DNA of 56,424 nt from an uncultured Chloroflexota bacterium. Its GTDB lineage: Bacteria; Chloroflexota; Anaerolineae; Promineifilales; Promineifilaceae. Position 1 is the stretch's first letter. Each line of letters starts with the position of its first letter. The notes under the pieces are model-generated. The model was given only the letters and a program-made list of their open reading frames with translations. It searched no databases and was not told the origin of the DNA. Position numbers and translations under genes: made by a program. Below are positions 1 through 56,424 of this stretch, in pieces. Location of the stretch: positions 1 through 56,424 of the forward strand of contig CAADGU010000209.1 of NCBI GenBank assembly GCA_900696625.1, given 5' to 3'.

Positions 1-25
1 TAAGGCCAGCCTCAATCCTAATCGA

Positions 26-97
26 GGTGGTACATCGTGGGTGCGCATAGGTGGTGCATTGTTGGTGCGTATCGGTGGTGCATTGTTGGTGCAACTA
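26..97. repeat. three tandem 24-bp repeats
   Basis: Three consecutive 24-bp units (26-49, 50-73, 74-97) begin GGTGGTACATCG, GGTGGTGCATTG and GGTGGTGCATTG. The second and third are nearly identical over 19 bases. They sit just beyond the truncated end of a transposase fragment. Mu- and Tn7-type elements carry tandem transposase-binding sites of about this size at their ends, so a transposon end is possible. That link is inference. Confidence 0.55.
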
Positions 98-106
98 CCT
101 GGCACA

Positions 107-520
107 TTATAGGCCGCATATTGACAGGGCCAAACCCCTCAAACCTCCAGCCTGATAACGAGCCACCCACCGTTCCATTGTGCGATATGAGCAGCCACGA
201 GCTAGAGCCAGTTCCGCAATTTCAGAACGTTTAATAACACCATCCCGAACAATGGCGGCAATCAGTGAGAACCGTGTTGCTACTAACTCTGCGTCTGCAT
301 CATCCATTTCCTGCCAATCGGTGGGCTTCAGGCCCTCAATACCGCTTTTTCGATACGCCAACCACAACGATTTGAAGATTGGGAGCGGTACCATTACCTG
401 AAAGGCCCGCTCGCTGAAAAGATCAGATTGGAACTTCTCAGATGACGCGCAGTTCCCAAGCATTTGTTTCCTGCGCAACGCTTCATCATAAATAATCTGT
501 TCAAGACTTTGAAAATCCAT
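107..520 (-). pseudogene. truncated Mu/TnsB-like transposase, N-terminal DNA-binding part
   Basis: A 137-aa product. The ATG at 520 is chosen because GGAGGT lies 7 nt upstream of it; a longer reading frame exists but lacks such a site. The C-terminal half reads as a helix-turn-helix domain of DDE-family transposases (SEIAELALARGCSYRTMERW, then YQAGGLRGL). This module precedes the catalytic core in MuA/TnsB/IS481-type enzymes. Here the frame stops straight after it and no DDE core follows, so only the DNA-binding end remains. The stop adjoins the 24-bp tandem repeats. It could instead be an intact small regulator derived from a transposase. No other transposition gene (TnsA, TnsC, TniQ) was recognised nearby. 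Confidence 0.6.
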
Positions 521-605
521 TTCGACCTCCGTATTTGATCGTGTCTGTTTGGTTGCCAATGACAATATCCAACAGCCGATTGGCAAGGTAGCCAATCCGT
601 TAGAT

Positions 606-642
606 GCAGCACGAGTGGAGTGTAATACTCTACTCGTGCTGC
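606..642. repeat. strong stem-loop upstream of transposase fragment
   Basis: Arms GCAGCACGAGT (606-616) and ACTCGTGCTGC (632-642) are perfectly complementary. GAGT/ACTC pairs extend the stem inward around a GTAAT loop. It lies 86 bp upstream of the transposase-fragment start, in a 296-bp gene-free stretch. It may be an operator, an attenuator or a transposon-associated palindrome. No T-tract follows, so it is not a standard terminator. Confidence 0.6.
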
Positions 643-684
643 GATTACACTCAATACGAACACCCACTATCTCTCTGAATCCAC

Positions 685-775
685 ATTCCGCAGCGCAAGG
701 CCTAGAATGAAGAAAATGTTCAGGGTTCGCAGTACACTGCGGAATATGGCTTATTGATTACGTAACGCCGTTACG
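685..775. repeat. nested inverted repeats in gene-free stretch
   Basis: ATTCCGCAG (685-693) and CTGCGGAAT (737-745) form a 9-bp inverted pair 43 bp apart. CGTAACG (761-767) and CGTTACG (769-775) form a second pair around one base. Nothing codes convincingly here. The pairs may be protein-binding sites at an element boundary; this is inference. Confidence 0.4.
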
Positions 776-816
776 AAAGACAATTTAACAAAACAAATGG
801 GGATCAAAGGGGATCA

Positions 817-1497
817 TTAGGGATCGCGCTTCAAATTTCTCGTGTTCCATACACGATCAGGATAACCTGCCAATCGAAGCGTATGATTCAATTTCCACCG
901 CAGACGCTTCACGGTGTCATCATGGTAATTCTCTCCAGTAGATAAATTAAAGAAACCAGCCGTAGCCAATTCATCCGCAATCAGGCCATTGTTAAGAGGG
1001 AGACGGCGACTAGCATACCGTTGCTGTATGTCAACAATTACCCGGTCGCGCGGTGTTAGAACTGTCTGCCAACCGTCATTATCTGACACACACGTTGAAA
1101 CAGCTAAATGACCACTGACCGTTATATACCGCTGGTCATATAACCAGCCAACATAAGTACGCCAATAGCGGTCAATAAAAAGGCTGAATTCTATGGGAAT
1201 ACATGCGCATGTTTTTCGGCGAACAATGCACACACAGATCGTCCCGTGAGTGAAAAATTTGACTCGAAGCGCAGGGTACGGCTCACATCGGCTGCACATG
1301 TAAACAAGGGGCATGTTGTTGCTGTATACCCAAACATCCGCTGTAACACAGATATTTCCGCTACCAACACAATCAGGCAATTCAACCTGAATTGCACTAG
1401 CGGCATATGTTTGACTACATGCTAACAGTCCAGATACCGCAGTTGCCGGGGCACAGTGAATAACGAACTCAGATGTGGAAAAAATTGGTTCTGCCAT
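817..1497 (-). CDS. uncharacterised protein with possible C-terminal winged helix
   Basis: A 226-aa product of no family I recognise. The ATG at 1497 is preceded by GGAGGTTT at 8 nt spacing, which decides the start over an in-frame ATG 21 bp upstream. The N-terminal half is rich in Cys, with several Cys pairs including CSRC and CVCIVRRKTCAC, so metal binding is possible. The last 70 residues (IADELATAGFF...KRLRWKLNHTLRLAGY) look like a helical DNA-binding or OmpR/BTAD-like wing region. It is co-oriented with the mobile-element remnants on either side and has a GTACCTC/GAGGTAC dyad upstream. Function unknown; a transcriptional regulator is only a guess. Confidence 0.6.
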   Translation of the reverse strand: MAEPIFSTSEFVIHCAPATAVSGLLACSQTYAASAIQVELPDCVGSGNICVTADVWVYSNNMPLVYMCSRCEPYPALRVKFFTHGTICVCIVRRKTCACIPIEFSLFIDRYWRTYVGWLYDQRYITVSGHLAVSTCVSDNDGWQTVLTPRDRVIVDIQQRYASRRLPLNNGLIADELATAGFFNLSTGENYHDDTVKRLRWKLNHTLRLAGYPDRVWNTRNLKRDP

Positions 1498-1546
1498 TTC
1501 ATAAACCTCCAGAAACAATCCAATTTTGTGGAATTGAAATTGATCT

Positions 1547-1564
1547 GTACCTCATACGAGGTAC
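1547..1564. promoter_or_regulatory. candidate operator dyad
   Basis: GTACCTC and GAGGTAC form a perfect 7-bp dyad with a 4-bp spacer (ATAC), centred about 58 bp upstream of the 226-aa protein's start. Size and position suit a dimeric regulator, perhaps autoregulation by that protein (inference). A second short pair, CAATT/AATTG, lies at about 1521-1536. Confidence 0.45.
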
Positions 1565-1677
1565 GATTCATACAATGACCGTTTTCCGAAAGCGGCCAAA
1601 CACTTCACATTTCCTGCAAGGTCTGGTATACTGGCATAGACATACCTGGGCAGGTCAATTCCAGGTTAAAGTAATTA

Positions 1678-1717
1678 AGCGGGTTAAATGGTCGCACATT
1701 TACCCCGCTTTTTATTT
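1678..1717 (+). terminator. rho-independent terminator-like hairpin
   Basis: AGCGGGTTAAATG (1678-1690) pairs with CATTTACCCCGCT (1697-1709) with one mismatch. A T-rich run (TTTTTATTT) follows. No plus-strand gene was recognised upstream, so it may end a small unannotated RNA or be left over from a lost gene. Confidence 0.55.
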
Positions 1718-1842
1718 AATAATCATTCACTATACCTCCTCATATTCTGACCTATGTTTATCAGAATGTGCATAAACAGTAAAGACACCTCTAAATAGAG
1801 TTAAAGAAACGAATATGTCTAAAAAGGTCATTCTTGTCATTT

Positions 1843-1866
1843 TCATTCCCGCCTACGTGGGAATGA
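1843..1866. repeat. REP-like palindrome
   Basis: TCATTCCC and GGGAATGA form an 8-bp stem around an 8-base loop. It resembles the widely dispersed extragenic palindromes with ATTCCCGC cores. It lies just downstream of the small ribbon-helix-helix gene and may be a 3'-end structure. Confidence 0.5.
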
Positions 1867-1896
1867 CAGTCGTTGATGATCGTTTTTAGAGACTAT

Positions 1897-2130
1897 CTAC
1901 TTGTTCACCATTGTTTTTATCACTGCTAGATTGGAAATCTGATCGGCCCCCTTAAACTGTTGTCCAATCTGTCCACTACTAGAACTGACTTCCTGAACCT
2001 CCTCCGCCGCACGGCGTATCAGCCAGCGTAGTGTATCTGAGCGATTGCGTTCCAGCGCGTTCGACACCAACTGTAATTCGCGGCGAATTTCCTCACTGCA
2101 TAAAAATGTGATTCGTTCTGAGTTATTCAT
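1897..2130 (-). CDS. ribbon-helix-helix (CopG/Arc-like) regulator
   Basis: A 77-aa product starting at the ATG at 2130. Residues 1-40 follow the RHH pattern: a short strand (ERITFLCSEEI), then a helix, then a turn with RSDTLRWLIRRAAEE. The tail is Ser/Gln-rich. RHH proteins dimerise through the strand and bind direct or inverted repeats. Two 12-bp direct repeats with a 20-bp period lie 39-70 bp upstream and are the obvious candidate operator. It may be an orphan antitoxin-like or plasmid/phage-type regulator, since no toxin partner is adjacent. Start choice is uncertain because the Shine-Dalgarno is weak. Confidence 0.7.
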   Translation of the reverse strand: MNNSERITFLCSEEIRRELQLVSNALERNRSDTLRWLIRRAAEEVQEVSSSSGQIGQQFKGADQISNLAVIKTMVNK

Positions 2131-2168
2131 GGTAGCATTGTAATAAAATGTGAACATCGGGTAAATCA

Positions 2169-2200
2169 AAAAACCGCTACAAATTCCGAAAAACCGCTAC
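2169..2200. promoter_or_regulatory. direct repeats, candidate RHH operator
   Basis: AAAAACCGCTAC occurs at 2169-2180 and again at 2189-2200, an exact 20-bp period (about two helical turns). It lies upstream of the ribbon-helix-helix gene. RHH dimers commonly bind such repeats side by side on one face of DNA. Confidence 0.55.
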
Positions 2201-2234
2201 GAAGTGAACTAAAAACACATATGTAGAGGGTTAA

Positions 2235-3101
2235 TCAATCCATTATGGTGCGAAACATACGCCGGTATTTGCGAATCGCCTGTGGGGACAAACCGAATGT
2301 CTCGTGGAACTTTATATTGGAATAGCCAGAGATTTTAAGTGCCTCTTTGGCCGCAACAATAACATATCGTTGCAGCCGCGAATACGCTCCCCGATGCCAC
2401 TGTCTGGATACAGCTTCTACCTCTTGTAGTTTTGTAAACGTCAAAAATTTGCTTGTGTGAAATGGGGTAGGGCACATGAGTTCACAATTTGAGTTTGGGA
2501 ATATCAATGAACAGTTCTTTTCGTCCACTAGACAGCCAAACGCATTTGCGTAATCCACAATCAGAACTGTATTGACGTAATTATTCTCCCACCCCATAAC
2601 AATCATGTTCCAGAAGTGTTCATCGTATATTTTAGAGAACAATTCCAGGTATTTGTTCCATTCAGATTTGACCAGAATATCCCCAGCCTCTTTATTCAAT
2701 CTCTGAACGGCGGACGCGATCTCCTCATCTGGAACATTTAGTAATCTCAACAGCTGCTGTATAGAAGCAATAAGTTGTGGCTGATGTAAATTCGTGTCTT
2801 CCAGATTCAGACTGTAATATGAGCAAACCAAATTTGGATAATACAATGATAGTTCTATGTATGGAGTGATTATATGACGCAATTCTGAATGAAGAATTTT
2901 GGGTATAGGCATTTGGCTGTTTGCGATCAAAATGCTGAGGAGTGGTATCTGTCGAGTTCTTGATCTCAACAATTCATAATTATCAAATCTATCTTCCCAA
3001 CGGCCGTAGAATACACAACTCTCAAGCCCTTCAACCTGGGCCAATAATTCATAAATGTTTTCAGGAAATTGATAATAGTTTTGAATAGTTAAGAATCTCA
3101 T
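2235..3101 (-). CDS. uncharacterised 288-aa protein, possible C-terminal helix-turn-helix
   Basis: Not recognised. The product is 288 aa with no signal peptide or membrane segment and is rich in aromatic residues and Leu. Its last 30 residues (KFHETFGLSPQAIRKYRRMF) resemble a helix-turn-helix recognition helix. The coding DNA is AT-rich compared with the mutasome genes that follow, and ACGGCCGT is absent, which fits foreign origin. It is co-directional with the other left-end genes but separated from them by gaps. The Shine-Dalgarno is weak, so the start is provisional. It may belong to the same mobile element as the transposase fragment. Confidence 0.5.
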   Translation of the reverse strand: MRFLTIQNYYQFPENIYELLAQVEGLESCVFYGRWEDRFDNYELLRSRTRQIPLLSILIANSQMPIPKILHSELRHIITPYIELSLYYPNLVCSYYSLNLEDTNLHQPQLIASIQQLLRLLNVPDEEIASAVQRLNKEAGDILVKSEWNKYLELFSKIYDEHFWNMIVMGWENNYVNTVLIVDYANAFGCLVDEKNCSLIFPNSNCELMCPTPFHTSKFLTFTKLQEVEAVSRQWHRGAYSRLQRYVIVAAKEALKISGYSNIKFHETFGLSPQAIRKYRRMFRTIMD

Positions 3102-3437
3102 GTTCAGGGATATTCACTTCAGAGATAGGATTACATTATATGTATTTCATTATAATTCTCTGAAATAACTTTCCCCTGGACAATAATGCGAATCTATCGT
3201 CGAATATGTCATGTTGGCGAGTAAATACGCAAACTACTGCAATCGCAACGAGGTGTTGCTTACCATCTCACAGCAAATTGACCGATAACTTACCGACTGT
3301 CACCGGCCTTTAGACCGAGTAACGTTGGCTTTATTAGATGCCGGGCAGAGCAGGCTCGCAGCAAGTGTTAAGCAAAGTATCATTGCTGCGATTTGCTTGA
3401 GAAAAGGTATGCTATTCATGGGTCATTCAATTTACTG
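3102..3437. other. 336-bp gene-free stretch
   Basis: No convincing coding frame on either strand. The part nearest 3102 is AT-rich and should hold the promoter of the leftward 288-aa gene. I see no strong dyad, terminator or repeat. Confidence 0.4.
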
Positions 3438-4385
3438 TCAAACGAACGTTTCTTCGGGATAGGGGTCAAAATGGGTTTCTGTGGTCAGATACGCATCTTT
3501 CTGGCAGATCATTATCAACGGCCGTAGCAAAATAGGAATCAAAGCTGCCTGCACAAAGTAGACTTTAGGCCAGGTGTACCACAACACCTGCACAACGGTG
3601 CGGATAGGGAACTGCTCTAAGGAGGGGCTATCGCCAGAGCTCCTTTGACGCTCAGATTCATCCTGAAGCAAAAAAGCCTTTAACTGCGCGGATAGAGAGT
3701 TTGGGGGTATCCAGTTTTGATTAGTCAGGTACAGTTTGACTTCCTCTGCTCCGCAGAGCATACACCCTTTTCCAAAGGCACAACTGGTTAGAGTCTGTGC
3801 TTGATCATATAACAATCCATATTCTCGTTCATTTGCCCATAAACGGCCGTAACTCAGCAACCGCTCCTTGACCTCCGGCAAGAATACAACCTGCTTCAAT
3901 GGCGAGGACAAGAGGAACCATGCCATCCTCTGCCTGTGTTCTGTTTCTTGTTGCTCTTTCTCATATTGGATGGCCCTGCCTCTGCTTCGTTCAGCAGCCA
4001 TTGTTTCCTGACAGGATTTGCAGAATCGTGAATCTTCAATTGGCTGATACCCACCCTTGATGCGCTTTTCCACCGCCTCGATAGTGACACCACACCGGCT
4101 GCACGGTCTTGTGATTTTCCGACCCAACAGGTACCGAAGTGTGCCAACGGAAACATTGAGTGCTTTAGCCAACGATTTTACGACCGGCAGATCATACAAT
4201 TGGTCAGCAATTGCCAGCATCTCATCTGTGATCTCACCTTCCGATCTCTCAGACAAAGCCGCAAAATGAACTTGAATTATCTGATCCATCTCGTGACGAG
4301 TAGCTGGCACATCCAATAGGCCCTGTAGCTGATTTGCCAGATGAATAATTGACCTGTTGCGTTCATCTTCAGAGAGAGATGCCAT
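3438..4385 (-). CDS. HTH and zinc-finger protein, uncharacterised
   Basis: A 315-aa product. Around residues 66-90 there is a helix-turn-helix-like segment (VKSLAKALNVSVGTLRYLLG). Directly after it come CSRC and, about 30 residues on, CKSC, a likely four-Cys zinc finger. A Glu/Arg/Gln-rich helical stretch follows, then an unrecognised C-terminal half with another Cys pair (CMLCGAEE). This arrangement suggests a DNA-binding protein of a mobile element. It does not match TniQ or a known recombinase by eye. The ATG at 4385 has AAGGTG upstream. The next gene in the same direction, the antirepressor-like one, ends 55 bp upstream of this start, so the two may be co-transcribed. Confidence 0.55.
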   Translation of the reverse strand: MASLSEDERNRSIIHLANQLQGLLDVPATRHEMDQIIQVHFAALSERSEGEITDEMLAIADQLYDLPVVKSLAKALNVSVGTLRYLLGRKITRPCSRCGVTIEAVEKRIKGGYQPIEDSRFCKSCQETMAAERSRGRAIQYEKEQQETEHRQRMAWFLLSSPLKQVVFLPEVKERLLSYGRLWANEREYGLLYDQAQTLTSCAFGKGCMLCGAEEVKLYLTNQNWIPPNSLSAQLKAFLLQDESERQRSSGDSPSLEQFPIRTVVQVLWYTWPKVYFVQAALIPILLRPLIMICQKDAYLTTETHFDPYPEETFV

Positions 4386-4440
4386 TTTTCACCTTCAACG
4401 AAAATCAGGATTACTTCACTGCCTGGACTAGATGCTGCCG

Positions 4441-4872
4441 TTATTGTGATGCCTGATAGGTTATTCTGACACCATCCATCAAGCGACCGCTCACAAATGC
4501 CTCTGCCAACACCTGAGCCGCTTCCCATTGTATAGAGCGGACGACCTCATAAGCCGCACCATCGGTTTTTATGTATCTCAGGTTCAAATTAGCCAGAAAC
4601 ATGGCAAGCATATCGGCCCTTATCAGCACAAGAGGCTGAGGGTCTTTGTCACCTTCCAATAGACCCATTACCACCCCCTCTCCCAATAGCGGGTGTGTGA
4701 TGAGTGCCGCTATCTGCTCTTTTGGATGCAGGCTAAAACTCTGTAATAGTTTCTCTAGCTCGGTATACAAATGGTCATCATTTCCCCGATAAACTGGCAG
4801 GGTGACATGCCCTACCCGAATTTCCGGTAATCGGACGATTGCTAACGTTGCCTCACTTTCGATGGTGTGCAT
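4441..4872 (-). CDS. phage antirepressor N-domain-like protein
   Basis: A 143-aa product. The ATG at 4872 is preferred because GGAGG lies 8 nt upstream; two earlier in-frame ATGs overlap that site. The layout recalls the P22 antirepressor N-terminal domain (P22_AR_N): a strand-rich start, then PLVLIRADMLAMFLANL, then a helical end (SIQWEAAQVLAEAF) matching that family's closing helix. The usual C-terminal antirepressor domain is absent. Such proteins bind phage-type repressors and lift repression. Here it may be a regulatory remnant of the mobile element. The family call rests on pattern, not on a search. Confidence 0.4.
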   Translation of the reverse strand: MHTIESEATLAIVRLPEIRVGHVTLPVYRGNDDHLYTELEKLLQSFSLHPKEQIAALITHPLLGEGVVMGLLEGDKDPQPLVLIRADMLAMFLANLNLRYIKTDGAAYEVVRSIQWEAAQVLAEAFVSGRLMDGVRITYQASQ

Positions 4873-4908
4873 GATCATTTCCTCCATCAGCATTCAGTAA
4901 TGAGATGC

Positions 4909-5133
4909 ACAATCGCATAACCCAGCATGACCAACAAAAAACGGCCGTTTCTCGCAACCAAATGCAAAAAACGGCCGTTATCCAGGCTATGCCAGGTACC
5001 ACTCCCTACCCGCTTCAGGTAGGATTTGATACACTTTTGCGCAGCCCGTGACCTGTTTCGGCAGGTTGCGGGTTAGATGTCGGGTGGGTGTTCGCGCACC
5101 CATCCGGCATTGCGACGTGAGTTATGCGATTGT
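4909..5133. repeat. 225-bp segment bounded by 13-bp inverted repeats
   Basis: ACAATCGCATAAC (4909-4921) is repeated in perfect inverse at 5121-5133. Inside lie two ACGGCCGT palindromes (4951 and 4971) and two hairpins: CCCGTGACCTG/CAGGTTGCGGG (5045-5072) and ATGTCGGGTGGGTG/CACCCATCCGGCAT (5077-5110), each with two mismatches. No coding frame is evident. It could be a small non-autonomous element or a structured 3' region of the dnaE2 transcript. It fills the 363-bp gap upstream of the antirepressor-like gene. Confidence 0.5.
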
Positions 5134-5235
5134 TGTGGAGATTATAGACCCCTGTTAATCTTCCTGTCAACGAGCTGCAAACGAATGTTCTAACAACCAG
5201 GCGAAACTCTCTCGTCAATAAGAACGCCCCCTTCA

Positions 5236-8200
5236 TCACCGCAACCCACTCACTTTATCCGCCAGCACATTTGTCACGCCACCCTGCTGCTGTACCTGGC
5301 CCTGGGCAAGCAAGAGTCGCTCACTGCGAATAGTGGAACGGTAACGGCCGTACACCTGCGGACTGACGATCACATTCATCATGCCGGCTTCATCCTCCAA
5401 CGTCAGAAAATGAAAGCCTTTGGCGGTGGGTGGGGATTGGTGAACCACCAGCAGCCCAGCCACCTGTACCCATTGACCATCGGGCACGGCCGTGACTTCC
5501 TGACTGCCCAGGATGTAATGCTTCCTTAATTCTGCCCGGTACAGGGCCATGATGTGGTCGCCAGGCGATAGCCCCAGGACGGACTGCTCGGCTAACATCG
5601 CTTCAGCAGTGGTCAGGGGTGGTAGAGAAACAGGTTCAGGTGTGATGTCCAGCGGTAGGCCATTTTCGGGCAGGTGCAGGGTGCCCAATTCCCACAGCAG
5701 TTGGCGGCGGGGCAGGCTCCAACCATCCATTGCCCCACACAGAATGAGGTTTTCAGTGATGGTGCGGGGCAGGTGGGTGCGCTGGCAGAAGTCGGCTAAG
5801 GAGGTAAACGGCCGTTGCATACGGCCGTCCATGATACGGTCAATGTGTTCTTCATGGAAGCCTTTCACGTAGTTGAACCCTAAGCGGATGCCGTTCCCTT
5901 CCAGGCCGCATGTAGGCTGGCTGGTATGGATGTCCACCGGCAAGACGGGGAAACCCTGCCGCCGCAGTTCGTTGACCAATACGGCCGCATTCCAAAAGCC
6001 CATCGGCTGGTTGTTGAGCAGGGCGGCATAAAAGGCGTGGGGATAATACCGTTTCAACCAGGCAGATTGGTACACCAGCACGGCAAAGGCGGCGGCATGG
6101 CTCTTGGCAAAGGAGTAACCGCCAAAGGCTAATAACTGCTCAAAGACGGTTTCGGCGATAACGGGCGTCACCCCTTTGGCTTGTGCGCCGGTGATAAAGG
6201 CAGCCCGGAACTTCTCAATTTCCTCAGTGGCTCGTTTGGCGCTCAATGCCCGGCGTAGCTGTTCCCCCTGCCCTGGCGTGAATCCGGCCAGGTCACGGGC
6301 TACTTTTAAGACCTGTTCTTGAAAGAGGATAACGCCCAATGTTTCCGCTAATGCCGGTTCCAACAAGGGGTGCAAATAGGTGACGGGTTCTAATCCCTGA
6401 CGGCGGCGCAGGTAAGGATGCACCATGTTGCCTTGAATGGGGCCGGGGCGAATGAGGGAGATAGCCACGATCAGGTCATTGAAACAGGTGGGTTTCAACC
6501 GGGGCAGCATTTGCGCCTGGGCGCGGGATTCAACCTGAAAGACGCCGATGGTATCGGCTGTGCCTATCATCTCATAGATGGCCGTATCCGTGAAAGCCAG
6601 TGTGTCCAAATCCGGTCGCTCCCCTGTGCTTTCGCCAATCAGGGCCGCCGCGTCACTGATAGCGGACAACATGCGTAAACCCAAAATATCTATCTTCACC
6701 AACCCTACATCTTCTAGGGCTTCTTTGTCCCATTGCACCACTACCCGGTCAGGCATGGTGGCCGGTTCGGTGGGCACACGGCCCATGAGTGGGGAGCCGG
6801 TGATGATCATGCCGCCAGAGTGGATGCCCAGATGCCGGGGGAAACCTTCAATTTGTTCACCCAGGTCAAGCAGCAGCTTGAGGGCACCCTGTTCGGTTTC
6901 ATTGTCTGCTTTCGGAGATTGAGCCATTTCCAGAGCATGAACGGCCGTTGCTACCAGTTCGGGCGTCAGCCCCAATGCCTTGCCGATGTCCCGAATGGCA
7001 CTTTTGGCGCGAAAGGTCACAAACGTACAGGCCATTGCCGTGTGGTCTGCACCGTAACGGCCGTAAAGGTATTGGATCACCTCCTCGCGCCGGGCAGCGT
7101 CAAAGTCCAGGTCAATGTCCGGGGCAATGGCTCTTTCCTGGCTCAAGAAACGTTCAAATACCAGGTCGTGGGCGATGGGGTCAACGGGGCTGATGTTGAG
7201 TAGATAGGCGACTAAGGAGTTGGCCGCCGATCCCCGCCCCTGGCAGCGAATCCCGTTCTGACGGGCATAACGCACAATGTCCCAGACAATCAGAAAGTAG
7301 TTTGCCAGCCCTGCCCTTTCAATGATGGTCAGTTCGTGGTTGACCTGCTCCTGGAGACGGCTGGCTGGTTGGGGGTAACGTTGGCCGATGGCTTCCTGAC
7401 ACAAACGGCGCAAGTAGGCTCCGGTACTCATGCCGTGTGGGGTGGGAAAGGAGGGCAGGTCTTGGAGACCGTAATGCAGTTCAAACTGGCAACGGCCGGC
7501 GATGTGCAGCGTGTTGGCAATGGCCTGGGGCTGGTCAGGAAAAAGGGCGGCCATTTGCCCGGCCGTTTTCAAGTAATACTCCCCGTTCAAGCGGCGGAGA
7601 TGAGCGGATTCATCGAGCGTGGTCAGGTGACGGATGCAGACCAGGACATCTTGCAGTTGGTGGCGTTCGGGGGTGTGGTAATGGACGTTGTTCGTGACCA
7701 CACAGGGCAGTTTCAGGTGATGGGCTAAGGCGGTGAGACGGCCGTTGCGTAAACCATCATCGGGCCGGTAATGGTTTTGTAGTTCGATGTAGAAGTTGTC
7801 ACGGCCAAACAGGTCAAGATAGCGACGGGCGGCGGATACGGCCGTTTTACGGCTAATTTGGCGGCTTTTACGGGAAGACACGGCCGTTGCCAGCAGTCCA
7901 TGACGACAGCCGGAGAGGGCGATGAGGCCGTTGGTACAGCCGGTCAATTCGGCGAAGGGCAGCACAGCCTGGCCTTTAGGGGCGTTGTGTTGGGCGCGGC
8001 TGATAAGGTAACAAAGATTGTGCCAGCCGGCCTGGTTTTCCACCAGCAAGGTCAGATGATGGCTGTGGTCAGGGTTATCGTCTTCAGCTAATGTGAGTTC
8101 GGCACCCAGAATGGGTTGAATACCATATTCTTGGGCAGCGCGGATGAAACGGGCCGCGCCATAGACGGCGTTATGATCCGTCAAAGCCAGGGCAGACATG

Positions 8201-8298
8201 CCCAATTGAGCCGCCCGGCTAACCAGTTCTTCTGGATGGCTGGCCCCGTCCAACAGGCTGAAATTGGAATGGCAGTGGAGTTCGATGTAGATATTCAT
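5236..8298 (-). CDS. dnaE2: error-prone DNA polymerase III alpha subunit DnaE2 (ImuC)
   Basis: A 1020-aa C-family polymerase, the usual DnaE2 length. It has an N-terminal PHP domain with ELHCHSNFSLLDGASHPEEL at residues 6-25 and the TDHNAVYG motif near 42. The polymerase palm follows, with PDIDLDFD at about 393-400 carrying catalytic aspartates. Helix-hairpin-helix and OB-fold regions lie towards the C-terminus. In DnaE2-ImuB systems this enzyme performs translesion synthesis under SOS control, recruited by ImuB through the beta clamp. It is the last gene of the leftward imuA-imuB-(86-aa gene)-dnaE2 operon. The ATG at 8298 matches the family N-terminus, but no Shine-Dalgarno is visible; a 13-bp hairpin occupies the space instead. 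ACGGCCGT recurs many times within the coding sequence. Confidence 0.95.
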   Translation of the reverse strand: MNIYIELHCHSNFSLLDGASHPEELVSRAAQLGMSALALTDHNAVYGAARFIRAAQEYGIQPILGAELTLAEDDNPDHSHHLTLLVENQAGWHNLCYLISRAQHNAPKGQAVLPFAELTGCTNGLIALSGCRHGLLATAVSSRKSRQISRKTAVSAARRYLDLFGRDNFYIELQNHYRPDDGLRNGRLTALAHHLKLPCVVTNNVHYHTPERHQLQDVLVCIRHLTTLDESAHLRRLNGEYYLKTAGQMAALFPDQPQAIANTLHIAGRCQFELHYGLQDLPSFPTPHGMSTGAYLRRLCQEAIGQRYPQPASRLQEQVNHELTIIERAGLANYFLIVWDIVRYARQNGIRCQGRGSAANSLVAYLLNISPVDPIAHDLVFERFLSQERAIAPDIDLDFDAARREEVIQYLYGRYGADHTAMACTFVTFRAKSAIRDIGKALGLTPELVATAVHALEMAQSPKADNETEQGALKLLLDLGEQIEGFPRHLGIHSGGMIITGSPLMGRVPTEPATMPDRVVVQWDKEALEDVGLVKIDILGLRMLSAISDAAALIGESTGERPDLDTLAFTDTAIYEMIGTADTIGVFQVESRAQAQMLPRLKPTCFNDLIVAISLIRPGPIQGNMVHPYLRRRQGLEPVTYLHPLLEPALAETLGVILFQEQVLKVARDLAGFTPGQGEQLRRALSAKRATEEIEKFRAAFITGAQAKGVTPVIAETVFEQLLAFGGYSFAKSHAAAFAVLVYQSAWLKRYYPHAFYAALLNNQPMGFWNAAVLVNELRRQGFPVLPVDIHTSQPTCGLEGNGIRLGFNYVKGFHEEHIDRIMDGRMQRPFTSLADFCQRTHLPRTITENLILCGAMDGWSLPRRQLLWELGTLHLPENGLPLDITPEPVSLPPLTTAEAMLAEQSVLGLSPGDHIMALYRAELRKHYILGSQEVTAVPDGQWVQVAGLLVVHQSPPTAKGFHFLTLEDEAGMMNVIVSPQVYGRYRSTIRSERLLLAQGQVQQQGGVTNVLADKVSGLR

Positions 8299-8306
8299 GT
8301 GTTTAA

Positions 8307-8338
8307 GTGTTCAGGTGTTTACGTGAACACCTGAACAC
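8307..8338. repeat. 13-bp perfect hairpin in the imuB-dnaE2 gap
   Basis: GTGTTCAGGTGTT (8307-8319), loop TACGTG, AACACCTGAACAC (8326-8338). An extra copy of the arm, CACCTGAACAC, follows at 8344-8354. It begins 9 bp upstream of the dnaE2 start codon, where a ribosome-binding site would be. It is one of several word-like intergenic hairpins in this window. It could affect dnaE2 translation or uncouple it from the upstream genes (inference). Confidence 0.7.
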
Positions 8339-8354
8339 GTAAGCACCTGAACAC

Positions 8355-8609
8355 TCAGTCATAGAGGCGCTGCAAGTACCAGTCGCCGGTATGCAGGTCG
8401 TGGAAGATGACAACGAGCAGGCCGGTGGTGGTGGTGACTTTGAAGTAGTCGCGCCAGATACCTTCGCGCCACCATTCCATCTGCACACGCCAGCGATTGT
8501 TGATGGCTTCGATAGGGTGCATCTGCCCATGCCAGGTGAAACGGCCGGGGATGCCGGGACTGCTCAAGACTACCTGGATGGATGAGCCGTCAGGCCAGAG
8601 CCGGGTCAT
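8355..8609 (-). CDS. small ImuB-associated protein (DUF6504-like)
   Basis: An 84-aa product starting at the ATG at 8609 and overlapping the imuB 3' end by 20 bp, so translation is probably coupled. The sequence (FTWHGQMHPIEAINNRWRVQ, then GLLVVIFHDL and WYLQRLYD) matches the small domain often found fused to or beside ImuB and DnaE2. That domain is annotated in other genomes as DUF6504. Its role is unknown; placement implies a mutasome accessory. The family name is from memory and should be checked. Confidence 0.65.
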   Translation of the reverse strand: MTRLWPDGSSIQVVLSSPGIPGRFTWHGQMHPIEAINNRWRVQMEWWREGIWRDYFKVTTTTGLLVVIFHDLHTGDWYLQRLYD

Positions 8610-9867
8610 GGGCAAACGGCCGTAACTGAAAACGTCTTTCCGGCAAGGGGTGATGGGGTTCGGTCACGACAGGCTGGTAGAAACGGCCGTCTTGGTATCT
8701 AGCCGCCAGGTTGTGGGCGGTTTGTTGGAGACGGTTGGCGACGGCTACCGAAGCAGTAGCTTCGCCCGTACCAGGGAAAAGGCTCAATTGTTGAGCAGAT
8801 GCCGGGGTTAAGTCAGGCAGGGTGAGCGTCACGGCCGTGATACCCGAAGTGAGATTCAGGGCAGCGATGACCGTCTGGCAGGCTGTGAGGATGGGCAGGG
8901 GTTCGGCGGTGGGCTGGCGTAAGGTGACGGTTTGCTGATGGATACGGCCGTCGGCCATTTCCAGAGTTAATTGCACCATGCGTCCGGCAAGGACGGCCGT
9001 TTGCAGACGGCGGCTGAGTTCGTTCACCATGTCGGTGAGGACGGCCGTTAAGACCTGTAAATTGTCTATCGGCTCAGTAAATACCTGCCTGATTGTTTCC
9101 TGTTGGGCGGCCGGTTGGGGTTGAATCGGTTCCTCGCCCTGGCCCTGAGCCAGTTGGTAGGGATGGGTAATGGGAAAGCCAAACTGCTCTTGCAGGGCAG
9201 GTAGGGGCAGGGCCGCCAACTGGCCTAAGGTGCGAATGCCCATCAGGTGCAGGCGGCGGTTGGTTTCTTTATCTAGAGGCAGGAAAGCCAGGGGCCGAGA
9301 TGCCAGGAATGAAGTATGTTTTTCTGGCTCAACTGGTAACAGATGGTTTGGGCGGGAGACGGTGGCGGCGATTTGGGCAATGAATTTATCGGCTGACAGG
9401 CCGATGGTGGGGGCAAAGCTGGTTTCGGCGCGTAGCTGCTGGCCCATTGTTTGCATGAAGGGGATGGCTTCTTTCAGGGGCAGGCCGTCCAGGTCAAGAC
9501 AGTAGCGGGCGGGCAGCGTACGGCCGTGTGCGGTGCGGTGCAGCGTGGAATCGGCAAAAGAGTGCCACAGTTCTTGGGGTTCGATGTCGGGGGAGAAGTC
9601 GGTGAGGATGTCGGTCACTTCGGCGGAGACACGGCCGTAAAAGGGCTGTTGGGCAGGGACAAAGTGGGAATCGGGTGAAAGCACCTGTACCAGGCGCAAG
9701 GACATCCCAGCGTTGACACCTTGCCGGGCTACTTCCTGGGAAAAGGCGTAAATGGGTTTGGCTTCCCAGGGCTGGCCGCCAATGGCTAGGGGTTGGGGAG
9801 TGAGGGTGTCATTTGCGCGGCGTTCAACAGCAGCGGCAAAGTAAGGGATGGTCAGGCAGGCGATCAT
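8590..9867 (-). CDS. imuB: ImuB, catalytically dead Y-family polymerase-like mutasome factor
   Basis: A 425-aa product with the Y-family polymerase fold. The N-terminus (IACLTIPYFAAAVERR) aligns with the palm start of DinB-type enzymes but lacks the catalytic Asp. The second acidic motif is replaced by WHSFADST, so it should be inactive, as is normal for ImuB. A canonical beta-clamp-binding motif, QLSLF, lies at about 358-362. In studied systems ImuB is the hub linking the clamp, ImuA and DnaE2 (ImuC). Its start overlaps the imuA stop in ATGA fashion, showing an operon. The C-terminus is truncated to just past the clamp motif and the remaining small domain is encoded separately. Confidence 0.88.
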   Translation of the reverse strand: MIACLTIPYFAAAVERRANDTLTPQPLAIGGQPWEAKPIYAFSQEVARQGVNAGMSLRLVQVLSPDSHFVPAQQPFYGRVSAEVTDILTDFSPDIEPQELWHSFADSTLHRTAHGRTLPARYCLDLDGLPLKEAIPFMQTMGQQLRAETSFAPTIGLSADKFIAQIAATVSRPNHLLPVEPEKHTSFLASRPLAFLPLDKETNRRLHLMGIRTLGQLAALPLPALQEQFGFPITHPYQLAQGQGEEPIQPQPAAQQETIRQVFTEPIDNLQVLTAVLTDMVNELSRRLQTAVLAGRMVQLTLEMADGRIHQQTVTLRQPTAEPLPILTACQTVIAALNLTSGITAVTLTLPDLTPASAQQLSLFPGTGEATASVAVANRLQQTAHNLAARYQDGRFYQPVVTEPHHPLPERRFQLRPFAHDPALA

Positions 9868-10649
9868 GGCACTTCCTCCTGAAAGCCATCTCCTTGTACT
9901 GTGCCGTTAAAGGTGATGGTGAGGGGGACGGTGTGCCCGGCTGGCCCCAACTTGTTTTTGATGATCTGCACCTGGGCGGCATAACCGCGTATATCTTGCC
10001 GCCGGTAGAGCCAGCGTTCTTTTTGGATGAGCAGGCGCAGGCTGGCATAGTGGGGCAAGGCGGCCTGGGCGGGATAGGGTGAGAGGGAACCATCGCTAGT
10101 GGTTTGGAGGGAGGTCAAACAAAGCAAGACCGCGCCGCTTTGGTGGAGGGGGGCCAGCAGACGGCCGAGGGCGGATGATAATGGTTCCTGGTGGGTGGTT
10201 TGCAGCGATAGGGGCATATCCAACAGGAGCAGGGCAAAACCACCATTGACGGCAAAGTCGGGCAACATGGCGATGGCCTGTTTGCCATTGTAGGGATGCA
10301 CCAGCAGCATCTGGCGCAGGTTGACGCCGCAGCGGTGGGCATAGTCGGGGTCAAAGGTGTGGGGCACATCCAGGTAGACGGCCGTACCCCCCTGCCCCTG
10401 GACACTGGCGATAATTTTCAAGGCCAGGGTAGACATGCCAGAGGTGGGCATACCGATGAGTTCGCTGATACGGCCGTGTGGCAAGCCACCGATACCCAAA
10501 GCGGCATCCAGGTCAGGGAAGCCGGTGGGCAGGTGGGGGATGGGTTCTGCTGCTGTTTGTTTAAGTGGCCGGATGGCTTTGAGACCAAATCGTTGTTGGA
10601 TACCAGAAACAGTCTTTTCAAACCGCTGTTTTTTATCGTTGTCCGCCAC
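9864..10649 (-). CDS. imuA: ImuA, RecA-like mutasome protein with altered P-loop
   Basis: A 261-aa product if the GTG at 10649 is used. That start has AGGAG a suitable distance upstream, whereas a TTG seven codons earlier would overlap it. The RecA-fold signature is clear: HLPTGFPDLDAALGIGGLP at 39-57, then a Walker A-like loop GMPTSGMST at 66-74 in which Met replaces the essential Lys, and a hydrophobic strand FALLLLDMPL further on. ImuA proteins bind ImuB and RecA and stimulate translesion synthesis. The altered loop suggests no ATP hydrolysis. A LexA box lies 43 bp upstream. First gene of the mutasome operon. Confidence 0.85.
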   Translation of the reverse strand: MADNDKKQRFEKTVSGIQQRFGLKAIRPLKQTAAEPIPHLPTGFPDLDAALGIGGLPHGRISELIGMPTSGMSTLALKIIASVQGQGGTAVYLDVPHTFDPDYAHRCGVNLRQMLLVHPYNGKQAIAMLPDFAVNGGFALLLLDMPLSLQTTHQEPLSSALGRLLAPLHQSGAVLLCLTSLQTTSDGSLSPYPAQAALPHYASLRLLIQKERWLYRRQDIRGYAAQVQIIKNKLGPAGHTVPLTITFNGTVQGDGFQEEVP

Positions 10650-10691
10650 ATGCTCTCCTCTTGCGCCCAATGGATAAAGGTTGGGGGTTCA

Positions 10692-10703
10692 GAACGGATG
10701 TTC
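10692..10703. promoter_or_regulatory. LexA (SOS) box upstream of imuA
   Basis: GAACGGATGTTC is a perfect match to the Gram-positive-type LexA operator GAAC-N4-GTTC, with AGAAC/GTTCC flanks. It lies 43 bp upstream of the imuA start. imuA-imuB-dnaE2 operons are classical LexA targets, so function and site agree. Confidence 0.85.
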
Positions 10704-10760
10704 CAGGCGGGGATTGTAGCAGGGCTTTCAGTACCGTAGTACCAGTTGGGGGTGAAAGGG

Positions 10761-10817
10761 GCGTGAAGGTTACGGCCGTTGTGACAGATGGTGTCACCCT
10801 GGCCGATTCCTGAATGA
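10761..10817 (+). repeat. 57-bp dispersed intergenic repeat, copy 1
   Basis: It contains ACGGCCGTTGT, then ATGGTGTCACCCT, then GATTCCTGAATGA. About three quarters of positions match the copy at 15969-16025. Both copies lie just past the 3' end of a leftward gene. A shorter echo, GGATGGTGCCACCC, follows the GIY-YIG gene at about 28526. It occupies part of the gap between the CHAT operon and imuA. Confidence 0.55.
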
Positions 10818-10923
10818 TTTGGACATGGCCATTATGCGGGGAACGTCCGTTTGGCTTAAAACGACACCGTCTGTTCAACCAACTTGTTTTTTGACCCACC
10901 CCCCTGCTGTACTCGGTGTTCGT

Positions 10924-12063
10924 TTAGCCTTCCTCAGCCTGCTTTAGAATCTGCCGGGCTGTAGTTACCTGCTGTGCATATTGTCGCAGTGAAGCCGTCA
11001 GGTCTTCGCCAGAGTCAATGCCCAGAAACCGTTTGTCCGCTGCTAAATCCAGACTGCTTGTTCCCTTTGCCTCAAGAACAATTGACCGTGAATCCGATTC
11101 AAAAATCTGCTTACAGCAGCGTTCAAAAGAGTCTCGAATGATGTTGCCTGCTTCTTGCGACAGGTAATTGGGGTCGGCGGCCAGCAACAATTGCGCCTCC
11201 TTGATCAGCAACTTGCACTCATCCCATAGTTGTGTGCGCTCTTCTGCTCTGGCAAAGGGATCGGCGGCCAATCGCTGCGCCGACTCTTCAGCCTGCCGCA
11301 GCTTGTCGGCCCACACCGCGCCATCATTCAGGTCGCGCTTGCGAGCGGGCAGCACCCGGACATCCAGGATGACATAGGAAAGCTGCGAAATGGGTTTACC
11401 ATCGGCTAACAACCCACCACCGGCCACGCTGAGGGTGGGCATAGGAGAAGGCAGGGGATTTGCCGGGTCACGTGTACCTAAGATGACGTAATACCCGTCT
11501 CGCAGATCATTGGCCGGTATGTTGAAATCCCCGTTGAATTGGAGGATGGGCTGTTGTTCGGCCGGTTCCAGGAAGGTCTGAATGAGCTTTTGGGACAGGC
11601 TGCCAATGGTTTTTGCTACCAGGGCTGTGCCGGGAGCCAGAGAGACCGCCGTCAAAAACGCATCACTGTTGATCAGCCCGGCCAGATCAACCAAACGGTT
11701 CTTTTTGTCCAGCAGAAACTCGATAGAGATGGAGACATGGGTCATGGTGGCAGGTACCAGGTTAATGAGATTGGGGCTGAGACCCAACTGCTCGGCCTGC
11801 TGGCGTTTGACGGCGCGAGAACGTTGCAGTGCTTTAAGTGGGTCAGCGCCTAACAGCCGGTGATTGAGCGAAACCTGGGAGGTGACGAGAAGCTGATTCA
11901 CCTTTTCCCAGATTGGCCCGTTGAACGCAGCCTGGGCGCTGTGGACTTTAATAAAGAAGTAATTCTCGCCGGGCTGCACAGGCGGTGCGTCGCCGTCGCG
12001 GGGCAGGTAAATGGGGATCGTGGTGCCGGTGGGGGCATAGGGTTTAGCGGGTGGGTTGAACAT
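10924..12063 (-). CDS. unknown protein encoded beside CHAT protease
   Basis: A 379-aa product. The ATG at 12063 has AGGAGA upstream and lies 28 bp after the CHAT gene stop, so the two are one operon. No domain is recognised. The first 60 residues are Pro-rich and beta-like (YFFIKVHSAQAAFNG). The middle has a small-residue, possibly amphipathic stretch (AVSLAPGTALVAKTIGSLSQ). The C-terminal third is helical and charged. No signal peptide is apparent. CHAT proteases are often paired with the protein they cleave, for example gasdermins in some bacteria, so this is the natural candidate substrate or effector. It does not look like a gasdermin. Confidence 0.6.
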   Translation of the reverse strand: MFNPPAKPYAPTGTTIPIYLPRDGDAPPVQPGENYFFIKVHSAQAAFNGPIWEKVNQLLVTSQVSLNHRLLGADPLKALQRSRAVKRQQAEQLGLSPNLINLVPATMTHVSISIEFLLDKKNRLVDLAGLINSDAFLTAVSLAPGTALVAKTIGSLSQKLIQTFLEPAEQQPILQFNGDFNIPANDLRDGYYVILGTRDPANPLPSPMPTLSVAGGGLLADGKPISQLSYVILDVRVLPARKRDLNDGAVWADKLRQAEESAQRLAADPFARAEERTQLWDECKLLIKEAQLLLAADPNYLSQEAGNIIRDSFERCCKQIFESDSRSIVLEAKGTSSLDLAADKRFLGIDSGEDLTASLRQYAQQVTTARQILKQAEEG

Positions 12064-12091
12064 CGCTTGTCTCCTGTTGATAAGCGGCCAA

Positions 12092-15000
12092 TTACAAGCC
12101 GTAAAAAGCAAAAGCGGCCCAATGGTATGGGTCGGCAAAGGGGGTTTTCTTCTGGTTTTCGGCCAGGGTGAAATCAAGGTAGTTGGTCTCGGCCAGGGCG
12201 TGAGCCATGCGTCCGGCAGGGAGCGGAGCGTCTGGCGCAGCCGCCATATAGGTGGCAAAGAGGCCAGCCAGGTCTGCGACAGTCAGGTGGCGTAACCACT
12301 GTTGGGTAGCCTGCAAAGCGACTGCCGGTTCCTGCCCCTTCTCCCAATGCAGATGGTAGAAATGATCCATGAAGAGGGCGGTGGACAGGTCATCCACCGG
12401 CCACAGGCTGCCCAGAACACCCACCGCGCCTGCTTGCAGGAAAGCGGCGGGCAGGCCAATAAATTCATCCGGCAGGTTATTGTAGTCGGTGATAGCCGTC
12501 TGGCAGGCGGAGAGGACGGCCAGGCGTGTGCCGTTGAGGGGGTGATCGTCCAAAATCTGGCGCAGGGTAAGTGGTTCACCACCGCTGAGGATGAGGCCGG
12601 AGTGAAGCGGCTGATCGGGGTCGAACTGCCCGTGACAGGCGAAGTGCAGGTAACGGGCGGTGGTTAAGGCAGCGGTGATGGCGGTATGGGTGGCAGCCGT
12701 TTCACAGTATAGGTGCGGTGTGCCGCCAAACCGCAGGGCGATTTCTTCCGCTTCCGGGCGGGCAAAGCGCAGGGGGTGTATTTTCGCTGGCAGGGGCAGG
12801 GGATTGCCGACGGCCAGCAGCGTGGTGGACTGGCCTTGACCAGAAGTCAGGCGGCGGCGGCTGGCAGCTAGGGCGCGGGCGGAGGGCGCATAACTGACGG
12901 TATAGCTCTCCCCAAAGATGGCGGCGCTGCCATTCAGCGGCGTGTAGGCGGCGTGCAGGGGGAGCAGGTTGAGCCGCCCACCGGGGATAAGGGTGAGGCG
13001 GGTCAGACCCAATTCCCCCAGGCGGTGAGCCAACGGGGACAGCAGCTTTTCGCCCAGCAGTGGCAACCCCTCATCCAGGGCGGTGCGCAGCCGGGAGCCT
13101 CCCCACAACTGGCCGGGCAGGTAGCCGCCCTGTAACTGGCCGTTTTCCCGTTTGACCAGGAACGTGTTGAGTTCTTCTTCTGTGAAGGCATCGGCCCAAA
13201 GGGGTTCAATTGAGACATTCGATGTTTTTGAAACATCGAATGTCTGCGGGTGGTGCAGGAGAAGGCACAGGCTGCCCACCGGAGTAGTGACCAGATAAAC
13301 CAGTGGTTGGCCGGGTTGCACAGCGGCCACGATGCTGGCAAAGTCCGCCGGCTGAAGGAATTGAGCATAGTCTGGAAGCTGGCGAATGGCAGGGATGGCC
13401 GCCTGTAATTCGTCTCTGGCCTGCTGCATCTGGCGGCGGTGGGCAGGCCAGTCAGGTGGTTGATCGGCAGGGGCGAGTCGCTGCTGCCGTTCGGCCGCCT
13501 CCAACTGGTGCAGCCGTCCGGCGGCCGCCTGGTACTGCTGGAAGAGGGATGGCGCTTGCTGCTGCACCTGGCGCAAATCGGCTTCGTCGCGGGCCAGCCG
13601 GTCATTCAAGGCGCGCGCCTGGCCCTGTTCCAGCAGCGTCACCGCGCCGGGCAAATCCCCCAAGCGAGCCTGGGCATAAGCAGCCTGGGCATACAACCCC
13701 TGTCCTTCACGCTGCCAGCTTTGCTGCTCGTGCTGCAAGAGTTGTGCCTGGTAGAGTTGTTCCAGGGCTGCCAGGCCATATTGGAAAGCGCGAACCGCTT
13801 CGTCCCAGGTATGTCGCGTTAAAGCCCATCTTCCCCAGCTGCGAGCTGCGCGTAGCGCTTCACCAATTTGCTGCTTTTGTCCCAACTGACACGCTTGCTC
13901 GTAGACGTGGATGGCTTCTTCCAGGTCGGCCAACTGGCCGGTGCGGGCGTAGCGGTCGCTGAGGCCAGCCCCCAGGTTGTTGAGGTGGCCGGGCAGGTTG
14001 AGGGAATCGGGCGTGGTGGCAGCTACGGCCGTCTGCCAGACGCGGATCGCTTCATCCAGGTCGGCCAACTGGCCGCTGTGGCCGTAGCGGGCGTGGAGGC
14101 CAGCCCCCAGGTTGTTGAGGTAGCCGGACAGGTTGGGGGAATCGGGCAGAGTGCGGCTGACAACCGTTCGAGAAACGCGGATGGCTTCATCCAGGTCGGC
14201 CAACTGTCCCGTACGGGCGTAGCGGTCGCGGAGGCCAGTCCCCAGGTTGTTGAGGTACATGGGCAGGTGGGGCGAATCGGACGGGGTGTGTCTGACGGCC
14301 TCTTGCCGATTGCGGATGGCTTCTTCCAGGTCGGCCAACTGGCCGCTACGGCTGTAGCGATGGCTCAACCCAAGCCCCAGGTTGTTGAGGAAAGCAGGCA
14401 GGTGGAGCGAATCGGGCGGTGTGCGCTGCACGGCCGTTTGCCAAGCTTGAATGGCCGCATCCAGGTCGGCCAGCTGGCCGCTGCGGCCGTAGCGGTCGCG
14501 GAGGCCAGCCCCCAGGTTGCTCAGGAGAACAGGCAGGTCGGGCAAGTCAGGCGAGGTGGCAGCTACGGCTTCCTGATAAGCGTCAATGGCCGCATCCAGG
14601 TCGGCCAGTTGGCTGCTGCGAGCGTAGCGGTCGCTGAGGCCAGTCCCTAGGTTGCTGAGGTTACGGGGCAGGTCGGGGGAATCGGGCGGGGTGGCGGCTA
14701 CGGCCGTCTGATAGACGCGGATGGCTTCTTCCAGGTCGGCCAGTTGGCCGGTGCGGGCGTAGCGGGCGCGGAGGCCAGTCCCCAGGTTGTTGAGGTAGCT
14801 GGGTAGGTCGGGGGAATCGGGCGGGGTGGCGGTTACGGCCGTCTGCCACAGTTGCAGGGCACGGTTAAGGTCAGCCGTCTGCCCCCGCGCCCAGTAGCGG
14901 TCCAAAAAAACGTTGCCGCCATTGTTGAACGCTACCAGTTGGAAGCGGTCTGGCGTGGCGGGGAAAGTGGGGTGGTTGAAGATGCGCTCCCAGGCAGCCG

Positions 15001-15799
15001 CGGCTTCGTCCAGCCCGCGCTGGTCGCCATGCTGCAGGTAGCGATCTTCGCTGGCCTGTGCCTGCTGCCACTCGGCCTGGAATTGGGGCGGCACGTCGGG
15101 GTCGCTACTCAGGGCCGCGGCTAACTTTGCCTGCAAATCGGGGCGGGCCGTCAGCAATTGCTGCATATCCTCTACACTGTTAATTTCTACGCCGCTTTGC
15201 ATCAGTTCCGCCAGCACCTCACGCACCCCGGCAGGTGGATTTTCCACGAATTGTTGTAAGTCGGCCAACAGTGGGAGTATGGCGGTGTCTTCGTCGCCGG
15301 CCATCTGGTGGACAGCGGCTTCCAGTTGGCGGTATGCTTCCGGGTCTTCCTGCCGCAGCCGGTCTAATTCCTGCTCCATCTGCGCCATCATCTGGCGCTG
15401 GGCCGCTTCCGGGTCGTCGCTCAGGGTGGCGGGCAGCAAGGGGCGGGGGACAACGGGCATGTTTTTCAGCCAGCCATCCTGCCAGGCAGCGCCTAGGGCA
15501 TCGTGCAACCAGCGCAGCAGCCAAGCGACCTGTTCCTGGTCTTGCTCCTGACTGGTTTGCTGGGCCGGGGAAAAAAGCAGGGGCGGCGAATCGCCGGGGC
15601 GGTAAAGCAGCAGGGGGGCGCCCGCCTGCCCTTCATAGCCGCAGTGGGAGCAGGGAGTATCGTGCAGTGTCCCGCCCTGGAGGCGGGCCAGCAAGTCGGG
15701 GCGCTGGCCTGCGTCTACAATGAGCCAGATGTCGGCGGTAAAGGGTTGCCTGCACTGCGGGCAGGTGAAAGAGGTGGTCTGGCTGAGGCTGTGGTTCAT
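12092..15799 (-). CDS. CpXC-TPR-CHAT protease
   Basis: A 1235-aa product; the ATG at 15799 has GGAGAT upstream. Residues 13-53 carry CPQC and CSHC, a zinc-binding CpXC-type N-terminal domain. A helical region follows, then seven or more 45-residue TPR-like repeats (about 313-631) with the pattern NNLGxGLxxRYxRTGQLADL. The C-terminus is a CHAT caspase-like peptidase with His (LHFACHGQF, about 1056) and Cys (LSACQT, about 1099), both catalytic residues present. CHAT enzymes are activated by sensor domains and cleave partner proteins in conflict or cell-death pathways. The TPR repeats and zinc domain are the likely sensor. A palindromic insertion adds about a dozen residues before the CHAT domain. 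The partner gene lies immediately downstream. Confidence 0.88.
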   Translation of the reverse strand: MNHSLSQTTSFTCPQCRQPFTADIWLIVDAGQRPDLLARLQGGTLHDTPCSHCGYEGQAGAPLLLYRPGDSPPLLFSPAQQTSQEQDQEQVAWLLRWLHDALGAAWQDGWLKNMPVVPRPLLPATLSDDPEAAQRQMMAQMEQELDRLRQEDPEAYRQLEAAVHQMAGDEDTAILPLLADLQQFVENPPAGVREVLAELMQSGVEINSVEDMQQLLTARPDLQAKLAAALSSDPDVPPQFQAEWQQAQASEDRYLQHGDQRGLDEAAAAWERIFNHPTFPATPDRFQLVAFNNGGNVFLDRYWARGQTADLNRALQLWQTAVTATPPDSPDLPSYLNNLGTGLRARYARTGQLADLEEAIRVYQTAVAATPPDSPDLPRNLSNLGTGLSDRYARSSQLADLDAAIDAYQEAVAATSPDLPDLPVLLSNLGAGLRDRYGRSGQLADLDAAIQAWQTAVQRTPPDSLHLPAFLNNLGLGLSHRYSRSGQLADLEEAIRNRQEAVRHTPSDSPHLPMYLNNLGTGLRDRYARTGQLADLDEAIRVSRTVVSRTLPDSPNLSGYLNNLGAGLHARYGHSGQLADLDEAIRVWQTAVAATTPDSLNLPGHLNNLGAGLSDRYARTGQLADLEEAIHVYEQACQLGQKQQIGEALRAARSWGRWALTRHTWDEAVRAFQYGLAALEQLYQAQLLQHEQQSWQREGQGLYAQAAYAQARLGDLPGAVTLLEQGQARALNDRLARDEADLRQVQQQAPSLFQQYQAAAGRLHQLEAAERQQRLAPADQPPDWPAHRRQMQQARDELQAAIPAIRQLPDYAQFLQPADFASIVAAVQPGQPLVYLVTTPVGSLCLLLHHPQTFDVSKTSNVSIEPLWADAFTEEELNTFLVKRENGQLQGGYLPGQLWGGSRLRTALDEGLPLLGEKLLSPLAHRLGELGLTRLTLIPGGRLNLLPLHAAYTPLNGSAAIFGESYTVSYAPSARALAASRRRLTSGQGQSTTLLAVGNPLPLPAKIHPLRFARPEAEEIALRFGGTPHLYCETAATHTAITAALTTARYLHFACHGQFDPDQPLHSGLILSGGEPLTLRQILDDHPLNGTRLAVLSACQTAITDYNNLPDEFIGLPAAFLQAGAVGVLGSLWPVDDLSTALFMDHFYHLHWEKGQEPAVALQATQQWLRHLTVADLAGLFATYMAAAPDAPLPAGRMAHALAETNYLDFTLAENQKKTPFADPYHWAAFAFYGL
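13213..13245. repeat. perfect 15-bp palindrome inside CHAT coding sequence
   Basis: AGACATTCGATGTTT (13213-13227), spacer TTG, AAACATCGAATGTCT (13231-13245). It encodes roughly QTFDVSKTSNVSI at the junction leading into the CHAT domain, in frame, with an AT-rich composition unlike the GC-rich flanks. It looks like a small palindromic element tolerated within a protein loop. Confidence 0.75.
13921..14865 (-). repeat. seven tandem 135-bp repeats encoding TPR units
   Basis: The string CCAGGTCGGCCA recurs at 13921, 14056, 14191, 14326, 14461, 14596 and 14731 (the 13921 copy begins at the line-initial CCAGG), an exact 135-bp period or 45 codons. Units are highly similar at the DNA level, indicating recent expansion or gene conversion. 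Partial diverged units flank both ends. Confidence 0.9.
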
Positions 15800-15940
15800 G
15801 TTGTTATCTCCGCCGGGGTCAGGCTGGCCCCGGCATGGCTGGCTGGCAATTGGCCGTGTGATTGTGAGAATTGTAATGGGCAAGGGCAAAAGGTTCAACC
15901 GGGGCAGCAACTAAAGACGGATAGATGGACGGGGAATTGC

Positions 15941-15952
15941 TCCCACGTGGGA
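15941..15952. promoter_or_regulatory. 12-bp palindrome upstream of CHAT operon
   Basis: TCCCACGTGGGA is a perfect palindrome 142 bp upstream of the CHAT start. It could be an operator for the CHAT operon, but no regulator gene is linked to it. Confidence 0.35.
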
Positions 15953-15968
15953 AGATAATCATACAGGG

Positions 15969-16025
15969 CATTGAAGTGAACGGCCGTTGTAATGAATGGT
16001 GCCACCCTTGCTGATTTCTGAATGA
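15969..16025 (+). repeat. 57-bp dispersed intergenic repeat, copy 2
   Basis: It matches the copy at 10761-10817 in order and spacing: ACGGCCGTTGT, ATGGTGCCACCCT, GATTTCTGAATGA. It lies between the CHAT start and the 3' end of the thermonuclease gene. Two further ACGGCCGT palindromes follow before 16081. Confidence 0.55.
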
Positions 16026-16080
16026 GACCCAAAAATACAGCAAACGGCCGTTATCAGGGCGTGGTAACGGCCGTAACCCT

Positions 16081-17208
16081 TTAACTTTCACAACCTACCC
16101 CGTCGTTGTCCCGGTCGAAGCCGTGTGGGTCTGGTTCTAAGACCGTAAAGTTTCGGTAGGGAATTTGTCCACAATCCAGGTCTGGTGGCGGCGGGGGGAT
16201 GCACACGGTGGGGTAGGATGGGTCACAGTTGGATGGTGGTGGGGGGGGTGGTTCTGTTGGCGGAACAGGTACGGCCGTCGGCACAGGTTCAGGCGTAGAC
16301 ACGGCCGTTGGCGCGGCTTCAGATGTGTTTGTGGGTTGTGGGGGCGCGGTGGCTGTTTGCACAGGCTGGGAGGTGTTGGTGGGTAACGGTGGGCTGGTAG
16401 GCTGGGGGGTATTGGTTGCCACTGTCTGGCCCCACAAGCCTGCCCCAGTGTTACGCGCTTCCTCTTGTAATGCGGTAAATTCGGATTGGTGGGCTACATC
16501 GGGCGGGAAGGTGGCGACGAGGGCAAACCCTTGTTTGACCAGTTCGGCATTGACAAACGTACCATCAGCCAGATAGACGTAACGCAGTAAACGGCCGTAT
16601 CTATCGGTTTCGGACACGTCTTTGACCAGGGTGACGGTTTGGCCTTCGACCAGTTGGCGGTTGGCTTCGGTGGCTTCATCAAAAAAGGGATCGCCCCTTT
16701 CTGGCGTGTCCATGCCGATATAACGGAGGCGGTATGTCTGGCCGTTGATTTCTACTTCGATGGTATCCCCGTCAATGATGCGGGTGACGGCGGCTAAGTC
16801 CCCGATGGCTAAATCTCCGGTTACTTCCGCCCCGCTACCCATGGTGGTCTGCCCTGTTTCGGGTTCATTTGGGAGGGTGGGGGATGGTCTGGCGGTGTTG
16901 GTGGGGCGAGGGGTATTGGTTGGTTCAGGTGAATTGATTGGGGTTGACGGGTTGTTAGTGGGGGGTGGTGGGGTATTACCTGGCTCTGGTGCGGATTCGG
17001 TTACTGATTCACGCTGGACATTTTCGGATAACGTTTCGGCTTCTATGATTTCACTGGTGGCTTGGGCGACTGCGGCATTTTCGTCTGAGGGTAAAAGAGC
17101 TATCAAGCCAACGCAGCCGCAGCACAGCATACAAAATGTGGTCAGTACAGCCGTCAGCCCTAACACGATCTTTTGCGGTTTGGATAAGTTGCGGGTGCGA
17201 TCTACCAT
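16081..17208 (-). CDS. secreted or membrane-anchored thermonuclease (SNase) with excalibur domain
   Basis: A 375-aa product with an ATG at 17208 after GGGAGG. Residues 14-40 form a hydrophobic segment (signal or membrane anchor). A Pro/Thr/Asn-rich stalk follows to about 115, then a staphylococcal-nuclease domain. IDGDT at 145-149, RLRYIGMDTPE at 160-170 and DRYGR at 202-206 supply the expected catalytic Arg, Asp and Glu residues. A second Pro/Thr stalk leads to a C-terminal excalibur domain (about 343-375) with DRDNDGVGCES, a calcium-binding type motif. It should cleave DNA or RNA outside the membrane. It is not obviously linked to the CHAT genes or the defence island. Confidence 0.9.
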   Translation of the reverse strand: MVDRTRNLSKPQKIVLGLTAVLTTFCMLCCGCVGLIALLPSDENAAVAQATSEIIEAETLSENVQRESVTESAPEPGNTPPPPTNNPSTPINSPEPTNTPRPTNTARPSPTLPNEPETGQTTMGSGAEVTGDLAIGDLAAVTRIIDGDTIEVEINGQTYRLRYIGMDTPERGDPFFDEATEANRQLVEGQTVTLVKDVSETDRYGRLLRYVYLADGTFVNAELVKQGFALVATFPPDVAHQSEFTALQEEARNTGAGLWGQTVATNTPQPTSPPLPTNTSQPVQTATAPPQPTNTSEAAPTAVSTPEPVPTAVPVPPTEPPPPPPSNCDPSYPTVCIPPPPPDLDCGQIPYRNFTVLEPDPHGFDRDNDGVGCES

Positions 17209-17537
17209 GGTTTTCCTCCCTTTCAGTCAGGTGGTGCAGGCTGACTGATAGGCATGGAAAGACCATAGAATGCCCGGCTTTCAACGCTCGTGACGGTGGT
17301 GTGTGGGTACGGCCGTCTCCCCTTCCCCTCTTTCCGTAGACAAATCCCCCACCTGTCTACTGTCTACTTTGTCTACCTGTCTACCCTGCCAAACGGCCGT
17401 GATCTCTTTTGTAAGGCACGCGGCCGTTAATAGAGTGGGTGCGGTCATGCCAGTTTGCTGACGGCCGTTTCCGCATCATAGGCCATTCGTGGAAAATTCG
17501 ATATGATAGAAAGACAGTTAAAACAAGGAAAGCGTCC
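17209..17537. other. 329-bp gap with TGTCTAC tandem words and ACGGCCGT palindromes
   Basis: It separates the leftward thermonuclease from rightward hsdM, so it holds both promoters. At 17353-17385 the word TGTCTAC repeats four times with varying spacers. ACGGCCGT occurs three times. A possible -10 element, TATGAT, lies at 17502-17507, but no matching -35 is evident. No coding frame is convincing. Confidence 0.5.
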
Positions 17538-19547
17538 ATGAACCATACTGTCCATAACAATATCGTCAGTTTTATTTGGGGTATTGCCGATGATGTGCTG
17601 CGCGATGTTTATGTGCGCGGCAAGTACCGCGATGTAATTCTGCCCATGACCGTCATTCGGCGGTTGGATATTTTATTGGAGCCGACCAAAGATAAGGTGC
17701 TGGAAATGCACAAGTTTTTGGAAGAAAACAAGATTGAGGCAGGCATTGCCCAATATCGGCCGATTACCGGCTACCCCTTCTACAACACCTCTCAATTTAC
17801 GTTGCAGCGCCTGTACGATACGCCCAGCCACATAAAAGCCAACTTTACGGCCTATCTGAATGGTTTTAGCGAGAACGTGCAGGAGATCATTCGCAAGTTT
17901 AAGTTTCATAACCAGTTGGAAACGCTGGATGATGCCAACCGCCTGTATCCTTTGCTGGAAAAGTTTCTCTCACCGCGTATGAATTTGGGCGTGCATCCGG
18001 TGCAGGACGGCCGGGGTCACGTGCTGCATGAGGGCCTGTCGAATTTGGGCATGGGTTACGTGTTTGAGGAGTTGATTCGCCGCTTTAATGAGGAGAACAA
18101 CGAGGAAGCGGGGGAGCACTTTACGCCGCGTGACATCATTCAGGTGATGGTGCATTTGCTGTTTGAGCCGGTGGCCGAGCAGATTGAGAGCGGCACGTAT
18201 CTGGTGTATGACGGCGCCTGTGGCTCTGGTGGCATGTTGACGGAGGCGGAAAAGTATTTTTTGGCGTTGGCCGAGGCGCGGGGCAAGCGGGTATCGCTGG
18301 AACTGTATGGGCAAGAGGTGAACCCGGAGACCTATGCCATTTGCACGGCCGATATGCTCATCCAGGGGCGCAACCCGGAAAATATCGCTTTTGGTTCTAC
18401 GCTGCGGCATGATGCCTTTATGCGGATGCTGTATGACTTCATGCTGTCGAATCCGCCCTATGGCAAGTCGTGGAGTGTGGATAAAGATTACATTTACGAT
18501 GGTAAAAAGAAAGAGGTGATTGACCACCGTTTTACGGTGGGGCTGCCACGCAGCAGTGATGGGCAGTTGCTCTTTTTGGTCAATATGCTCAAGAAGATGA
18601 AGGAGACGCCGCGCGGCAGCCGTATTGCCCATGTACACAATGGCTCGGCCATGTTTACGGGGGATGCGGGGCAAGGGGAAAGCGATATTCGCAAGTGGGT
18701 TATTGAGAATGATTGGCTGGAGGCGATTATCGGGCTGCCGCTGAATATGTTTTATAACACGGGCATCGCCACCTATATTTGGGTGCTGAGCAATCGCAAG
18801 CCGGCACACCGCCGGGGCAAGGTGCAATTGATTGATGCGCGGGAACTGTATACCAAGCTGCGCAAGAATTTGGGCAGCAAAAATTGTGAGTTCACGGCCG
18901 ATCACATTCGCCTGATCATGGACACTTTTTTGAAGTTTGAGGAAAGTGACATCAGCCAGATTTTTAACAATGAGGAGTTTGGCTACCACAAGATTACGGT
19001 GGAACGGCCGTTACGCCTGAAAACCCACGTGACGCCCGAACGCCTGGCCGCCTTCAAGGTGGATAATCCAGCGGATGGAGCGTTGGCCGAGGGGTTGGCA
19101 GCATTGGTGGGCAGTGAACCACAGCTTGATTTTAATGCGGTGCAGCAGCAGTTTCAGAAATGGTTGAAGGCGCAGGGACACAAAGCGACGGCCAAACAGG
19201 TGCAGGCGTTGTGGGCGGTGTTTACGGAAACGGACGAAGCGGCCGAGCCGGTGATTCAGAAGAAGCATAAGGATGGCGCGATAGAGTATGAGCCAGATAG
19301 CAACCTGCGCGATACGGAGAATGTGCCGTTGACGGAAACGATTGAGAGCTATTTTGCGCGGGAGGTGCTGCCTCATGTGCCAGATGCCTGGATTGATCAC
19401 AGCAAGACGGTGCGCGGCTATGAGATTTCCTTTACCAAATACTTTTACCAGTACGCGCCGCTGCGTTCTCTTGAGGAGATTGTGGCCGATATTCGGGCTT
19501 TGGAAGCGGAAACAGATGGGATTTTGGAACAGATAGTTACGATTTAG
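17538..19547 (+). CDS. hsdM: type I restriction-modification methyltransferase HsdM
   Basis: A 669-aa product. The ATG at 17538 is chosen because AAGGAA precedes it and the HsdM N-terminal domain begins right there (FIWGIADDVLRDVYVRGKYR). An AdoMet-binding motif, DGACGSGGM, lies near residue 224 and the N6-adenine catalytic motif NPPYG near 304. With HsdS it methylates adenine at the recognition site. It is longer than the typical 500 aa, with an extended C-terminal helical region after about 500. It is first in the operon hsdM - DUF262 gene - hsdS - hsdR, with only 9 bp to the next gene. Confidence 0.95.
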   Translation: MNHTVHNNIVSFIWGIADDVLRDVYVRGKYRDVILPMTVIRRLDILLEPTKDKVLEMHKFLEENKIEAGIAQYRPITGYPFYNTSQFTLQRLYDTPSHIKANFTAYLNGFSENVQEIIRKFKFHNQLETLDDANRLYPLLEKFLSPRMNLGVHPVQDGRGHVLHEGLSNLGMGYVFEELIRRFNEENNEEAGEHFTPRDIIQVMVHLLFEPVAEQIESGTYLVYDGACGSGGMLTEAEKYFLALAEARGKRVSLELYGQEVNPETYAICTADMLIQGRNPENIAFGSTLRHDAFMRMLYDFMLSNPPYGKSWSVDKDYIYDGKKKEVIDHRFTVGLPRSSDGQLLFLVNMLKKMKETPRGSRIAHVHNGSAMFTGDAGQGESDIRKWVIENDWLEAIIGLPLNMFYNTGIATYIWVLSNRKPAHRRGKVQLIDARELYTKLRKNLGSKNCEFTADHIRLIMDTFLKFEESDISQIFNNEEFGYHKITVERPLRLKTHVTPERLAAFKVDNPADGALAEGLAALVGSEPQLDFNAVQQQFQKWLKAQGHKATAKQVQALWAVFTETDEAAEPVIQKKHKDGAIEYEPDSNLRDTENVPLTETIESYFAREVLPHVPDAWIDHSKTVRGYEISFTKYFYQYAPLRSLEEIVADIRALEAETDGILEQIVTI

Positions 19548-19556
19548 GGGACAACG

Positions 19557-21392
19557 ATGCAGAAAATTCATGGACAAAACCGCACAATTAACGATTTGTT
19601 AGATAAACGAAAATATGCGATTGATTATTACCAGCGTGAATATCGTTGGGCAACGAAACAGGTGCGCGAACTCATAGAGGATTTGACGGATAAATTTCTT
19701 GAAGATTATATCGAAGAGGATGATCCTGAAGCAGTAGAGGGTTACGGTCATTATTATTTGGGAACGGTGATTCTAAGTCACAAAAATGGCCGTGATTTCA
19801 TTGTTGATGGGCAACAACGACTAACTACACTAACGCTGTTATTGATTTATTTACATAATTTACAAAAAGGTCGGACTGAAACGGTGTCGGTTGAAGGTTT
19901 GATATGTTCGGTAAAACATCGACGTCGCACTTTTAACATTGATGAAAAAGAACGTACTACCTGTATGGAGGCTCTCTTTAATGGTGAACCATTTGACCCA
20001 GATGGCAAACCTGAATCTGTACGGAACATCATCGCTCGTTATGAAGACATTGAGGAGATTTTTCCAGAGGAATTAACGAACAAAGCGTTGCTCTTCTTTA
20101 TAGATTGGTTACTAGAAAATGTACACCTTGTGGAAATAACTGCCTTTTCCGACAGCGACGCATATACCATTTTTGAAACAACCAATGATCGTGGTTTATC
20201 TCTGACAGCGACGGAAATGCTGAAAGGATATTTGTTGGCAAATATCAATAGCAGCGATGCTAAAACGGATGCCAACGAATTATGGAAAAGTCGCATTTTA
20301 CAGTTGAAGAATAAAGGCAAAGATGTAGACGCTGACTTCTTCAAAGCATGGCTGCGCAGTCAGTACGCGGAATCCATCCGTGAGCGCAAGCGGGGAGCTA
20401 AGCCCCAGGAATTCGACATAATTGGTACAGAATTTCATCGATTTGTGCGTGATGAAAATAAACGTATGGGGTTAAAAGGGAACCAGAATTATCTCAATTT
20501 TATTGTCAAAGACTTTGATTTTTATTCACGCCAATATCTTCGGTTGATAAACGCCGGCCAAACGCTGCAAAGTGGCCTGGAACATGTCTATTATAATGCC
20601 AATCACGGATTCACTCTGCAATATATGTTGCTGCTGGCTCCCATCAAGCCCACAGATGATATGGCAATAGCCAATCTCAAGTTCCGCCTGGTGGCCCAAT
20701 ATTTAGATATTTTGTTGAACCGGCGTATCTGGAATTACAAGAGTATCACCTATTCCACCTTGCAATATACAGTGTTTAATCTAATGAAAGAGATTCGGGG
20801 TTTAGCGCCAGAGCCACTGGCCCATCTCCTGGTTGATCGCCTAAACGCTGATAAGGAGACAACTTTTGCCACGACCAACAGGCTGGCTCTTCACCAACAA
20901 AATCGGTGGGCATTGCACCGGATTTTGGCGCGTTTCACGGATTATGTGGAGCGGCAGTCGGGTATGGGCAGCCGCTATGATGAGTACATTAACGCCAAAG
21001 GGAATCTGCGTTATGAGGTAGAACACATTTGGGCCAATCACCCAGAGCGACACACGGATGAATTTGAACACGCCAATGATTTTGGCGCTTACCGCAATCG
21101 CATTGGCGATCTGGTGCTGCTGCCAAAACAGTTTAATGCCAGCTATGGCGATTTGCCATATCAAGACAAGTATCCCCATTACCTCAGCCAAAATCTGTTG
21201 GTACGCAGCTTGCATGAGCAGTGTTATGCGCATCACCCGCAGTTTACGCGCTTTGTGCAGAACAGCGGGTTGCCTTTCCGGGCGCATGCACAATTCAAGA
21301 AAGCAGATTTGGATGCCCGGCAGGAGTTGTATCGTCAAATCGCGGAACAGGTTTGGAATCCGGCACAATTAACGGCCGTCTTGGGAGCATGA
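19557..21392 (+). CDS. GmrSD-like DUF262/DUF1524 nuclease within the type I operon
   Basis: A 611-aa product. The N-terminal DUF262 (ParB-like NTPase) domain shows YQREYRW near 21-27 and DGQQRLTTL at about 84. The C-terminal DUF1524 region has VEHIWANH near 489 and NRIGDLVLLPKQFN, the HNH-type nuclease pattern. Single-chain GmrSD proteins are type IV restriction enzymes that cut modified DNA using nucleotide. Here it sits 9 bp after hsdM, and its stop overlaps the hsdS start by ATGA, so it is tightly co-expressed with the modification genes. It may target phages whose modified bases evade the type I enzyme. Its AT content is higher than hsdM's, hinting at separate acquisition. Confidence 0.85.
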   Translation: MQKIHGQNRTINDLLDKRKYAIDYYQREYRWATKQVRELIEDLTDKFLEDYIEEDDPEAVEGYGHYYLGTVILSHKNGRDFIVDGQQRLTTLTLLLIYLHNLQKGRTETVSVEGLICSVKHRRRTFNIDEKERTTCMEALFNGEPFDPDGKPESVRNIIARYEDIEEIFPEELTNKALLFFIDWLLENVHLVEITAFSDSDAYTIFETTNDRGLSLTATEMLKGYLLANINSSDAKTDANELWKSRILQLKNKGKDVDADFFKAWLRSQYAESIRERKRGAKPQEFDIIGTEFHRFVRDENKRMGLKGNQNYLNFIVKDFDFYSRQYLRLINAGQTLQSGLEHVYYNANHGFTLQYMLLLAPIKPTDDMAIANLKFRLVAQYLDILLNRRIWNYKSITYSTLQYTVFNLMKEIRGLAPEPLAHLLVDRLNADKETTFATTNRLALHQQNRWALHRILARFTDYVERQSGMGSRYDEYINAKGNLRYEVEHIWANHPERHTDEFEHANDFGAYRNRIGDLVLLPKQFNASYGDLPYQDKYPHYLSQNLLVRSLHEQCYAHHPQFTRFVQNSGLPFRAHAQFKKADLDARQELYRQIAEQVWNPAQLTAVLGA

Positions 21393-22684
21393 TGCAACGG
21401 TATCCAGCATACAAAGATTCGTTTTTCGAGTGGCTTGGCAAAATACCTTCCCATTGGGAGGAAAAACGTGCTAAATGGTATTTTGACAAGATTGATGAAC
21501 GCTCTGAAGCAGGTGATGAAGAATTATTGTCTGTATCTCATATCACAGGTGTTACCCCACGAAGCGAAAAAAACGTAACCATGTTTCAGGCTGAATCTTA
21601 CGAAGGGCACAAGCTTTGCCAACCGGGTGATTTGGTCATCAACAGCATGTGGGCGTGGATGGCTGCATTAGGTGTTTCCCAATACGCTGGCATTGTTAGT
21701 TCAGCTTATGGTGTTTATCGGCCAAAAAGAAAAGACTTTTTCAATTCACAATACTTGGATTATCTGATGCGGATAAAAGGATATGCGGGTGAGTATCTTT
21801 GCCGGTCAAAGGGAATTTGGTCATCTCGCCTATTACTTGGCCCTGACGCATTTTTCAACATTCCAATAATTCATCCCCCACTTGAAGATCAAGATGCAAT
21901 TGTGGCGTTTTTGGAGGAGCAAACGGCCGTTATCAACCAATTCCTCACCAACAAGCGGCGGCTGATTGCGTTGTTGGAGGAGCAGAAACAGGTGGTGATT
22001 AATACGGCCGTAACGCAAGGGTTGGATACGGCCGTGGCCCGCAAACCCTCCGGCATAGACTGGCTCGGCGACATCCCTGCCCATTGGACGGAAATCAAAC
22101 TGTCCAGAGTGTCTAAAATCTTTAATGGTACAACTCCAAGCCGCAATCGGCCTGATTATTGGGAAGGGAATATCCCCTGGATTTCCAGTGGCAAAGTAAA
22201 TGACTTTGTTGTGAGAACACCATCAGAGTATGTGACCGAAAAAGCCCTTGCAGAAAGCTCTATATCTTTAGTTCCCAAAGGTGCTGTAATTATTGGGATG
22301 ATTGGACAAGGAAAAACAAGAGGTCTATCTGCATTGCTTGAAATTGAAGCTTGTATAAATCAGAATTTGGCTGCAATTGTCCCTAACCATCGGCTAGACG
22401 GGAAGTACCTTCACTACTTTCTTTTAGCATCTTACGAATTCATACGTGAGTATGGGAGAGGGGGAAATCAAGAAGCGTTAAATTGTCAGATCATCTCATC
22501 TTTTCAAGTGCCGTTACCCCCGCTTTCAGAGCAGTATGAAATTGTTCGGCACATTGAACAAAAAGCGGCCGAAATCAACACCGCCATCGAACGCACCCAA
22601 CGCGAAATCGAGCTAATTGAGGAATATAGGACAACACTGATTGCCACGGCCGTTACCGGCAAAATTGATGTCCGAACTGTTTGA
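21389..22684 (+). CDS. hsdS: type I restriction-modification specificity subunit HsdS
   Basis: A 431-aa product starting at the ATG at 21389 (or the next codon) that overlaps the preceding stop. It has two target-recognition domains, each beginning with the IPxHW signature: IPSHWEEK near 18 and IPAHWTEIK near 230. Each is followed by a helical spacer (VAFLEEQTAVINQFL, and the C-terminal IEQKAAEINTAIERT). The recognition halves are AT-rich while the spacers are GC-rich with ACGGCCGT copies. This is the mosaic expected from exchange of recognition domains between homologues. It sets the DNA sequence recognised by the complex. Confidence 0.93.
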   Translation: MMQRYPAYKDSFFEWLGKIPSHWEEKRAKWYFDKIDERSEAGDEELLSVSHITGVTPRSEKNVTMFQAESYEGHKLCQPGDLVINSMWAWMAALGVSQYAGIVSSAYGVYRPKRKDFFNSQYLDYLMRIKGYAGEYLCRSKGIWSSRLLLGPDAFFNIPIIHPPLEDQDAIVAFLEEQTAVINQFLTNKRRLIALLEEQKQVVINTAVTQGLDTAVARKPSGIDWLGDIPAHWTEIKLSRVSKIFNGTTPSRNRPDYWEGNIPWISSGKVNDFVVRTPSEYVTEKALAESSISLVPKGAVIIGMIGQGKTRGLSALLEIEACINQNLAAIVPNHRLDGKYLHYFLLASYEFIREYGRGGNQEALNCQIISSFQVPLPPLSEQYEIVRHIEQKAAEINTAIERTQREIELIEEYRTTLIATAVTGKIDVRTV

Positions 22685-22699
22685 TTGGAGGACAGATTC

Positions 22700-25600
22700 A
22701 TGTTTAGCAATTTGTCATCTGAAGAACGCTCACAAATACGTCAGAGACTTGCTGAAGGCTTTAGTTTAGCAGAGTTGAAAACCCTTACTTTTGATCTTGG
22801 CCTTGATTATCAAGAATTTCCGTACGGAGTAAAAGCCGAATTCATCCTTGAATTGATGACCCATATGGAAAGGCGTGGAAAGCTAAGTTGTCTTATTACC
22901 GAAGCGATTAGGCAGAGACCAAATCTTGACTTAGTGCCATTTCTTAGCAAATTACCAGCCTGCTCACCAAACAAAAAATATCAGGTAATCCTCCCCACTG
23001 ATCATGTTGGGGAAGCACAGATTATTTTGAAGGAATTAGCTGCACGACTCAATTTCCCTCCAGAAAGTGTAGAGTTTATTGGTGCAGCTTACGGTTCAAT
23101 GCGACTTTTAGTCAGTTTGCCTGAAACTTTCGATGATGCACTTGAAAATAAAGGAACCCTTTCGACAGAACAATATCTATTAGAATCAATCACTCCATTT
23201 GAGCAGTTAGATACCATTAGTCAAAATGCCTGGCGATATGTTGCAGAAACATCCCATAAATTGGTACAAGAAAGAAACCCTAAAAGTGTTTTATATCAGG
23301 GCCTTCCAATGAATCATGGATATTACTATCCTGTAATTCCCTGGAATGAAGCTGTTAAGGTTGTTGAGCAAAACATTGCCACACCCCCAAGTTCATATCA
23401 TAGTCCGACTGACATCAGTGAGAAGGGATTGGAAACCCTTATAGCTGATTATTTAGTTAATGGGAATCAATACATTCTTGGTAATTCTAACGATTATGAT
23501 AAGGCATTATGCCTGGATTGGGCACAGCTAATCGCCTTTTGGGAAGCCACCCAGCCCCTAACCCTGGCGGCCATCCCCGAACAGGACAAGCTGCTGCAAC
23601 GCCTGAGCGATCAAATCCGCGATAAAGGCATTGTCGAAGTGCTGCGCAAAGGCATCAAATACCAGCAGCACCGCCTCACCCTTTACTACCCCCAACCACC
23701 CCACAGCCTCAACCCCCAAGCCGTCAAAAATTATCAGGCCAACCGCTTCTCCATCACCCGGCAGGTACATTTTAGCCAACAGCGCCCCCGGCAATCGCTG
23801 GATATGGTCATTTTCATCAATGGTCTGCCCCTCATCACCTTTGAACTCAAAAACAACCTGACCACACAAAACGTCAACCACGCCAAACGGCAATACCGCG
23901 AAGAGCGTGACCCCAAAGAACCCCTGTTCCGCTTTGCCCGCTGTCTGGTACATCTGGCCGTTGATGACCAGGAAGTGTGGATGACCACCGAACTCAAAGG
24001 CAAATCAACCTTTTTCCTGCCCTTCAATCGCGGGCAGGGTTATGGCAAGCCGATCTGGGAAGCGGTCAATCATGGCAAGGGTAATCCCCTCAATCCCAAC
24101 GGTTTGATGACGGCCTATCTGTGGGAAGAAGTGCTGATCAAAGAAAGTTTGAGCGGCATTGTGGAAAAGTATGCTCGCATCATTCAGGATAAGGACAGCA
24201 AAACGGGCAAGAAAAAAGCACCCCGGCTCGTCTTCCCCCGCTTTCACCAACTGGACGCCGTGCGCAAACTGCTGCGCGACGCCCAAAAGCAGGGCGCCGG
24301 GCAGCGCTATCTCATTCAACATTCGGCGGGATCAGGCAAAAGCTACTCCATTGCCTGGTTAGCCCACCAACTGGTGGAACTGAACAGCCTCTATACCCAC
24401 CAACCCATCTTCAACTCCGTCATCGTCGTCACGGATCGGGTGGTACTCAATCGCCAAATTCGGGACACCATCAAACAGTATGCCCATGTGGAGGGGGTAG
24501 TAGCGGCCGTGCGCGGCAGCACCGAACTGGCCGAAGCCTTGGAAGCGGGCAAGAAGATTATCATTGCCACCATTCAAACCTTCCCGTTTGTCCTGGCAAA
24601 GGTGGGGGCGATGGGCGACAAAACCTTTGCCGTCATCATAGACGAAGCCCACAGCAGTCAGGGCGGTAACATCGCCGCCAAAATGAACCTGGCTTTGGGG
24701 CGGGAATCCATCGCCGAAATTGAAGATGACGAAGATTTGATCAACGCCCTGGTGAAAAACCAGAAGATGCTGCACAACGCCAGCTACTTTGCCTTCACCG
24801 CCACCCCCAAAAACAGAACCCTGCAAACCTTTGGCGTGGCGCATCCACTCACCGGCAAATATTACCCCTTCCACGTCTACACCATGAAACAGGCCATCGA
24901 AGAAGGTTTTATCCTGGATGTGCTGGAAAATTACACCACCTACAAGAGCTATTACAAAATCCTCAAAAAAGTGACCGACGATCCCCAATTTGACAGCAAA
25001 CGGGCCAATAAGCGGCTGCGCCACTATGTGGAGGGTCATCCCGACAGCATCCGCCAAAAAGCGGAAATCATGATTCACCATTTCTTTGATGAGGTGATCA
25101 AACCGAAGAAAATCGGCGGGCAGGCCAAAGCGATGGTGGTGACGGGCGGCATCATCAACGCCATCGAATACTTTTGGGCCTTTCAAGCCTATCTGCAAGA
25201 AATCAACTCCCCCTACAAAGCGATTGTGGCCTTTTCCGGCAGCAAAAACCACAAGGGGCAAGCGTATGATGAAGCCAGTCTCAACGGCTTCCCCAGCCGC
25301 GACATCGAAGAGGTGTTTGAAAATGATGAATACCGCTTCCTGATCGTGGCCGAAAAATACCAGACGGGTTATGACCAACCCCTGCTACATACGATGTATG
25401 TGGATAAGGTGCTGTCGGACGTGAAAGCGGTGCAAACCATCTCCCGCCTCAACCGTTCCCACTCCGACAAAACGGATACCTTTGTGCTGGATTTTGTCAA
25501 CAGCGCCGATGCCATCCAAAAAGCGTTTGACCCGTTTTACCAGACCACCATTCTGAGCGAAGGGGCCGACTTTGACCGCCTCAATGATTTGCAAGATGCA

Positions 25601-26344
25601 CTGGATGCCTTCCAGGTCTACTCGGCGGAACAGGTGCAAGCCTTTATGTCCCTCTTCATACGCGGAGCCGAACGGGACACACTTGATCCCTTCCTGGATG
25701 CCAGCGCCCTCATTTACCGGGATAAGCTGGATGAAGATGAGCAGATTGATTTCAAGACCAAAGCCAAATCCTTTGTGCGCCTCTACCAGTTTTTAGCGCA
25801 AATCCTGCCCTTCGTGGATGCCGACATGGAGAGCCTGAAAACCTTCCTCAAGCTGCTGCTGACCAAGCTGCCGGCACCGGATGATCCTGATTATTTGAAG
25901 GGAATTTTGGAGAGTGTGGATTTGGATAGCTACCGGGTGGAGCATGAAGCGACGGTGCATATCCTGTTGGAAGGAGATAAGGAAATTGACCCCATCCCGA
26001 CGGAGATTGGCGGCGGCCGTTATGTGCCGGAACTGGATTTGTTGAGCCATATTATTGCCGATTTTAACCAGCGTTTTGGCAATACGACCTGGGGCAGTGA
26101 TGAAAAGGTGACACGGGATATTTTTCAGGATTTGGCGGAAGAGGTAGCCAGCAGCGAGGAGTATCAACAGGCCAAAGCCAACTCAGACCGCCAAAATGCG
26201 CGGATTGCCTTTGAGAAGATGCTGGTCACGGCCGTGCAAAAGTACATCTATACCCGCACCGACTTCTACCGCGATTTTACCAATCAGCCAGAGGTAAAAA
26301 GTTTTCTGGTGAACGAGTTGTTTCGGTATGATTATGATGGGTGA
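22700..26344 (+). CDS. hsdR: type I restriction endonuclease HsdR with N-terminal EAD7-like domain
   Basis: A 1214-aa product; the ATG at 22700 follows GGAGG at 8 nt. Residues 1-75 match the effector-associated domain EAD7 pattern (FSLAELKTLTFDLGLDY, then MERRGKL). A small alpha/beta domain follows (about 93-165; VEFIGAAYGSMRLLVSLPE) of the kind that accompanies such adaptors. From about residue 210 the protein is ordinary HsdR: nuclease region with FELKNN near 385, SAGSGKSYS at about 541, DEAHSS near 647 and later helicase motifs. Codon usage changes sharply near 23520, from A/T-ending to C-ending codons, so the N-terminal part was joined from another source. EADs mediate homotypic recruitment in bacterial conflict systems. 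ATP-driven DNA translocation and cutting are expected. Confidence 0.9.
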   Translation: MFSNLSSEERSQIRQRLAEGFSLAELKTLTFDLGLDYQEFPYGVKAEFILELMTHMERRGKLSCLITEAIRQRPNLDLVPFLSKLPACSPNKKYQVILPTDHVGEAQIILKELAARLNFPPESVEFIGAAYGSMRLLVSLPETFDDALENKGTLSTEQYLLESITPFEQLDTISQNAWRYVAETSHKLVQERNPKSVLYQGLPMNHGYYYPVIPWNEAVKVVEQNIATPPSSYHSPTDISEKGLETLIADYLVNGNQYILGNSNDYDKALCLDWAQLIAFWEATQPLTLAAIPEQDKLLQRLSDQIRDKGIVEVLRKGIKYQQHRLTLYYPQPPHSLNPQAVKNYQANRFSITRQVHFSQQRPRQSLDMVIFINGLPLITFELKNNLTTQNVNHAKRQYREERDPKEPLFRFARCLVHLAVDDQEVWMTTELKGKSTFFLPFNRGQGYGKPIWEAVNHGKGNPLNPNGLMTAYLWEEVLIKESLSGIVEKYARIIQDKDSKTGKKKAPRLVFPRFHQLDAVRKLLRDAQKQGAGQRYLIQHSAGSGKSYSIAWLAHQLVELNSLYTHQPIFNSVIVVTDRVVLNRQIRDTIKQYAHVEGVVAAVRGSTELAEALEAGKKIIIATIQTFPFVLAKVGAMGDKTFAVIIDEAHSSQGGNIAAKMNLALGRESIAEIEDDEDLINALVKNQKMLHNASYFAFTATPKNRTLQTFGVAHPLTGKYYPFHVYTMKQAIEEGFILDVLENYTTYKSYYKILKKVTDDPQFDSKRANKRLRHYVEGHPDSIRQKAEIMIHHFFDEVIKPKKIGGQAKAMVVTGGIINAIEYFWAFQAYLQEINSPYKAIVAFSGSKNHKGQAYDEASLNGFPSRDIEEVFENDEYRFLIVAEKYQTGYDQPLLHTMYVDKVLSDVKAVQTISRLNRSHSDKTDTFVLDFVNSADAIQKAFDPFYQTTILSEGADFDRLNDLQDALDAFQVYSAEQVQAFMSLFIRGAERDTLDPFLDASALIYRDKLDEDEQIDFKTKAKSFVRLYQFLAQILPFVDADMESLKTFLKLLLTKLPAPDDPDYLKGILESVDLDSYRVEHEATVHILLEGDKEIDPIPTEIGGGRYVPELDLLSHIIADFNQRFGNTTWGSDEKVTRDIFQDLAEEVASSEEYQQAKANSDRQNARIAFEKMLVTAVQKYIYTRTDFYRDFTNQPEVKSFLVNELFRYDYDG

Positions 26345-26385
26345 TGGGGATGGTAACGGCCGGTTGGCAAGGAGCATGACAAATA

Positions 26386-26913
26386 ATGGACAATCCCTTT
26401 GAAGTTGGTAGACGGTATCGCAATCGGAACGGAGCTTATGAGGTTTTAGCTCTGGAAGATGAGCAGATGACAATTTTGTATGATAACGGCCGTGTGCAAA
26501 CCGTCAGCATTCCTATGCAGGCACGTATCTGGGCCAACATTCAGATAGACGAAACACCTACAAAGCCAAAATCAGCCAGAGTTGATAAAGATGATGAGGG
26601 ACTTGATTCCTGGCCGATTAAAGAGCTGGTACAAGATGTCTTGCATACCTTCCATTCACCCCATCCTACTGATGTCATTGACCAGGTGTTTTTGGCTATC
26701 GAGAACAACTCGGCCTGGTTGGAGCGGTATGAACATCTTGTGGTTCATTACAGCGGCCAGGGCAAGTATGGCAAAATGACAGTAAATTCTATGATTGGTC
26801 GCTTCACCAAAGATTTGACGGGGATGGTGACACTAAAAGCAGAGAATGTTGCCAGCAGCAGCCTGGTAAAATCCTATTCTACTTTGGGTTATGAGGAGTA
26901 CGAACGCAAGTAG
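26386..26913 (+). CDS. unknown protein downstream of hsdR
   Basis: A 175-aa product, 41 bp after hsdR. AGGAG lies 10-11 nt before the ATG. Residues 1-50 look like a small beta-barrel module (FEVGRRYRNRNGAYEVLAL, then ILYDNGRVQTV). The rest is mixed. No catalytic motif is recognised. Co-direction with the restriction operon suggests an accessory role. Not recognised as any toxin, antitoxin or methylase. Confidence 0.6.
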   Translation: MDNPFEVGRRYRNRNGAYEVLALEDEQMTILYDNGRVQTVSIPMQARIWANIQIDETPTKPKSARVDKDDEGLDSWPIKELVQDVLHTFHSPHPTDVIDQVFLAIENNSAWLERYEHLVVHYSGQGKYGKMTVNSMIGRFTKDLTGMVTLKAENVASSSLVKSYSTLGYEEYERK

Positions 26914-26930
26914 TTGTTGAGAAAGTTGTC

Positions 26931-27350
26931 GTGTCAGCAGAACGAGAATTTGTACAAGAACGCTTTAATATTGTTAAACAAATTTTGGCGGATGAAGGCA
27001 AGCTACGAAAACGCCATGAACAGATTGCATTGGAGCGTGAATATCGTTTGTTGGGCAAGATACTCTATGAAGTTGAAGAAGGTCATGTTTTAGCGGCTCT
27101 CAAATCCTGGCAGCAACGATTTGAACATGATTTACAAATTCAACTTAAACAATATGAAACCAATGGTTTCACGCGGGATGAATGGCAGCAGTTATCAGTT
27201 GAGGTAAGAAATCATACGCCGGAACCAGCACGGTCTCCGTACAAAGTAATTATCACAGACAGGAACGGAGAAAAGTTTGTCATTGATGCTGCTTATATTT
27301 TGTTGATGACTGATTTGATAAAGCGTTTACAGATGTGGCTCGATACCTGA
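26931..27350 (+). CDS. unknown helical protein
   Basis: A 139-aa product starting with GTG at 26931, 17 bp after the preceding gene, so probably co-transcribed. The first 85 residues are strongly helical and charged (ERFNIVKQILADEGKLRKRH). A short beta-rich tail follows (YKVIITDRNGEKFVIDAA). Weak Shine-Dalgarno. No family recognised. It could bind the 175-aa protein as a two-component accessory. Confidence 0.55.
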   Translation: MSAEREFVQERFNIVKQILADEGKLRKRHEQIALEREYRLLGKILYEVEEGHVLAALKSWQQRFEHDLQIQLKQYETNGFTRDEWQQLSVEVRNHTPEPARSPYKVIITDRNGEKFVIDAAYILLMTDLIKRLQMWLDT

Positions 27351-27470
27351 TATTGCACGTGCCTTCTTTCCACTTTTACCCTAAAAACGAATTTATGGAC
27401 TGCTGGCATAAGGCGGAGGGTCAATCAGCAGGGGAATGAGGGGGGACGGCCGTTGCGCCAGGTGCATACC

Positions 27471-28523
27471 ATGACAGAATTCATTTATGCCCACCCGTCA
27501 CCATATGATGTTTCCATCACATTGGCTATCTTCGACAATTGGGAACAAGTGACCCGGCGTGTATTCCCCTTGCGAAACTTAACAGGGCAGACAGCAGATG
27601 AACAGATCGAGGAAGCAGCGTCTATCATGGCAGATGTAGCCGGCGAATTGCATCACATGACGGGTTTGGGGGTTGATAGGGGAACGGTTAAGCTAAACGG
27701 CAAGAAAGCGTATGATGTTATCTATAAAGACCATGCGCCCCACCCCCAGGTACGTTATTTTCGGTGCGGAGTCAAGTTTGTGTTCACAACTACCCTCAAC
27801 TACCAATGGGTAAACGGCCGTCAACACAGCTTGCGCAAAAGATTAGGCGAGGGATGGCAGCGGCAAATTTGGGAGGAGTATAAACCAGTGTCCTTTCGCT
27901 TACCTTGCCTTCCGGCCTTCAATGCAAACGAGCGGCAGGAACACTTCTTTTATTTTTCTGGAGTAAAGAAGCGTGGGCGCAAAACGATAGGATGGAATTG
28001 TCATTTTGATAGGGAAGATGCCGTTTACACTCGATTCATTGAACGATTTAATGATGAAGGCAACCTGGCAGTTAAGTCAGAACGTTATTGGCGCAAACCG
28101 GACAGCTATGTCTCTGTAGATGGGTTTGATTGGCCTCCCCCCAAATTCAGCACAGACAGGATACCGCGTCGATCAAAACTCGCCAGCCAGCCAAAGGATA
28201 ATACCGATTACGTTTATCTCATTCGCATGGGGCGCACCAACTTTTACAAAATCGGTAAGTCAAATGATCCGAAGGGACGTTTAGCCAGTATGCAAACAGC
28301 CAGCCCTCATAAGTTGAAGATAGTCCATGTTTTCAAAGCGGACAATGCAGCAGCGGCCGAAGAATCGCTGCACCACCGGTTGCATGGGGTCAGGCAGGCA
28401 GGCGAATGGTTTAAGCTTACAGATGAACAACAAAAGATGATTGCCAGTATATCCGCTTATGAAGAAGGGCAATTTATTATAGGGGGAATGAAGCGGAGTA
28501 TGGGGGAACTTTTTTCGGAGTAG
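27471..28523 (+). CDS. GIY-YIG-family (T5orf172/MUG113-type) protein
   Basis: A 350-aa product. The ATG at 27471 is preferred over an upstream TTG. Residues about 245-335 form a GIY-YIG-like nuclease domain: YVYLIRMG, then FYKIGKSNDPKGRLASMQTA, then EESLHHRL and GEWFKL. This is the order seen in the T5orf172/MUG113 group. The N-terminal 240 residues are unrecognised. Such domains occur in phage proteins and in anti-phage nucleases. It lies between the type I operon and the pPIWI-RE locus, so a defence role is likely but unproven. The 199-bp gap after it begins with a GGATGGTGCCACCC word shared with the 57-bp dispersed repeat. Confidence 0.75.
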   Translation: MTEFIYAHPSPYDVSITLAIFDNWEQVTRRVFPLRNLTGQTADEQIEEAASIMADVAGELHHMTGLGVDRGTVKLNGKKAYDVIYKDHAPHPQVRYFRCGVKFVFTTTLNYQWVNGRQHSLRKRLGEGWQRQIWEEYKPVSFRLPCLPAFNANERQEHFFYFSGVKKRGRKTIGWNCHFDREDAVYTRFIERFNDEGNLAVKSERYWRKPDSYVSVDGFDWPPPKFSTDRIPRRSKLASQPKDNTDYVYLIRMGRTNFYKIGKSNDPKGRLASMQTASPHKLKIVHVFKADNAAAAEESLHHRLHGVRQAGEWFKLTDEQQKMIASISAYEEGQFIIGGMKRSMGELFSE

Positions 28524-28722
28524 TTGGATGGTGCCACCCATACTCCTGCGGGTAGGTAATAATGCCAGCTAATTATCAACACCTACTCTCCTAGCCAACT
28601 GTGTCAACTGGCGGCCGATCTGTATAGTCTGGCCGCCAAACATTTCTGGGATGAAATGCAATGAGGGGAGCCAGCGTTCTACTGGTTAAGAGCGTTCTGC
28701 TTGTTTCACAGTCCACATGATT

Positions 28723-29283
28723 TCATAGTCCAGGTGCCTGGTGGCGGCCGGTCATATTCAGCCGGTATTGCACCATTTCTGCGCTCGCCCCGAAATGGCG
28801 GGCTATTTCCTCGCGGGGCATCTCCTTGCCGATGGCCCAATCCAGACCGGGGCGTGTAATTTGCAGGCAGCCGCCCAGATAAGTTGCCTGTTCTTCATCT
28901 TCAGGATGATAACTCTGGCGTAAAATAGGCAGGTCAGTCTGGATCAGGATGGGCCGGTGGCCCAGAAGCAGATGCGCCAATTCGTGCATCAGGTTCGCTT
29001 CATGGCGTACGGCCGTGTGGCTGGGATTATAGATGATAATGGGTGAATGTTCAGGCACGGGAATGGTGACGGCCGACCAGCCGCTATCCCCTGTGGTCAC
29101 CAATGCCATAATCATGGTCGCGTCAAAATCCGGGATGGCATCAGGGGCTAACAAGGGAATGTGCAAATGCGCGGCCAGCCGGTCGGCCGGTAAGGGGTCA
29201 TAAGCATACAAACCCAGCTTCCGCCGCCAATGCACAGCCTCATTCTCGCACCACTGCCTGAATTCAACTCCCGTCGTATTCAT
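28723..29283 (-). CDS. ImmA/IrrE-family zinc metallopeptidase
   Basis: A 186-aa product with the HExxH zinc motif in HELAHLLLGH at about residues 100-109, characteristic of ImmA/IrrE (peptidase M78). Members cleave a partner XRE or DdrO-type repressor on receiving a damage or signalling cue. It is the last gene of a leftward operon xre - helicase - immA and starts 6 bp after the helicase stop. The XRE partner is the first gene of the same operon. This pairing suggests induced derepression of both divergent transcripts. Confidence 0.85.
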   Translation of the reverse strand: MNTTGVEFRQWCENEAVHWRRKLGLYAYDPLPADRLAAHLHIPLLAPDAIPDFDATMIMALVTTGDSGWSAVTIPVPEHSPIIIYNPSHTAVRHEANLMHELAHLLLGHRPILIQTDLPILRQSYHPEDEEQATYLGGCLQITRPGLDWAIGKEMPREEIARHFGASAEMVQYRLNMTGRHQAPGL

Positions 29284-29289
29284 CGCCGT

Positions 29290-31407
29290 TTAGACCATAC
29301 TGGTTTTTCCCACCACAACATCCCATAAGAGGGTATTGTCATCCCGTTGCATAGCATGGCGACACCAGTTCACATCCGCCAAAATTATCAACTTGCCCCG
29401 TGCCCTGGATATAGCGACATTGACTAACCTGATGCCCGCATCGCCACGTAGTAACTTCCCCAAATTCTCGCGCCCAGGGCCATCCACAATATCAAATATC
29501 ACCACGTCGGCTTCGCTGCCCTGAAATTGATGGATTGTTCCTACCTCAACGTGTTGCTTCATACCTCTATTCTTTAACTCTTCTTTTATTAGCTTGTATT
29601 GCGCCCGGTATGGGGTAATGATGGCAATGGAAATGTTACTGCCTTGTGACGCAGCTCTCTCTAATATAATCTGGGCGAAAATCACTCCCAGGAAAGCCGA
29701 TGTTCGGTTTTGCCAGCTTTTGGAAGCCCTTTCACAACCTACATTCGTATCAGATTTCCCCATGTTCAGAATAAAGACGCCCTGACCTTCGGCCGGTGGT
29801 AAGAAGCGTAATTGTCCGACGCGAGATTCATCTACTGCGTTGTAGACCTCTGGATAAAGGTGTTGGATCACACTCCAAATGTCCGAAATGCAGCGTCGCT
29901 GACTTGTAATTCGCGCCAGGCGTTTATCTTCAATCTGAATATGTCTTCTGTCACCTTTCCCAATGGACAATTGGGCAAAATCATAAGCGTCATAGCCCAT
30001 CCAATAATCTGTTTCTTCATCGGGGGCTGGCCCTTCCTCGTACACCGGCCCAAGTTGGCGAGGGTCTCCAGCCAACAAAAATCGCTGCTTCGCCAGCGAA
30101 CTTAAATAGAGACACACAGCCGGGGGTACCATTGTGACCTCATCAACCAGCACCGTATCCCATGATTGTGCAATAATGGGGCTGGTTGGCATGTAGGCTT
30201 GGGTGGTTGTGGTCGCCACAACCAGACATTGCTGCATATGGGACAGCACTAAATCTTTGAGTTGTTCTTGAAGTTCTAGCAGTTCGGCGCGCATGAGAGC
30301 CAGCCGCTCCTCTTGGACTTCTTCTCCTTTGGTTGCGGCTTGAATGGTGCTTGCCAGCCAGGAAATTTGGGAACTGACTGTCTCTTGCTCCATTGACCCC
30401 AGTAACTCCGAGCGCGAAAGAATCTCTGCCTTACGAGGATAACCATATCGCAGTATGCGCCGCTGCGAAAGCAAACCACGATGTTCGCTATTTTCAAGTT
30501 GGCTCACCAGTTGAGACAAGGCTACGTCTACGGCCACATTCGAGGGGGCGACCAAAAGAATCCGGCCTTGAGGTTGTTGTTTGATTAAACGAAGCATAAG
30601 ACTGGCAAGGCAGAATGTTTTACCGGCACCTGGTGGCCCCCACAGAAAACGAGTCCAGGGAGTAGCTGCGGCAGCGAGCATAAGCGCCACGCGGCCAGAA
30701 TCTTCGTTAGCAATGATGTAACTAGTTTTTGTATCTGGCGCAAAGAAGACCTGGCCCAGGGGGGGTATCTGGTTTAGTTTCTGGATTGATTCAGCCAGTT
30801 GGTTCAATAGGAAAGCGCGATCTATGTATAACTGCAACGGCAATTGCGCTTGTTCGATGCTATTTTCTAGCGAAACGTAAAGAAGATTATTTTCACTATC
30901 TTGACCCACAATACGGCCGTTGACCCATGTCCCATATCCGTATGAAGCAACAACAACAGGCGCTTCATTCGGAATAAGTGTGTCGCCTAATTCAACCTCA
31001 ACAGCATGAACATATTTCTTTTTTGTCTTCCCCACGCTGTAGATATTCTTGATCAGGAATCGTAATCTCTCAAGGCGGCCTGCATACCGCTTGACAATTG
31101 TCGCCACCTGTTCAGTAAGAGGTACAGGGCTTGTGGCGACATCTTGGGCCAGCCACTTCCCTTTTTCAGTTAAGTTGACAACACGGCCGTTACGCGCTAT
31201 CTGAAAGAAGGGCCTGGCTTCAGGTAAGTCAGCTAACGATTTGAGCAAATCAGCCAATTCTTCTGAGCCTTCCTGACGTTTGGCGACCGCTTCCCAACGA
31301 ATCCATACCTCTCCTTTTTCCCGTTGGAGTTCTCCAATGGTCTGAGCCATGTGCCAGATACGTCTCTTTGTCTGCTCATCTACGCTCATCTGATCCAGGA
31401 TGCTCAT
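29290..31407 (-). CDS. SF1B (Upf1/Dna2-like) helicase
   Basis: A 705-aa product. Helicase motifs in order: Walker A GPPGAGKTF near 257, Walker B-like VDEVTMVPP near 421, GDPRQLGPV after it, then ITPYRAQYKLIKEEL, TIHQFQGSEADVVIFDIV and NVAISRARGKLIIL. These define the AAA_11/AAA_12 superfamily-1 group that unwinds DNA or RNA 5' to 3'. The N-terminal 230 residues are unrecognised and may be a regulatory or beta-barrel domain. It lies between xre and immA, an unusual place for a helicase, and diverges from the pPIWI-RE operon. It may be a working part of that system. Confidence 0.88.
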   Translation of the reverse strand: MSILDQMSVDEQTKRRIWHMAQTIGELQREKGEVWIRWEAVAKRQEGSEELADLLKSLADLPEARPFFQIARNGRVVNLTEKGKWLAQDVATSPVPLTEQVATIVKRYAGRLERLRFLIKNIYSVGKTKKKYVHAVEVELGDTLIPNEAPVVVASYGYGTWVNGRIVGQDSENNLLYVSLENSIEQAQLPLQLYIDRAFLLNQLAESIQKLNQIPPLGQVFFAPDTKTSYIIANEDSGRVALMLAAAATPWTRFLWGPPGAGKTFCLASLMLRLIKQQPQGRILLVAPSNVAVDVALSQLVSQLENSEHRGLLSQRRILRYGYPRKAEILSRSELLGSMEQETVSSQISWLASTIQAATKGEEVQEERLALMRAELLELQEQLKDLVLSHMQQCLVVATTTTQAYMPTSPIIAQSWDTVLVDEVTMVPPAVCLYLSSLAKQRFLLAGDPRQLGPVYEEGPAPDEETDYWMGYDAYDFAQLSIGKGDRRHIQIEDKRLARITSQRRCISDIWSVIQHLYPEVYNAVDESRVGQLRFLPPAEGQGVFILNMGKSDTNVGCERASKSWQNRTSAFLGVIFAQIILERAASQGSNISIAIITPYRAQYKLIKEELKNRGMKQHVEVGTIHQFQGSEADVVIFDIVDGPGRENLGKLLRGDAGIRLVNVAISRARGKLIILADVNWCRHAMQRDDNTLLWDVVVGKTSMV

Positions 31408-31460
31408 TTTGTTACCCGGTGTACTCTAACCCAAAAGTGGTGGTCGTCTATAGAGGTTGG

Positions 31461-31829
31461 TTATGATGATTGCGGAATTTTACCAGCCCGTACTGCCCGG
31501 TAAGCGGCCTTCACCATCGTCGCCAGGGCCGTCGCCGTCTCCTGGTCTAGTTCTCTGTCTGCCCGTAAATGAACTTCAATCAGGTCGGGTGTATCCAGTT
31601 GTGGATTGTCTGCTTCGCTGGTATTCTTAAAGAAATGTGCGGGATCAACTTCCAGCCAATCGCAAAGCCGTAAATAAGTATCCATGTCCGGCAGTTTGCC
31701 ATTCTCTACACGGGATAACGTGGAAGGGCTAATATCGCCGATTTCTTGGGCGACCTGTCGTAAACCGGCCTCACCTCGTTTTGTGCGTACCATAATGGCT
31801 AACTGCTGACTATCAACGTAACTTGTCAT
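31461..31829 (-). CDS. XRE-family transcriptional repressor
   Basis: A 122-aa product. The helix-turn-helix domain spans about 8-65, with GLRQVAQEIGDISPSTLSRV as the DNA-binding core, followed by LCDWLEVDPAHFF. The C-terminal 50 residues are acidic and may be the dimer or protease-contact part. It heads the leftward operon with a helicase and an ImmA/IrrE protease. Two matched 16-bp operators lie in the 127-bp region that it shares with the pPIWI-RE operon. It probably represses both directions and is inactivated by the protease. Confidence 0.9.
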   Translation of the reverse strand: MTSYVDSQQLAIMVRTKRGEAGLRQVAQEIGDISPSTLSRVENGKLPDMDTYLRLCDWLEVDPAHFFKNTSEADNPQLDTPDLIEVHLRADRELDQETATALATMVKAAYRAVRAGKIPQSS

Positions 31830-31844
31830 TGTTCACCTCAAAAC

Positions 31845-31860
31845 GTTTCACGTATGAAAC
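31845..31860. promoter_or_regulatory. operator O1 for XRE repressor
   Basis: GTTTCACGTATGAAAC: 6-bp arms GTTTCA/TGAAAC around CGTA. It lies 15 bp upstream of the xre start, overlapping where xre transcription should begin (a TATACA-like -10 lies just upstream on the minus strand). This is a typical autorepression position. Confidence 0.65.
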
Positions 31861-31873
31861 AGTGTATATCCTA

Positions 31874-31902
31874 TTGCACAACTCACTCTCGTGTTGTATT
31901 AT
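31874..31902 (+). promoter_or_regulatory. sigma-70-type promoter of the pPIWI-RE operon
   Basis: TTGCAC (31874-31879), exactly 17 bp, then TATTAT (31897-31902). This is a close match to the housekeeping consensus. Transcription would start near 31909, upstream of the REase gene, with operator O2 immediately downstream. Confidence 0.65.
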
Positions 31903-31914
31903 GTATTGTACATC

Positions 31915-31930
31915 GTTTGATTGGTGAAAC
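31915..31930. promoter_or_regulatory. operator O2 for XRE repressor
   Basis: GTTTGATTGGTGAAAC has the same 16-bp length as O1 and shares GTTT, the A at position 6 and the whole TGAAAC half-site. It covers the expected transcription start zone of the pPIWI-RE operon, so binding should block it. Confidence 0.55.
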
Positions 31931-31956
31931 GCAAGAGCTAAGAGGTTGGTTACAAG

Positions 31957-33096
31957 ATGAACAACGATTTATTGATCTATCTGGCCGTTGGCCTGCTGGC
32001 CTATGAAAAACAGGAGTATGGCTACCCCTACCCGCCCACGTTGCAACAGGGGTTCAATCGCCTGGCCGGGCATTATTTGGAGCAGGGCAAAGAGCCACCG
32101 GGAACGATGACGGCCGTGTGGCAGCTTTTTCACCGGCCGCTCAACCAGTGGTGGCCGGAAGGGGCGTTGCCTGCTGAACTAGACGGTGATTACCCCCTGC
32201 TTTACGATGATCGCGTAGATGAGCAGATCGTGGAGTATCTGGCCGAGTTGCCGGTGACGGCGGCAACGGCCGTTTCCCAGTTGGAAGCCATTTTAGATAA
32301 TCAGCTTGTCCAAACCCTGTTGGAAGGGCTGCGCGAGCTATACCACCAACAGCCGGAACGGGCACAACAGGCATATGAAAAAGTGCGCCGCTTTTTGATC
32401 GAGCATCCGTATACCAGCAACGCGGCGCTCATTCGCCACCTGGGAACAATCCGTGATGTTGACCTGACGCTCATGCAAAAGATGTATGAACCGGCCGTTG
32501 ACAAACCGTTGTTCATGCACGAAGGGCACTACTGGTTGTGTCCTCATTGTGGCGGACTGTTACGGTGGCGCGACGGCCGTGCCCGCTGCGCCAAACCAGG
32601 CGTTTGCGGCCGTCTCTACCCGGACTACGGCGGGCGACAACCACTTCGGCCAGAAGCAGACCTCATGGCCCTGAAATGGAGTATTCATGCCCGCACCTGC
32701 ATCCCCGGTTTGTGTGAGATTGCCCTGTTTGACACCCTCAACAGCGAACCTTATCACAATCACGTGGCCGTTGCGCTGTGGCCGGGCGTAGATCGATATG
32801 ATTTGCAACTGCGTTTTAACGATGGTGAAACATGGGCCGTAGACGTGAAGGATTATAAAAACCCACAGCAGTTGGGCCGCAAAATTGCCACTGATACCCT
32901 GTATGACGCCGAGCCAGCCTTACGCTGGCAGCAAGGCTTTTACGTGGTGCCTTTCTATCGCACCGATCACCACGCAACCGATATGCAATATCTCGCCAAA
33001 GTGAAAAAGGCTGCCGGGAAGCTGCCCCCAAATATCACTATTCTCACTGAACAGGAGTTTCTGGACGCAGTACAAGTCAGAATCAAAAAGCGTTGA
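31957..33096 (+). CDS. pPIWI-RE-associated restriction-endonuclease-like protein
   Basis: A 379-aa product. A zinc ribbon at about 195-215 (CPHCGGLLRWRDG, then CAKPGVC) is followed by a PD-(D/E)XK-type core, with GETWAVDVKDYKNP near 290-303 supplying the acidic and Lys residues. The N-terminal 190 residues are helical. This matches the REase partner described for pPIWI-RE systems, which always travel with a DinG-type helicase and the pPIWI protein; both follow immediately here. Expected to cut DNA selected by the pPIWI-helicase complex. First gene of the operon, with promoter and operator upstream. Confidence 0.8.
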   Translation: MNNDLLIYLAVGLLAYEKQEYGYPYPPTLQQGFNRLAGHYLEQGKEPPGTMTAVWQLFHRPLNQWWPEGALPAELDGDYPLLYDDRVDEQIVEYLAELPVTAATAVSQLEAILDNQLVQTLLEGLRELYHQQPERAQQAYEKVRRFLIEHPYTSNAALIRHLGTIRDVDLTLMQKMYEPAVDKPLFMHEGHYWLCPHCGGLLRWRDGRARCAKPGVCGRLYPDYGGRQPLRPEADLMALKWSIHARTCIPGLCEIALFDTLNSEPYHNHVAVALWPGVDRYDLQLRFNDGETWAVDVKDYKNPQQLGRKIATDTLYDAEPALRWQQGFYVVPFYRTDHHATDMQYLAKVKKAAGKLPPNITILTEQEFLDAVQVRIKKR

Positions 33097-33106
33097 GGAG
33101 GAGGCC

Positions 33107-36100
33107 ATGTACGACACGAATTGGTATAGGAAACTACGCGACAAAATATCTCAGATGGACGGTACGAATGAGTTACGTGGCCGGGAAACCACATTGTTGC
33201 AGGTGGAACTGGGTTTACGCTTGCTGGAAAAGCTGGATTTGCGGGATGAACCTGTCACAGTTTTGTGGGTGCTGCTCAGTGGTTTACCCATTCCTGACCC
33301 TCGTCTAAAACGGTTCACGGTTGAACAGAAACGCATGGTCGCCAATGCCCGGTTATTGTTGCCCTTCCACAGCCGGTTTGGCTGGGAAGATGCTTTACGC
33401 GATTACAGTTATGTGCCCGAACATTGGCGCGCCTACCGGGTAAACAGCGAGAATCTGGATCGGCAACTGGTGGATAATGCCCGGATAGACGGCAGCTACG
33501 GGGAGCGGTTAGTCGTCTATGATGAAACGCTCGACGGCCGTTTGCCCTACCGCCAACAAGTCCTTCCACCAGCGCCACTTGGACAGGCTGTTTTCTTCGT
33601 TATAGATACGCCTGATGGCCGCCAGGAGGCAGCGGTGACGCTGCCCGCAGCGTTAACAACCACGCTGTTAGATCGGCCAGCATCATCCTTTTCTCCTCGT
33701 GAGAGACGGCCGTTGACCGTCACCCATCTGGAAATTCAGGCAGCCGCCCATCTCCTGGATGAAAAAGAACAAAAACCCAATTGGGTAAAACGGGCCGAGC
33801 AATTTGTCCGCCATGCCGTCGTCAATGCGGATGGCTCATTGGGCGCAGTAAACGCACATCCGCTGGAATTTAATGGCATGACCCATCTGGTTGGCATGGT
33901 TGGATCAGGCAAATCCACTTTAATGAGCCTGTTGGCGGCCCACATTGCCACCCAAACAGACAGACGTATTACGCTGGTGGTAGGCGATACGATGACGGCT
34001 TTAAGCCTGGCGGATAAGTTCAACCAACTCCTGGCCGTAAGTCACGATAGTCCAGTAGCCGTCGCCTTGTTGGGGCGTACCACCCGCGACCAGCACTTGC
34101 GGCAACTGTATCATGCCCGCGACTTTCATCCAGATCACACCGGGTTACGCTGGCTCAGTACCACCTGCCCTTTACAAGGGTACGTTAAAGCAGATGAGTT
34201 CCCCGTTCCAGTTGCAGTCGGCCGTGAACCCTGCGAAAGTCTGCTGGAACCGGAGAGTAAGGCCAAAAAATCACGCGGCCGTTACAGTTGCCCCTTGTTC
34301 TCCGTCTGCCCGGCGCAGCAAAATTATCGTGATATGCCAACGGCCTCTATCTGGATTACCACGCCTGGCGCATTGGGCGTAGCCAGCGTACCTGTTCAGG
34401 TTGACGCCAGACGAATCAAACTGGGCGATCTGATTTATGAACAGTCTGATCTTGTGGTGTTTGACGAAGTAGATACCGTCCAGGAATGGTTTGACAATTT
34501 GCTGGCCCCCGAAGTCAAACTATTTGATTCGCAAAGCGGCGGCGTATTGGACGAACTGGATATAAATGTGGCCGATACCTGGCGTAGCAACCGGGCACGT
34601 TCTGGCGCGGATCGCCGTTGGCGCAAAGCTGAACGGCACGCCGTTGACGCCGGAGCCAGTATCCTCAGCCAGTTGACGCAGATACAGCTTTTGCCGCAAT
34701 GGATTCAGCGCAACTACTTCTCGGCCTTAAGCCTGTTCTTTAAGCTGTCGCGTCGTTTGCTGGCGCTGCCTGATTACGCACAACAAGAGGATGATCCAGC
34801 CCAGGTGGAAAAGGCTGGTCAGCTATTTGAGATTTTCAAGGGCTTTATTGCTGATGACTTTCTGCAACTGCCCCAGACGGCCGATCCGCAGCATGATCCC
34901 GTTCACCGGCTGGCTGATCTGGCGCGGCGTCTGATTGCGGTAGGCGATTCACTGCAACACCCTGAACGGCTGGCCGATTGCGCTGCCTGGATCGAGGCGT
35001 TTGTACCAGACTGGTCAACGACGGCGCTGGCCTTACAAACACAGCGCCAGGAATGGGAAGACCGGCAACAAAAATCTCGCCGTCCACCGGGCGAAGAACC
35101 CCGTCCCGATGATCTGGACACATTGGCTCAACGTCTGGATTTTGCCCTACAAGTCGCCATTTTAGATCGCAATATGCGGGCCGTTTTCTATGAATGGGAA
35201 CAACACGAGGCCACCACCACGCCCCAGCCAACCTATCGCGCCCCACGCCACCTGACCCGCTTGTTGCCCGTGCCGCCAACAGGGAAATTGTTTGGCTCCT
35301 ACTTCTCCCAAGATTTGTTGCCCGATGGAGACGGGCCGGTCGCACAAGAGCGGTCAACCAGGGGCAGCCGCCTCTCCATGTTTGGCTACAACAGTCTGGG
35401 ACGCTGGTATGTGCGCCATTACCATGAATTACGCACGGCCGTAGATGGTCAACCGGGGCCACATGTTCTGGCGATGTCCGGCACATCCTGGCTACCAGAT
35501 TCATCCCGGTGGCATTTTGAAGAATTCCACGCCCGGCCTCAGGGCATCCTGCAAGCGGCCGAAGAGATGACGGCCGCCATTAGGCAAAGCCGGTTTACTT
35601 TCCTGCCGCAATATATTGAGGATGCGGATCGCAACCTTCGTCCGTTGCGAGTTTCTGGTCATTCCGACAAAAAGGGCCAACTGCGGCAGATCATACGCCG
35701 TCTGATGGGTGTGGGGTCGGGCCGCAATCATTTACTTGAGATGTTGAACGAATTGACAGCCAATAATGACGAATTATGGCAAGACCGTGCCCGGCTGCTG
35801 TTGTTGGTCAACTCTTATGACCAGGCCGATACTGTAGCTAAAGAGATTTGTCGCTATGCCGGGGATTGGAAGGATCAGGTCTATGCGTTGGTGCGTAATA
35901 CCGATGAGGGGGATGATGAAGTCATGGGGCCATCATCTCTACAACGGCTAAACATAGAGCAATTTTGCGAAACAGGTGGCAAAGTTTTGGTTGCCCCCTT
36001 GCAGGCAATTGGACGGGGTTACAACATCCTCAACAAAGCCGATAAAGCGGCTTTTGGGGCTATCTATTTTCTGACCCGCCCCATGCCTCATCCACACGAC

Positions 36101-36553
36101 ACACAGGCAATTGTGCGAGAACTCAACTTCAAAACCATGAACTGGTGCCTAGACGAGCAATTCTCAGCCTGGCAAGCAGGCACGCTCTACGAAAAAGGGT
36201 TGGCATTGCGTCACGCCGCCAGCCAGCAGTGGCGCCAGGTGGAGCAGCGCAGTACCTACCGGCAACTGAATGAGGAAGAAAGGTTGGATTTGGCGGCAAC
36301 AACGGCCGGCATCATTATCCAGGCGTGTGGTCGCCTCCTGCGCGGCGGCGTTCCGTTTTATGGCTTTTTCGTGGATGTTGCCTGGGCGCCGGGTTATGCG
36401 GAGAAACGCGAGCCAGCCACACCACAAACCAGTTTATTAGCTGCTGTCATTCATGTATTACAGCAATATACAGAGGATGCAATTGGTGAAACATTGTATC
36501 AGTCACTTACCATCGCGTTAGCCAACACCGAGAACTTTGATTACAGTTTTTAA
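33107..36553 (+). CDS. DinG/XPD-like helicase of pPIWI-RE system
   Basis: A 1148-aa product; the ATG at 33107 follows GGAGGAGG. Walker A GMVGSGKST at about 264-272, DEVDT near 452, and a motif VI-like QACGRLLRGG near 1073. Between Walker A and B are four Cys residues (about 354, 375, 394, 401: TCPLQG, EPCES, YSCPLFSVCP) in the position of the iron-sulphur cluster of XPD/DinG helicases. It unwinds nucleic acid, presumably to give the pPIWI protein a single strand. Longer than stand-alone DinG. It starts 10 bp after the REase and ends 13 bp before the pPIWI gene. Confidence 0.88.
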   Translation: MYDTNWYRKLRDKISQMDGTNELRGRETTLLQVELGLRLLEKLDLRDEPVTVLWVLLSGLPIPDPRLKRFTVEQKRMVANARLLLPFHSRFGWEDALRDYSYVPEHWRAYRVNSENLDRQLVDNARIDGSYGERLVVYDETLDGRLPYRQQVLPPAPLGQAVFFVIDTPDGRQEAAVTLPAALTTTLLDRPASSFSPRERRPLTVTHLEIQAAAHLLDEKEQKPNWVKRAEQFVRHAVVNADGSLGAVNAHPLEFNGMTHLVGMVGSGKSTLMSLLAAHIATQTDRRITLVVGDTMTALSLADKFNQLLAVSHDSPVAVALLGRTTRDQHLRQLYHARDFHPDHTGLRWLSTTCPLQGYVKADEFPVPVAVGREPCESLLEPESKAKKSRGRYSCPLFSVCPAQQNYRDMPTASIWITTPGALGVASVPVQVDARRIKLGDLIYEQSDLVVFDEVDTVQEWFDNLLAPEVKLFDSQSGGVLDELDINVADTWRSNRARSGADRRWRKAERHAVDAGASILSQLTQIQLLPQWIQRNYFSALSLFFKLSRRLLALPDYAQQEDDPAQVEKAGQLFEIFKGFIADDFLQLPQTADPQHDPVHRLADLARRLIAVGDSLQHPERLADCAAWIEAFVPDWSTTALALQTQRQEWEDRQQKSRRPPGEEPRPDDLDTLAQRLDFALQVAILDRNMRAVFYEWEQHEATTTPQPTYRAPRHLTRLLPVPPTGKLFGSYFSQDLLPDGDGPVAQERSTRGSRLSMFGYNSLGRWYVRHYHELRTAVDGQPGPHVLAMSGTSWLPDSSRWHFEEFHARPQGILQAAEEMTAAIRQSRFTFLPQYIEDADRNLRPLRVSGHSDKKGQLRQIIRRLMGVGSGRNHLLEMLNELTANNDELWQDRARLLLLVNSYDQADTVAKEICRYAGDWKDQVYALVRNTDEGDDEVMGPSSLQRLNIEQFCETGGKVLVAPLQAIGRGYNILNKADKAAFGAIYFLTRPMPHPHDTQAIVRELNFKTMNWCLDEQFSAWQAGTLYEKGLALRHAASQQWRQVEQRSTYRQLNEEERLDLAATTAGIIIQACGRLLRGGVPFYGFFVDVAWAPGYAEKREPATPQTSLLAAVIHVLQQYTEDAIGETLYQSLTIALANTENFDYSF

Positions 36554-36566
36554 TGGGAGAAAAGTT

Positions 36567-39287
36567 ATGCCTACACCACAAGCACCAATCTTACCGGCCC
36601 GATTTCGTCTGAATGAGGAAGCGCTGCGTGATTTTCAGGTCAGCGTCCTGGAATTTCCATTTACGGATGCGATCTATCGTTTTCTTGACGGAATAAAGCA
36701 GATCAGAAGCAACGGGAAAATATGGGACAACGAGTATCCTACCTGGCGCACTCTAAACGATGTACTTTTGCTACTAACGCCAACGCTGACCCATGCGTTT
36801 GAAAGACAGTGGGACGCAGAAAGGGGAATCAATATAAGACAGATGGTAGTCATAGGTGAACAACCGGAGTTACGGCCGTCGCTCGATGACCTGACGACGG
36901 TTATCCAACCCTGGTTAAGTCAATGGGTTGCATCGGCTTTCAAAAAAGAAATTGATGGTTCAGGGCGGTATCTGTATGAAGAATTGATGGGTAGCCTTGA
37001 GACACCAGAGGCAGATTGGCAGGTAGTAAGCGCCTACGAATTGTGGCAATCGCCGAATAGAGATGCCGGGTTAAGTTATCGCGCCATACCCAGTCTTATT
37101 TGCTCGTTGTTGAATGAGCAAACGTCTATGATTTTCGATACCCCTGTCAAATGGCGTTTGGCCCATGATCGAAATGGGTTTGTCATCGTCAGCGAACCAC
37201 AATCCTCCGAGTATCTTGATGATTATGGCAGACCTGGTGAGGGCACCTTTGCCTATAAACTAGAATTTCGCATCCAGACCCAAGCCGGGCGCAATGCTCC
37301 CCGTTGGCTGCATCTTTATGTGCGTTGCCAGCGGTATGCGGACAGACCCATCAGCAAAGTCAATTACGGCCGTGACGTGTCCTTGCTCATTGGCACAGAT
37401 AAACCGCGATTAACAGGTTGGGAGCGAAGTGGCAATCTGGTAGTGGTTACCGTATCTGGGAAACCGGGCGGTTTCCGGTGGCAAAAAGGTGTGCCAGAGT
37501 TGCTGCAAGTTCTCAAAGCGCGTGAATTGGTTCAACCTGATGAAATTTTCGCCCAACCAGACCACCATCGTCAACATGACGGCGACGAATACTACGTGAT
37601 TTATGCCGAAGGGATGAAATATGGGATCGGCCCTGGTCGTACACATGGGGTCAAAACAGGTTACAGTTTAGGGGAGCGGAGCGCAGTTGTGGGGGAAGTT
37701 GCCTCTTTACTGCAACGTGTTGCTTCACCAAGTTTGGCATTAGCGGCCGATCAAGAGGTGCGAAAAAGCAAACGCCCTATTTTCATGCGCACTGCCCAAG
37801 ACTTAAAGAAGTCCCATAGCAGTGAAGACGGGCGTTTGCAAATGCAGCAAATGGTCTTGGAGGCACTGCGCCGTGCCTTGCGTGGTCAACCTCTCCAGAT
37901 CACCATTTGTGCATCTACCACAACAACACAACATGCCCTTCTTCAAGGTGTCCGCGATCTGCTGTGTTTGTCGGAAGGTGAAGCAGCACCCGAAAGAATC
38001 CAAATTATTCTTACAGAGTTGAGTGGCGATTTAGGCAACGAAATAGATTGGGATACCGCCTCAGATATAAAGCGACGCAAGCTGGCTCTTCAAGACAAGT
38101 CAGCAAAATGGCAAGAATTTCTGTCATCATACCGCCCTCAACGTGGGTATCACTTGGCTCTAGTTGAAATTGGGGAAATGTCCTCAGACCGCCAGGACAT
38201 CAAGGGGGCTGTACGCCAATCGTGTGTCAATTTGAACATTGCGTCGCAAATGATTAACCCTATCAAACCGACAGCTAAACTGAGCGACCGTGACAAGGGT
38301 CGTATTCAGAACGCGGTGGCAGACCTGCTCCTGCGGCAGACAGGGGCCTTGTTTGGCCTGCCCGCAGACCTTTATCGGATGGCTGGTTTACCAGAAAATA
38401 TAGCGGGACAGTTAACGGCCGTTGCGCTCTATCGTCGGCAGGCCAATCGAACGAATACACGGAAAGGTATGAATTTTGCCTGGGCTGTACGATTATTACC
38501 GGATGGTCAAGTCGAAGGACGTTTGAATGACGGAAAGGGATGGCGGGCCTACCTTGATGCTACTCTTGCCATAGGCAAAACATTCCTGGCGAACGCCCCA
38601 TATGAAACGGCACAAAATCAAAAAATCTTTGCAGCAGATATATTGACTGGGACTAAATCACCCACGCTCGCTCTAGTGGACGCCATAAGCTGGCGTTCAA
38701 CCAAGTTATTATCACAATTGGCGAATGATCGTATGAAACACGATGAGCTAGATTTTGCCGATACTCCCGGCTACAACAAAATCTATAAATTACCTGATCT
38801 TCCCAGGTTACGACTGATGCGTATACGTGAAGTGGGTTCTAAAGGGGAAACGCCCCAATATGTGTCCACACAACACGGCGATTGGCATAGCATAGAAACC
38901 ACTGAGGAAATTACCTCGGTCTTTGGGGCAGGGTTTAGGGACATTTACGCTGGTGATGAATTTATCCACTATCTCTCTATTGGCCGCTTACCCAAGACAG
39001 CCAGTCGCCATCAGCAAAACAAGCCAAAGGGCAGGAACCTGGCAAAATCGGATTTTGGCGGCAGTGTCGGCTTCCGGCACCAGACAGCTATAGAGTTTGT
39101 CCCTTTCTTTTTGCAGTCTGATGATGATCCACTGGGCTGGTGTCGCGCCGCCCACTATCTGCGTTTTTCACCTGCATGGGATGGGGGGAACACGATTCGG
39201 CCGTTTCCACTGCATCTGGCGCATACGGCCGTTGAGGACATGATGTGCTTGCTGGGTTATGGGGCAGAAACAGATGAAGTAGATTGA
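36567..39287 (+). CDS. pPIWI-RE protein (prokaryotic PIWI-type, DUF3962/DUF3893)
   Basis: A 906-aa product; the ATG at 36567 follows GGGAGA. Length, position after the DinG-like helicase, and C-terminal features identify the pPIWI-RE family. The N-terminal module is followed by an RNase H-fold PIWI domain over about the last 350 residues, including ALVDAISWRSTKLL, HYLSIGRLPKTASR and HYLRFSPAWDGGNTIRPFPL. The family was predicted from genome analysis to act as nucleic-acid-guided restriction. Whether this copy keeps catalytic residues cannot be settled by eye. Base composition is a little lower in GC than the helicase gene. Confidence 0.82.
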   Translation: MPTPQAPILPARFRLNEEALRDFQVSVLEFPFTDAIYRFLDGIKQIRSNGKIWDNEYPTWRTLNDVLLLLTPTLTHAFERQWDAERGINIRQMVVIGEQPELRPSLDDLTTVIQPWLSQWVASAFKKEIDGSGRYLYEELMGSLETPEADWQVVSAYELWQSPNRDAGLSYRAIPSLICSLLNEQTSMIFDTPVKWRLAHDRNGFVIVSEPQSSEYLDDYGRPGEGTFAYKLEFRIQTQAGRNAPRWLHLYVRCQRYADRPISKVNYGRDVSLLIGTDKPRLTGWERSGNLVVVTVSGKPGGFRWQKGVPELLQVLKARELVQPDEIFAQPDHHRQHDGDEYYVIYAEGMKYGIGPGRTHGVKTGYSLGERSAVVGEVASLLQRVASPSLALAADQEVRKSKRPIFMRTAQDLKKSHSSEDGRLQMQQMVLEALRRALRGQPLQITICASTTTTQHALLQGVRDLLCLSEGEAAPERIQIILTELSGDLGNEIDWDTASDIKRRKLALQDKSAKWQEFLSSYRPQRGYHLALVEIGEMSSDRQDIKGAVRQSCVNLNIASQMINPIKPTAKLSDRDKGRIQNAVADLLLRQTGALFGLPADLYRMAGLPENIAGQLTAVALYRRQANRTNTRKGMNFAWAVRLLPDGQVEGRLNDGKGWRAYLDATLAIGKTFLANAPYETAQNQKIFAADILTGTKSPTLALVDAISWRSTKLLSQLANDRMKHDELDFADTPGYNKIYKLPDLPRLRLMRIREVGSKGETPQYVSTQHGDWHSIETTEEITSVFGAGFRDIYAGDEFIHYLSIGRLPKTASRHQQNKPKGRNLAKSDFGGSVGFRHQTAIEFVPFFLQSDDDPLGWCRAAHYLRFSPAWDGGNTIRPFPLHLAHTAVEDMMCLLGYGAETDEVD

Positions 39288-39424
39288 CAATAGAACTCAT
39301 GCACCTTTGACCAGAGTAAATTCACATCAAGAATTCTTACGGATTTCTTATTTGACTTGTTGTGTAATTTCAACAATACTTGCATCAAGCATAGAACTTT
39401 TGGGCTAACAAAGTGGGGAATGTA

Positions 39425-41095
39425 ATGCCATCATTGTATAACACCAGCTACTTGCGACTGAAAGACGAGGATGAGTTTGAAGAACTCCTTCGAGACATCT
39501 GTGTCTTAGAATGGAATGATCCTCGGACAGAACGAAACGGCCGACGGGGGCAACCACAAAAGGGAGTAGATATTTACGGTCAACCGGCCTGGTTGGATGG
39601 AGCATTTTACGGTGTACAGTGTAAGTTGCGACCATCACAAAAGCAGTTAAGCAAAACCGAGATAATGAGCGAAGTAAAGGAGGCACGAGGCTTTCCTCAC
39701 AAGTTAAGCAAACTGATCATCGCCACTGATACTCCCAAAGATAACAAACTTCAAATAATGGTTGATAACATCTCAGCACAAGAAGTTAGTAGTGGGGGAT
39801 TCGCTGTAGAAATCTGGTTTTGGCCCCAAATTGAGCGACGCATCGGGACATACCCATCCATTTTTGCAAAGTATTATTATGAACAGATCGCCAGCTTAAC
39901 TAATCTGGATGTTCTTACCAGGCTCATTGATCGTCCCTTGCAGGTTTATTCAATCAATTATCCCTTTTCACCAGATGTCACTCCTCTCGAACTTGGCTTG
40001 CGGTTTCGGGGCATTCAAACGATCAAACATGTAACTACACCTGTTGAAGCAAAAGCAGTGGCCTACAGCGATCAGCTACCTGACGGATTAGTCTGTCAAA
40101 TCGAGAGAATTGACGAGACTAAAGAAGGGATTGAACAACTTCGGCTTGTCGCCGATTTAATCAGTCTTACACGACTGCTAGAATCATCATGCCCTTTTGT
40201 TATTCTGGCACCGCTTGATCAGGGGGAGCGATTGCTTCACCAACTGGAGGCAATGGGGGGACTGTCCGACAGATTTCTACTATTAGATTCGGCTCTGCGT
40301 CAAGATGAGATTTCAAATCAGGTGTTTTTTACCGTATTTGACTATGGGTACACACGTCGGAGTAGAATTCGCACAGTTAACATATCTACAAGGACTAGAC
40401 CAAACTCACCGGCCAGTGCGCTATTAGATATAGATTGGCAGTCACATTTGGACACAGAACGTCATCCCTCAGTTCAGGACTGGAATGAACTCTTTGTACC
40501 AGCTTTGAAAGTTATTACAACACAATTATGTGGCTTGAAAGAAAGTACGCGCCTACAAATTGACTGTAGTCTCCCGCTGCCTGCCTCCATTGCTCTTGGC
40601 TTCTACTTTAATTTACGAGTAGCGACGATTGGGGTTTGGGCACGCAGAATGGGAAGGAGTGAGACAAAATACTTATGGTTATCCGATGGGAAACCTGTTG
40701 AAACCGAAATAAGAGAAATATGGCATAGACGTGGAGCAAGTAATTCCCGTTCAGCGATCCTGGAACTTACTAGCGGCTCCTCCATTCACACTACGGTCGA
40801 ACATTTTGTTCAGACACAAGTACTATCAGCCGATCTGTGGCTTGAGGTAAATTTGCCACTCAACAATAATGACACAGGAATAGATGAAGCCGTAGCAATT
40901 GCATATGCCAACTGGATTGGCAATCGTATGCGTGAGTTTACTGAACGTGGAATATCCGACACACACCTATTTCTGCGACTACCTTCTGCGCTGTGTGTTT
41001 TGATAGGACAAAGACTTTTGGCATGTGGTCGTATCCACTTGTACTGGTTTAACAATAACCGCTATTCGTATCAGTTTGCTTTTACTTTAGCGTAA
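39425..41095 (+). CDS. cap4: CBASS effector: PD-(D/E)XK nuclease fused to SAVED sensor (Cap4-like)
   Basis: A 556-aa product. The ATG at 39425 has GGGGA upstream and replaces an in-frame GTG that lies in the Shine-Dalgarno. Residues 15-130 are a restriction-endonuclease-like domain with KGVDIYG (Asp 49) and GVQCK (Gln 65, Lys 67), an Mrr-like D...QxK site. The C-terminal half is a SAVED domain, ending with HLFLRLPSALCVLIGQRLLA and a RIHLYWFNN segment typical of that fold. SAVED binds cyclic oligonucleotides and switches on DNA cleavage. First of four CBASS genes. AT-rich, with almost no ACGGCCGT. Confidence 0.88.
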   Translation: MPSLYNTSYLRLKDEDEFEELLRDICVLEWNDPRTERNGRRGQPQKGVDIYGQPAWLDGAFYGVQCKLRPSQKQLSKTEIMSEVKEARGFPHKLSKLIIATDTPKDNKLQIMVDNISAQEVSSGGFAVEIWFWPQIERRIGTYPSIFAKYYYEQIASLTNLDVLTRLIDRPLQVYSINYPFSPDVTPLELGLRFRGIQTIKHVTTPVEAKAVAYSDQLPDGLVCQIERIDETKEGIEQLRLVADLISLTRLLESSCPFVILAPLDQGERLLHQLEAMGGLSDRFLLLDSALRQDEISNQVFFTVFDYGYTRRSRIRTVNISTRTRPNSPASALLDIDWQSHLDTERHPSVQDWNELFVPALKVITTQLCGLKESTRLQIDCSLPLPASIALGFYFNLRVATIGVWARRMGRSETKYLWLSDGKPVETEIREIWHRRGASNSRSAILELTSGSSIHTTVEHFVQTQVLSADLWLEVNLPLNNNDTGIDEAVAIAYANWIGNRMREFTERGISDTHLFLRLPSALCVLIGQRLLACGRIHLYWFNNNRYSYQFAFTLA

Positions 41096-41120
41096 AGTCT
41101 GGTGCTGAGGAGTAAAGATA

Positions 41121-42176
41121 ATGACTACAATGGATGATCTGTTCAAAGAGTATCTCCATCGAATTGAACCATCGCCTCAAGCCGTAAAAAGAGCGGCTGA
41201 ATCCCACGGCCCCCTTCGTGAAGACCTGGAAGCTGACAAGGAATACGGCCCTTTTGTAGCGAACACGATGCTTTCAGGCTCTTACGGGCGGGATACGACT
41301 ATTTTCGGCATTAAAGATGTTGATGTTATTATCAAAACCACTTTTTCATTGACCGATTTATGGGAACGAAAGAAAGATGAAGAAACAGAGCAGGAATGTT
41401 TGCTCCGACTGACGCGAGAAGCAATCGAACGTACTGATCGGGCCGCCGGTACAAAAAAGGCCAGGCGCTCAATTCATGTCATCTTGCCTGAAGACAGTGA
41501 GAATGACTTGCCAGAGCTAACAATGGATATTGTTCCAGTGCGTATCCAAAGTGGCACAGATATAGACCCAATGACAATTTCTGACTGTGAATCGAGTCAA
41601 TGGTTTAATACATACCCAAACACACAACTTTCCGACGGCGTGAGGCGCAATAATCGTAGTACAGTTATTAGTGATCGTCACAATTACAAACCCCTCGTTA
41701 AAATCTTCAAAGCCTGGAAAAGGGCAAACTACCAGCGACAAAAAACACCAAAAGGATTCATCTTGGAATGTTTAACGGCTAAACATCATAATCCCTCAGC
41801 ACAACATTGGATTGATGCTGTTCACGATCTGTTCAAGCACATTTGCGATGAATGGCCCGACCCCGAAAACCTGCCAAGCTACCCTGATATTCCAGAGGTG
41901 CCCGATGTATCTGATTCGTCGCCGCACATGATCCCAATTGCCAAGACAAGAGAACAAGCACAAAAGGTACTTAAAAAATTACATTCCCATCTTGAAATCA
42001 TTGAGCAAGCAATGGAAGAAGCAGAGGAAGATTTGACTAAAAGCGCAAAAACTTTAAGGCGTGTTTTTGGTGATGATTGTGATGTCATTTGCTTCCCCTT
42101 GCCTGAAGATTTAGAAGAAAGTAATCGCAAACAGAAAAGTAGAAGTGATGTGCGAGAAGCACCACCCTTTGCCTGA
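41121..42176 (+). CDS. CD-NTase cyclic-oligonucleotide synthase
   Basis: A 351-aa product; GAGGAG lies 8 nt before the ATG. Nucleotidyltransferase motif LSGSYGRDTT (Gly53-Ser54) followed by DVDVII (Asp66, Asp68) and a third acid in LTMDIVPV (Asp136). All catalytic residues are present. On phage infection it should make a cyclic di- or trinucleotide that activates the SAVED effector. The clade and product cannot be fixed by eye. The C-terminus ends APPFA, a free small residue suited to conjugation by Cap2, whose gene begins 10 bp downstream. Confidence 0.92.
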   Translation: MTTMDDLFKEYLHRIEPSPQAVKRAAESHGPLREDLEADKEYGPFVANTMLSGSYGRDTTIFGIKDVDVIIKTTFSLTDLWERKKDEETEQECLLRLTREAIERTDRAAGTKKARRSIHVILPEDSENDLPELTMDIVPVRIQSGTDIDPMTISDCESSQWFNTYPNTQLSDGVRRNNRSTVISDRHNYKPLVKIFKAWKRANYQRQKTPKGFILECLTAKHHNPSAQHWIDAVHDLFKHICDEWPDPENLPSYPDIPEVPDVSDSSPHMIPIAKTREQAQKVLKKLHSHLEIIEQAMEEAEEDLTKSAKTLRRVFGDDCDVICFPLPEDLEESNRKQKSRSDVREAPPFA

Positions 42177-42186
42177 TTTGTAACTC

Positions 42187-43881
42187 ATGGACAATTACCT
42201 GAAATCTTTTTGTCTTCGATTGCAGGATGACGGGTTTAAGCCAGATGAAGGCAAAACATATTGGACTGGGCGCGTTTCCATAGAGTGGAATAATGATGAG
42301 AATGGGAAGGGAGAAACGGCCGAACATGTAATAACTATCGGTCTGCTTGAGGGTTTCCCATATCGTCTCCCTGTTGTTTTTTCAAAAGATGATCCACCCC
42401 TGGCCCAGAGCTGGCATCTCAATCCGGGCGATCAACCAACTCTCTGTCTTTGGGATTCAGAAACAGGGTGGAAACCAGATTATACAGCCCACAAACTACT
42501 CAACCGAATCTCAGATTGGTTTTATTATTACCATACCAATACCTGGCCTATTGATTCACAAGTTCCTGATCTCCATTTATACCTTGATAGAATTGGAACG
42601 GTTATTATTGGTGAAGATTGGATACCATCATCTGACATCTCGGATGGTCAGTTTGTATTATGGCGCTCAAAGAAATTTGCCAGCACCCCTCATATTGCTA
42701 GTAGTATTGCGGAGCAGAGTGAACCGGAGTTTCGTCTCGCTGACAAGATTGGACTGGGTTCAAACCCTACAAGATATAAGGGCAAGTGGTTTCGGGTGCC
42801 TGAACCTTTTGTTCCTTCAAACAGATTAGACAAAGTTCTCTCTCAGATTGATGAACTGATGCAAGAGCCATCAGGCTGGTCTATTGAGAAGTGCAAAACT
42901 GTAGTCGGTGTAAAAACGTCTGGCACAGGATTCCCCCTCGCCATAGGCTACCCAGATCATCTAAATGAAACCAGATGGCTTTTCTTGTGGGGCCAATTTC
43001 CGAAAAGAAAAGGCGAGAGGTATAAATGGTCATCCCTCCAAAATATGCGTCATGTAACCGTTCATAGCTTTCAGACTGCTCCAGCAAGCAAAGAGGCGCT
43101 GCTAAGGCGTTCGGCTTATTTGAGTGGTAGTCTTACTTCAAAGCGTATCGCCATATTTGGTGTTGGAGCGTTAGGGGGCAGTGTAGCATTACTTTTGGCT
43201 AAAGCAGGAGTAGGGGAATTACGACTAATTGACAAAGATTACGTGATGCCGGGAAATGCAATGCGCCATATTTGTGGCTTGTCTTATGTTGGCTTTCGCA
43301 AGACAACGGCCGTACAACATGTCATCCAATATCACAACCCGGATTGTTACATTGAATGTTTTGAAGCAACCTGGGCCAAGACCAGACTGATTGACTATAT
43401 CAACAGCTGTGACTTGGTAATAGATGCTACTGCCAACACTAATTTCTCGATCTATCTGAACGAAATTTGTGTCGCGCAGAATCAGCCGATTGCCTTCATT
43501 ACGGCATATCGCCGGGCTAGAGTCGGTCGTATCATTATGCGATTCGAAGATCAAGCACCTTGTTTCGGATGCTATCTGAGCCATCGGGAGGTTTGGGCAG
43601 AAGATGAGTTCCCAACCATTCCAGCCAGCTTTGATGAGAATTTTATTGAAGACGGTTGTGGTTCGGTCACAGAAGAAGCAGCAGCTCTTGATGTAGAGGC
43701 CGTCGCCAATTTTGGTGCACGGCAGCTTATCACTTTTCTGCAAGGTACGCATGACGGAAGCAACTTAGGAATAATAGTGAATTCTCCTTTGCCTGAGGTA
43801 GACACCTATCCTCTTGGCTCTTCTGGTTTCCATTTCTGGAACAATAAGCGGTATACAAACTGTTTGATCTGTGGAGCATGA
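42187..43881 (+). CDS. cap2: CBASS Cap2, fused E2-E1 ubiquitin-transferase-like enzyme
   Basis: A 564-aa product. The N-terminal E2-like domain (1-150) has HLNPGDQPTLCLWD with the probable active Cys87. A linker leads to a ThiF/E1 adenylation domain from about 320 (RIAIFGVGALGGSVALLLAK, then DLVIDATANTN). A CFGC pair and a DGCGSV segment near 490 are candidates for the zinc site and the E1 thioester Cys. Cap2 attaches the CD-NTase C-terminus to targets and primes the synthase. Its stop overlaps the cap3 start. Confidence 0.92.
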   Translation: MDNYLKSFCLRLQDDGFKPDEGKTYWTGRVSIEWNNDENGKGETAEHVITIGLLEGFPYRLPVVFSKDDPPLAQSWHLNPGDQPTLCLWDSETGWKPDYTAHKLLNRISDWFYYYHTNTWPIDSQVPDLHLYLDRIGTVIIGEDWIPSSDISDGQFVLWRSKKFASTPHIASSIAEQSEPEFRLADKIGLGSNPTRYKGKWFRVPEPFVPSNRLDKVLSQIDELMQEPSGWSIEKCKTVVGVKTSGTGFPLAIGYPDHLNETRWLFLWGQFPKRKGERYKWSSLQNMRHVTVHSFQTAPASKEALLRRSAYLSGSLTSKRIAIFGVGALGGSVALLLAKAGVGELRLIDKDYVMPGNAMRHICGLSYVGFRKTTAVQHVIQYHNPDCYIECFEATWAKTRLIDYINSCDLVIDATANTNFSIYLNEICVAQNQPIAFITAYRRARVGRIIMRFEDQAPCFGCYLSHREVWAEDEFPTIPASFDENFIEDGCGSVTEEAAALDVEAVANFGARQLITFLQGTHDGSNLGIIVNSPLPEVDTYPLGSSGFHFWNNKRYTNCLICGA

Positions 43882-44348
43882 TAAAATCCTACAAGATTTC
43901 AGATGAAGCGTTTAGGTTCGTTGTTTCGGAAAGCGCCCATCATTTTCCAAATGAGACGGGGGGAATTCTGATTGGAAAAGTTGATCATGGCAAAGTAATA
44001 ATCCAAAAGGCTACTGGCCCTGGCCCAACGGCCCATCATACCCCTGCTAGATTCAAAAGAGATGGCGAGTTTAGCCAGCAAGTTCTTGAGGCCGCAGTGC
44101 AAGATTCTGGTGGCAAATATGATTACATTGGGGAGTGGCACTCCCATCCCTTCAATTCAGAACCAAGCCTGGTAGATACCAAAGCGATGAAATGGATTGC
44201 AACTAACGAAAAATATGCCATTTCAGAGCCAGTGTTGCTCCTATGTATCGCAGTTGGTTTTCACAAGTGGGAAGTTCGTTGCTACTCACTTGTACGAAAA
44301 AGATTGAAACTTTTGAAATCTATACCTCATGATCGCACAGAAGGATGA
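43878..44348 (+). CDS. cap3: CBASS Cap3, JAMM/MPN isopeptidase
   Basis: A 156-aa product overlapping cap2 by ATGA. Complete JAMM zinc site: Glu26 in PNETGG, then HSHP (His88, His90) and Asp100 in EPSLVD. Cap3 removes conjugates made by Cap2 and so resets or tunes CD-NTase activity. Its presence with Cap2 makes this a type II CBASS arrangement with a nuclease-SAVED effector. Last gene before the recombination site. Confidence 0.92.
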   Translation: MIKSYKISDEAFRFVVSESAHHFPNETGGILIGKVDHGKVIIQKATGPGPTAHHTPARFKRDGEFSQQVLEAAVQDSGGKYDYIGEWHSHPFNSEPSLVDTKAMKWIATNEKYAISEPVLLLCIAVGFHKWEVRCYSLVRKRLKLLKSIPHDRTEG

Positions 44349-44354
44349 TTTTTC

Positions 44355-44462
44355 GTCGTATAATATCGTCGCATAAGTTACATTATGCGACATGAAGCCG
44401 CCGATTCAGCCCATTTTTTGCTACAAATGCGCCTGTTATCGGCCCTGAACCGCGTCGCATAA
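44355..44462. other. dif-like recombination site with extra recombinase arms
   Basis: The core at 44366-44393 is TCGTCGCATAA, spacer GTTACA, TTATGCGACAT. This 11-6-11 layout resembles E. coli dif, which also carries CGCATAA and TTATG next to a 6-bp spacer. Two more copies of the arm occur in direct orientation: GTCGTATAA (44355-44363) and GTCGCATAA (44454-44462). The site lies between cap3 and a tyrosine-recombinase gene, so it is the likely substrate of that enzyme: a resolution, attachment or dif site. Confidence 0.7.
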
Positions 44463-44484
44463 TCTTTTTTCATCAGGAAAGCCC

Positions 44485-45330
44485 ATGTTCACAGACCAGG
44501 TGGCACCTTATCTGCAAACCCTCAACACGCCTACCACCCATCAGGCATACCAGATTTCCTTGCAACAATTTCACGACTGGTATGTGGGGGCTTATGCCGA
44601 GGAACCGGATGTCAGTCTTTTAACGGCCGAAGAAGCCCGCGAATGGCGTTCCTATCTTATCAATGTCAAACGGCTCAGTGCTGCATCCGTGAATCAACGA
44701 TTGGCGGCGCTGCGGGGTCTGATGCGTCATCACGGCCGTTCACTTGCAGTCAAAGGCATGAAAAAAGTAGAACCACCTGTCGAGCCGCTCAACGGCCGTG
44801 AAATAGGGCGATTACTGGTGGCGCTTGATGGCGATCATTGGCTGGATAAACGGAATGTGGCTATCGTCAGCCTGATGGTCAGAGCTGGTCTTCGGGTGAG
44901 TGAGATTGTCTCCCTACAGACGACTGACGTGGAACTGAGTGAGCGTAAGGGTCAGGTGGTGGTGCGGTACGGCAAGGGCCTTAAAGAAAGAACCGTGCCG
45001 CTGAGTCGGGAGGCGCGGTCTGACCTGGCGGCGTATCTGCAACGACAGCCCAGGTTCGCCCAACAATGGCTTTTTGTCAGCCAATCTGGAGCCAGCCTTT
45101 CCTCGCGTGATGTGCAGCGTCTTGTCAGCAACGCCAGCATAAAGGCGGGCATCAAGACGCCAGTGACCCCGCACGTTCTCCGTCATACCTTTGCTACACG
45201 CGCCCTGCAACAGGCTCAGATAGATTTAGCCACGCTCTCCCAAATACTGGGGCATGAGAACCTCACCACGACGGCGCGATACCTGCACCCAGACAAACAG
45301 CGAGTGGCGGCTATGGTTGAAGATTTGTAG
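44485..45330 (+). CDS. XerC/D-like tyrosine recombinase
   Basis: A 281-aa product; AGGAAAG precedes the ATG. The N-terminal SAM-like core-binding domain (1-100) is followed by the catalytic domain: Arg137 in AGLRVSE, Lys in YGKGLKERTVPL, His230-x-x-Arg233 in PHVLRHTF, His257 in LGHENLTTTARY, and nucleophile Tyr266. All residues of the active site are present. It cuts and rejoins DNA at short inverted arms, most simply the dif-like site starting 92-130 bp upstream. It may be an integrase of the defence island or a chromosomal Xer-type enzyme. It lacks the integron-integrase insertion. Confidence 0.92.
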   Translation: MFTDQVAPYLQTLNTPTTHQAYQISLQQFHDWYVGAYAEEPDVSLLTAEEAREWRSYLINVKRLSAASVNQRLAALRGLMRHHGRSLAVKGMKKVEPPVEPLNGREIGRLLVALDGDHWLDKRNVAIVSLMVRAGLRVSEIVSLQTTDVELSERKGQVVVRYGKGLKERTVPLSREARSDLAAYLQRQPRFAQQWLFVSQSGASLSSRDVQRLVSNASIKAGIKTPVTPHVLRHTFATRALQQAQIDLATLSQILGHENLTTTARYLHPDKQRVAAMVEDL

Positions 45331-45373
45331 TTCACTATTCACCGTTCAAAAGGGGTTTAATTAGTAACACTAC

Positions 45374-45383
45374 CACTATAGTG
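45374..45383. promoter_or_regulatory. 10-bp palindrome upstream of an acidic protein gene
   Basis: CACTATAGTG, a perfect palindrome, lies 13 bp before the 205-aa gene start and next to its AAGGAGA ribosome-binding site. It could be an operator or chance. Confidence 0.3.
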
Positions 45384-45396
45384 AAAGGAGATAATC

Positions 45397-46014
45397 ATGG
45401 CATACGAAACAGCTTATGAGTTAGTGATTGCGCAACTGCGCAGCCAAAATCCGGCCGGTCAACCTCTTTCTTATGAACCACAACTGGTGGCCGCTGCCCC
45501 CGAAGTGGGGCGGGCGATTATTGCTCAGTTCCGTGAAGAGAATGAGAATGCTGAACGGGCCTTTGATGAAGACGGCAGTTCATTGGATTTCTTGAATTGG
45601 GACGAATTTGAAGAGGATATGATCGCCCTTAGCCAGCAGCATCCCGATTTCATCTTTATTCTGGATGGGGAAGGGCAGGAAGGCAGCGACATGTGGCGCA
45701 TGTACTTTCACAATGGGCAGGTACAAATGTGCCCGGCCGTCATCACATACCCACGCTTTAATCCCGCTGGTGTGGGTCTACCTGCTGAACAAAGCGATGT
45801 ACTGGAGCCAGAAAGAGTCTTTTTCCTAATTACCTACAATGACAGTGGAAACGAGAATTATCTGTTTGTGACCACTGGCGATGGCAAGCTGTCAAAGGCT
45901 CAGGCCAAACGCCACCTGGCGCAGGAATGGGACAGGGAGGTTGAGAACATCCGCGCCAGCGACATCCAGATTATTGGCCCAGTCTATGTGGAGCATTTGG
46001 ATCGTATTGAGTAG
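45397..46014 (+). CDS. unknown acidic protein A
   Basis: A 205-aa product with AAGGAGA 6 nt before the ATG. No recognised family. It is acidic, notably around 45-90 (EENENAERAFDEDGSSLDFL), and contains WDEFEEDMIAL. No signal peptide or membrane segment. It follows the tyrosine recombinase and precedes a second small acidic protein, so the two may be cargo at the edge of the mobile segment. An anti-restriction or immunity role is possible for acidic proteins near restriction genes, but nothing specific supports it. Confidence 0.55.
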   Translation: MAYETAYELVIAQLRSQNPAGQPLSYEPQLVAAAPEVGRAIIAQFREENENAERAFDEDGSSLDFLNWDEFEEDMIALSQQHPDFIFILDGEGQEGSDMWRMYFHNGQVQMCPAVITYPRFNPAGVGLPAEQSDVLEPERVFFLITYNDSGNENYLFVTTGDGKLSKAQAKRHLAQEWDREVENIRASDIQIIGPVYVEHLDRIE

Positions 46015-46118
46015 TCATGTCCAGGACGTGATTGATAAAAACAAGGCACATGACGATTATAATAATCTGCATGTGGCTTAACAAAGATAGACATGGCTTT
46101 GAAGTGGAGGACTGATTG

Positions 46119-46646
46119 ATGAACACCAACACCCAATATGAGATGGTAAACACAGGAGCAACTGATTCGGCCGCAGTCGGTTGGCCGACCATTATGATGC
46201 GCCTCAAAAACTATGATGATGATTTTGAAGATGGCGTATGTATCGTTACTTTGACTGACGAATTATTGCGCCGACTTCATCACTATGCCGATCTGGTCAG
46301 TCAATTTTGTGCGGAGCATGGAGCCAACCATGTGGAATTTAATTTCACCGAAGGGGTAGACCACCTGGAACGCCAACCGGATTCGCTCGAAGAATACGAT
46401 CTCTGGCGCGAGGAATGGGTAATGACCAGTGTGCCATACGACATCCGGCGTAATCCGGCGCATAAAGAAGAAGCGGCTGAGTTAATTGAGGCCATGTATT
46501 ACCCAACCTTGCGAGTTTTTCGCAATGGTGACTTGGTTTTTTGTTCTTACCACAAGTGGATGGCACGGGAATGGGAAACAGAAGTAATTACGTCGGCGAC
46601 ATTAGACGCTTGGGAAACATGGCTTGCTGAGTGGCAAGAAAAATAG
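46119..46646 (+). CDS. unknown acidic protein B
   Basis: A 175-aa product. The ATG at 46119 follows GGAGG at 8 nt and is chosen over the TTG just before it. It is acidic and rich in Trp, Tyr and Glu (EEYDLWREEWVMT, EWETEVITSATLDAWETWLA). Not recognised. It lies 104 bp after acidic protein A in the same direction. Both could be hypothetical cargo genes of an integrated element. The gap after it contains a low-complexity hairpin that ends the next, convergent gene. Confidence 0.5.
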   Translation: MNTNTQYEMVNTGATDSAAVGWPTIMMRLKNYDDDFEDGVCIVTLTDELLRRLHHYADLVSQFCAEHGANHVEFNFTEGVDHLERQPDSLEEYDLWREEWVMTSVPYDIRRNPAHKEEAAELIEAMYYPTLRVFRNGDLVFCSYHKWMAREWETEVITSATLDAWETWLAEWQEK

Positions 46647-46746
46647 TCCGAATTGTACGGGATCGGTACTCCCTATTTCACACTAAAACCAGTGCAAAAC
46701 AGCATCACAATTAGTGCAGTGCAAAGTCAGCGGGTACAATTGAAGA

Positions 46747-46806
46747 GGAGCGGGTGAGCAGGTGAAAGGGTGAGCAGGTGAACAAGTCACCCCCTCACCC
46801 CCTCAC
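46747..46806. repeat. low-complexity hairpin at the dcyD 3' end
   Basis: Tandem words GGTGAGCAGGTGAAAGGGTGA pair imperfectly with TCACCCCCTCACCTGCTCGCC across a short loop (the left arm continues with a second GCAGGTG). The right arm overlaps the last codons and stop of the desulfhydrase-like gene. It probably acts as a transcript end between converging genes. The same words recur inside the LCP protein stalk near 49950. Confidence 0.6.
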
Positions 46807-47826
46807 CTGCTCGCCGTAGGCCCACAGGCCCGGCAGGCCACCGGTGTGCAGGAAAATGAGGTGGGTGTCGGGGGAGAAACGGCCGTTACCAATGAGATCG
46901 AGCAGACCGGCGAAGGTTTTGCCGGTATAGACGGGGTCCAGGATGATGCCTTCGCTTTGGGCCAGGGTGTGAATGGCAACGGCCGTGCCCGCCGTCATCA
47001 CGCTGTAACCCGGCCCGGCATACGTTTCGGCGATCATGGGCACGTTAGCCGGGTGGAAGGTGTGGCTCTCACCCAAAACCGCGCACAAATCCCCGGCCAG
47101 CCGGGCAATGCTGGCGGGGAATGTTTTCCACAGTTTGCCAATGTCAAGGCCCAGCAGTTGGATGGGCGAGCCAATCAAGCGTAATCCGGCCATCAGTCCG
47201 GCGAGGGTGCCGCCGGTACCCACGGCCGTGACCACCACCACTTTGTCCGCCGCCAACTCTAGCGCCGCTACCTGTACCGCCAGTTCCAGCGCCGCCGCCA
47301 CATAGCCCAGACAGCCGGTGACGGTGTGCCCACCTACCGGCATGAAATAATTGCGCCCCACCATCGCCCACGAAAGCCAGCGCACCAGCCGGTTGGTCTG
47401 TTCCAGCGTCAGGCTGGCGTCGCCGCCGCCGCCAAAGGGGATAAAGTGGAGGCGGGCGTTAAAGAGAGTGTCAAGGAGAAGATTACCAGGGAGGGTAGAC
47501 GGCCGTCTGGCAAAGAAAAACAGGTGTGTCTCCAACCCCAACGCCGCACAGGCCGCCGCCGTCATCCGCGCATGGTTCGATTGCAACCCACCAAAGGTGA
47601 CGACTTTGTGTTTACCCTGTTGCTGTGCTTCCGCCATCAGGAACTCCAGCTTGCGCCCCTTGTTGCCGCCCATGCCAGGGCCATACCCATCATCCCGTTT
47701 GATCCATAACTGCGGGCCGCCCAACTGCCGGGTGAGGTTGGGGAGTGGTTCGAGCGGGGTGGGGGTACGGCCGTAATGCAGCCGGGGAAACTGCCCTAAC
47801 CGCTCCTGAATTGCATCTGTATCCAT
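46795..47826 (-). CDS. dcyD: D-cysteine desulfhydrase / ACC-deaminase-family PLP enzyme
   Basis: A 343-aa product, family-typical length. Residues 51-60 (GMGGNKGRKL) contain the PLP-binding Lys56. GGLQSNHAR follows near 80, and a glycine-rich phosphate loop (TAVGTGGTLAGL) lies near 200. Members convert D-cysteine to pyruvate, ammonia and sulphide, or deaminate 1-aminocyclopropane-1-carboxylate; the substrate cannot be told by eye, and D-cysteine is the common default. ATG at 47826, with GTG and TTG alternatives just upstream and no clear Shine-Dalgarno. Its last codons lie in a hairpin. The gene upstream is a GMC oxidoreductase 17 bp away. Confidence 0.8.
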   Translation of the reverse strand: MDTDAIQERLGQFPRLHYGRTPTPLEPLPNLTRQLGGPQLWIKRDDGYGPGMGGNKGRKLEFLMAEAQQQGKHKVVTFGGLQSNHARMTAAACAALGLETHLFFFARRPSTLPGNLLLDTLFNARLHFIPFGGGGDASLTLEQTNRLVRWLSWAMVGRNYFMPVGGHTVTGCLGYVAAALELAVQVAALELAADKVVVVTAVGTGGTLAGLMAGLRLIGSPIQLLGLDIGKLWKTFPASIARLAGDLCAVLGESHTFHPANVPMIAETYAGPGYSVMTAGTAVAIHTLAQSEGIILDPVYTGKTFAGLLDLIGNGRFSPDTHLIFLHTGGLPGLWAYGEQVRG

Positions 47827-47843
47827 CACCAATACATCAAAGA

Positions 47844-49208
47844 TTACGCAGATGCATCATAATCTGTGCCATCTGTGGAATCTGTGGATTGCTTCCGCAG
47901 TAGCTGCGCCGCCAACCGTTTACCTAAAGCAATGATGGTCAGCACAGTGGGGCGGGCCAGGGCTTCGGGGAAGACGCTGGCATCGCAAACGTAGAGATTG
48001 CGAATTTCTGTCTCCAAATCGGCCGTGAGCATCTCGCCTAAGCGTACCGTGCCGGAGGGGTGGGTGCCGCGCAGTGGGGTGGTGAAGATGGTGTGCGGGT
48101 CACAGCCCGCCTGCCGCAAAATGCGCCCGGCGACGGCTTCAGCGGCGGCCAACCGCTGCCGGTCATGGTCGGTTAACCCTTTACTCACCGTAAACCCCCG
48201 TTTTTGTGCCCGCACATAACCACTGATCTCATCCTTGAGCTTGATCATCACCCCCAACGTGCGCCCCCAGCGATGCCAGGTGAGCGGGTAGGCCGGCCCT
48301 TTGCGCAGCATAACGATGGGGTAATTGAGCCAGGGGTCAATGAGCGTGGAGAACAGCACGCCCAGGTCATCATCGGCATAGCTCCAGGTCATGGGCGGTT
48401 CGTTCCCGATACCTTTGAACGGGGCCAGACCATAGACCATGACGGTGGTGTCCATGGTCATGCCCTGCCCGGCAGCGGTTAACCCGGTGTGCTGCAAAAT
48501 GAGCGGCGTGCCAATACCACCCGCCGCCAATACGACAACCGGCGCATAGATGGCAAACGCTTTACCGCGCCATTTGCCCCACACACCAACGGCCGTGCCA
48601 CCATTCACCAACACTCGCTCCACCTTTGCCCCCGTCCACAAATCAATGCCGTTTTGCACCGCCTCGTCTACATATTCGGCCGCGTTCCATTTGGCCCCGC
48701 AGCGGCAGCCAAGCATACAGGTCGCGCCGCAGGTAAAGTCGCCTGCCCGTTCTGGCTGCATGAACTTCTCTTGCGGCTGCCAATCCAGCCCCAGGTCGGC
48801 AGCAGCGGCGGCGATGCGGGTGGAAGCTGTACCGCGCAAGGCGGGCGGCAGGGGGGCGATGTGCAGTTCGGCCATGGTCTGGTCGGTGGTGGCGTCCAGG
48901 TCAATGCCGTAGCGAACATTCCACCAGGGCAACGGCCGTGCCGCACAACCACAATACATACTCGTCGCCCCGCCCACCAGCAGCGGCCGCACAATGCTCA
49001 GCCCCTCCTGCGTGGTCAGGAAGGAGGCTTTGTCGGTATACATCATGCCGCCGGGGTAGGTGCCATAGAGGGGGGAAGTGCGCCAGTCACGGCCGTGTTC
49101 CAGCAGCGTGATCCCCAGCCCGGCGTTCGACCGGGCCAATTCCCGCGCCACCGTCGCCCCGCCTGGCCCGGAACCAACAATAATGACGTCTGTCTCTTTT
49201 TGCAGCAT
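47844..49208 (-). CDS. GMC-family FAD-dependent oxidoreductase
   Basis: A 454-aa product. The ATG at 49208 has AGGATA 8 nt upstream. The FAD-binding GxGxxG motif (IVGSGPGGATVARE) is at residues 7-20. The C-terminal GMC signature includes GTHPSGTVRLGE and, near the end, NLYVCDASVFPEALARP, with His in the expected active-site place. A Cys-rich segment (CTCG-like: CGATCMLGCRCGAKW) near 180 is unusual and could hold a metal or structural disulphides. It oxidises an alcohol or sugar-like substrate. It sits 17 bp upstream of the desulfhydrase-like gene, so they may be co-transcribed without an obvious shared pathway. Confidence 0.82.
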   Translation of the reverse strand: MLQKETDVIIVGSGPGGATVARELARSNAGLGITLLEHGRDWRTSPLYGTYPGGMMYTDKASFLTTQEGLSIVRPLLVGGATSMYCGCAARPLPWWNVRYGIDLDATTDQTMAELHIAPLPPALRGTASTRIAAAAADLGLDWQPQEKFMQPERAGDFTCGATCMLGCRCGAKWNAAEYVDEAVQNGIDLWTGAKVERVLVNGGTAVGVWGKWRGKAFAIYAPVVVLAAGGIGTPLILQHTGLTAAGQGMTMDTTVMVYGLAPFKGIGNEPPMTWSYADDDLGVLFSTLIDPWLNYPIVMLRKGPAYPLTWHRWGRTLGVMIKLKDEISGYVRAQKRGFTVSKGLTDHDRQRLAAAEAVAGRILRQAGCDPHTIFTTPLRGTHPSGTVRLGEMLTADLETEIRNLYVCDASVFPEALARPTVLTIIALGKRLAAQLLRKQSTDSTDGTDYDASA

Positions 49209-49343
49209 AGTCAATATCCTGTTATCTGGTTTTCCAATCGCCATTAACAAGTATAATGCGAGCTATAAGTTAATCCTATCACCATCTTATTTTCATCCTG
49301 CCCAACTATCAGAGCAGATATGCTAATTCAATGGAGGTATAAG

Positions 49344-49709
49344 ATGAGCCAGATATACGGGGTAGTGATCATCCTTCTAATCCTTTTCTTTGTGGTGTTG
49401 GGTATTCAAGCGCGTGTGGTTCATAAAGGGGGGGTGCTTGAACAAAAAAAGCCTAGCTTCTTTAGGAAATATGTTACCAACAAGATTACACTGGGGGTAC
49501 TTTTCCTCTTGGGCTTGCTGTTTCAGGAGCGGGCCGCGCTATGTTGGGGATTGTTAGGTATCATTTTGGCAGCTTATTTGATTGAGGGATATTGGTATAT
49601 TTTTACTGGTCAGGTACGTCTACGGTTCTGGTGGCAATCTGATAATAATGAGCTAAGGGAAGTGGATGAAGTTTATCCCAAAGTGATTGATGATGAAGAT
49701 TCGGGCTGA
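49344..49709 (+). CDS. small membrane protein, unknown
   Basis: A 121-aa product; GGAGG precedes the ATG at 49344. Three hydrophobic segments: about 5-25 (YGVVIILLILFFVVLGI), 47-62 (ITLGVLFLLGLLF) and 66-88 (ALCWGLLGIILAAYLI). The C-terminal tail is acidic (EVDEVYPKVIDDEDSG). Not recognised. Its 3' end overlaps the LCP gene by 20 bp, implying coupled expression and perhaps an envelope role. Confidence 0.65.
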   Translation: MSQIYGVVIILLILFFVVLGIQARVVHKGGVLEQKKPSFFRKYVTNKITLGVLFLLGLLFQERAALCWGLLGIILAAYLIEGYWYIFTGQVRLRFWWQSDNNELREVDEVYPKVIDDEDSG

Positions 49710-51228
49710 CATTTTGCTGGCGATAGGGAGTGTATTTATGTTCTTATCCGGCTGCTCAACCAGCCCGACTATACAGGCAACTTCCGTGCCAGATACACCT
49801 ACCCCACTATCAACACAAATTGCCGCAGACACGGCCGTTGCCTCTCCAACGGCTTTTGTCACCCTGTCACCTTCTGTCACTCCTTCGCCTGCTCACCCCA
49901 GCGATCTCGCCACTCTCACCCCCACATCCCCTATCGCCTCTCTCACCTCCTCACCTGCTCATCCCCTCACCCCCTCACCCCCTGCATCACCCACGGCCTC
50001 TCTCACCCCTTCCCCCGCCGCCACCCCCTATGCCACCATAGACGCCACCGCCCATCCGCCGGGCACGGCCGTGCCCACGCCCATCCCCCTCTTCGTCAAA
50101 CCCGACCACGTGACCAACATCATCCTGTTGGGCAATGACGTGACCACGCCACAAGGCGGGCGCACCGACAGCCTCATCCTGGTCTCCATTGACCGCGAAA
50201 ACAAAACGGCGACGATGCTCAGCCTGCCGCGTGACCTGTACGTGGTCATTCCCGGCTGGCGCATGACGCGCATCAACCTGGCGCTGCCGCACGGGCATGG
50301 CAGCGATTACCCCGGCGCGGGCGGCGGGCTGATCAAGGACACCATCGCCTATAACCTGGGCATCCCGGTGGATTATTATGCGCGCATTGGGTTTGATGGG
50401 TTCAAGACGGCCGTAGACATCGTGGGCGGCATTGATATGGTGGTCAACTGCCCGCTGACCGACTGGCGGCTCATCTCGCCGGAACTCGACCCAGAGGTGG
50501 AGGAGAATTGGGAATTGTTCACCCTAGAACCGGGCATCCAGCCAATGGACGGCGACCTGGCGCTCTGGTTTGCCCGCTCGCGGCGCACCACCAATGATTT
50601 TGAGCGCGGCCTACGCCAGCAGCGGGTGCTGCAAGCCATTTTCCGCCAGGGGCTGGCGCTGGAGATGCTGCCGCAGCTGCCCAATTTGTGGAACGCTTAC
50701 CGGCAGCATGTGGAGACGGACATTCCCCTGCCGGTGATGCTGGAACTGGCGGCGCTGGCCCCGGCCGTGGAAGCCAACGGCGTGCGCCATCTGACGCTGC
50801 CCTATGCTGCTTTCAAGTCCTGGCGAGACCCAGCCGGTAGTTCGGTGCAACTGCTGCAATGGGCGGAGGCGGAACCCACCCTGCGGCGGCTGATGGAACC
50901 ATCGGCGCTGAATCGGGCGGTACGGCCGTCGCTCACCGTGGAAGTGGTGACGGCCGATTACATTCTCTACCGGCAAATGGCCGATAATCTGGCCTGGTAT
51001 GGGTTTACGCCGCAGTATGTGGCCGCAGCCGAAACCCCCACCCGCACCACTATCGAATATTTTGGCCCCAACCTCAAAGGGGCAGACGCCACCCCGCTAA
51101 GCTGGCTCTTCCACCGCCGGCCAGAAGACATCATCCAGTCACCCACTACCGGCGCCGCCGATTACCGCGTCACCCTGGGTTACGACGCCGACCCCTGTTT
51201 GCCCTTTCTGCAATCGCCAGTTCCATAG
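49690..51228 (+). CDS. LytR-CpsA-Psr (LCP) family lipoprotein
   Basis: A 512-aa product starting at ATG 49690 or the next codon. A lipoprotein signal ends at the lipobox MFLSGC, giving Cys22. A long Ser/Pro/Thr-rich stalk spans about 25-125. The LCP catalytic domain (about 130-290) shows TNIILLGNDV, GRTDSLILVSID, MLSLPRDLYVVIPG and RINLALPHG, with the conserved Arg and Asp residues of phosphotransferases that attach glycopolymers to the wall or cell surface. The C-terminal part may be an LytR_C-like domain. Part of the stalk is encoded by the same TCACCCCC words found in a nearby intergenic hairpin. Confidence 0.88.
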   Translation: MMKIRADILLAIGSVFMFLSGCSTSPTIQATSVPDTPTPLSTQIAADTAVASPTAFVTLSPSVTPSPAHPSDLATLTPTSPIASLTSSPAHPLTPSPPASPTASLTPSPAATPYATIDATAHPPGTAVPTPIPLFVKPDHVTNIILLGNDVTTPQGGRTDSLILVSIDRENKTATMLSLPRDLYVVIPGWRMTRINLALPHGHGSDYPGAGGGLIKDTIAYNLGIPVDYYARIGFDGFKTAVDIVGGIDMVVNCPLTDWRLISPELDPEVEENWELFTLEPGIQPMDGDLALWFARSRRTTNDFERGLRQQRVLQAIFRQGLALEMLPQLPNLWNAYRQHVETDIPLPVMLELAALAPAVEANGVRHLTLPYAAFKSWRDPAGSSVQLLQWAEAEPTLRRLMEPSALNRAVRPSLTVEVVTADYILYRQMADNLAWYGFTPQYVAAAETPTRTTIEYFGPNLKGADATPLSWLFHRRPEDIIQSPTTGAADYRVTLGYDADPCLPFLQSPVP

Positions 51229-51241
51229 CCGGAAAACCATG

Positions 51242-53095
51242 TTACTGAACCGGGCATGGCGCACCCGAACAAACATACCAGACTAACAACCGCGCTGCAT
51301 ACGCGCCCGGTGGTGGAGGAGGAGTTCCACTGCGGTCATACGCCATCACCCGGCGATACACATTACCGTTAAAGTCCGGCGCCGGTTGGATAATAAAAGT
51401 TAGCGCCGGCTCTCCCAGTCCCCAGCCCGGCAAATTTACAATCTCCTGCACCACCAACTTCACATCTGGGCTATACCGGGTCTGGAAATACACCCACGGA
51501 TCAATAGCCGGTATAGTCCAGGCACTCCAGGCGTTTGTCAGCGGACGGTTTTCTGGCAGGTTATTGTTGCTAAACGGGGGTGATTCCGGGTTACTCTCGC
51601 CATAAAAGCGCAGGCGCAGTTCCTGATCATAATTCCCATTCACCACAAACTGAAGATGTGCCCGTGTAATGGTGGCGTTGGCCGGAATGGGGATATTGCT
51701 ATAACGAAAACCGCTCACCACATCTGTACCGTCCACACAACGCCCCAGGTAAATTTCCGGGAAAGTTACACCGGCCAACTGGCAATTTTGCCCAAAGCGG
51801 CCGGCGTCATCGCTGGATTGGGCAACAGGCACATTTAGATCAGGATGCCCATCCGCCAGCACCAGGGCTATGGCGTCGGCCGCCAGCTCTTCCCCCGTTG
51901 CCCCCTCGTGATAAACCCTCACTTTCTGGGCTATCGTGTTAATGCCATCGGTAAAGTCATACCGCCCCAGGTAGGCCCAGGTAGGCGGGTAAGTTGGTTT
52001 GTTAAACCGGCTCTGATCAATAGCCGCGCTGTGGACTTTGTTATTGTGGTGAATCTCATAATAAGCCAGATCGGCGTTGGCATGATTGTTGGGGATATAG
52101 GCATAAACGTCATATTGCCCCACGACCAGATCATGAACCAGCATTCTCCATTGAGCATAAGCATTGGCCGTTTGGGTATAGCGCGAAGTGAAGAGATAAC
52201 AGGCCGGCGGAAAGCAAGGGGTATAAGTCATCCAGGGATCAGGCGAAAGCTCAAAACGTGCGGCGTTAGAATCATCTATCACCCGCCGGACAGGGTTGGT
52301 TAAATCCGGGTTCAAAGGCGGATCGTTCCCAGGCGTTAGCGGTATGCCCGAAGCATACATTTTAATTGGACAGCCAGTAGTCAGGTTGATGCTGGGCGGG
52401 TTTTGCCACAGGTTAACGCTGGCCGGGCGGCTGCCCGGCCCTTCTGCATTCTCCCAGGGATCCAGAGCAACACCACCCCATCCATAAGGGTTTACTGGAT
52501 GAAACGTGTTGGTATTAGGACCATGTTGTTTTCGCACCTCAAAATGCAAGTGAGGGCCAGTGCTATTACCCGTATTACCACTAATAGCAATAACTTTTCC
52601 CTGAGACACCAATTGGTTTTTGGCAACCATTAACGTACTGAGATGTCCATACCTCGTTTTATATATACCTGTGCTGTTTGTTACCTGTATCTCGACTCGC
52701 AACCCCAGGTCTTGGCGGCGATTTTGTGGATTTTGCCACCCGGCTTCAACAACCTGACCGCCATGCGAAGCCAAGACATAGTCATAAACCATATCATAAT
52801 CAATTCCAGGGTGACCACTATAACCAACACATGGGGCGGGAAAAACACTGGGCCACTCTGTCCCGTCGCGGTGGATGACGGTACGGTTGTTACCGTTATA
52901 GGGAGGGTCAACCTCCAAGGCATAAACGGGATACGCATGATCAAACACGGTGGAAACCGTTTTGGTACCAGCAAAAGGCGCCTTCAAAAATAGTGGCGCT
53001 ATCTGGGCCGCGGCAATAGGCGGCTTTTGTAAACCCAATAGAAATACAACGACTACACATAGTATTAGCGTGGTTATCATAAATTTTCCGGACAT
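51242..53095 (-). CDS. secreted M23 (LytM-type) metallopeptidase with C-terminal DNRLRE-like domain
   Basis: A 617-aa product; the ATG at 53095 is preceded by GGAGGG, so the in-frame ATG at 53110 is rejected. A signal peptide spans about 1-30. The M23 domain shows His95 and Asp99 in GHPGIDYD, and HLHFEV at 182-187 with the second metal-binding His pair. Later regions include a carbohydrate-binding-like beta domain (about 280-400) and, from about 430, a DNRLRE-type beta domain (ANATITRAHLQFVVNG). Peptidases of this family cut peptide cross-bridges in the wall or other glycine-rich peptides. Likely a cell-surface hydrolase or adhesin-like enzyme. Confidence 0.87.
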   Translation of the reverse strand: MSGKFMITTLILCVVVVFLLGLQKPPIAAAQIAPLFLKAPFAGTKTVSTVFDHAYPVYALEVDPPYNGNNRTVIHRDGTEWPSVFPAPCVGYSGHPGIDYDMVYDYVLASHGGQVVEAGWQNPQNRRQDLGLRVEIQVTNSTGIYKTRYGHLSTLMVAKNQLVSQGKVIAISGNTGNSTGPHLHFEVRKQHGPNTNTFHPVNPYGWGGVALDPWENAEGPGSRPASVNLWQNPPSINLTTGCPIKMYASGIPLTPGNDPPLNPDLTNPVRRVIDDSNAARFELSPDPWMTYTPCFPPACYLFTSRYTQTANAYAQWRMLVHDLVVGQYDVYAYIPNNHANADLAYYEIHHNNKVHSAAIDQSRFNKPTYPPTWAYLGRYDFTDGINTIAQKVRVYHEGATGEELAADAIALVLADGHPDLNVPVAQSSDDAGRFGQNCQLAGVTFPEIYLGRCVDGTDVVSGFRYSNIPIPANATITRAHLQFVVNGNYDQELRLRFYGESNPESPPFSNNNLPENRPLTNAWSAWTIPAIDPWVYFQTRYSPDVKLVVQEIVNLPGWGLGEPALTFIIQPAPDFNGNVYRRVMAYDRSGTPPPPPGAYAARLLVWYVCSGAPCPVQ

Positions 53096-53127
53096 TTGTT
53101 TTCCCTCCATGTAGAGATTTTAGGTTT

Positions 53128-54426
53128 TCAAGGTACGTCTGCTTGCCAGTTTTGAATAAGTGGTGCGCTATTATAGAATTCCGAAAGAATTTGCCGCCAC
53201 TCGCCGGTTTCTAAATCGAGGATATAAATGCCGCTTGTCTCTGGCGTATAATCAGACATGCCGAAGAAAGCGATTTCCCGGCCATCAGGCGACCAATCCC
53301 CATTGATGCTGAATGGCAGTTTTAGCTCAAGAGAGTTATCATCCCTTACTCCCTTTCGATCAATCGTATGCAATAGAATTTGTATTAACCCATCTGGTTC
53401 ACCGTGTTCCAGGAAAAATTCCACCTTTTGCCCATTCGGCTGCCAACGTATTGGCCCACTACTAAACCATGTCTCATCTTCTGCTGAAAACAACAACTGA
53501 GGTGGCTGTTGGCCACCAAATTCATAAATATAAATCTCTGGAACACCACTTATACTCCGAGTGGTAATCAGGATGGCATCTCCCTCAGGAGAAACGTGAT
53601 ATTGGTTGAGAGCAGGCCGTAAATCCGGGAAATCAATCGTTTCCAGAACCTGTGGATCAACAGAAGTACATATCTTTGTTACGGTGAGCGTTTCAACCGT
53701 GGGCCTGCTTTCCCACCCAGGTGAGGTATATATTGCTAAACAACCTGTTTCCGATAGGAACCTGAGGTCTTGAAATCGTCCAGACAAAGGCCCCAGGTCA
53801 ATTACGTTTCCATTGTGAACTTCTGCTAACGTGACATGTAGTTCATTATCCACTTCAGAGCGGGTCAGATAAGCCAGTTGTGTACCATCGGGTGACAGGT
53901 ATGGATAACCCCACATATCAGCCAGGAAGGTTCCTGTATCTTCTAATGCAACCAGGTTAGAGCCATCACTCTCAACTACATACCATTGGGATGTCTGACT
54001 CATAAACAGGCTGTCATCACATGTAACATTTGGGCTTGGACAGGGCACAGCCTGGAAAAGGATACGCCATGTAGGGCCGGGATAAGGGGTGAGCGTAGGT
54101 CGAAGCGTCGGAGTTGCCGAGGGTGAAGTAGTAGGCAAGGGGGGCCTGGCTGTTTGCGTCGCCAGGATGTCCTCGATGGATAATGTGACCATTGTGGGGA
54201 TGGGGGTGGCTTCCGCCAGCAGCGCGAGCTGGGTAGCCTGGATATCGGCCGCCAATGGCGTGGTGGTAGCTGATGAACCGTTAGTGGAAATGTTCGGGTG
54301 CGGCGTGCTGCTGGCAACCAGACGGGTGGCGGGTATCGTAACGGCCGTTTCCGGCGTGGGTGTGCAGGCGGCCATCACCAACCAGAGTGAGAAAATTAGA
54401 CTCAGCAAAATCGGTCGTTTGCTCAT
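53128..54426 (-). CDS. TolB-like beta-propeller lipoprotein
   Basis: A 432-aa product; GGAGGC precedes the ATG at 54426. Signal with lipobox VMAAC, giving Cys21. A Thr/Pro-rich stalk follows to about 120, then WD40/PD40-like repeats with the hallmarks YLSPDGTQLAYLTR, VSPEGDAILITTR and WSPDGREIAFFG. Such TolB-type propellers act as extracytoplasmic binding scaffolds. 32 bp separate it from the M23 peptidase gene downstream, so the two may be co-expressed. A second propeller gene lies upstream in the same direction. Confidence 0.85.
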   Translation of the reverse strand: MSKRPILLSLIFSLWLVMAACTPTPETAVTIPATRLVASSTPHPNISTNGSSATTTPLAADIQATQLALLAEATPIPTMVTLSIEDILATQTARPPLPTTSPSATPTLRPTLTPYPGPTWRILFQAVPCPSPNVTCDDSLFMSQTSQWYVVESDGSNLVALEDTGTFLADMWGYPYLSPDGTQLAYLTRSEVDNELHVTLAEVHNGNVIDLGPLSGRFQDLRFLSETGCLAIYTSPGWESRPTVETLTVTKICTSVDPQVLETIDFPDLRPALNQYHVSPEGDAILITTRSISGVPEIYIYEFGGQQPPQLLFSAEDETWFSSGPIRWQPNGQKVEFFLEHGEPDGLIQILLHTIDRKGVRDDNSLELKLPFSINGDWSPDGREIAFFGMSDYTPETSGIYILDLETGEWRQILSEFYNSAPLIQNWQADVP

Positions 54427-54435
54427 TTTAGCCTC

Positions 54436-54480
54436 CGTTTACGGTAATCGTTAATCGGTGAACGGTAATCGGTTATTGGT
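54436..54480. repeat. tandem GGTAATCG words between propeller genes
   Basis: The words CGGTAATCG, TTAATCGG, CGGTAATCGG and TTATTGG recur in a 45-bp stretch between the two propeller genes. It is low-complexity and resembles the other word-like intergenic repeats here. Confidence 0.5.
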
Positions 54481-55616
54481 TTAGGGAGCGGCGGACAGCC
54501 AGGCGGGATGACGGTAAATACCAGGTGGGCTGACCTGAATGGGCGTCTCGCCTGGTGTCCATGTCCAGACCGCGTCGTCTACAGTGAAGGCCAGGATGCC
54601 ATCGGCCGACCAGGTGGCGTCATATACCAGACTGTCTGCAAATTGGGTGATGAGGGCGACCACGTCGCCATTGATGCTCACCCGGTACAGGTTGCTGCGC
54701 AAGGCCAATGGATCTGTGTTAGCCCGGATGTCATCCGGGTTTTCGCGGTGAACGTAAACCAGGCTGTTTCCATCGGGCGACCAGCGGGGTGGGTAGCCGT
54801 GCCCGGCGTCAACGGCAGCTAACAGGGTCAGTGGCGCACCACCAGCCGGATCAGCCAGCCAGAGTTCACCCAAAATAAAGGGGATGTTGGTGTCCGGCAG
54901 GAGGACATAGGCCAGATGGCTGCCATCAGGCGACCAGGCCGGATGAGCGACTATCTGGTTGGGAAAACTCTGCCAGGGGATAAACTTGCCCTCCGCCAGG
55001 TTGAGCAAACCAAGCTCACTGCCCAAACCCAACCCTGCGCTGGCAGCAACCAGCACGTTTTGCCCGTCGGGGGTGAAGACGGCCGTATAACTACCCAATG
55101 GCAACGGGAGCAACTGCCAGTCGCCGCCGGCCACCGGAATAAGCCATACGTGACCTGTTTCGACGTCGCGGAAAAGCAGCCAGTTACCATCAGGGGACCA
55201 GTTCATAAAATAGCCCTGGGGAAGTAGGATATCATGGTTAATCTCGCCAGATTGATGGAAAAGCCGGGCAAAGAGGGTATCTTCACAGTTGTATTGCAAG
55301 AGGAAGGTGACGCCGGTAGGAGCGGTATAAACAGCGTCAGTCTGGCAACGGGGTGGGTCTGGCTGGCTATAAAGTGGAGCAGCCTGAGATAGTTCAGGCA
55401 TACTGCTATTGTTCAGGGGATAAAGTTGAGTGGTTACGCCCCCCCCCCAGGGAAATTCACAAAAATGAGATGAGTGGCTGGGCTGGGCGGCGCCGCTGGC
55501 CCCGGTGGTATCGCTGGTTGGCTCATTGTTTGCCCGGTAAACAGCCCGGCTATGAGGGATATGAACAATAAAACACCGATTCGACGTCTCAATAACAAAC
55601 TGCGTATCATGGACAT
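54481..55616 (-). CDS. secreted TolB-like beta-propeller protein interrupted at a G10 tract
   Basis: The true start is the ATG at 55616, with AGGAGG upstream and a clear signal peptide (RRRIGVLLFISLIAGLF). That frame reads HLIFVNFPGGGA and then stops at 55434-55436, immediately after ten consecutive G on the coding strand. The next frame continues as VTTQLYPLNN and a full propeller with WSPDGNWLLFRD, FTPDGQNVLVA, WSPDGSHLAYVL and WSPDGNSLVYV. Eleven or eight G would join the two parts. So the gene is either phase-variable by slipped-strand mispairing, read by ribosomal or transcriptional slippage, or mis-assembled at a homopolymer. A longer 399-aa frame starting at 55680 has an implausible N-terminus. 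Confidence 0.8.
55439..55448. repeat. homopolymer C10 (G10 on the coding strand)
   Basis: Ten consecutive C, the position of the reading-frame break in the propeller gene. Tracts of this length are classic slippage sites and also frequent sequencing-error sites. Confidence 0.9.
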
Positions 55617-55983
55617 TTTCCTCCTGGTGTAGGTGGGATTTGCCTGAATGAGGGTTGGTTAGCACTTCAACCACCTGCACAGCACTATGACATCAAACAA
55701 CCTGAACAGCAAACATTATACTTATGGGCTTGTATCTGGTCAATCAAAATTATCAGGGCGATTAGAGGAGGCACGGCTCACGGAATACGGGTCACGGATG
55801 ACGAATTTTGGCGCGCTACGGCCGTCTGCGATACACTTGGCGCATCATGTTATTCTTATCCGGCTACACGGGACAGATCGTCCGCACATCATCTTTAGGT
55901 TGCTTCACGCTGAGGTCAGTTCCACGCGCCTCGGATTAGAACTTTATGTAAACTCATTTACCTTTTTAGGAAGAATTTGTAAG

Positions 55984-56013
55984 AAAAGCCGAGGCCACCC
56001 CTCGGCTTTTTTT
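55984..56013 (+). terminator. rho-independent terminator
   Basis: AAAAGCCGAGG, loop CCACC, CCTCGGCTTTT, with a run of seven T. An 11-bp perfect stem. No plus-strand gene precedes it, so it may end a small unannotated transcript or act bidirectionally. Confidence 0.8.
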
Positions 56014-56024
56014 GATCTGGTGGT

Positions 56025-56089
56025 GGCTGGTGGTTAGTAGCTGGTGGCTAGGGGTTTATACCAGCCACCAACCACCAGCAACCAGCCAC
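56025..56089. repeat. GGTGGCTGGTGG-word imperfect palindrome
   Basis: The left half repeats GTGGCTGGTGG. The right half carries the complement, ACCAGCCACCAACCACC, across a TTTATA-containing loop. It lies 20 bp before the ABC-F gene. Another word-like hairpin of the type scattered through this window. Confidence 0.6.
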
Positions 56090-56110
56090 TTCATACAAGG
56101 AGAGTTAATG

Positions 56111-56424
56111 ATGGCTGAAATCATACTGAATGTAGATAACGTAGCGGTGAATCTGGCGGGGCGGGTTATTTTCCAGGGCATTAGCTGGGAAGTGCAGACC
56201 GGGCAGCGCATTGGGCTGGTGGGGCCAAACGGCGTGGGCAAATCCACGCTGATGAAGCTGATCGCCGGGGAACTGCCGCTGGCCGATGGCTCCATTTTCC
56301 GCGCCCCAGGGCTGACGTGGGGGCGGTTGGAGCAGGAACCGACGTTAGCCGACGGCCGTACCACCTTGCAAGAAGCGATGACGGCCGTGCCCAACCTGAC
56401 GGCCGTGGAAGAAAAGCTGGCCCA
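56111..56424 (+). CDS. ABC-F family ATPase, N-terminal part (cut by window end)
   Basis: At least 104 codons, open at the window edge. The start is ATG at 56111 (or the adjacent 56108), with AGGAG upstream. The sequence opens as an ABC-F protein: VDNVAVNLAGRVIFQGISWE, then Walker A GPNGVGKSTLMKLIAGE, then GRLEQEP of the Q-loop region. ABC-F ATPases act on ribosomes, in translation rescue or antibiotic resistance. The subfamily cannot be told from this fragment. Two ACGGCCGT copies fall in the coding sequence near the end of the window. Confidence 0.9.
   Translation, partial: MAEIILNVDNVAVNLAGRVIFQGISWEVQTGQRIGLVGPNGVGKSTLMKLIAGELPLADGSIFRAPGLTWGRLEQEPTLADGRTTLQEAMTAVPNLTAVEEKLA

Follow-up and report, generated by a model that had tools for sequence, protein, structure and literature searches.

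The window, as we call the whole 56,424-nucleotide stretch analyzed here (contig CAADGU010000209.1, from an uncultured Chloroflexota bacterium of the Promineifilaceae), carries an xre gene, a helicase gene and an immA gene that run leftward and a pPIWI-RE triad that runs rightward, with two GTTTCA-N4-TGAAAC sites in between (Table 1). The triad is complete, with Y/REase, DinG and pPIWI-RE genes on the + strand assigned by Pfam and PADLOC. A sequence-only reading of this region had described a leftward operon of xre, SF1 helicase and immA genes, two 16-bp sites and a TTGCAC-17-TATTAT promoter. Open reading frames and Pfam and PADLOC families returned the same three genes at identical coordinates, both sites lie exactly where that reading put them, and the promoter sequence was found as well. 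The HTH_3 and Peptidase_M78 matches also agree with its description of the operon as encoding both a repressor and an ImmA/IrrE-type protease.

Table 1. Features of the divergent xre-immA/pPIWI-RE locus and its downstream flank (positions in the window).
Feature	Coordinates	Strand	Size or match	Basis or remark
immA-like M78 zinc protease gene (modeled CapP/IrrE fold)	28723-29283	-	186 aa	Peptidase_M78 3e-14 (Pfam)
SF1 (Upf1/Mokosh MkoA-like) helicase gene	29290-31407	-	705 aa	AAA_11/AAA_12 (Pfam); between xre and immA
xre, XRE/HTH_3 repressor gene	31461-31829	-	122 aa	HTH_3 1.7e-8 (Pfam)
Putative operator O1, GTTTCACGTATGAAAC	31845-31860		12/12, 0 mismatches	xre leader
Predicted pPIWI-RE operon promoter	31874-31902	+	TTGCAC-17-TATTAT	
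Possible xre promoter	31934-31905	-	TTGCGT-18-TACAAT	Pattern match; spacer holds O2
Putative operator O2, GTTTGATTGGTGAAAC	31915-31930		11/12, 1 mismatch	
pPIWI-RE Y/REase gene	31957-33096	+		pPIWI_RE_REase 1.1e-25; pPIWI_RE_Y 2.2e-11
pPIWI-RE DinG-type helicase gene	33107-36553	+		PprDinG 1.1e-141 (PADLOC); pPIWI_RE_Z
pPIWI-RE gene, X/MID/RNaseH domains	36537-39287	+		RNaseH_pPIWI_RE 6.9e-26; PprPIWI 7.6e-60 (PADLOC)
CBASS genes (SAVED effector, CD-NTase, Cap2, Cap3)	39413-44348	+		
Integrase gene	44485-45330			

The predicted protease contains HELAH at residues 100-104, and an HExxH motif is found in 14/14 ImmA proteins. All 11 ImmA proteins that were aligned share the glutamate E130, a candidate for the third ligand. 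Because an ImmA profile gave no match to PDB sequences, we used fold comparison instead. The AF2 model (pLDDT 85.6) most closely matched Thauera CapP (7t5t; Z 12.8, rmsd 3.6 over 150 residues), followed by PprI/IrrE at a Z of ~11, and the modeled fold is CapP-like. The N-terminus of XRE is a standard HTH, for which the N-terminal domain of CapH (7t5u, Z 7.4) is one among many fold matches. Its C-terminal half is conserved, the model of this half is poor, and an XRE profile weakly matched the sequence of DdrOC. We propose that the xre product has a CapH/DdrO/ImmR-like repressor role and that the ImmA-like protein is a repressor-cleaving protease, by analogy with these systems.

Related loci were collected by searching for PF13032, which identified one genome among 98 relatives and 12 among 400 genomes of the phylum, besides the window's own. 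The set was extended with larger stretches, a contig scan and 386 cyanobacterial genomes; the contig scan produced no match when a single pPIWI-RE protein was the query and succeeded with a DinG alignment. The DinG tree places the window in a subclade of 15 loci with 100/100 support. Its other chloroflexotal members are L030 and L038 (Ktedonobacteria; L038 is Thermosporothrix hazakensis) and L035, L036 and L037 (Anaerolineae), and the remaining nine loci are cyanobacterial (L031-L034, L039, L040, L106, L107/L108 and L109). In 14/15 subclade loci the xre-immA pair lies next to the triad in divergent orientation, facing the Y/REase gene, and it adjoins none of the 11 outgroup triads. L035 lacks the pair and carries a winged-HTH gene in its place. 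The presence of the pair requires one change on the tree, compared to a mean of 8.9 for shuffled labels, and support for a group of the 14 pair-bearing loci alone is modest (73/54). The combined XRE and ImmA identity between loci tracks DinG identity (Mantel r 0.86; 0/5000 permutations), a signal that derives partly from shared vertical descent and thus shows co-inheritance rather than interaction. Viral contigs scanned with DinG and with the helicase contained no relatives, and no phage-borne copies came to light. DinG relatives on plasmids reach no more than ~30% identity, and the two cyanobacterial plasmid triads that we inspected have no annotated xre-immA genes adjoining them. Judged by gene order and phylogeny, xre-immA is a conserved partner of this pPIWI-RE subclade; a pair lying far from the triad, which would have counted against the sequence-only reading, was not the pattern in these relatives.

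The association also holds when the protease is followed on its own. An ImmA profile matched four of 292 cyanobacterial genomes, each time at that genome's own pPIWI-RE locus. Across 301 Chloroflexota genomes, the two strong matches (>250 bits) fell at pPIWI-RE loci; another seven, weaker at 57-98 bits, lie elsewhere. All seven weaker matches are again xre-immA pairs, with neighbors that include DISARM DrmA/DrmB (L130), ThiF/E1 genes (L131 and L133), a type I R-M system (L132), a CBASS cyclase (L134) and a weakly STAND-like protein (L135). Because these distant pairs lie beside defense genes, the wider family looks like a re-used controller of defense operons, and one of its branches is tied to pPIWI-RE.

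We next considered the putative operators. No site without mismatches appeared in 300 shuffles of the intergenic region, and besides O1 and O2 the 6.95 Mb genome has only one further match to the looser pattern GTTTNA-N4-TGAAAC. At the 13 pair-bearing loci that were not used to define the motif, the best mismatches to GTTTCA-N4-TGAAAC sum to 30, compared to 55.6 ± 2.7 for dinucleotide-shuffled sequences, and none of 2000 shuffles was as good. The motif ranks 1 of 120 permuted arms at these loci, a subset of nine representatives gave the same result, and when every 6-nt palindromic arm was scanned this register again came first. L108 has GTTTCACTTATGAAAC shortly before xre, at the distance from xre that is seen for O1 in the window. 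Individual loci vary: L033, L034, L039, L040 and L109 have three mismatches each and are not significant singly, the two-mismatch operator of L037 appears only when the xre start is shifted to an internal Met and so depends on the start chosen, and L036 has a divergent pair without an operator site. In this comparison the operator motif is a phylogenetic footprint across the subclade loci, and the sites that the sequence-only reading took for operators do recur in related loci.

The position of the motif relative to promoters is also suggestive. Five promoter-like matches were found in the region against 4.0 expected, so that a promoter scan by itself is not above chance and is uninformative. 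The matching position holds TTGCAC-17-TATACT in L030 and TTGCTC-17-TATACT in L038, each followed by an operator, and the window's O2 correspondingly lies in the early transcribed region of the predicted pPIWI-RE promoter. Most cyanobacterial loci have overlapping operator and -10 elements (TTGACA or TTGACG, 17-18 nt, TATGNT, then ATGAAAC). In 9/14 loci, ATTGTA comes no more than 3 nt after the operator, where 0.002 would be expected. This hexamer complements TACAAT, which is plausible as the -10 element of a leftward promoter, and a single site joined in this way to the minus-strand -10 could block both promoters. In the window, the equivalent TACAAT is on the opposite side of O2, which puts O2 within the spacer of the possible xre promoter, and here too one bound repressor could block transcription in both directions.

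The window differs from the other loci in its SF1 helicase gene, which the sequence-only reading regarded as a probable fourth component of the pPIWI-RE system. On the fullest version of this view, xre, helicase and immA would form one module, in which the helicase might, for example, make or sense ssDNA. Its motifs are intact, its gene lies 6 bp from immA, and its position inside the switch operon means that it would be co-induced. On a Nostoc HK-01 plasmid, too, ~1.2 kb separates a divergent SF1 helicase gene from a pPIWI-RE triad, one that belongs to another clade. In Aulosira, however, separate plasmids carry the counterpart of this helicase and the triad, and we therefore treated the proximity in Nostoc as chance. 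The helicase is missing between xre and immA at 13/13 other pair loci. No close homologue turned up among 249 genomes of the class. The same holds for 12 subclade genomes, where the only helicases found were distant, off-locus and at best 34% identical over the core. We consider a fourth working component unlikely. The helicase is not part of the conserved system, and its gene most probably represents an accessory insertion within the switch operon, although it may have a local role in this genome. Identification as Mokosh, which calls for a full-length MkoA/MkoC including its other domains, was rejected, given that the match to MkoA (2.2e-55, PADLOC) covers only positions 430-1090 of 1112 and the operon neighbors are xre and immA. 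Separately, an ORF with no family assignment overlaps the xre/immA junction of L031.

The surroundings of the locus raise two further possibilities. CBASS is a classical client of CapH/CapP, and the window has CBASS genes 125 bp downstream of the triad on the same strand, with no terminator found in the gap. The switch might then govern both operons and have CBASS as its true target here. However, the gap contains promoter-like sequences, the CBASS genes have a G+C content of 44-45% compared to 50-55% for the triad, and the relatives that we examined keep xre-immA with QatC, cas or unassigned genes, and no CBASS genes, downstream of the triad. This makes CBASS an improbable principal target. 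It is more doubtful still that xre-immA is part of an integrated element or the remnant of a toxin-antitoxin system, hitch-hiking in a defense island. XRE and ImmA proteins are frequent in such elements, both proteins weakly match RmrA/spr1629 antitoxin models, and an integrase gene is nearby. Yet hitch-hiking would have to account for adjacency across two phyla, parallel divergence and an operator common to both operons, and no recognized toxin gene adjoins the pair in the window. An HTH-M78 antitoxin of the RmrA/spr1629 type was rejected as an identification; here the two proteins are separate, and the model matches are partial and far below cut-off.

Together, these results make it likely that xre-immA is a CapH/CapP-like repressor-protease switch dedicated to the pPIWI-RE defense operon of one subclade. 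The recurrent pair and operators support this switchable, dedicated control, and with it the signal-induced system that the sequence-only reading predicted. The sequence itself provides the genes, their adjacency and co-inheritance, conserved operators, a promoter layout, an intact protease motif and a CapP-like modeled fold; for DNA binding and cleavage of XRE, the ssDNA signal and the effect on immunity, we infer from analogous systems. XRE dimers would bind the GTTTCA-N4-TGAAAC sites between the two divergent promoters, where O2 would block the pPIWI-RE promoter and probably the xre-immA promoter as well, and O1 would add autorepression. The protease would remain idle until it receives a signal, which as for CapP and PprI would most likely be ssDNA from phage replication or DNA damage. 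Once activated, it would cleave the C-terminal region of XRE to open both promoters, so that the REase, DinG and pPIWI-RE proteins are produced, and fresh XRE would reset the switch when the signal ends. The Mokosh-like helicase gene, which appears to have entered between xre and immA in this genome, would be induced along with them. With 186 aa, the protease is shorter than PprI and CapP (278 residues in 7t5t), and its activating signal may therefore differ.

For pPIWI-RE triads, whose expression, triggers and targets have hardly been described, the conserved switch suggests silence up to the arrival of a signal of damage or infection, and the pPIWI-RE system of the window is probably off until then. 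If so, its phenotype could be hidden in uninduced cells, and removal of the repressor or the operators would offer a direct handle for turning pPIWI-RE on. One Anaerolineae genome has the cassette inside a type I-E locus with an array, flanked by cas6e and cas1e-cas2e; a second has it immediately ahead of cas8b. We regard as speculative, and rather unlikely, the broader idea that an ssDNA-sensing protease licenses the pPIWI-RE loci of this subclade as inducible immune operons, with the inducible cassette incorporated into CRISPR-Cas loci in some lineages. If true, it would suggest that pPIWI-RE acts on R-loops or targets made by Cascade.

The controller belongs to a type that is already known. 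ICEBs1-type elements encode the repressor ImmR and the protease ImmA in separate genes, an arrangement that the window pair shares. ImmR/ImmA controls excision and transfer of the element, whereas the switch proposed here controls a defense operon; TnSmu1 is a further ImmR-like case (PMC10233336). CapH and CapP (Lau et al. 2022, as cited in PMC13373217 and PMC10904395) control operons of the CBASS, DISARM, Pycsar and Bub types, and cleavage by the protease relieves repression in CapH/CapP as it does in PprI/DdrO (PMC13373217; PMC10904395). The window resembles CapH/CapP in encoding a putative HTH repressor and an M78 zinc protease at the promoter of an immune operon, with putative operators in between. 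The modeled protease has CapP as its best fold match and shares its HExxH motif, and distant relatives of the pair flank DISARM, CBASS and ThiF/E1 genes. It departs from CapH/CapP in its pPIWI-RE client, in its small protease and in having only 16% identity to CapP over aligned residues. PprI/IrrE-DdrO of Deinococcus likewise combines an M78 protease with an XRE repressor, and the fold and DdrOC matches extend the likeness, but PprI is larger and DdrO governs a dispersed DNA-damage regulon, whereas the site pattern in the window's genome is found almost only between these two operons. The triad follows the three-gene systems in the part of Burroughs et al. 2013 (PMC3702460) drawn on here, with REase, DinG and pPIWI-RE genes in strict order and with close or overlapping ends. 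The HTH domains described in that part are fusions with the REase protein, unlike the separate divergent XRE-ImmA pair of the window. No controller dedicated to pPIWI-RE was found in the literature searched, a scope outside which the original CapH/CapP study lay, and the dedication of xre-immA to pPIWI-RE is provisionally new. With it, the immune systems under CapH/CapP-type control in bacteria would come to include one that is PIWI-based, in two phyla.

A type I-E CRISPR-Cas locus encloses the xre-immA/pPIWI-RE cassette in one Anaerolineae relative (L036, the same locus as L017). The cassette lies between cas3, cas8e, cas11, cas7, cas5 and cas6e on one side and cas1e-cas2e on the other, and a CRISPR array with more than 30 repeats follows cas1e-cas2e. 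In L037, another Anaerolineae locus, the pPIWI-RE gene is followed after 27 bp by a co-oriented cas8b gene of type I-B. This is a second CRISPR-Cas link, in a lineage other than that of L036.

The window itself carries a CBASS operon encoding a SAVED effector, CD-NTase, Cap2 and Cap3, which begins 125 bp past the pPIWI-RE gene and on its strand. The G+C content of this operon is lower than that of the pPIWI-RE triad, and an integrase gene comes after it. The window also encodes an HsdR-like type I restriction protein whose N-terminus bears an effector-associated domain (EAD7/EAD1).

Coordinates of features in the window and in other pPIWI-RE loci
Locus	Accession	Feature	Position
Window		CBASS operon	39413-44348
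Window		HsdR-like gene	22685-26344
L036	JAUIAP010000051.1	Type I-E locus with cassette	1-19746
L037	JADZBY010000069.1	cas8b	8951-10459
L033		Disrupted frames	8792-13468
L040		Disrupted frames	6379-9595
L109		Disrupted frames	4506-10801
L114	AP018320.1	pPIWI-RE triad with nearby SF1 helicase	7235-18877

Three cyanobacterial loci (L033, L040 and L109) retain intact xre-immA despite disrupted frames among the Y/REase, DinG or PIWI genes, which reflect either effector gene decay or sequencing errors. A pPIWI-RE triad of another clade is present on plasmid2 of Nostoc sp. HK-01 (L114); its first gene is annotated as a Fis-family regulator, and a divergent SF1 helicase gene lies approximately 1.2 kb from the triad.

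Away from pPIWI-RE, the distant xre-immA pairs of seven Chloroflexota loci (L130-L136) adjoin DISARM, ThiF/E1, type I R-M, CBASS cyclase and STAND-like genes. These pairs represent a broader Chloroflexota family of putative defence-operon controllers.
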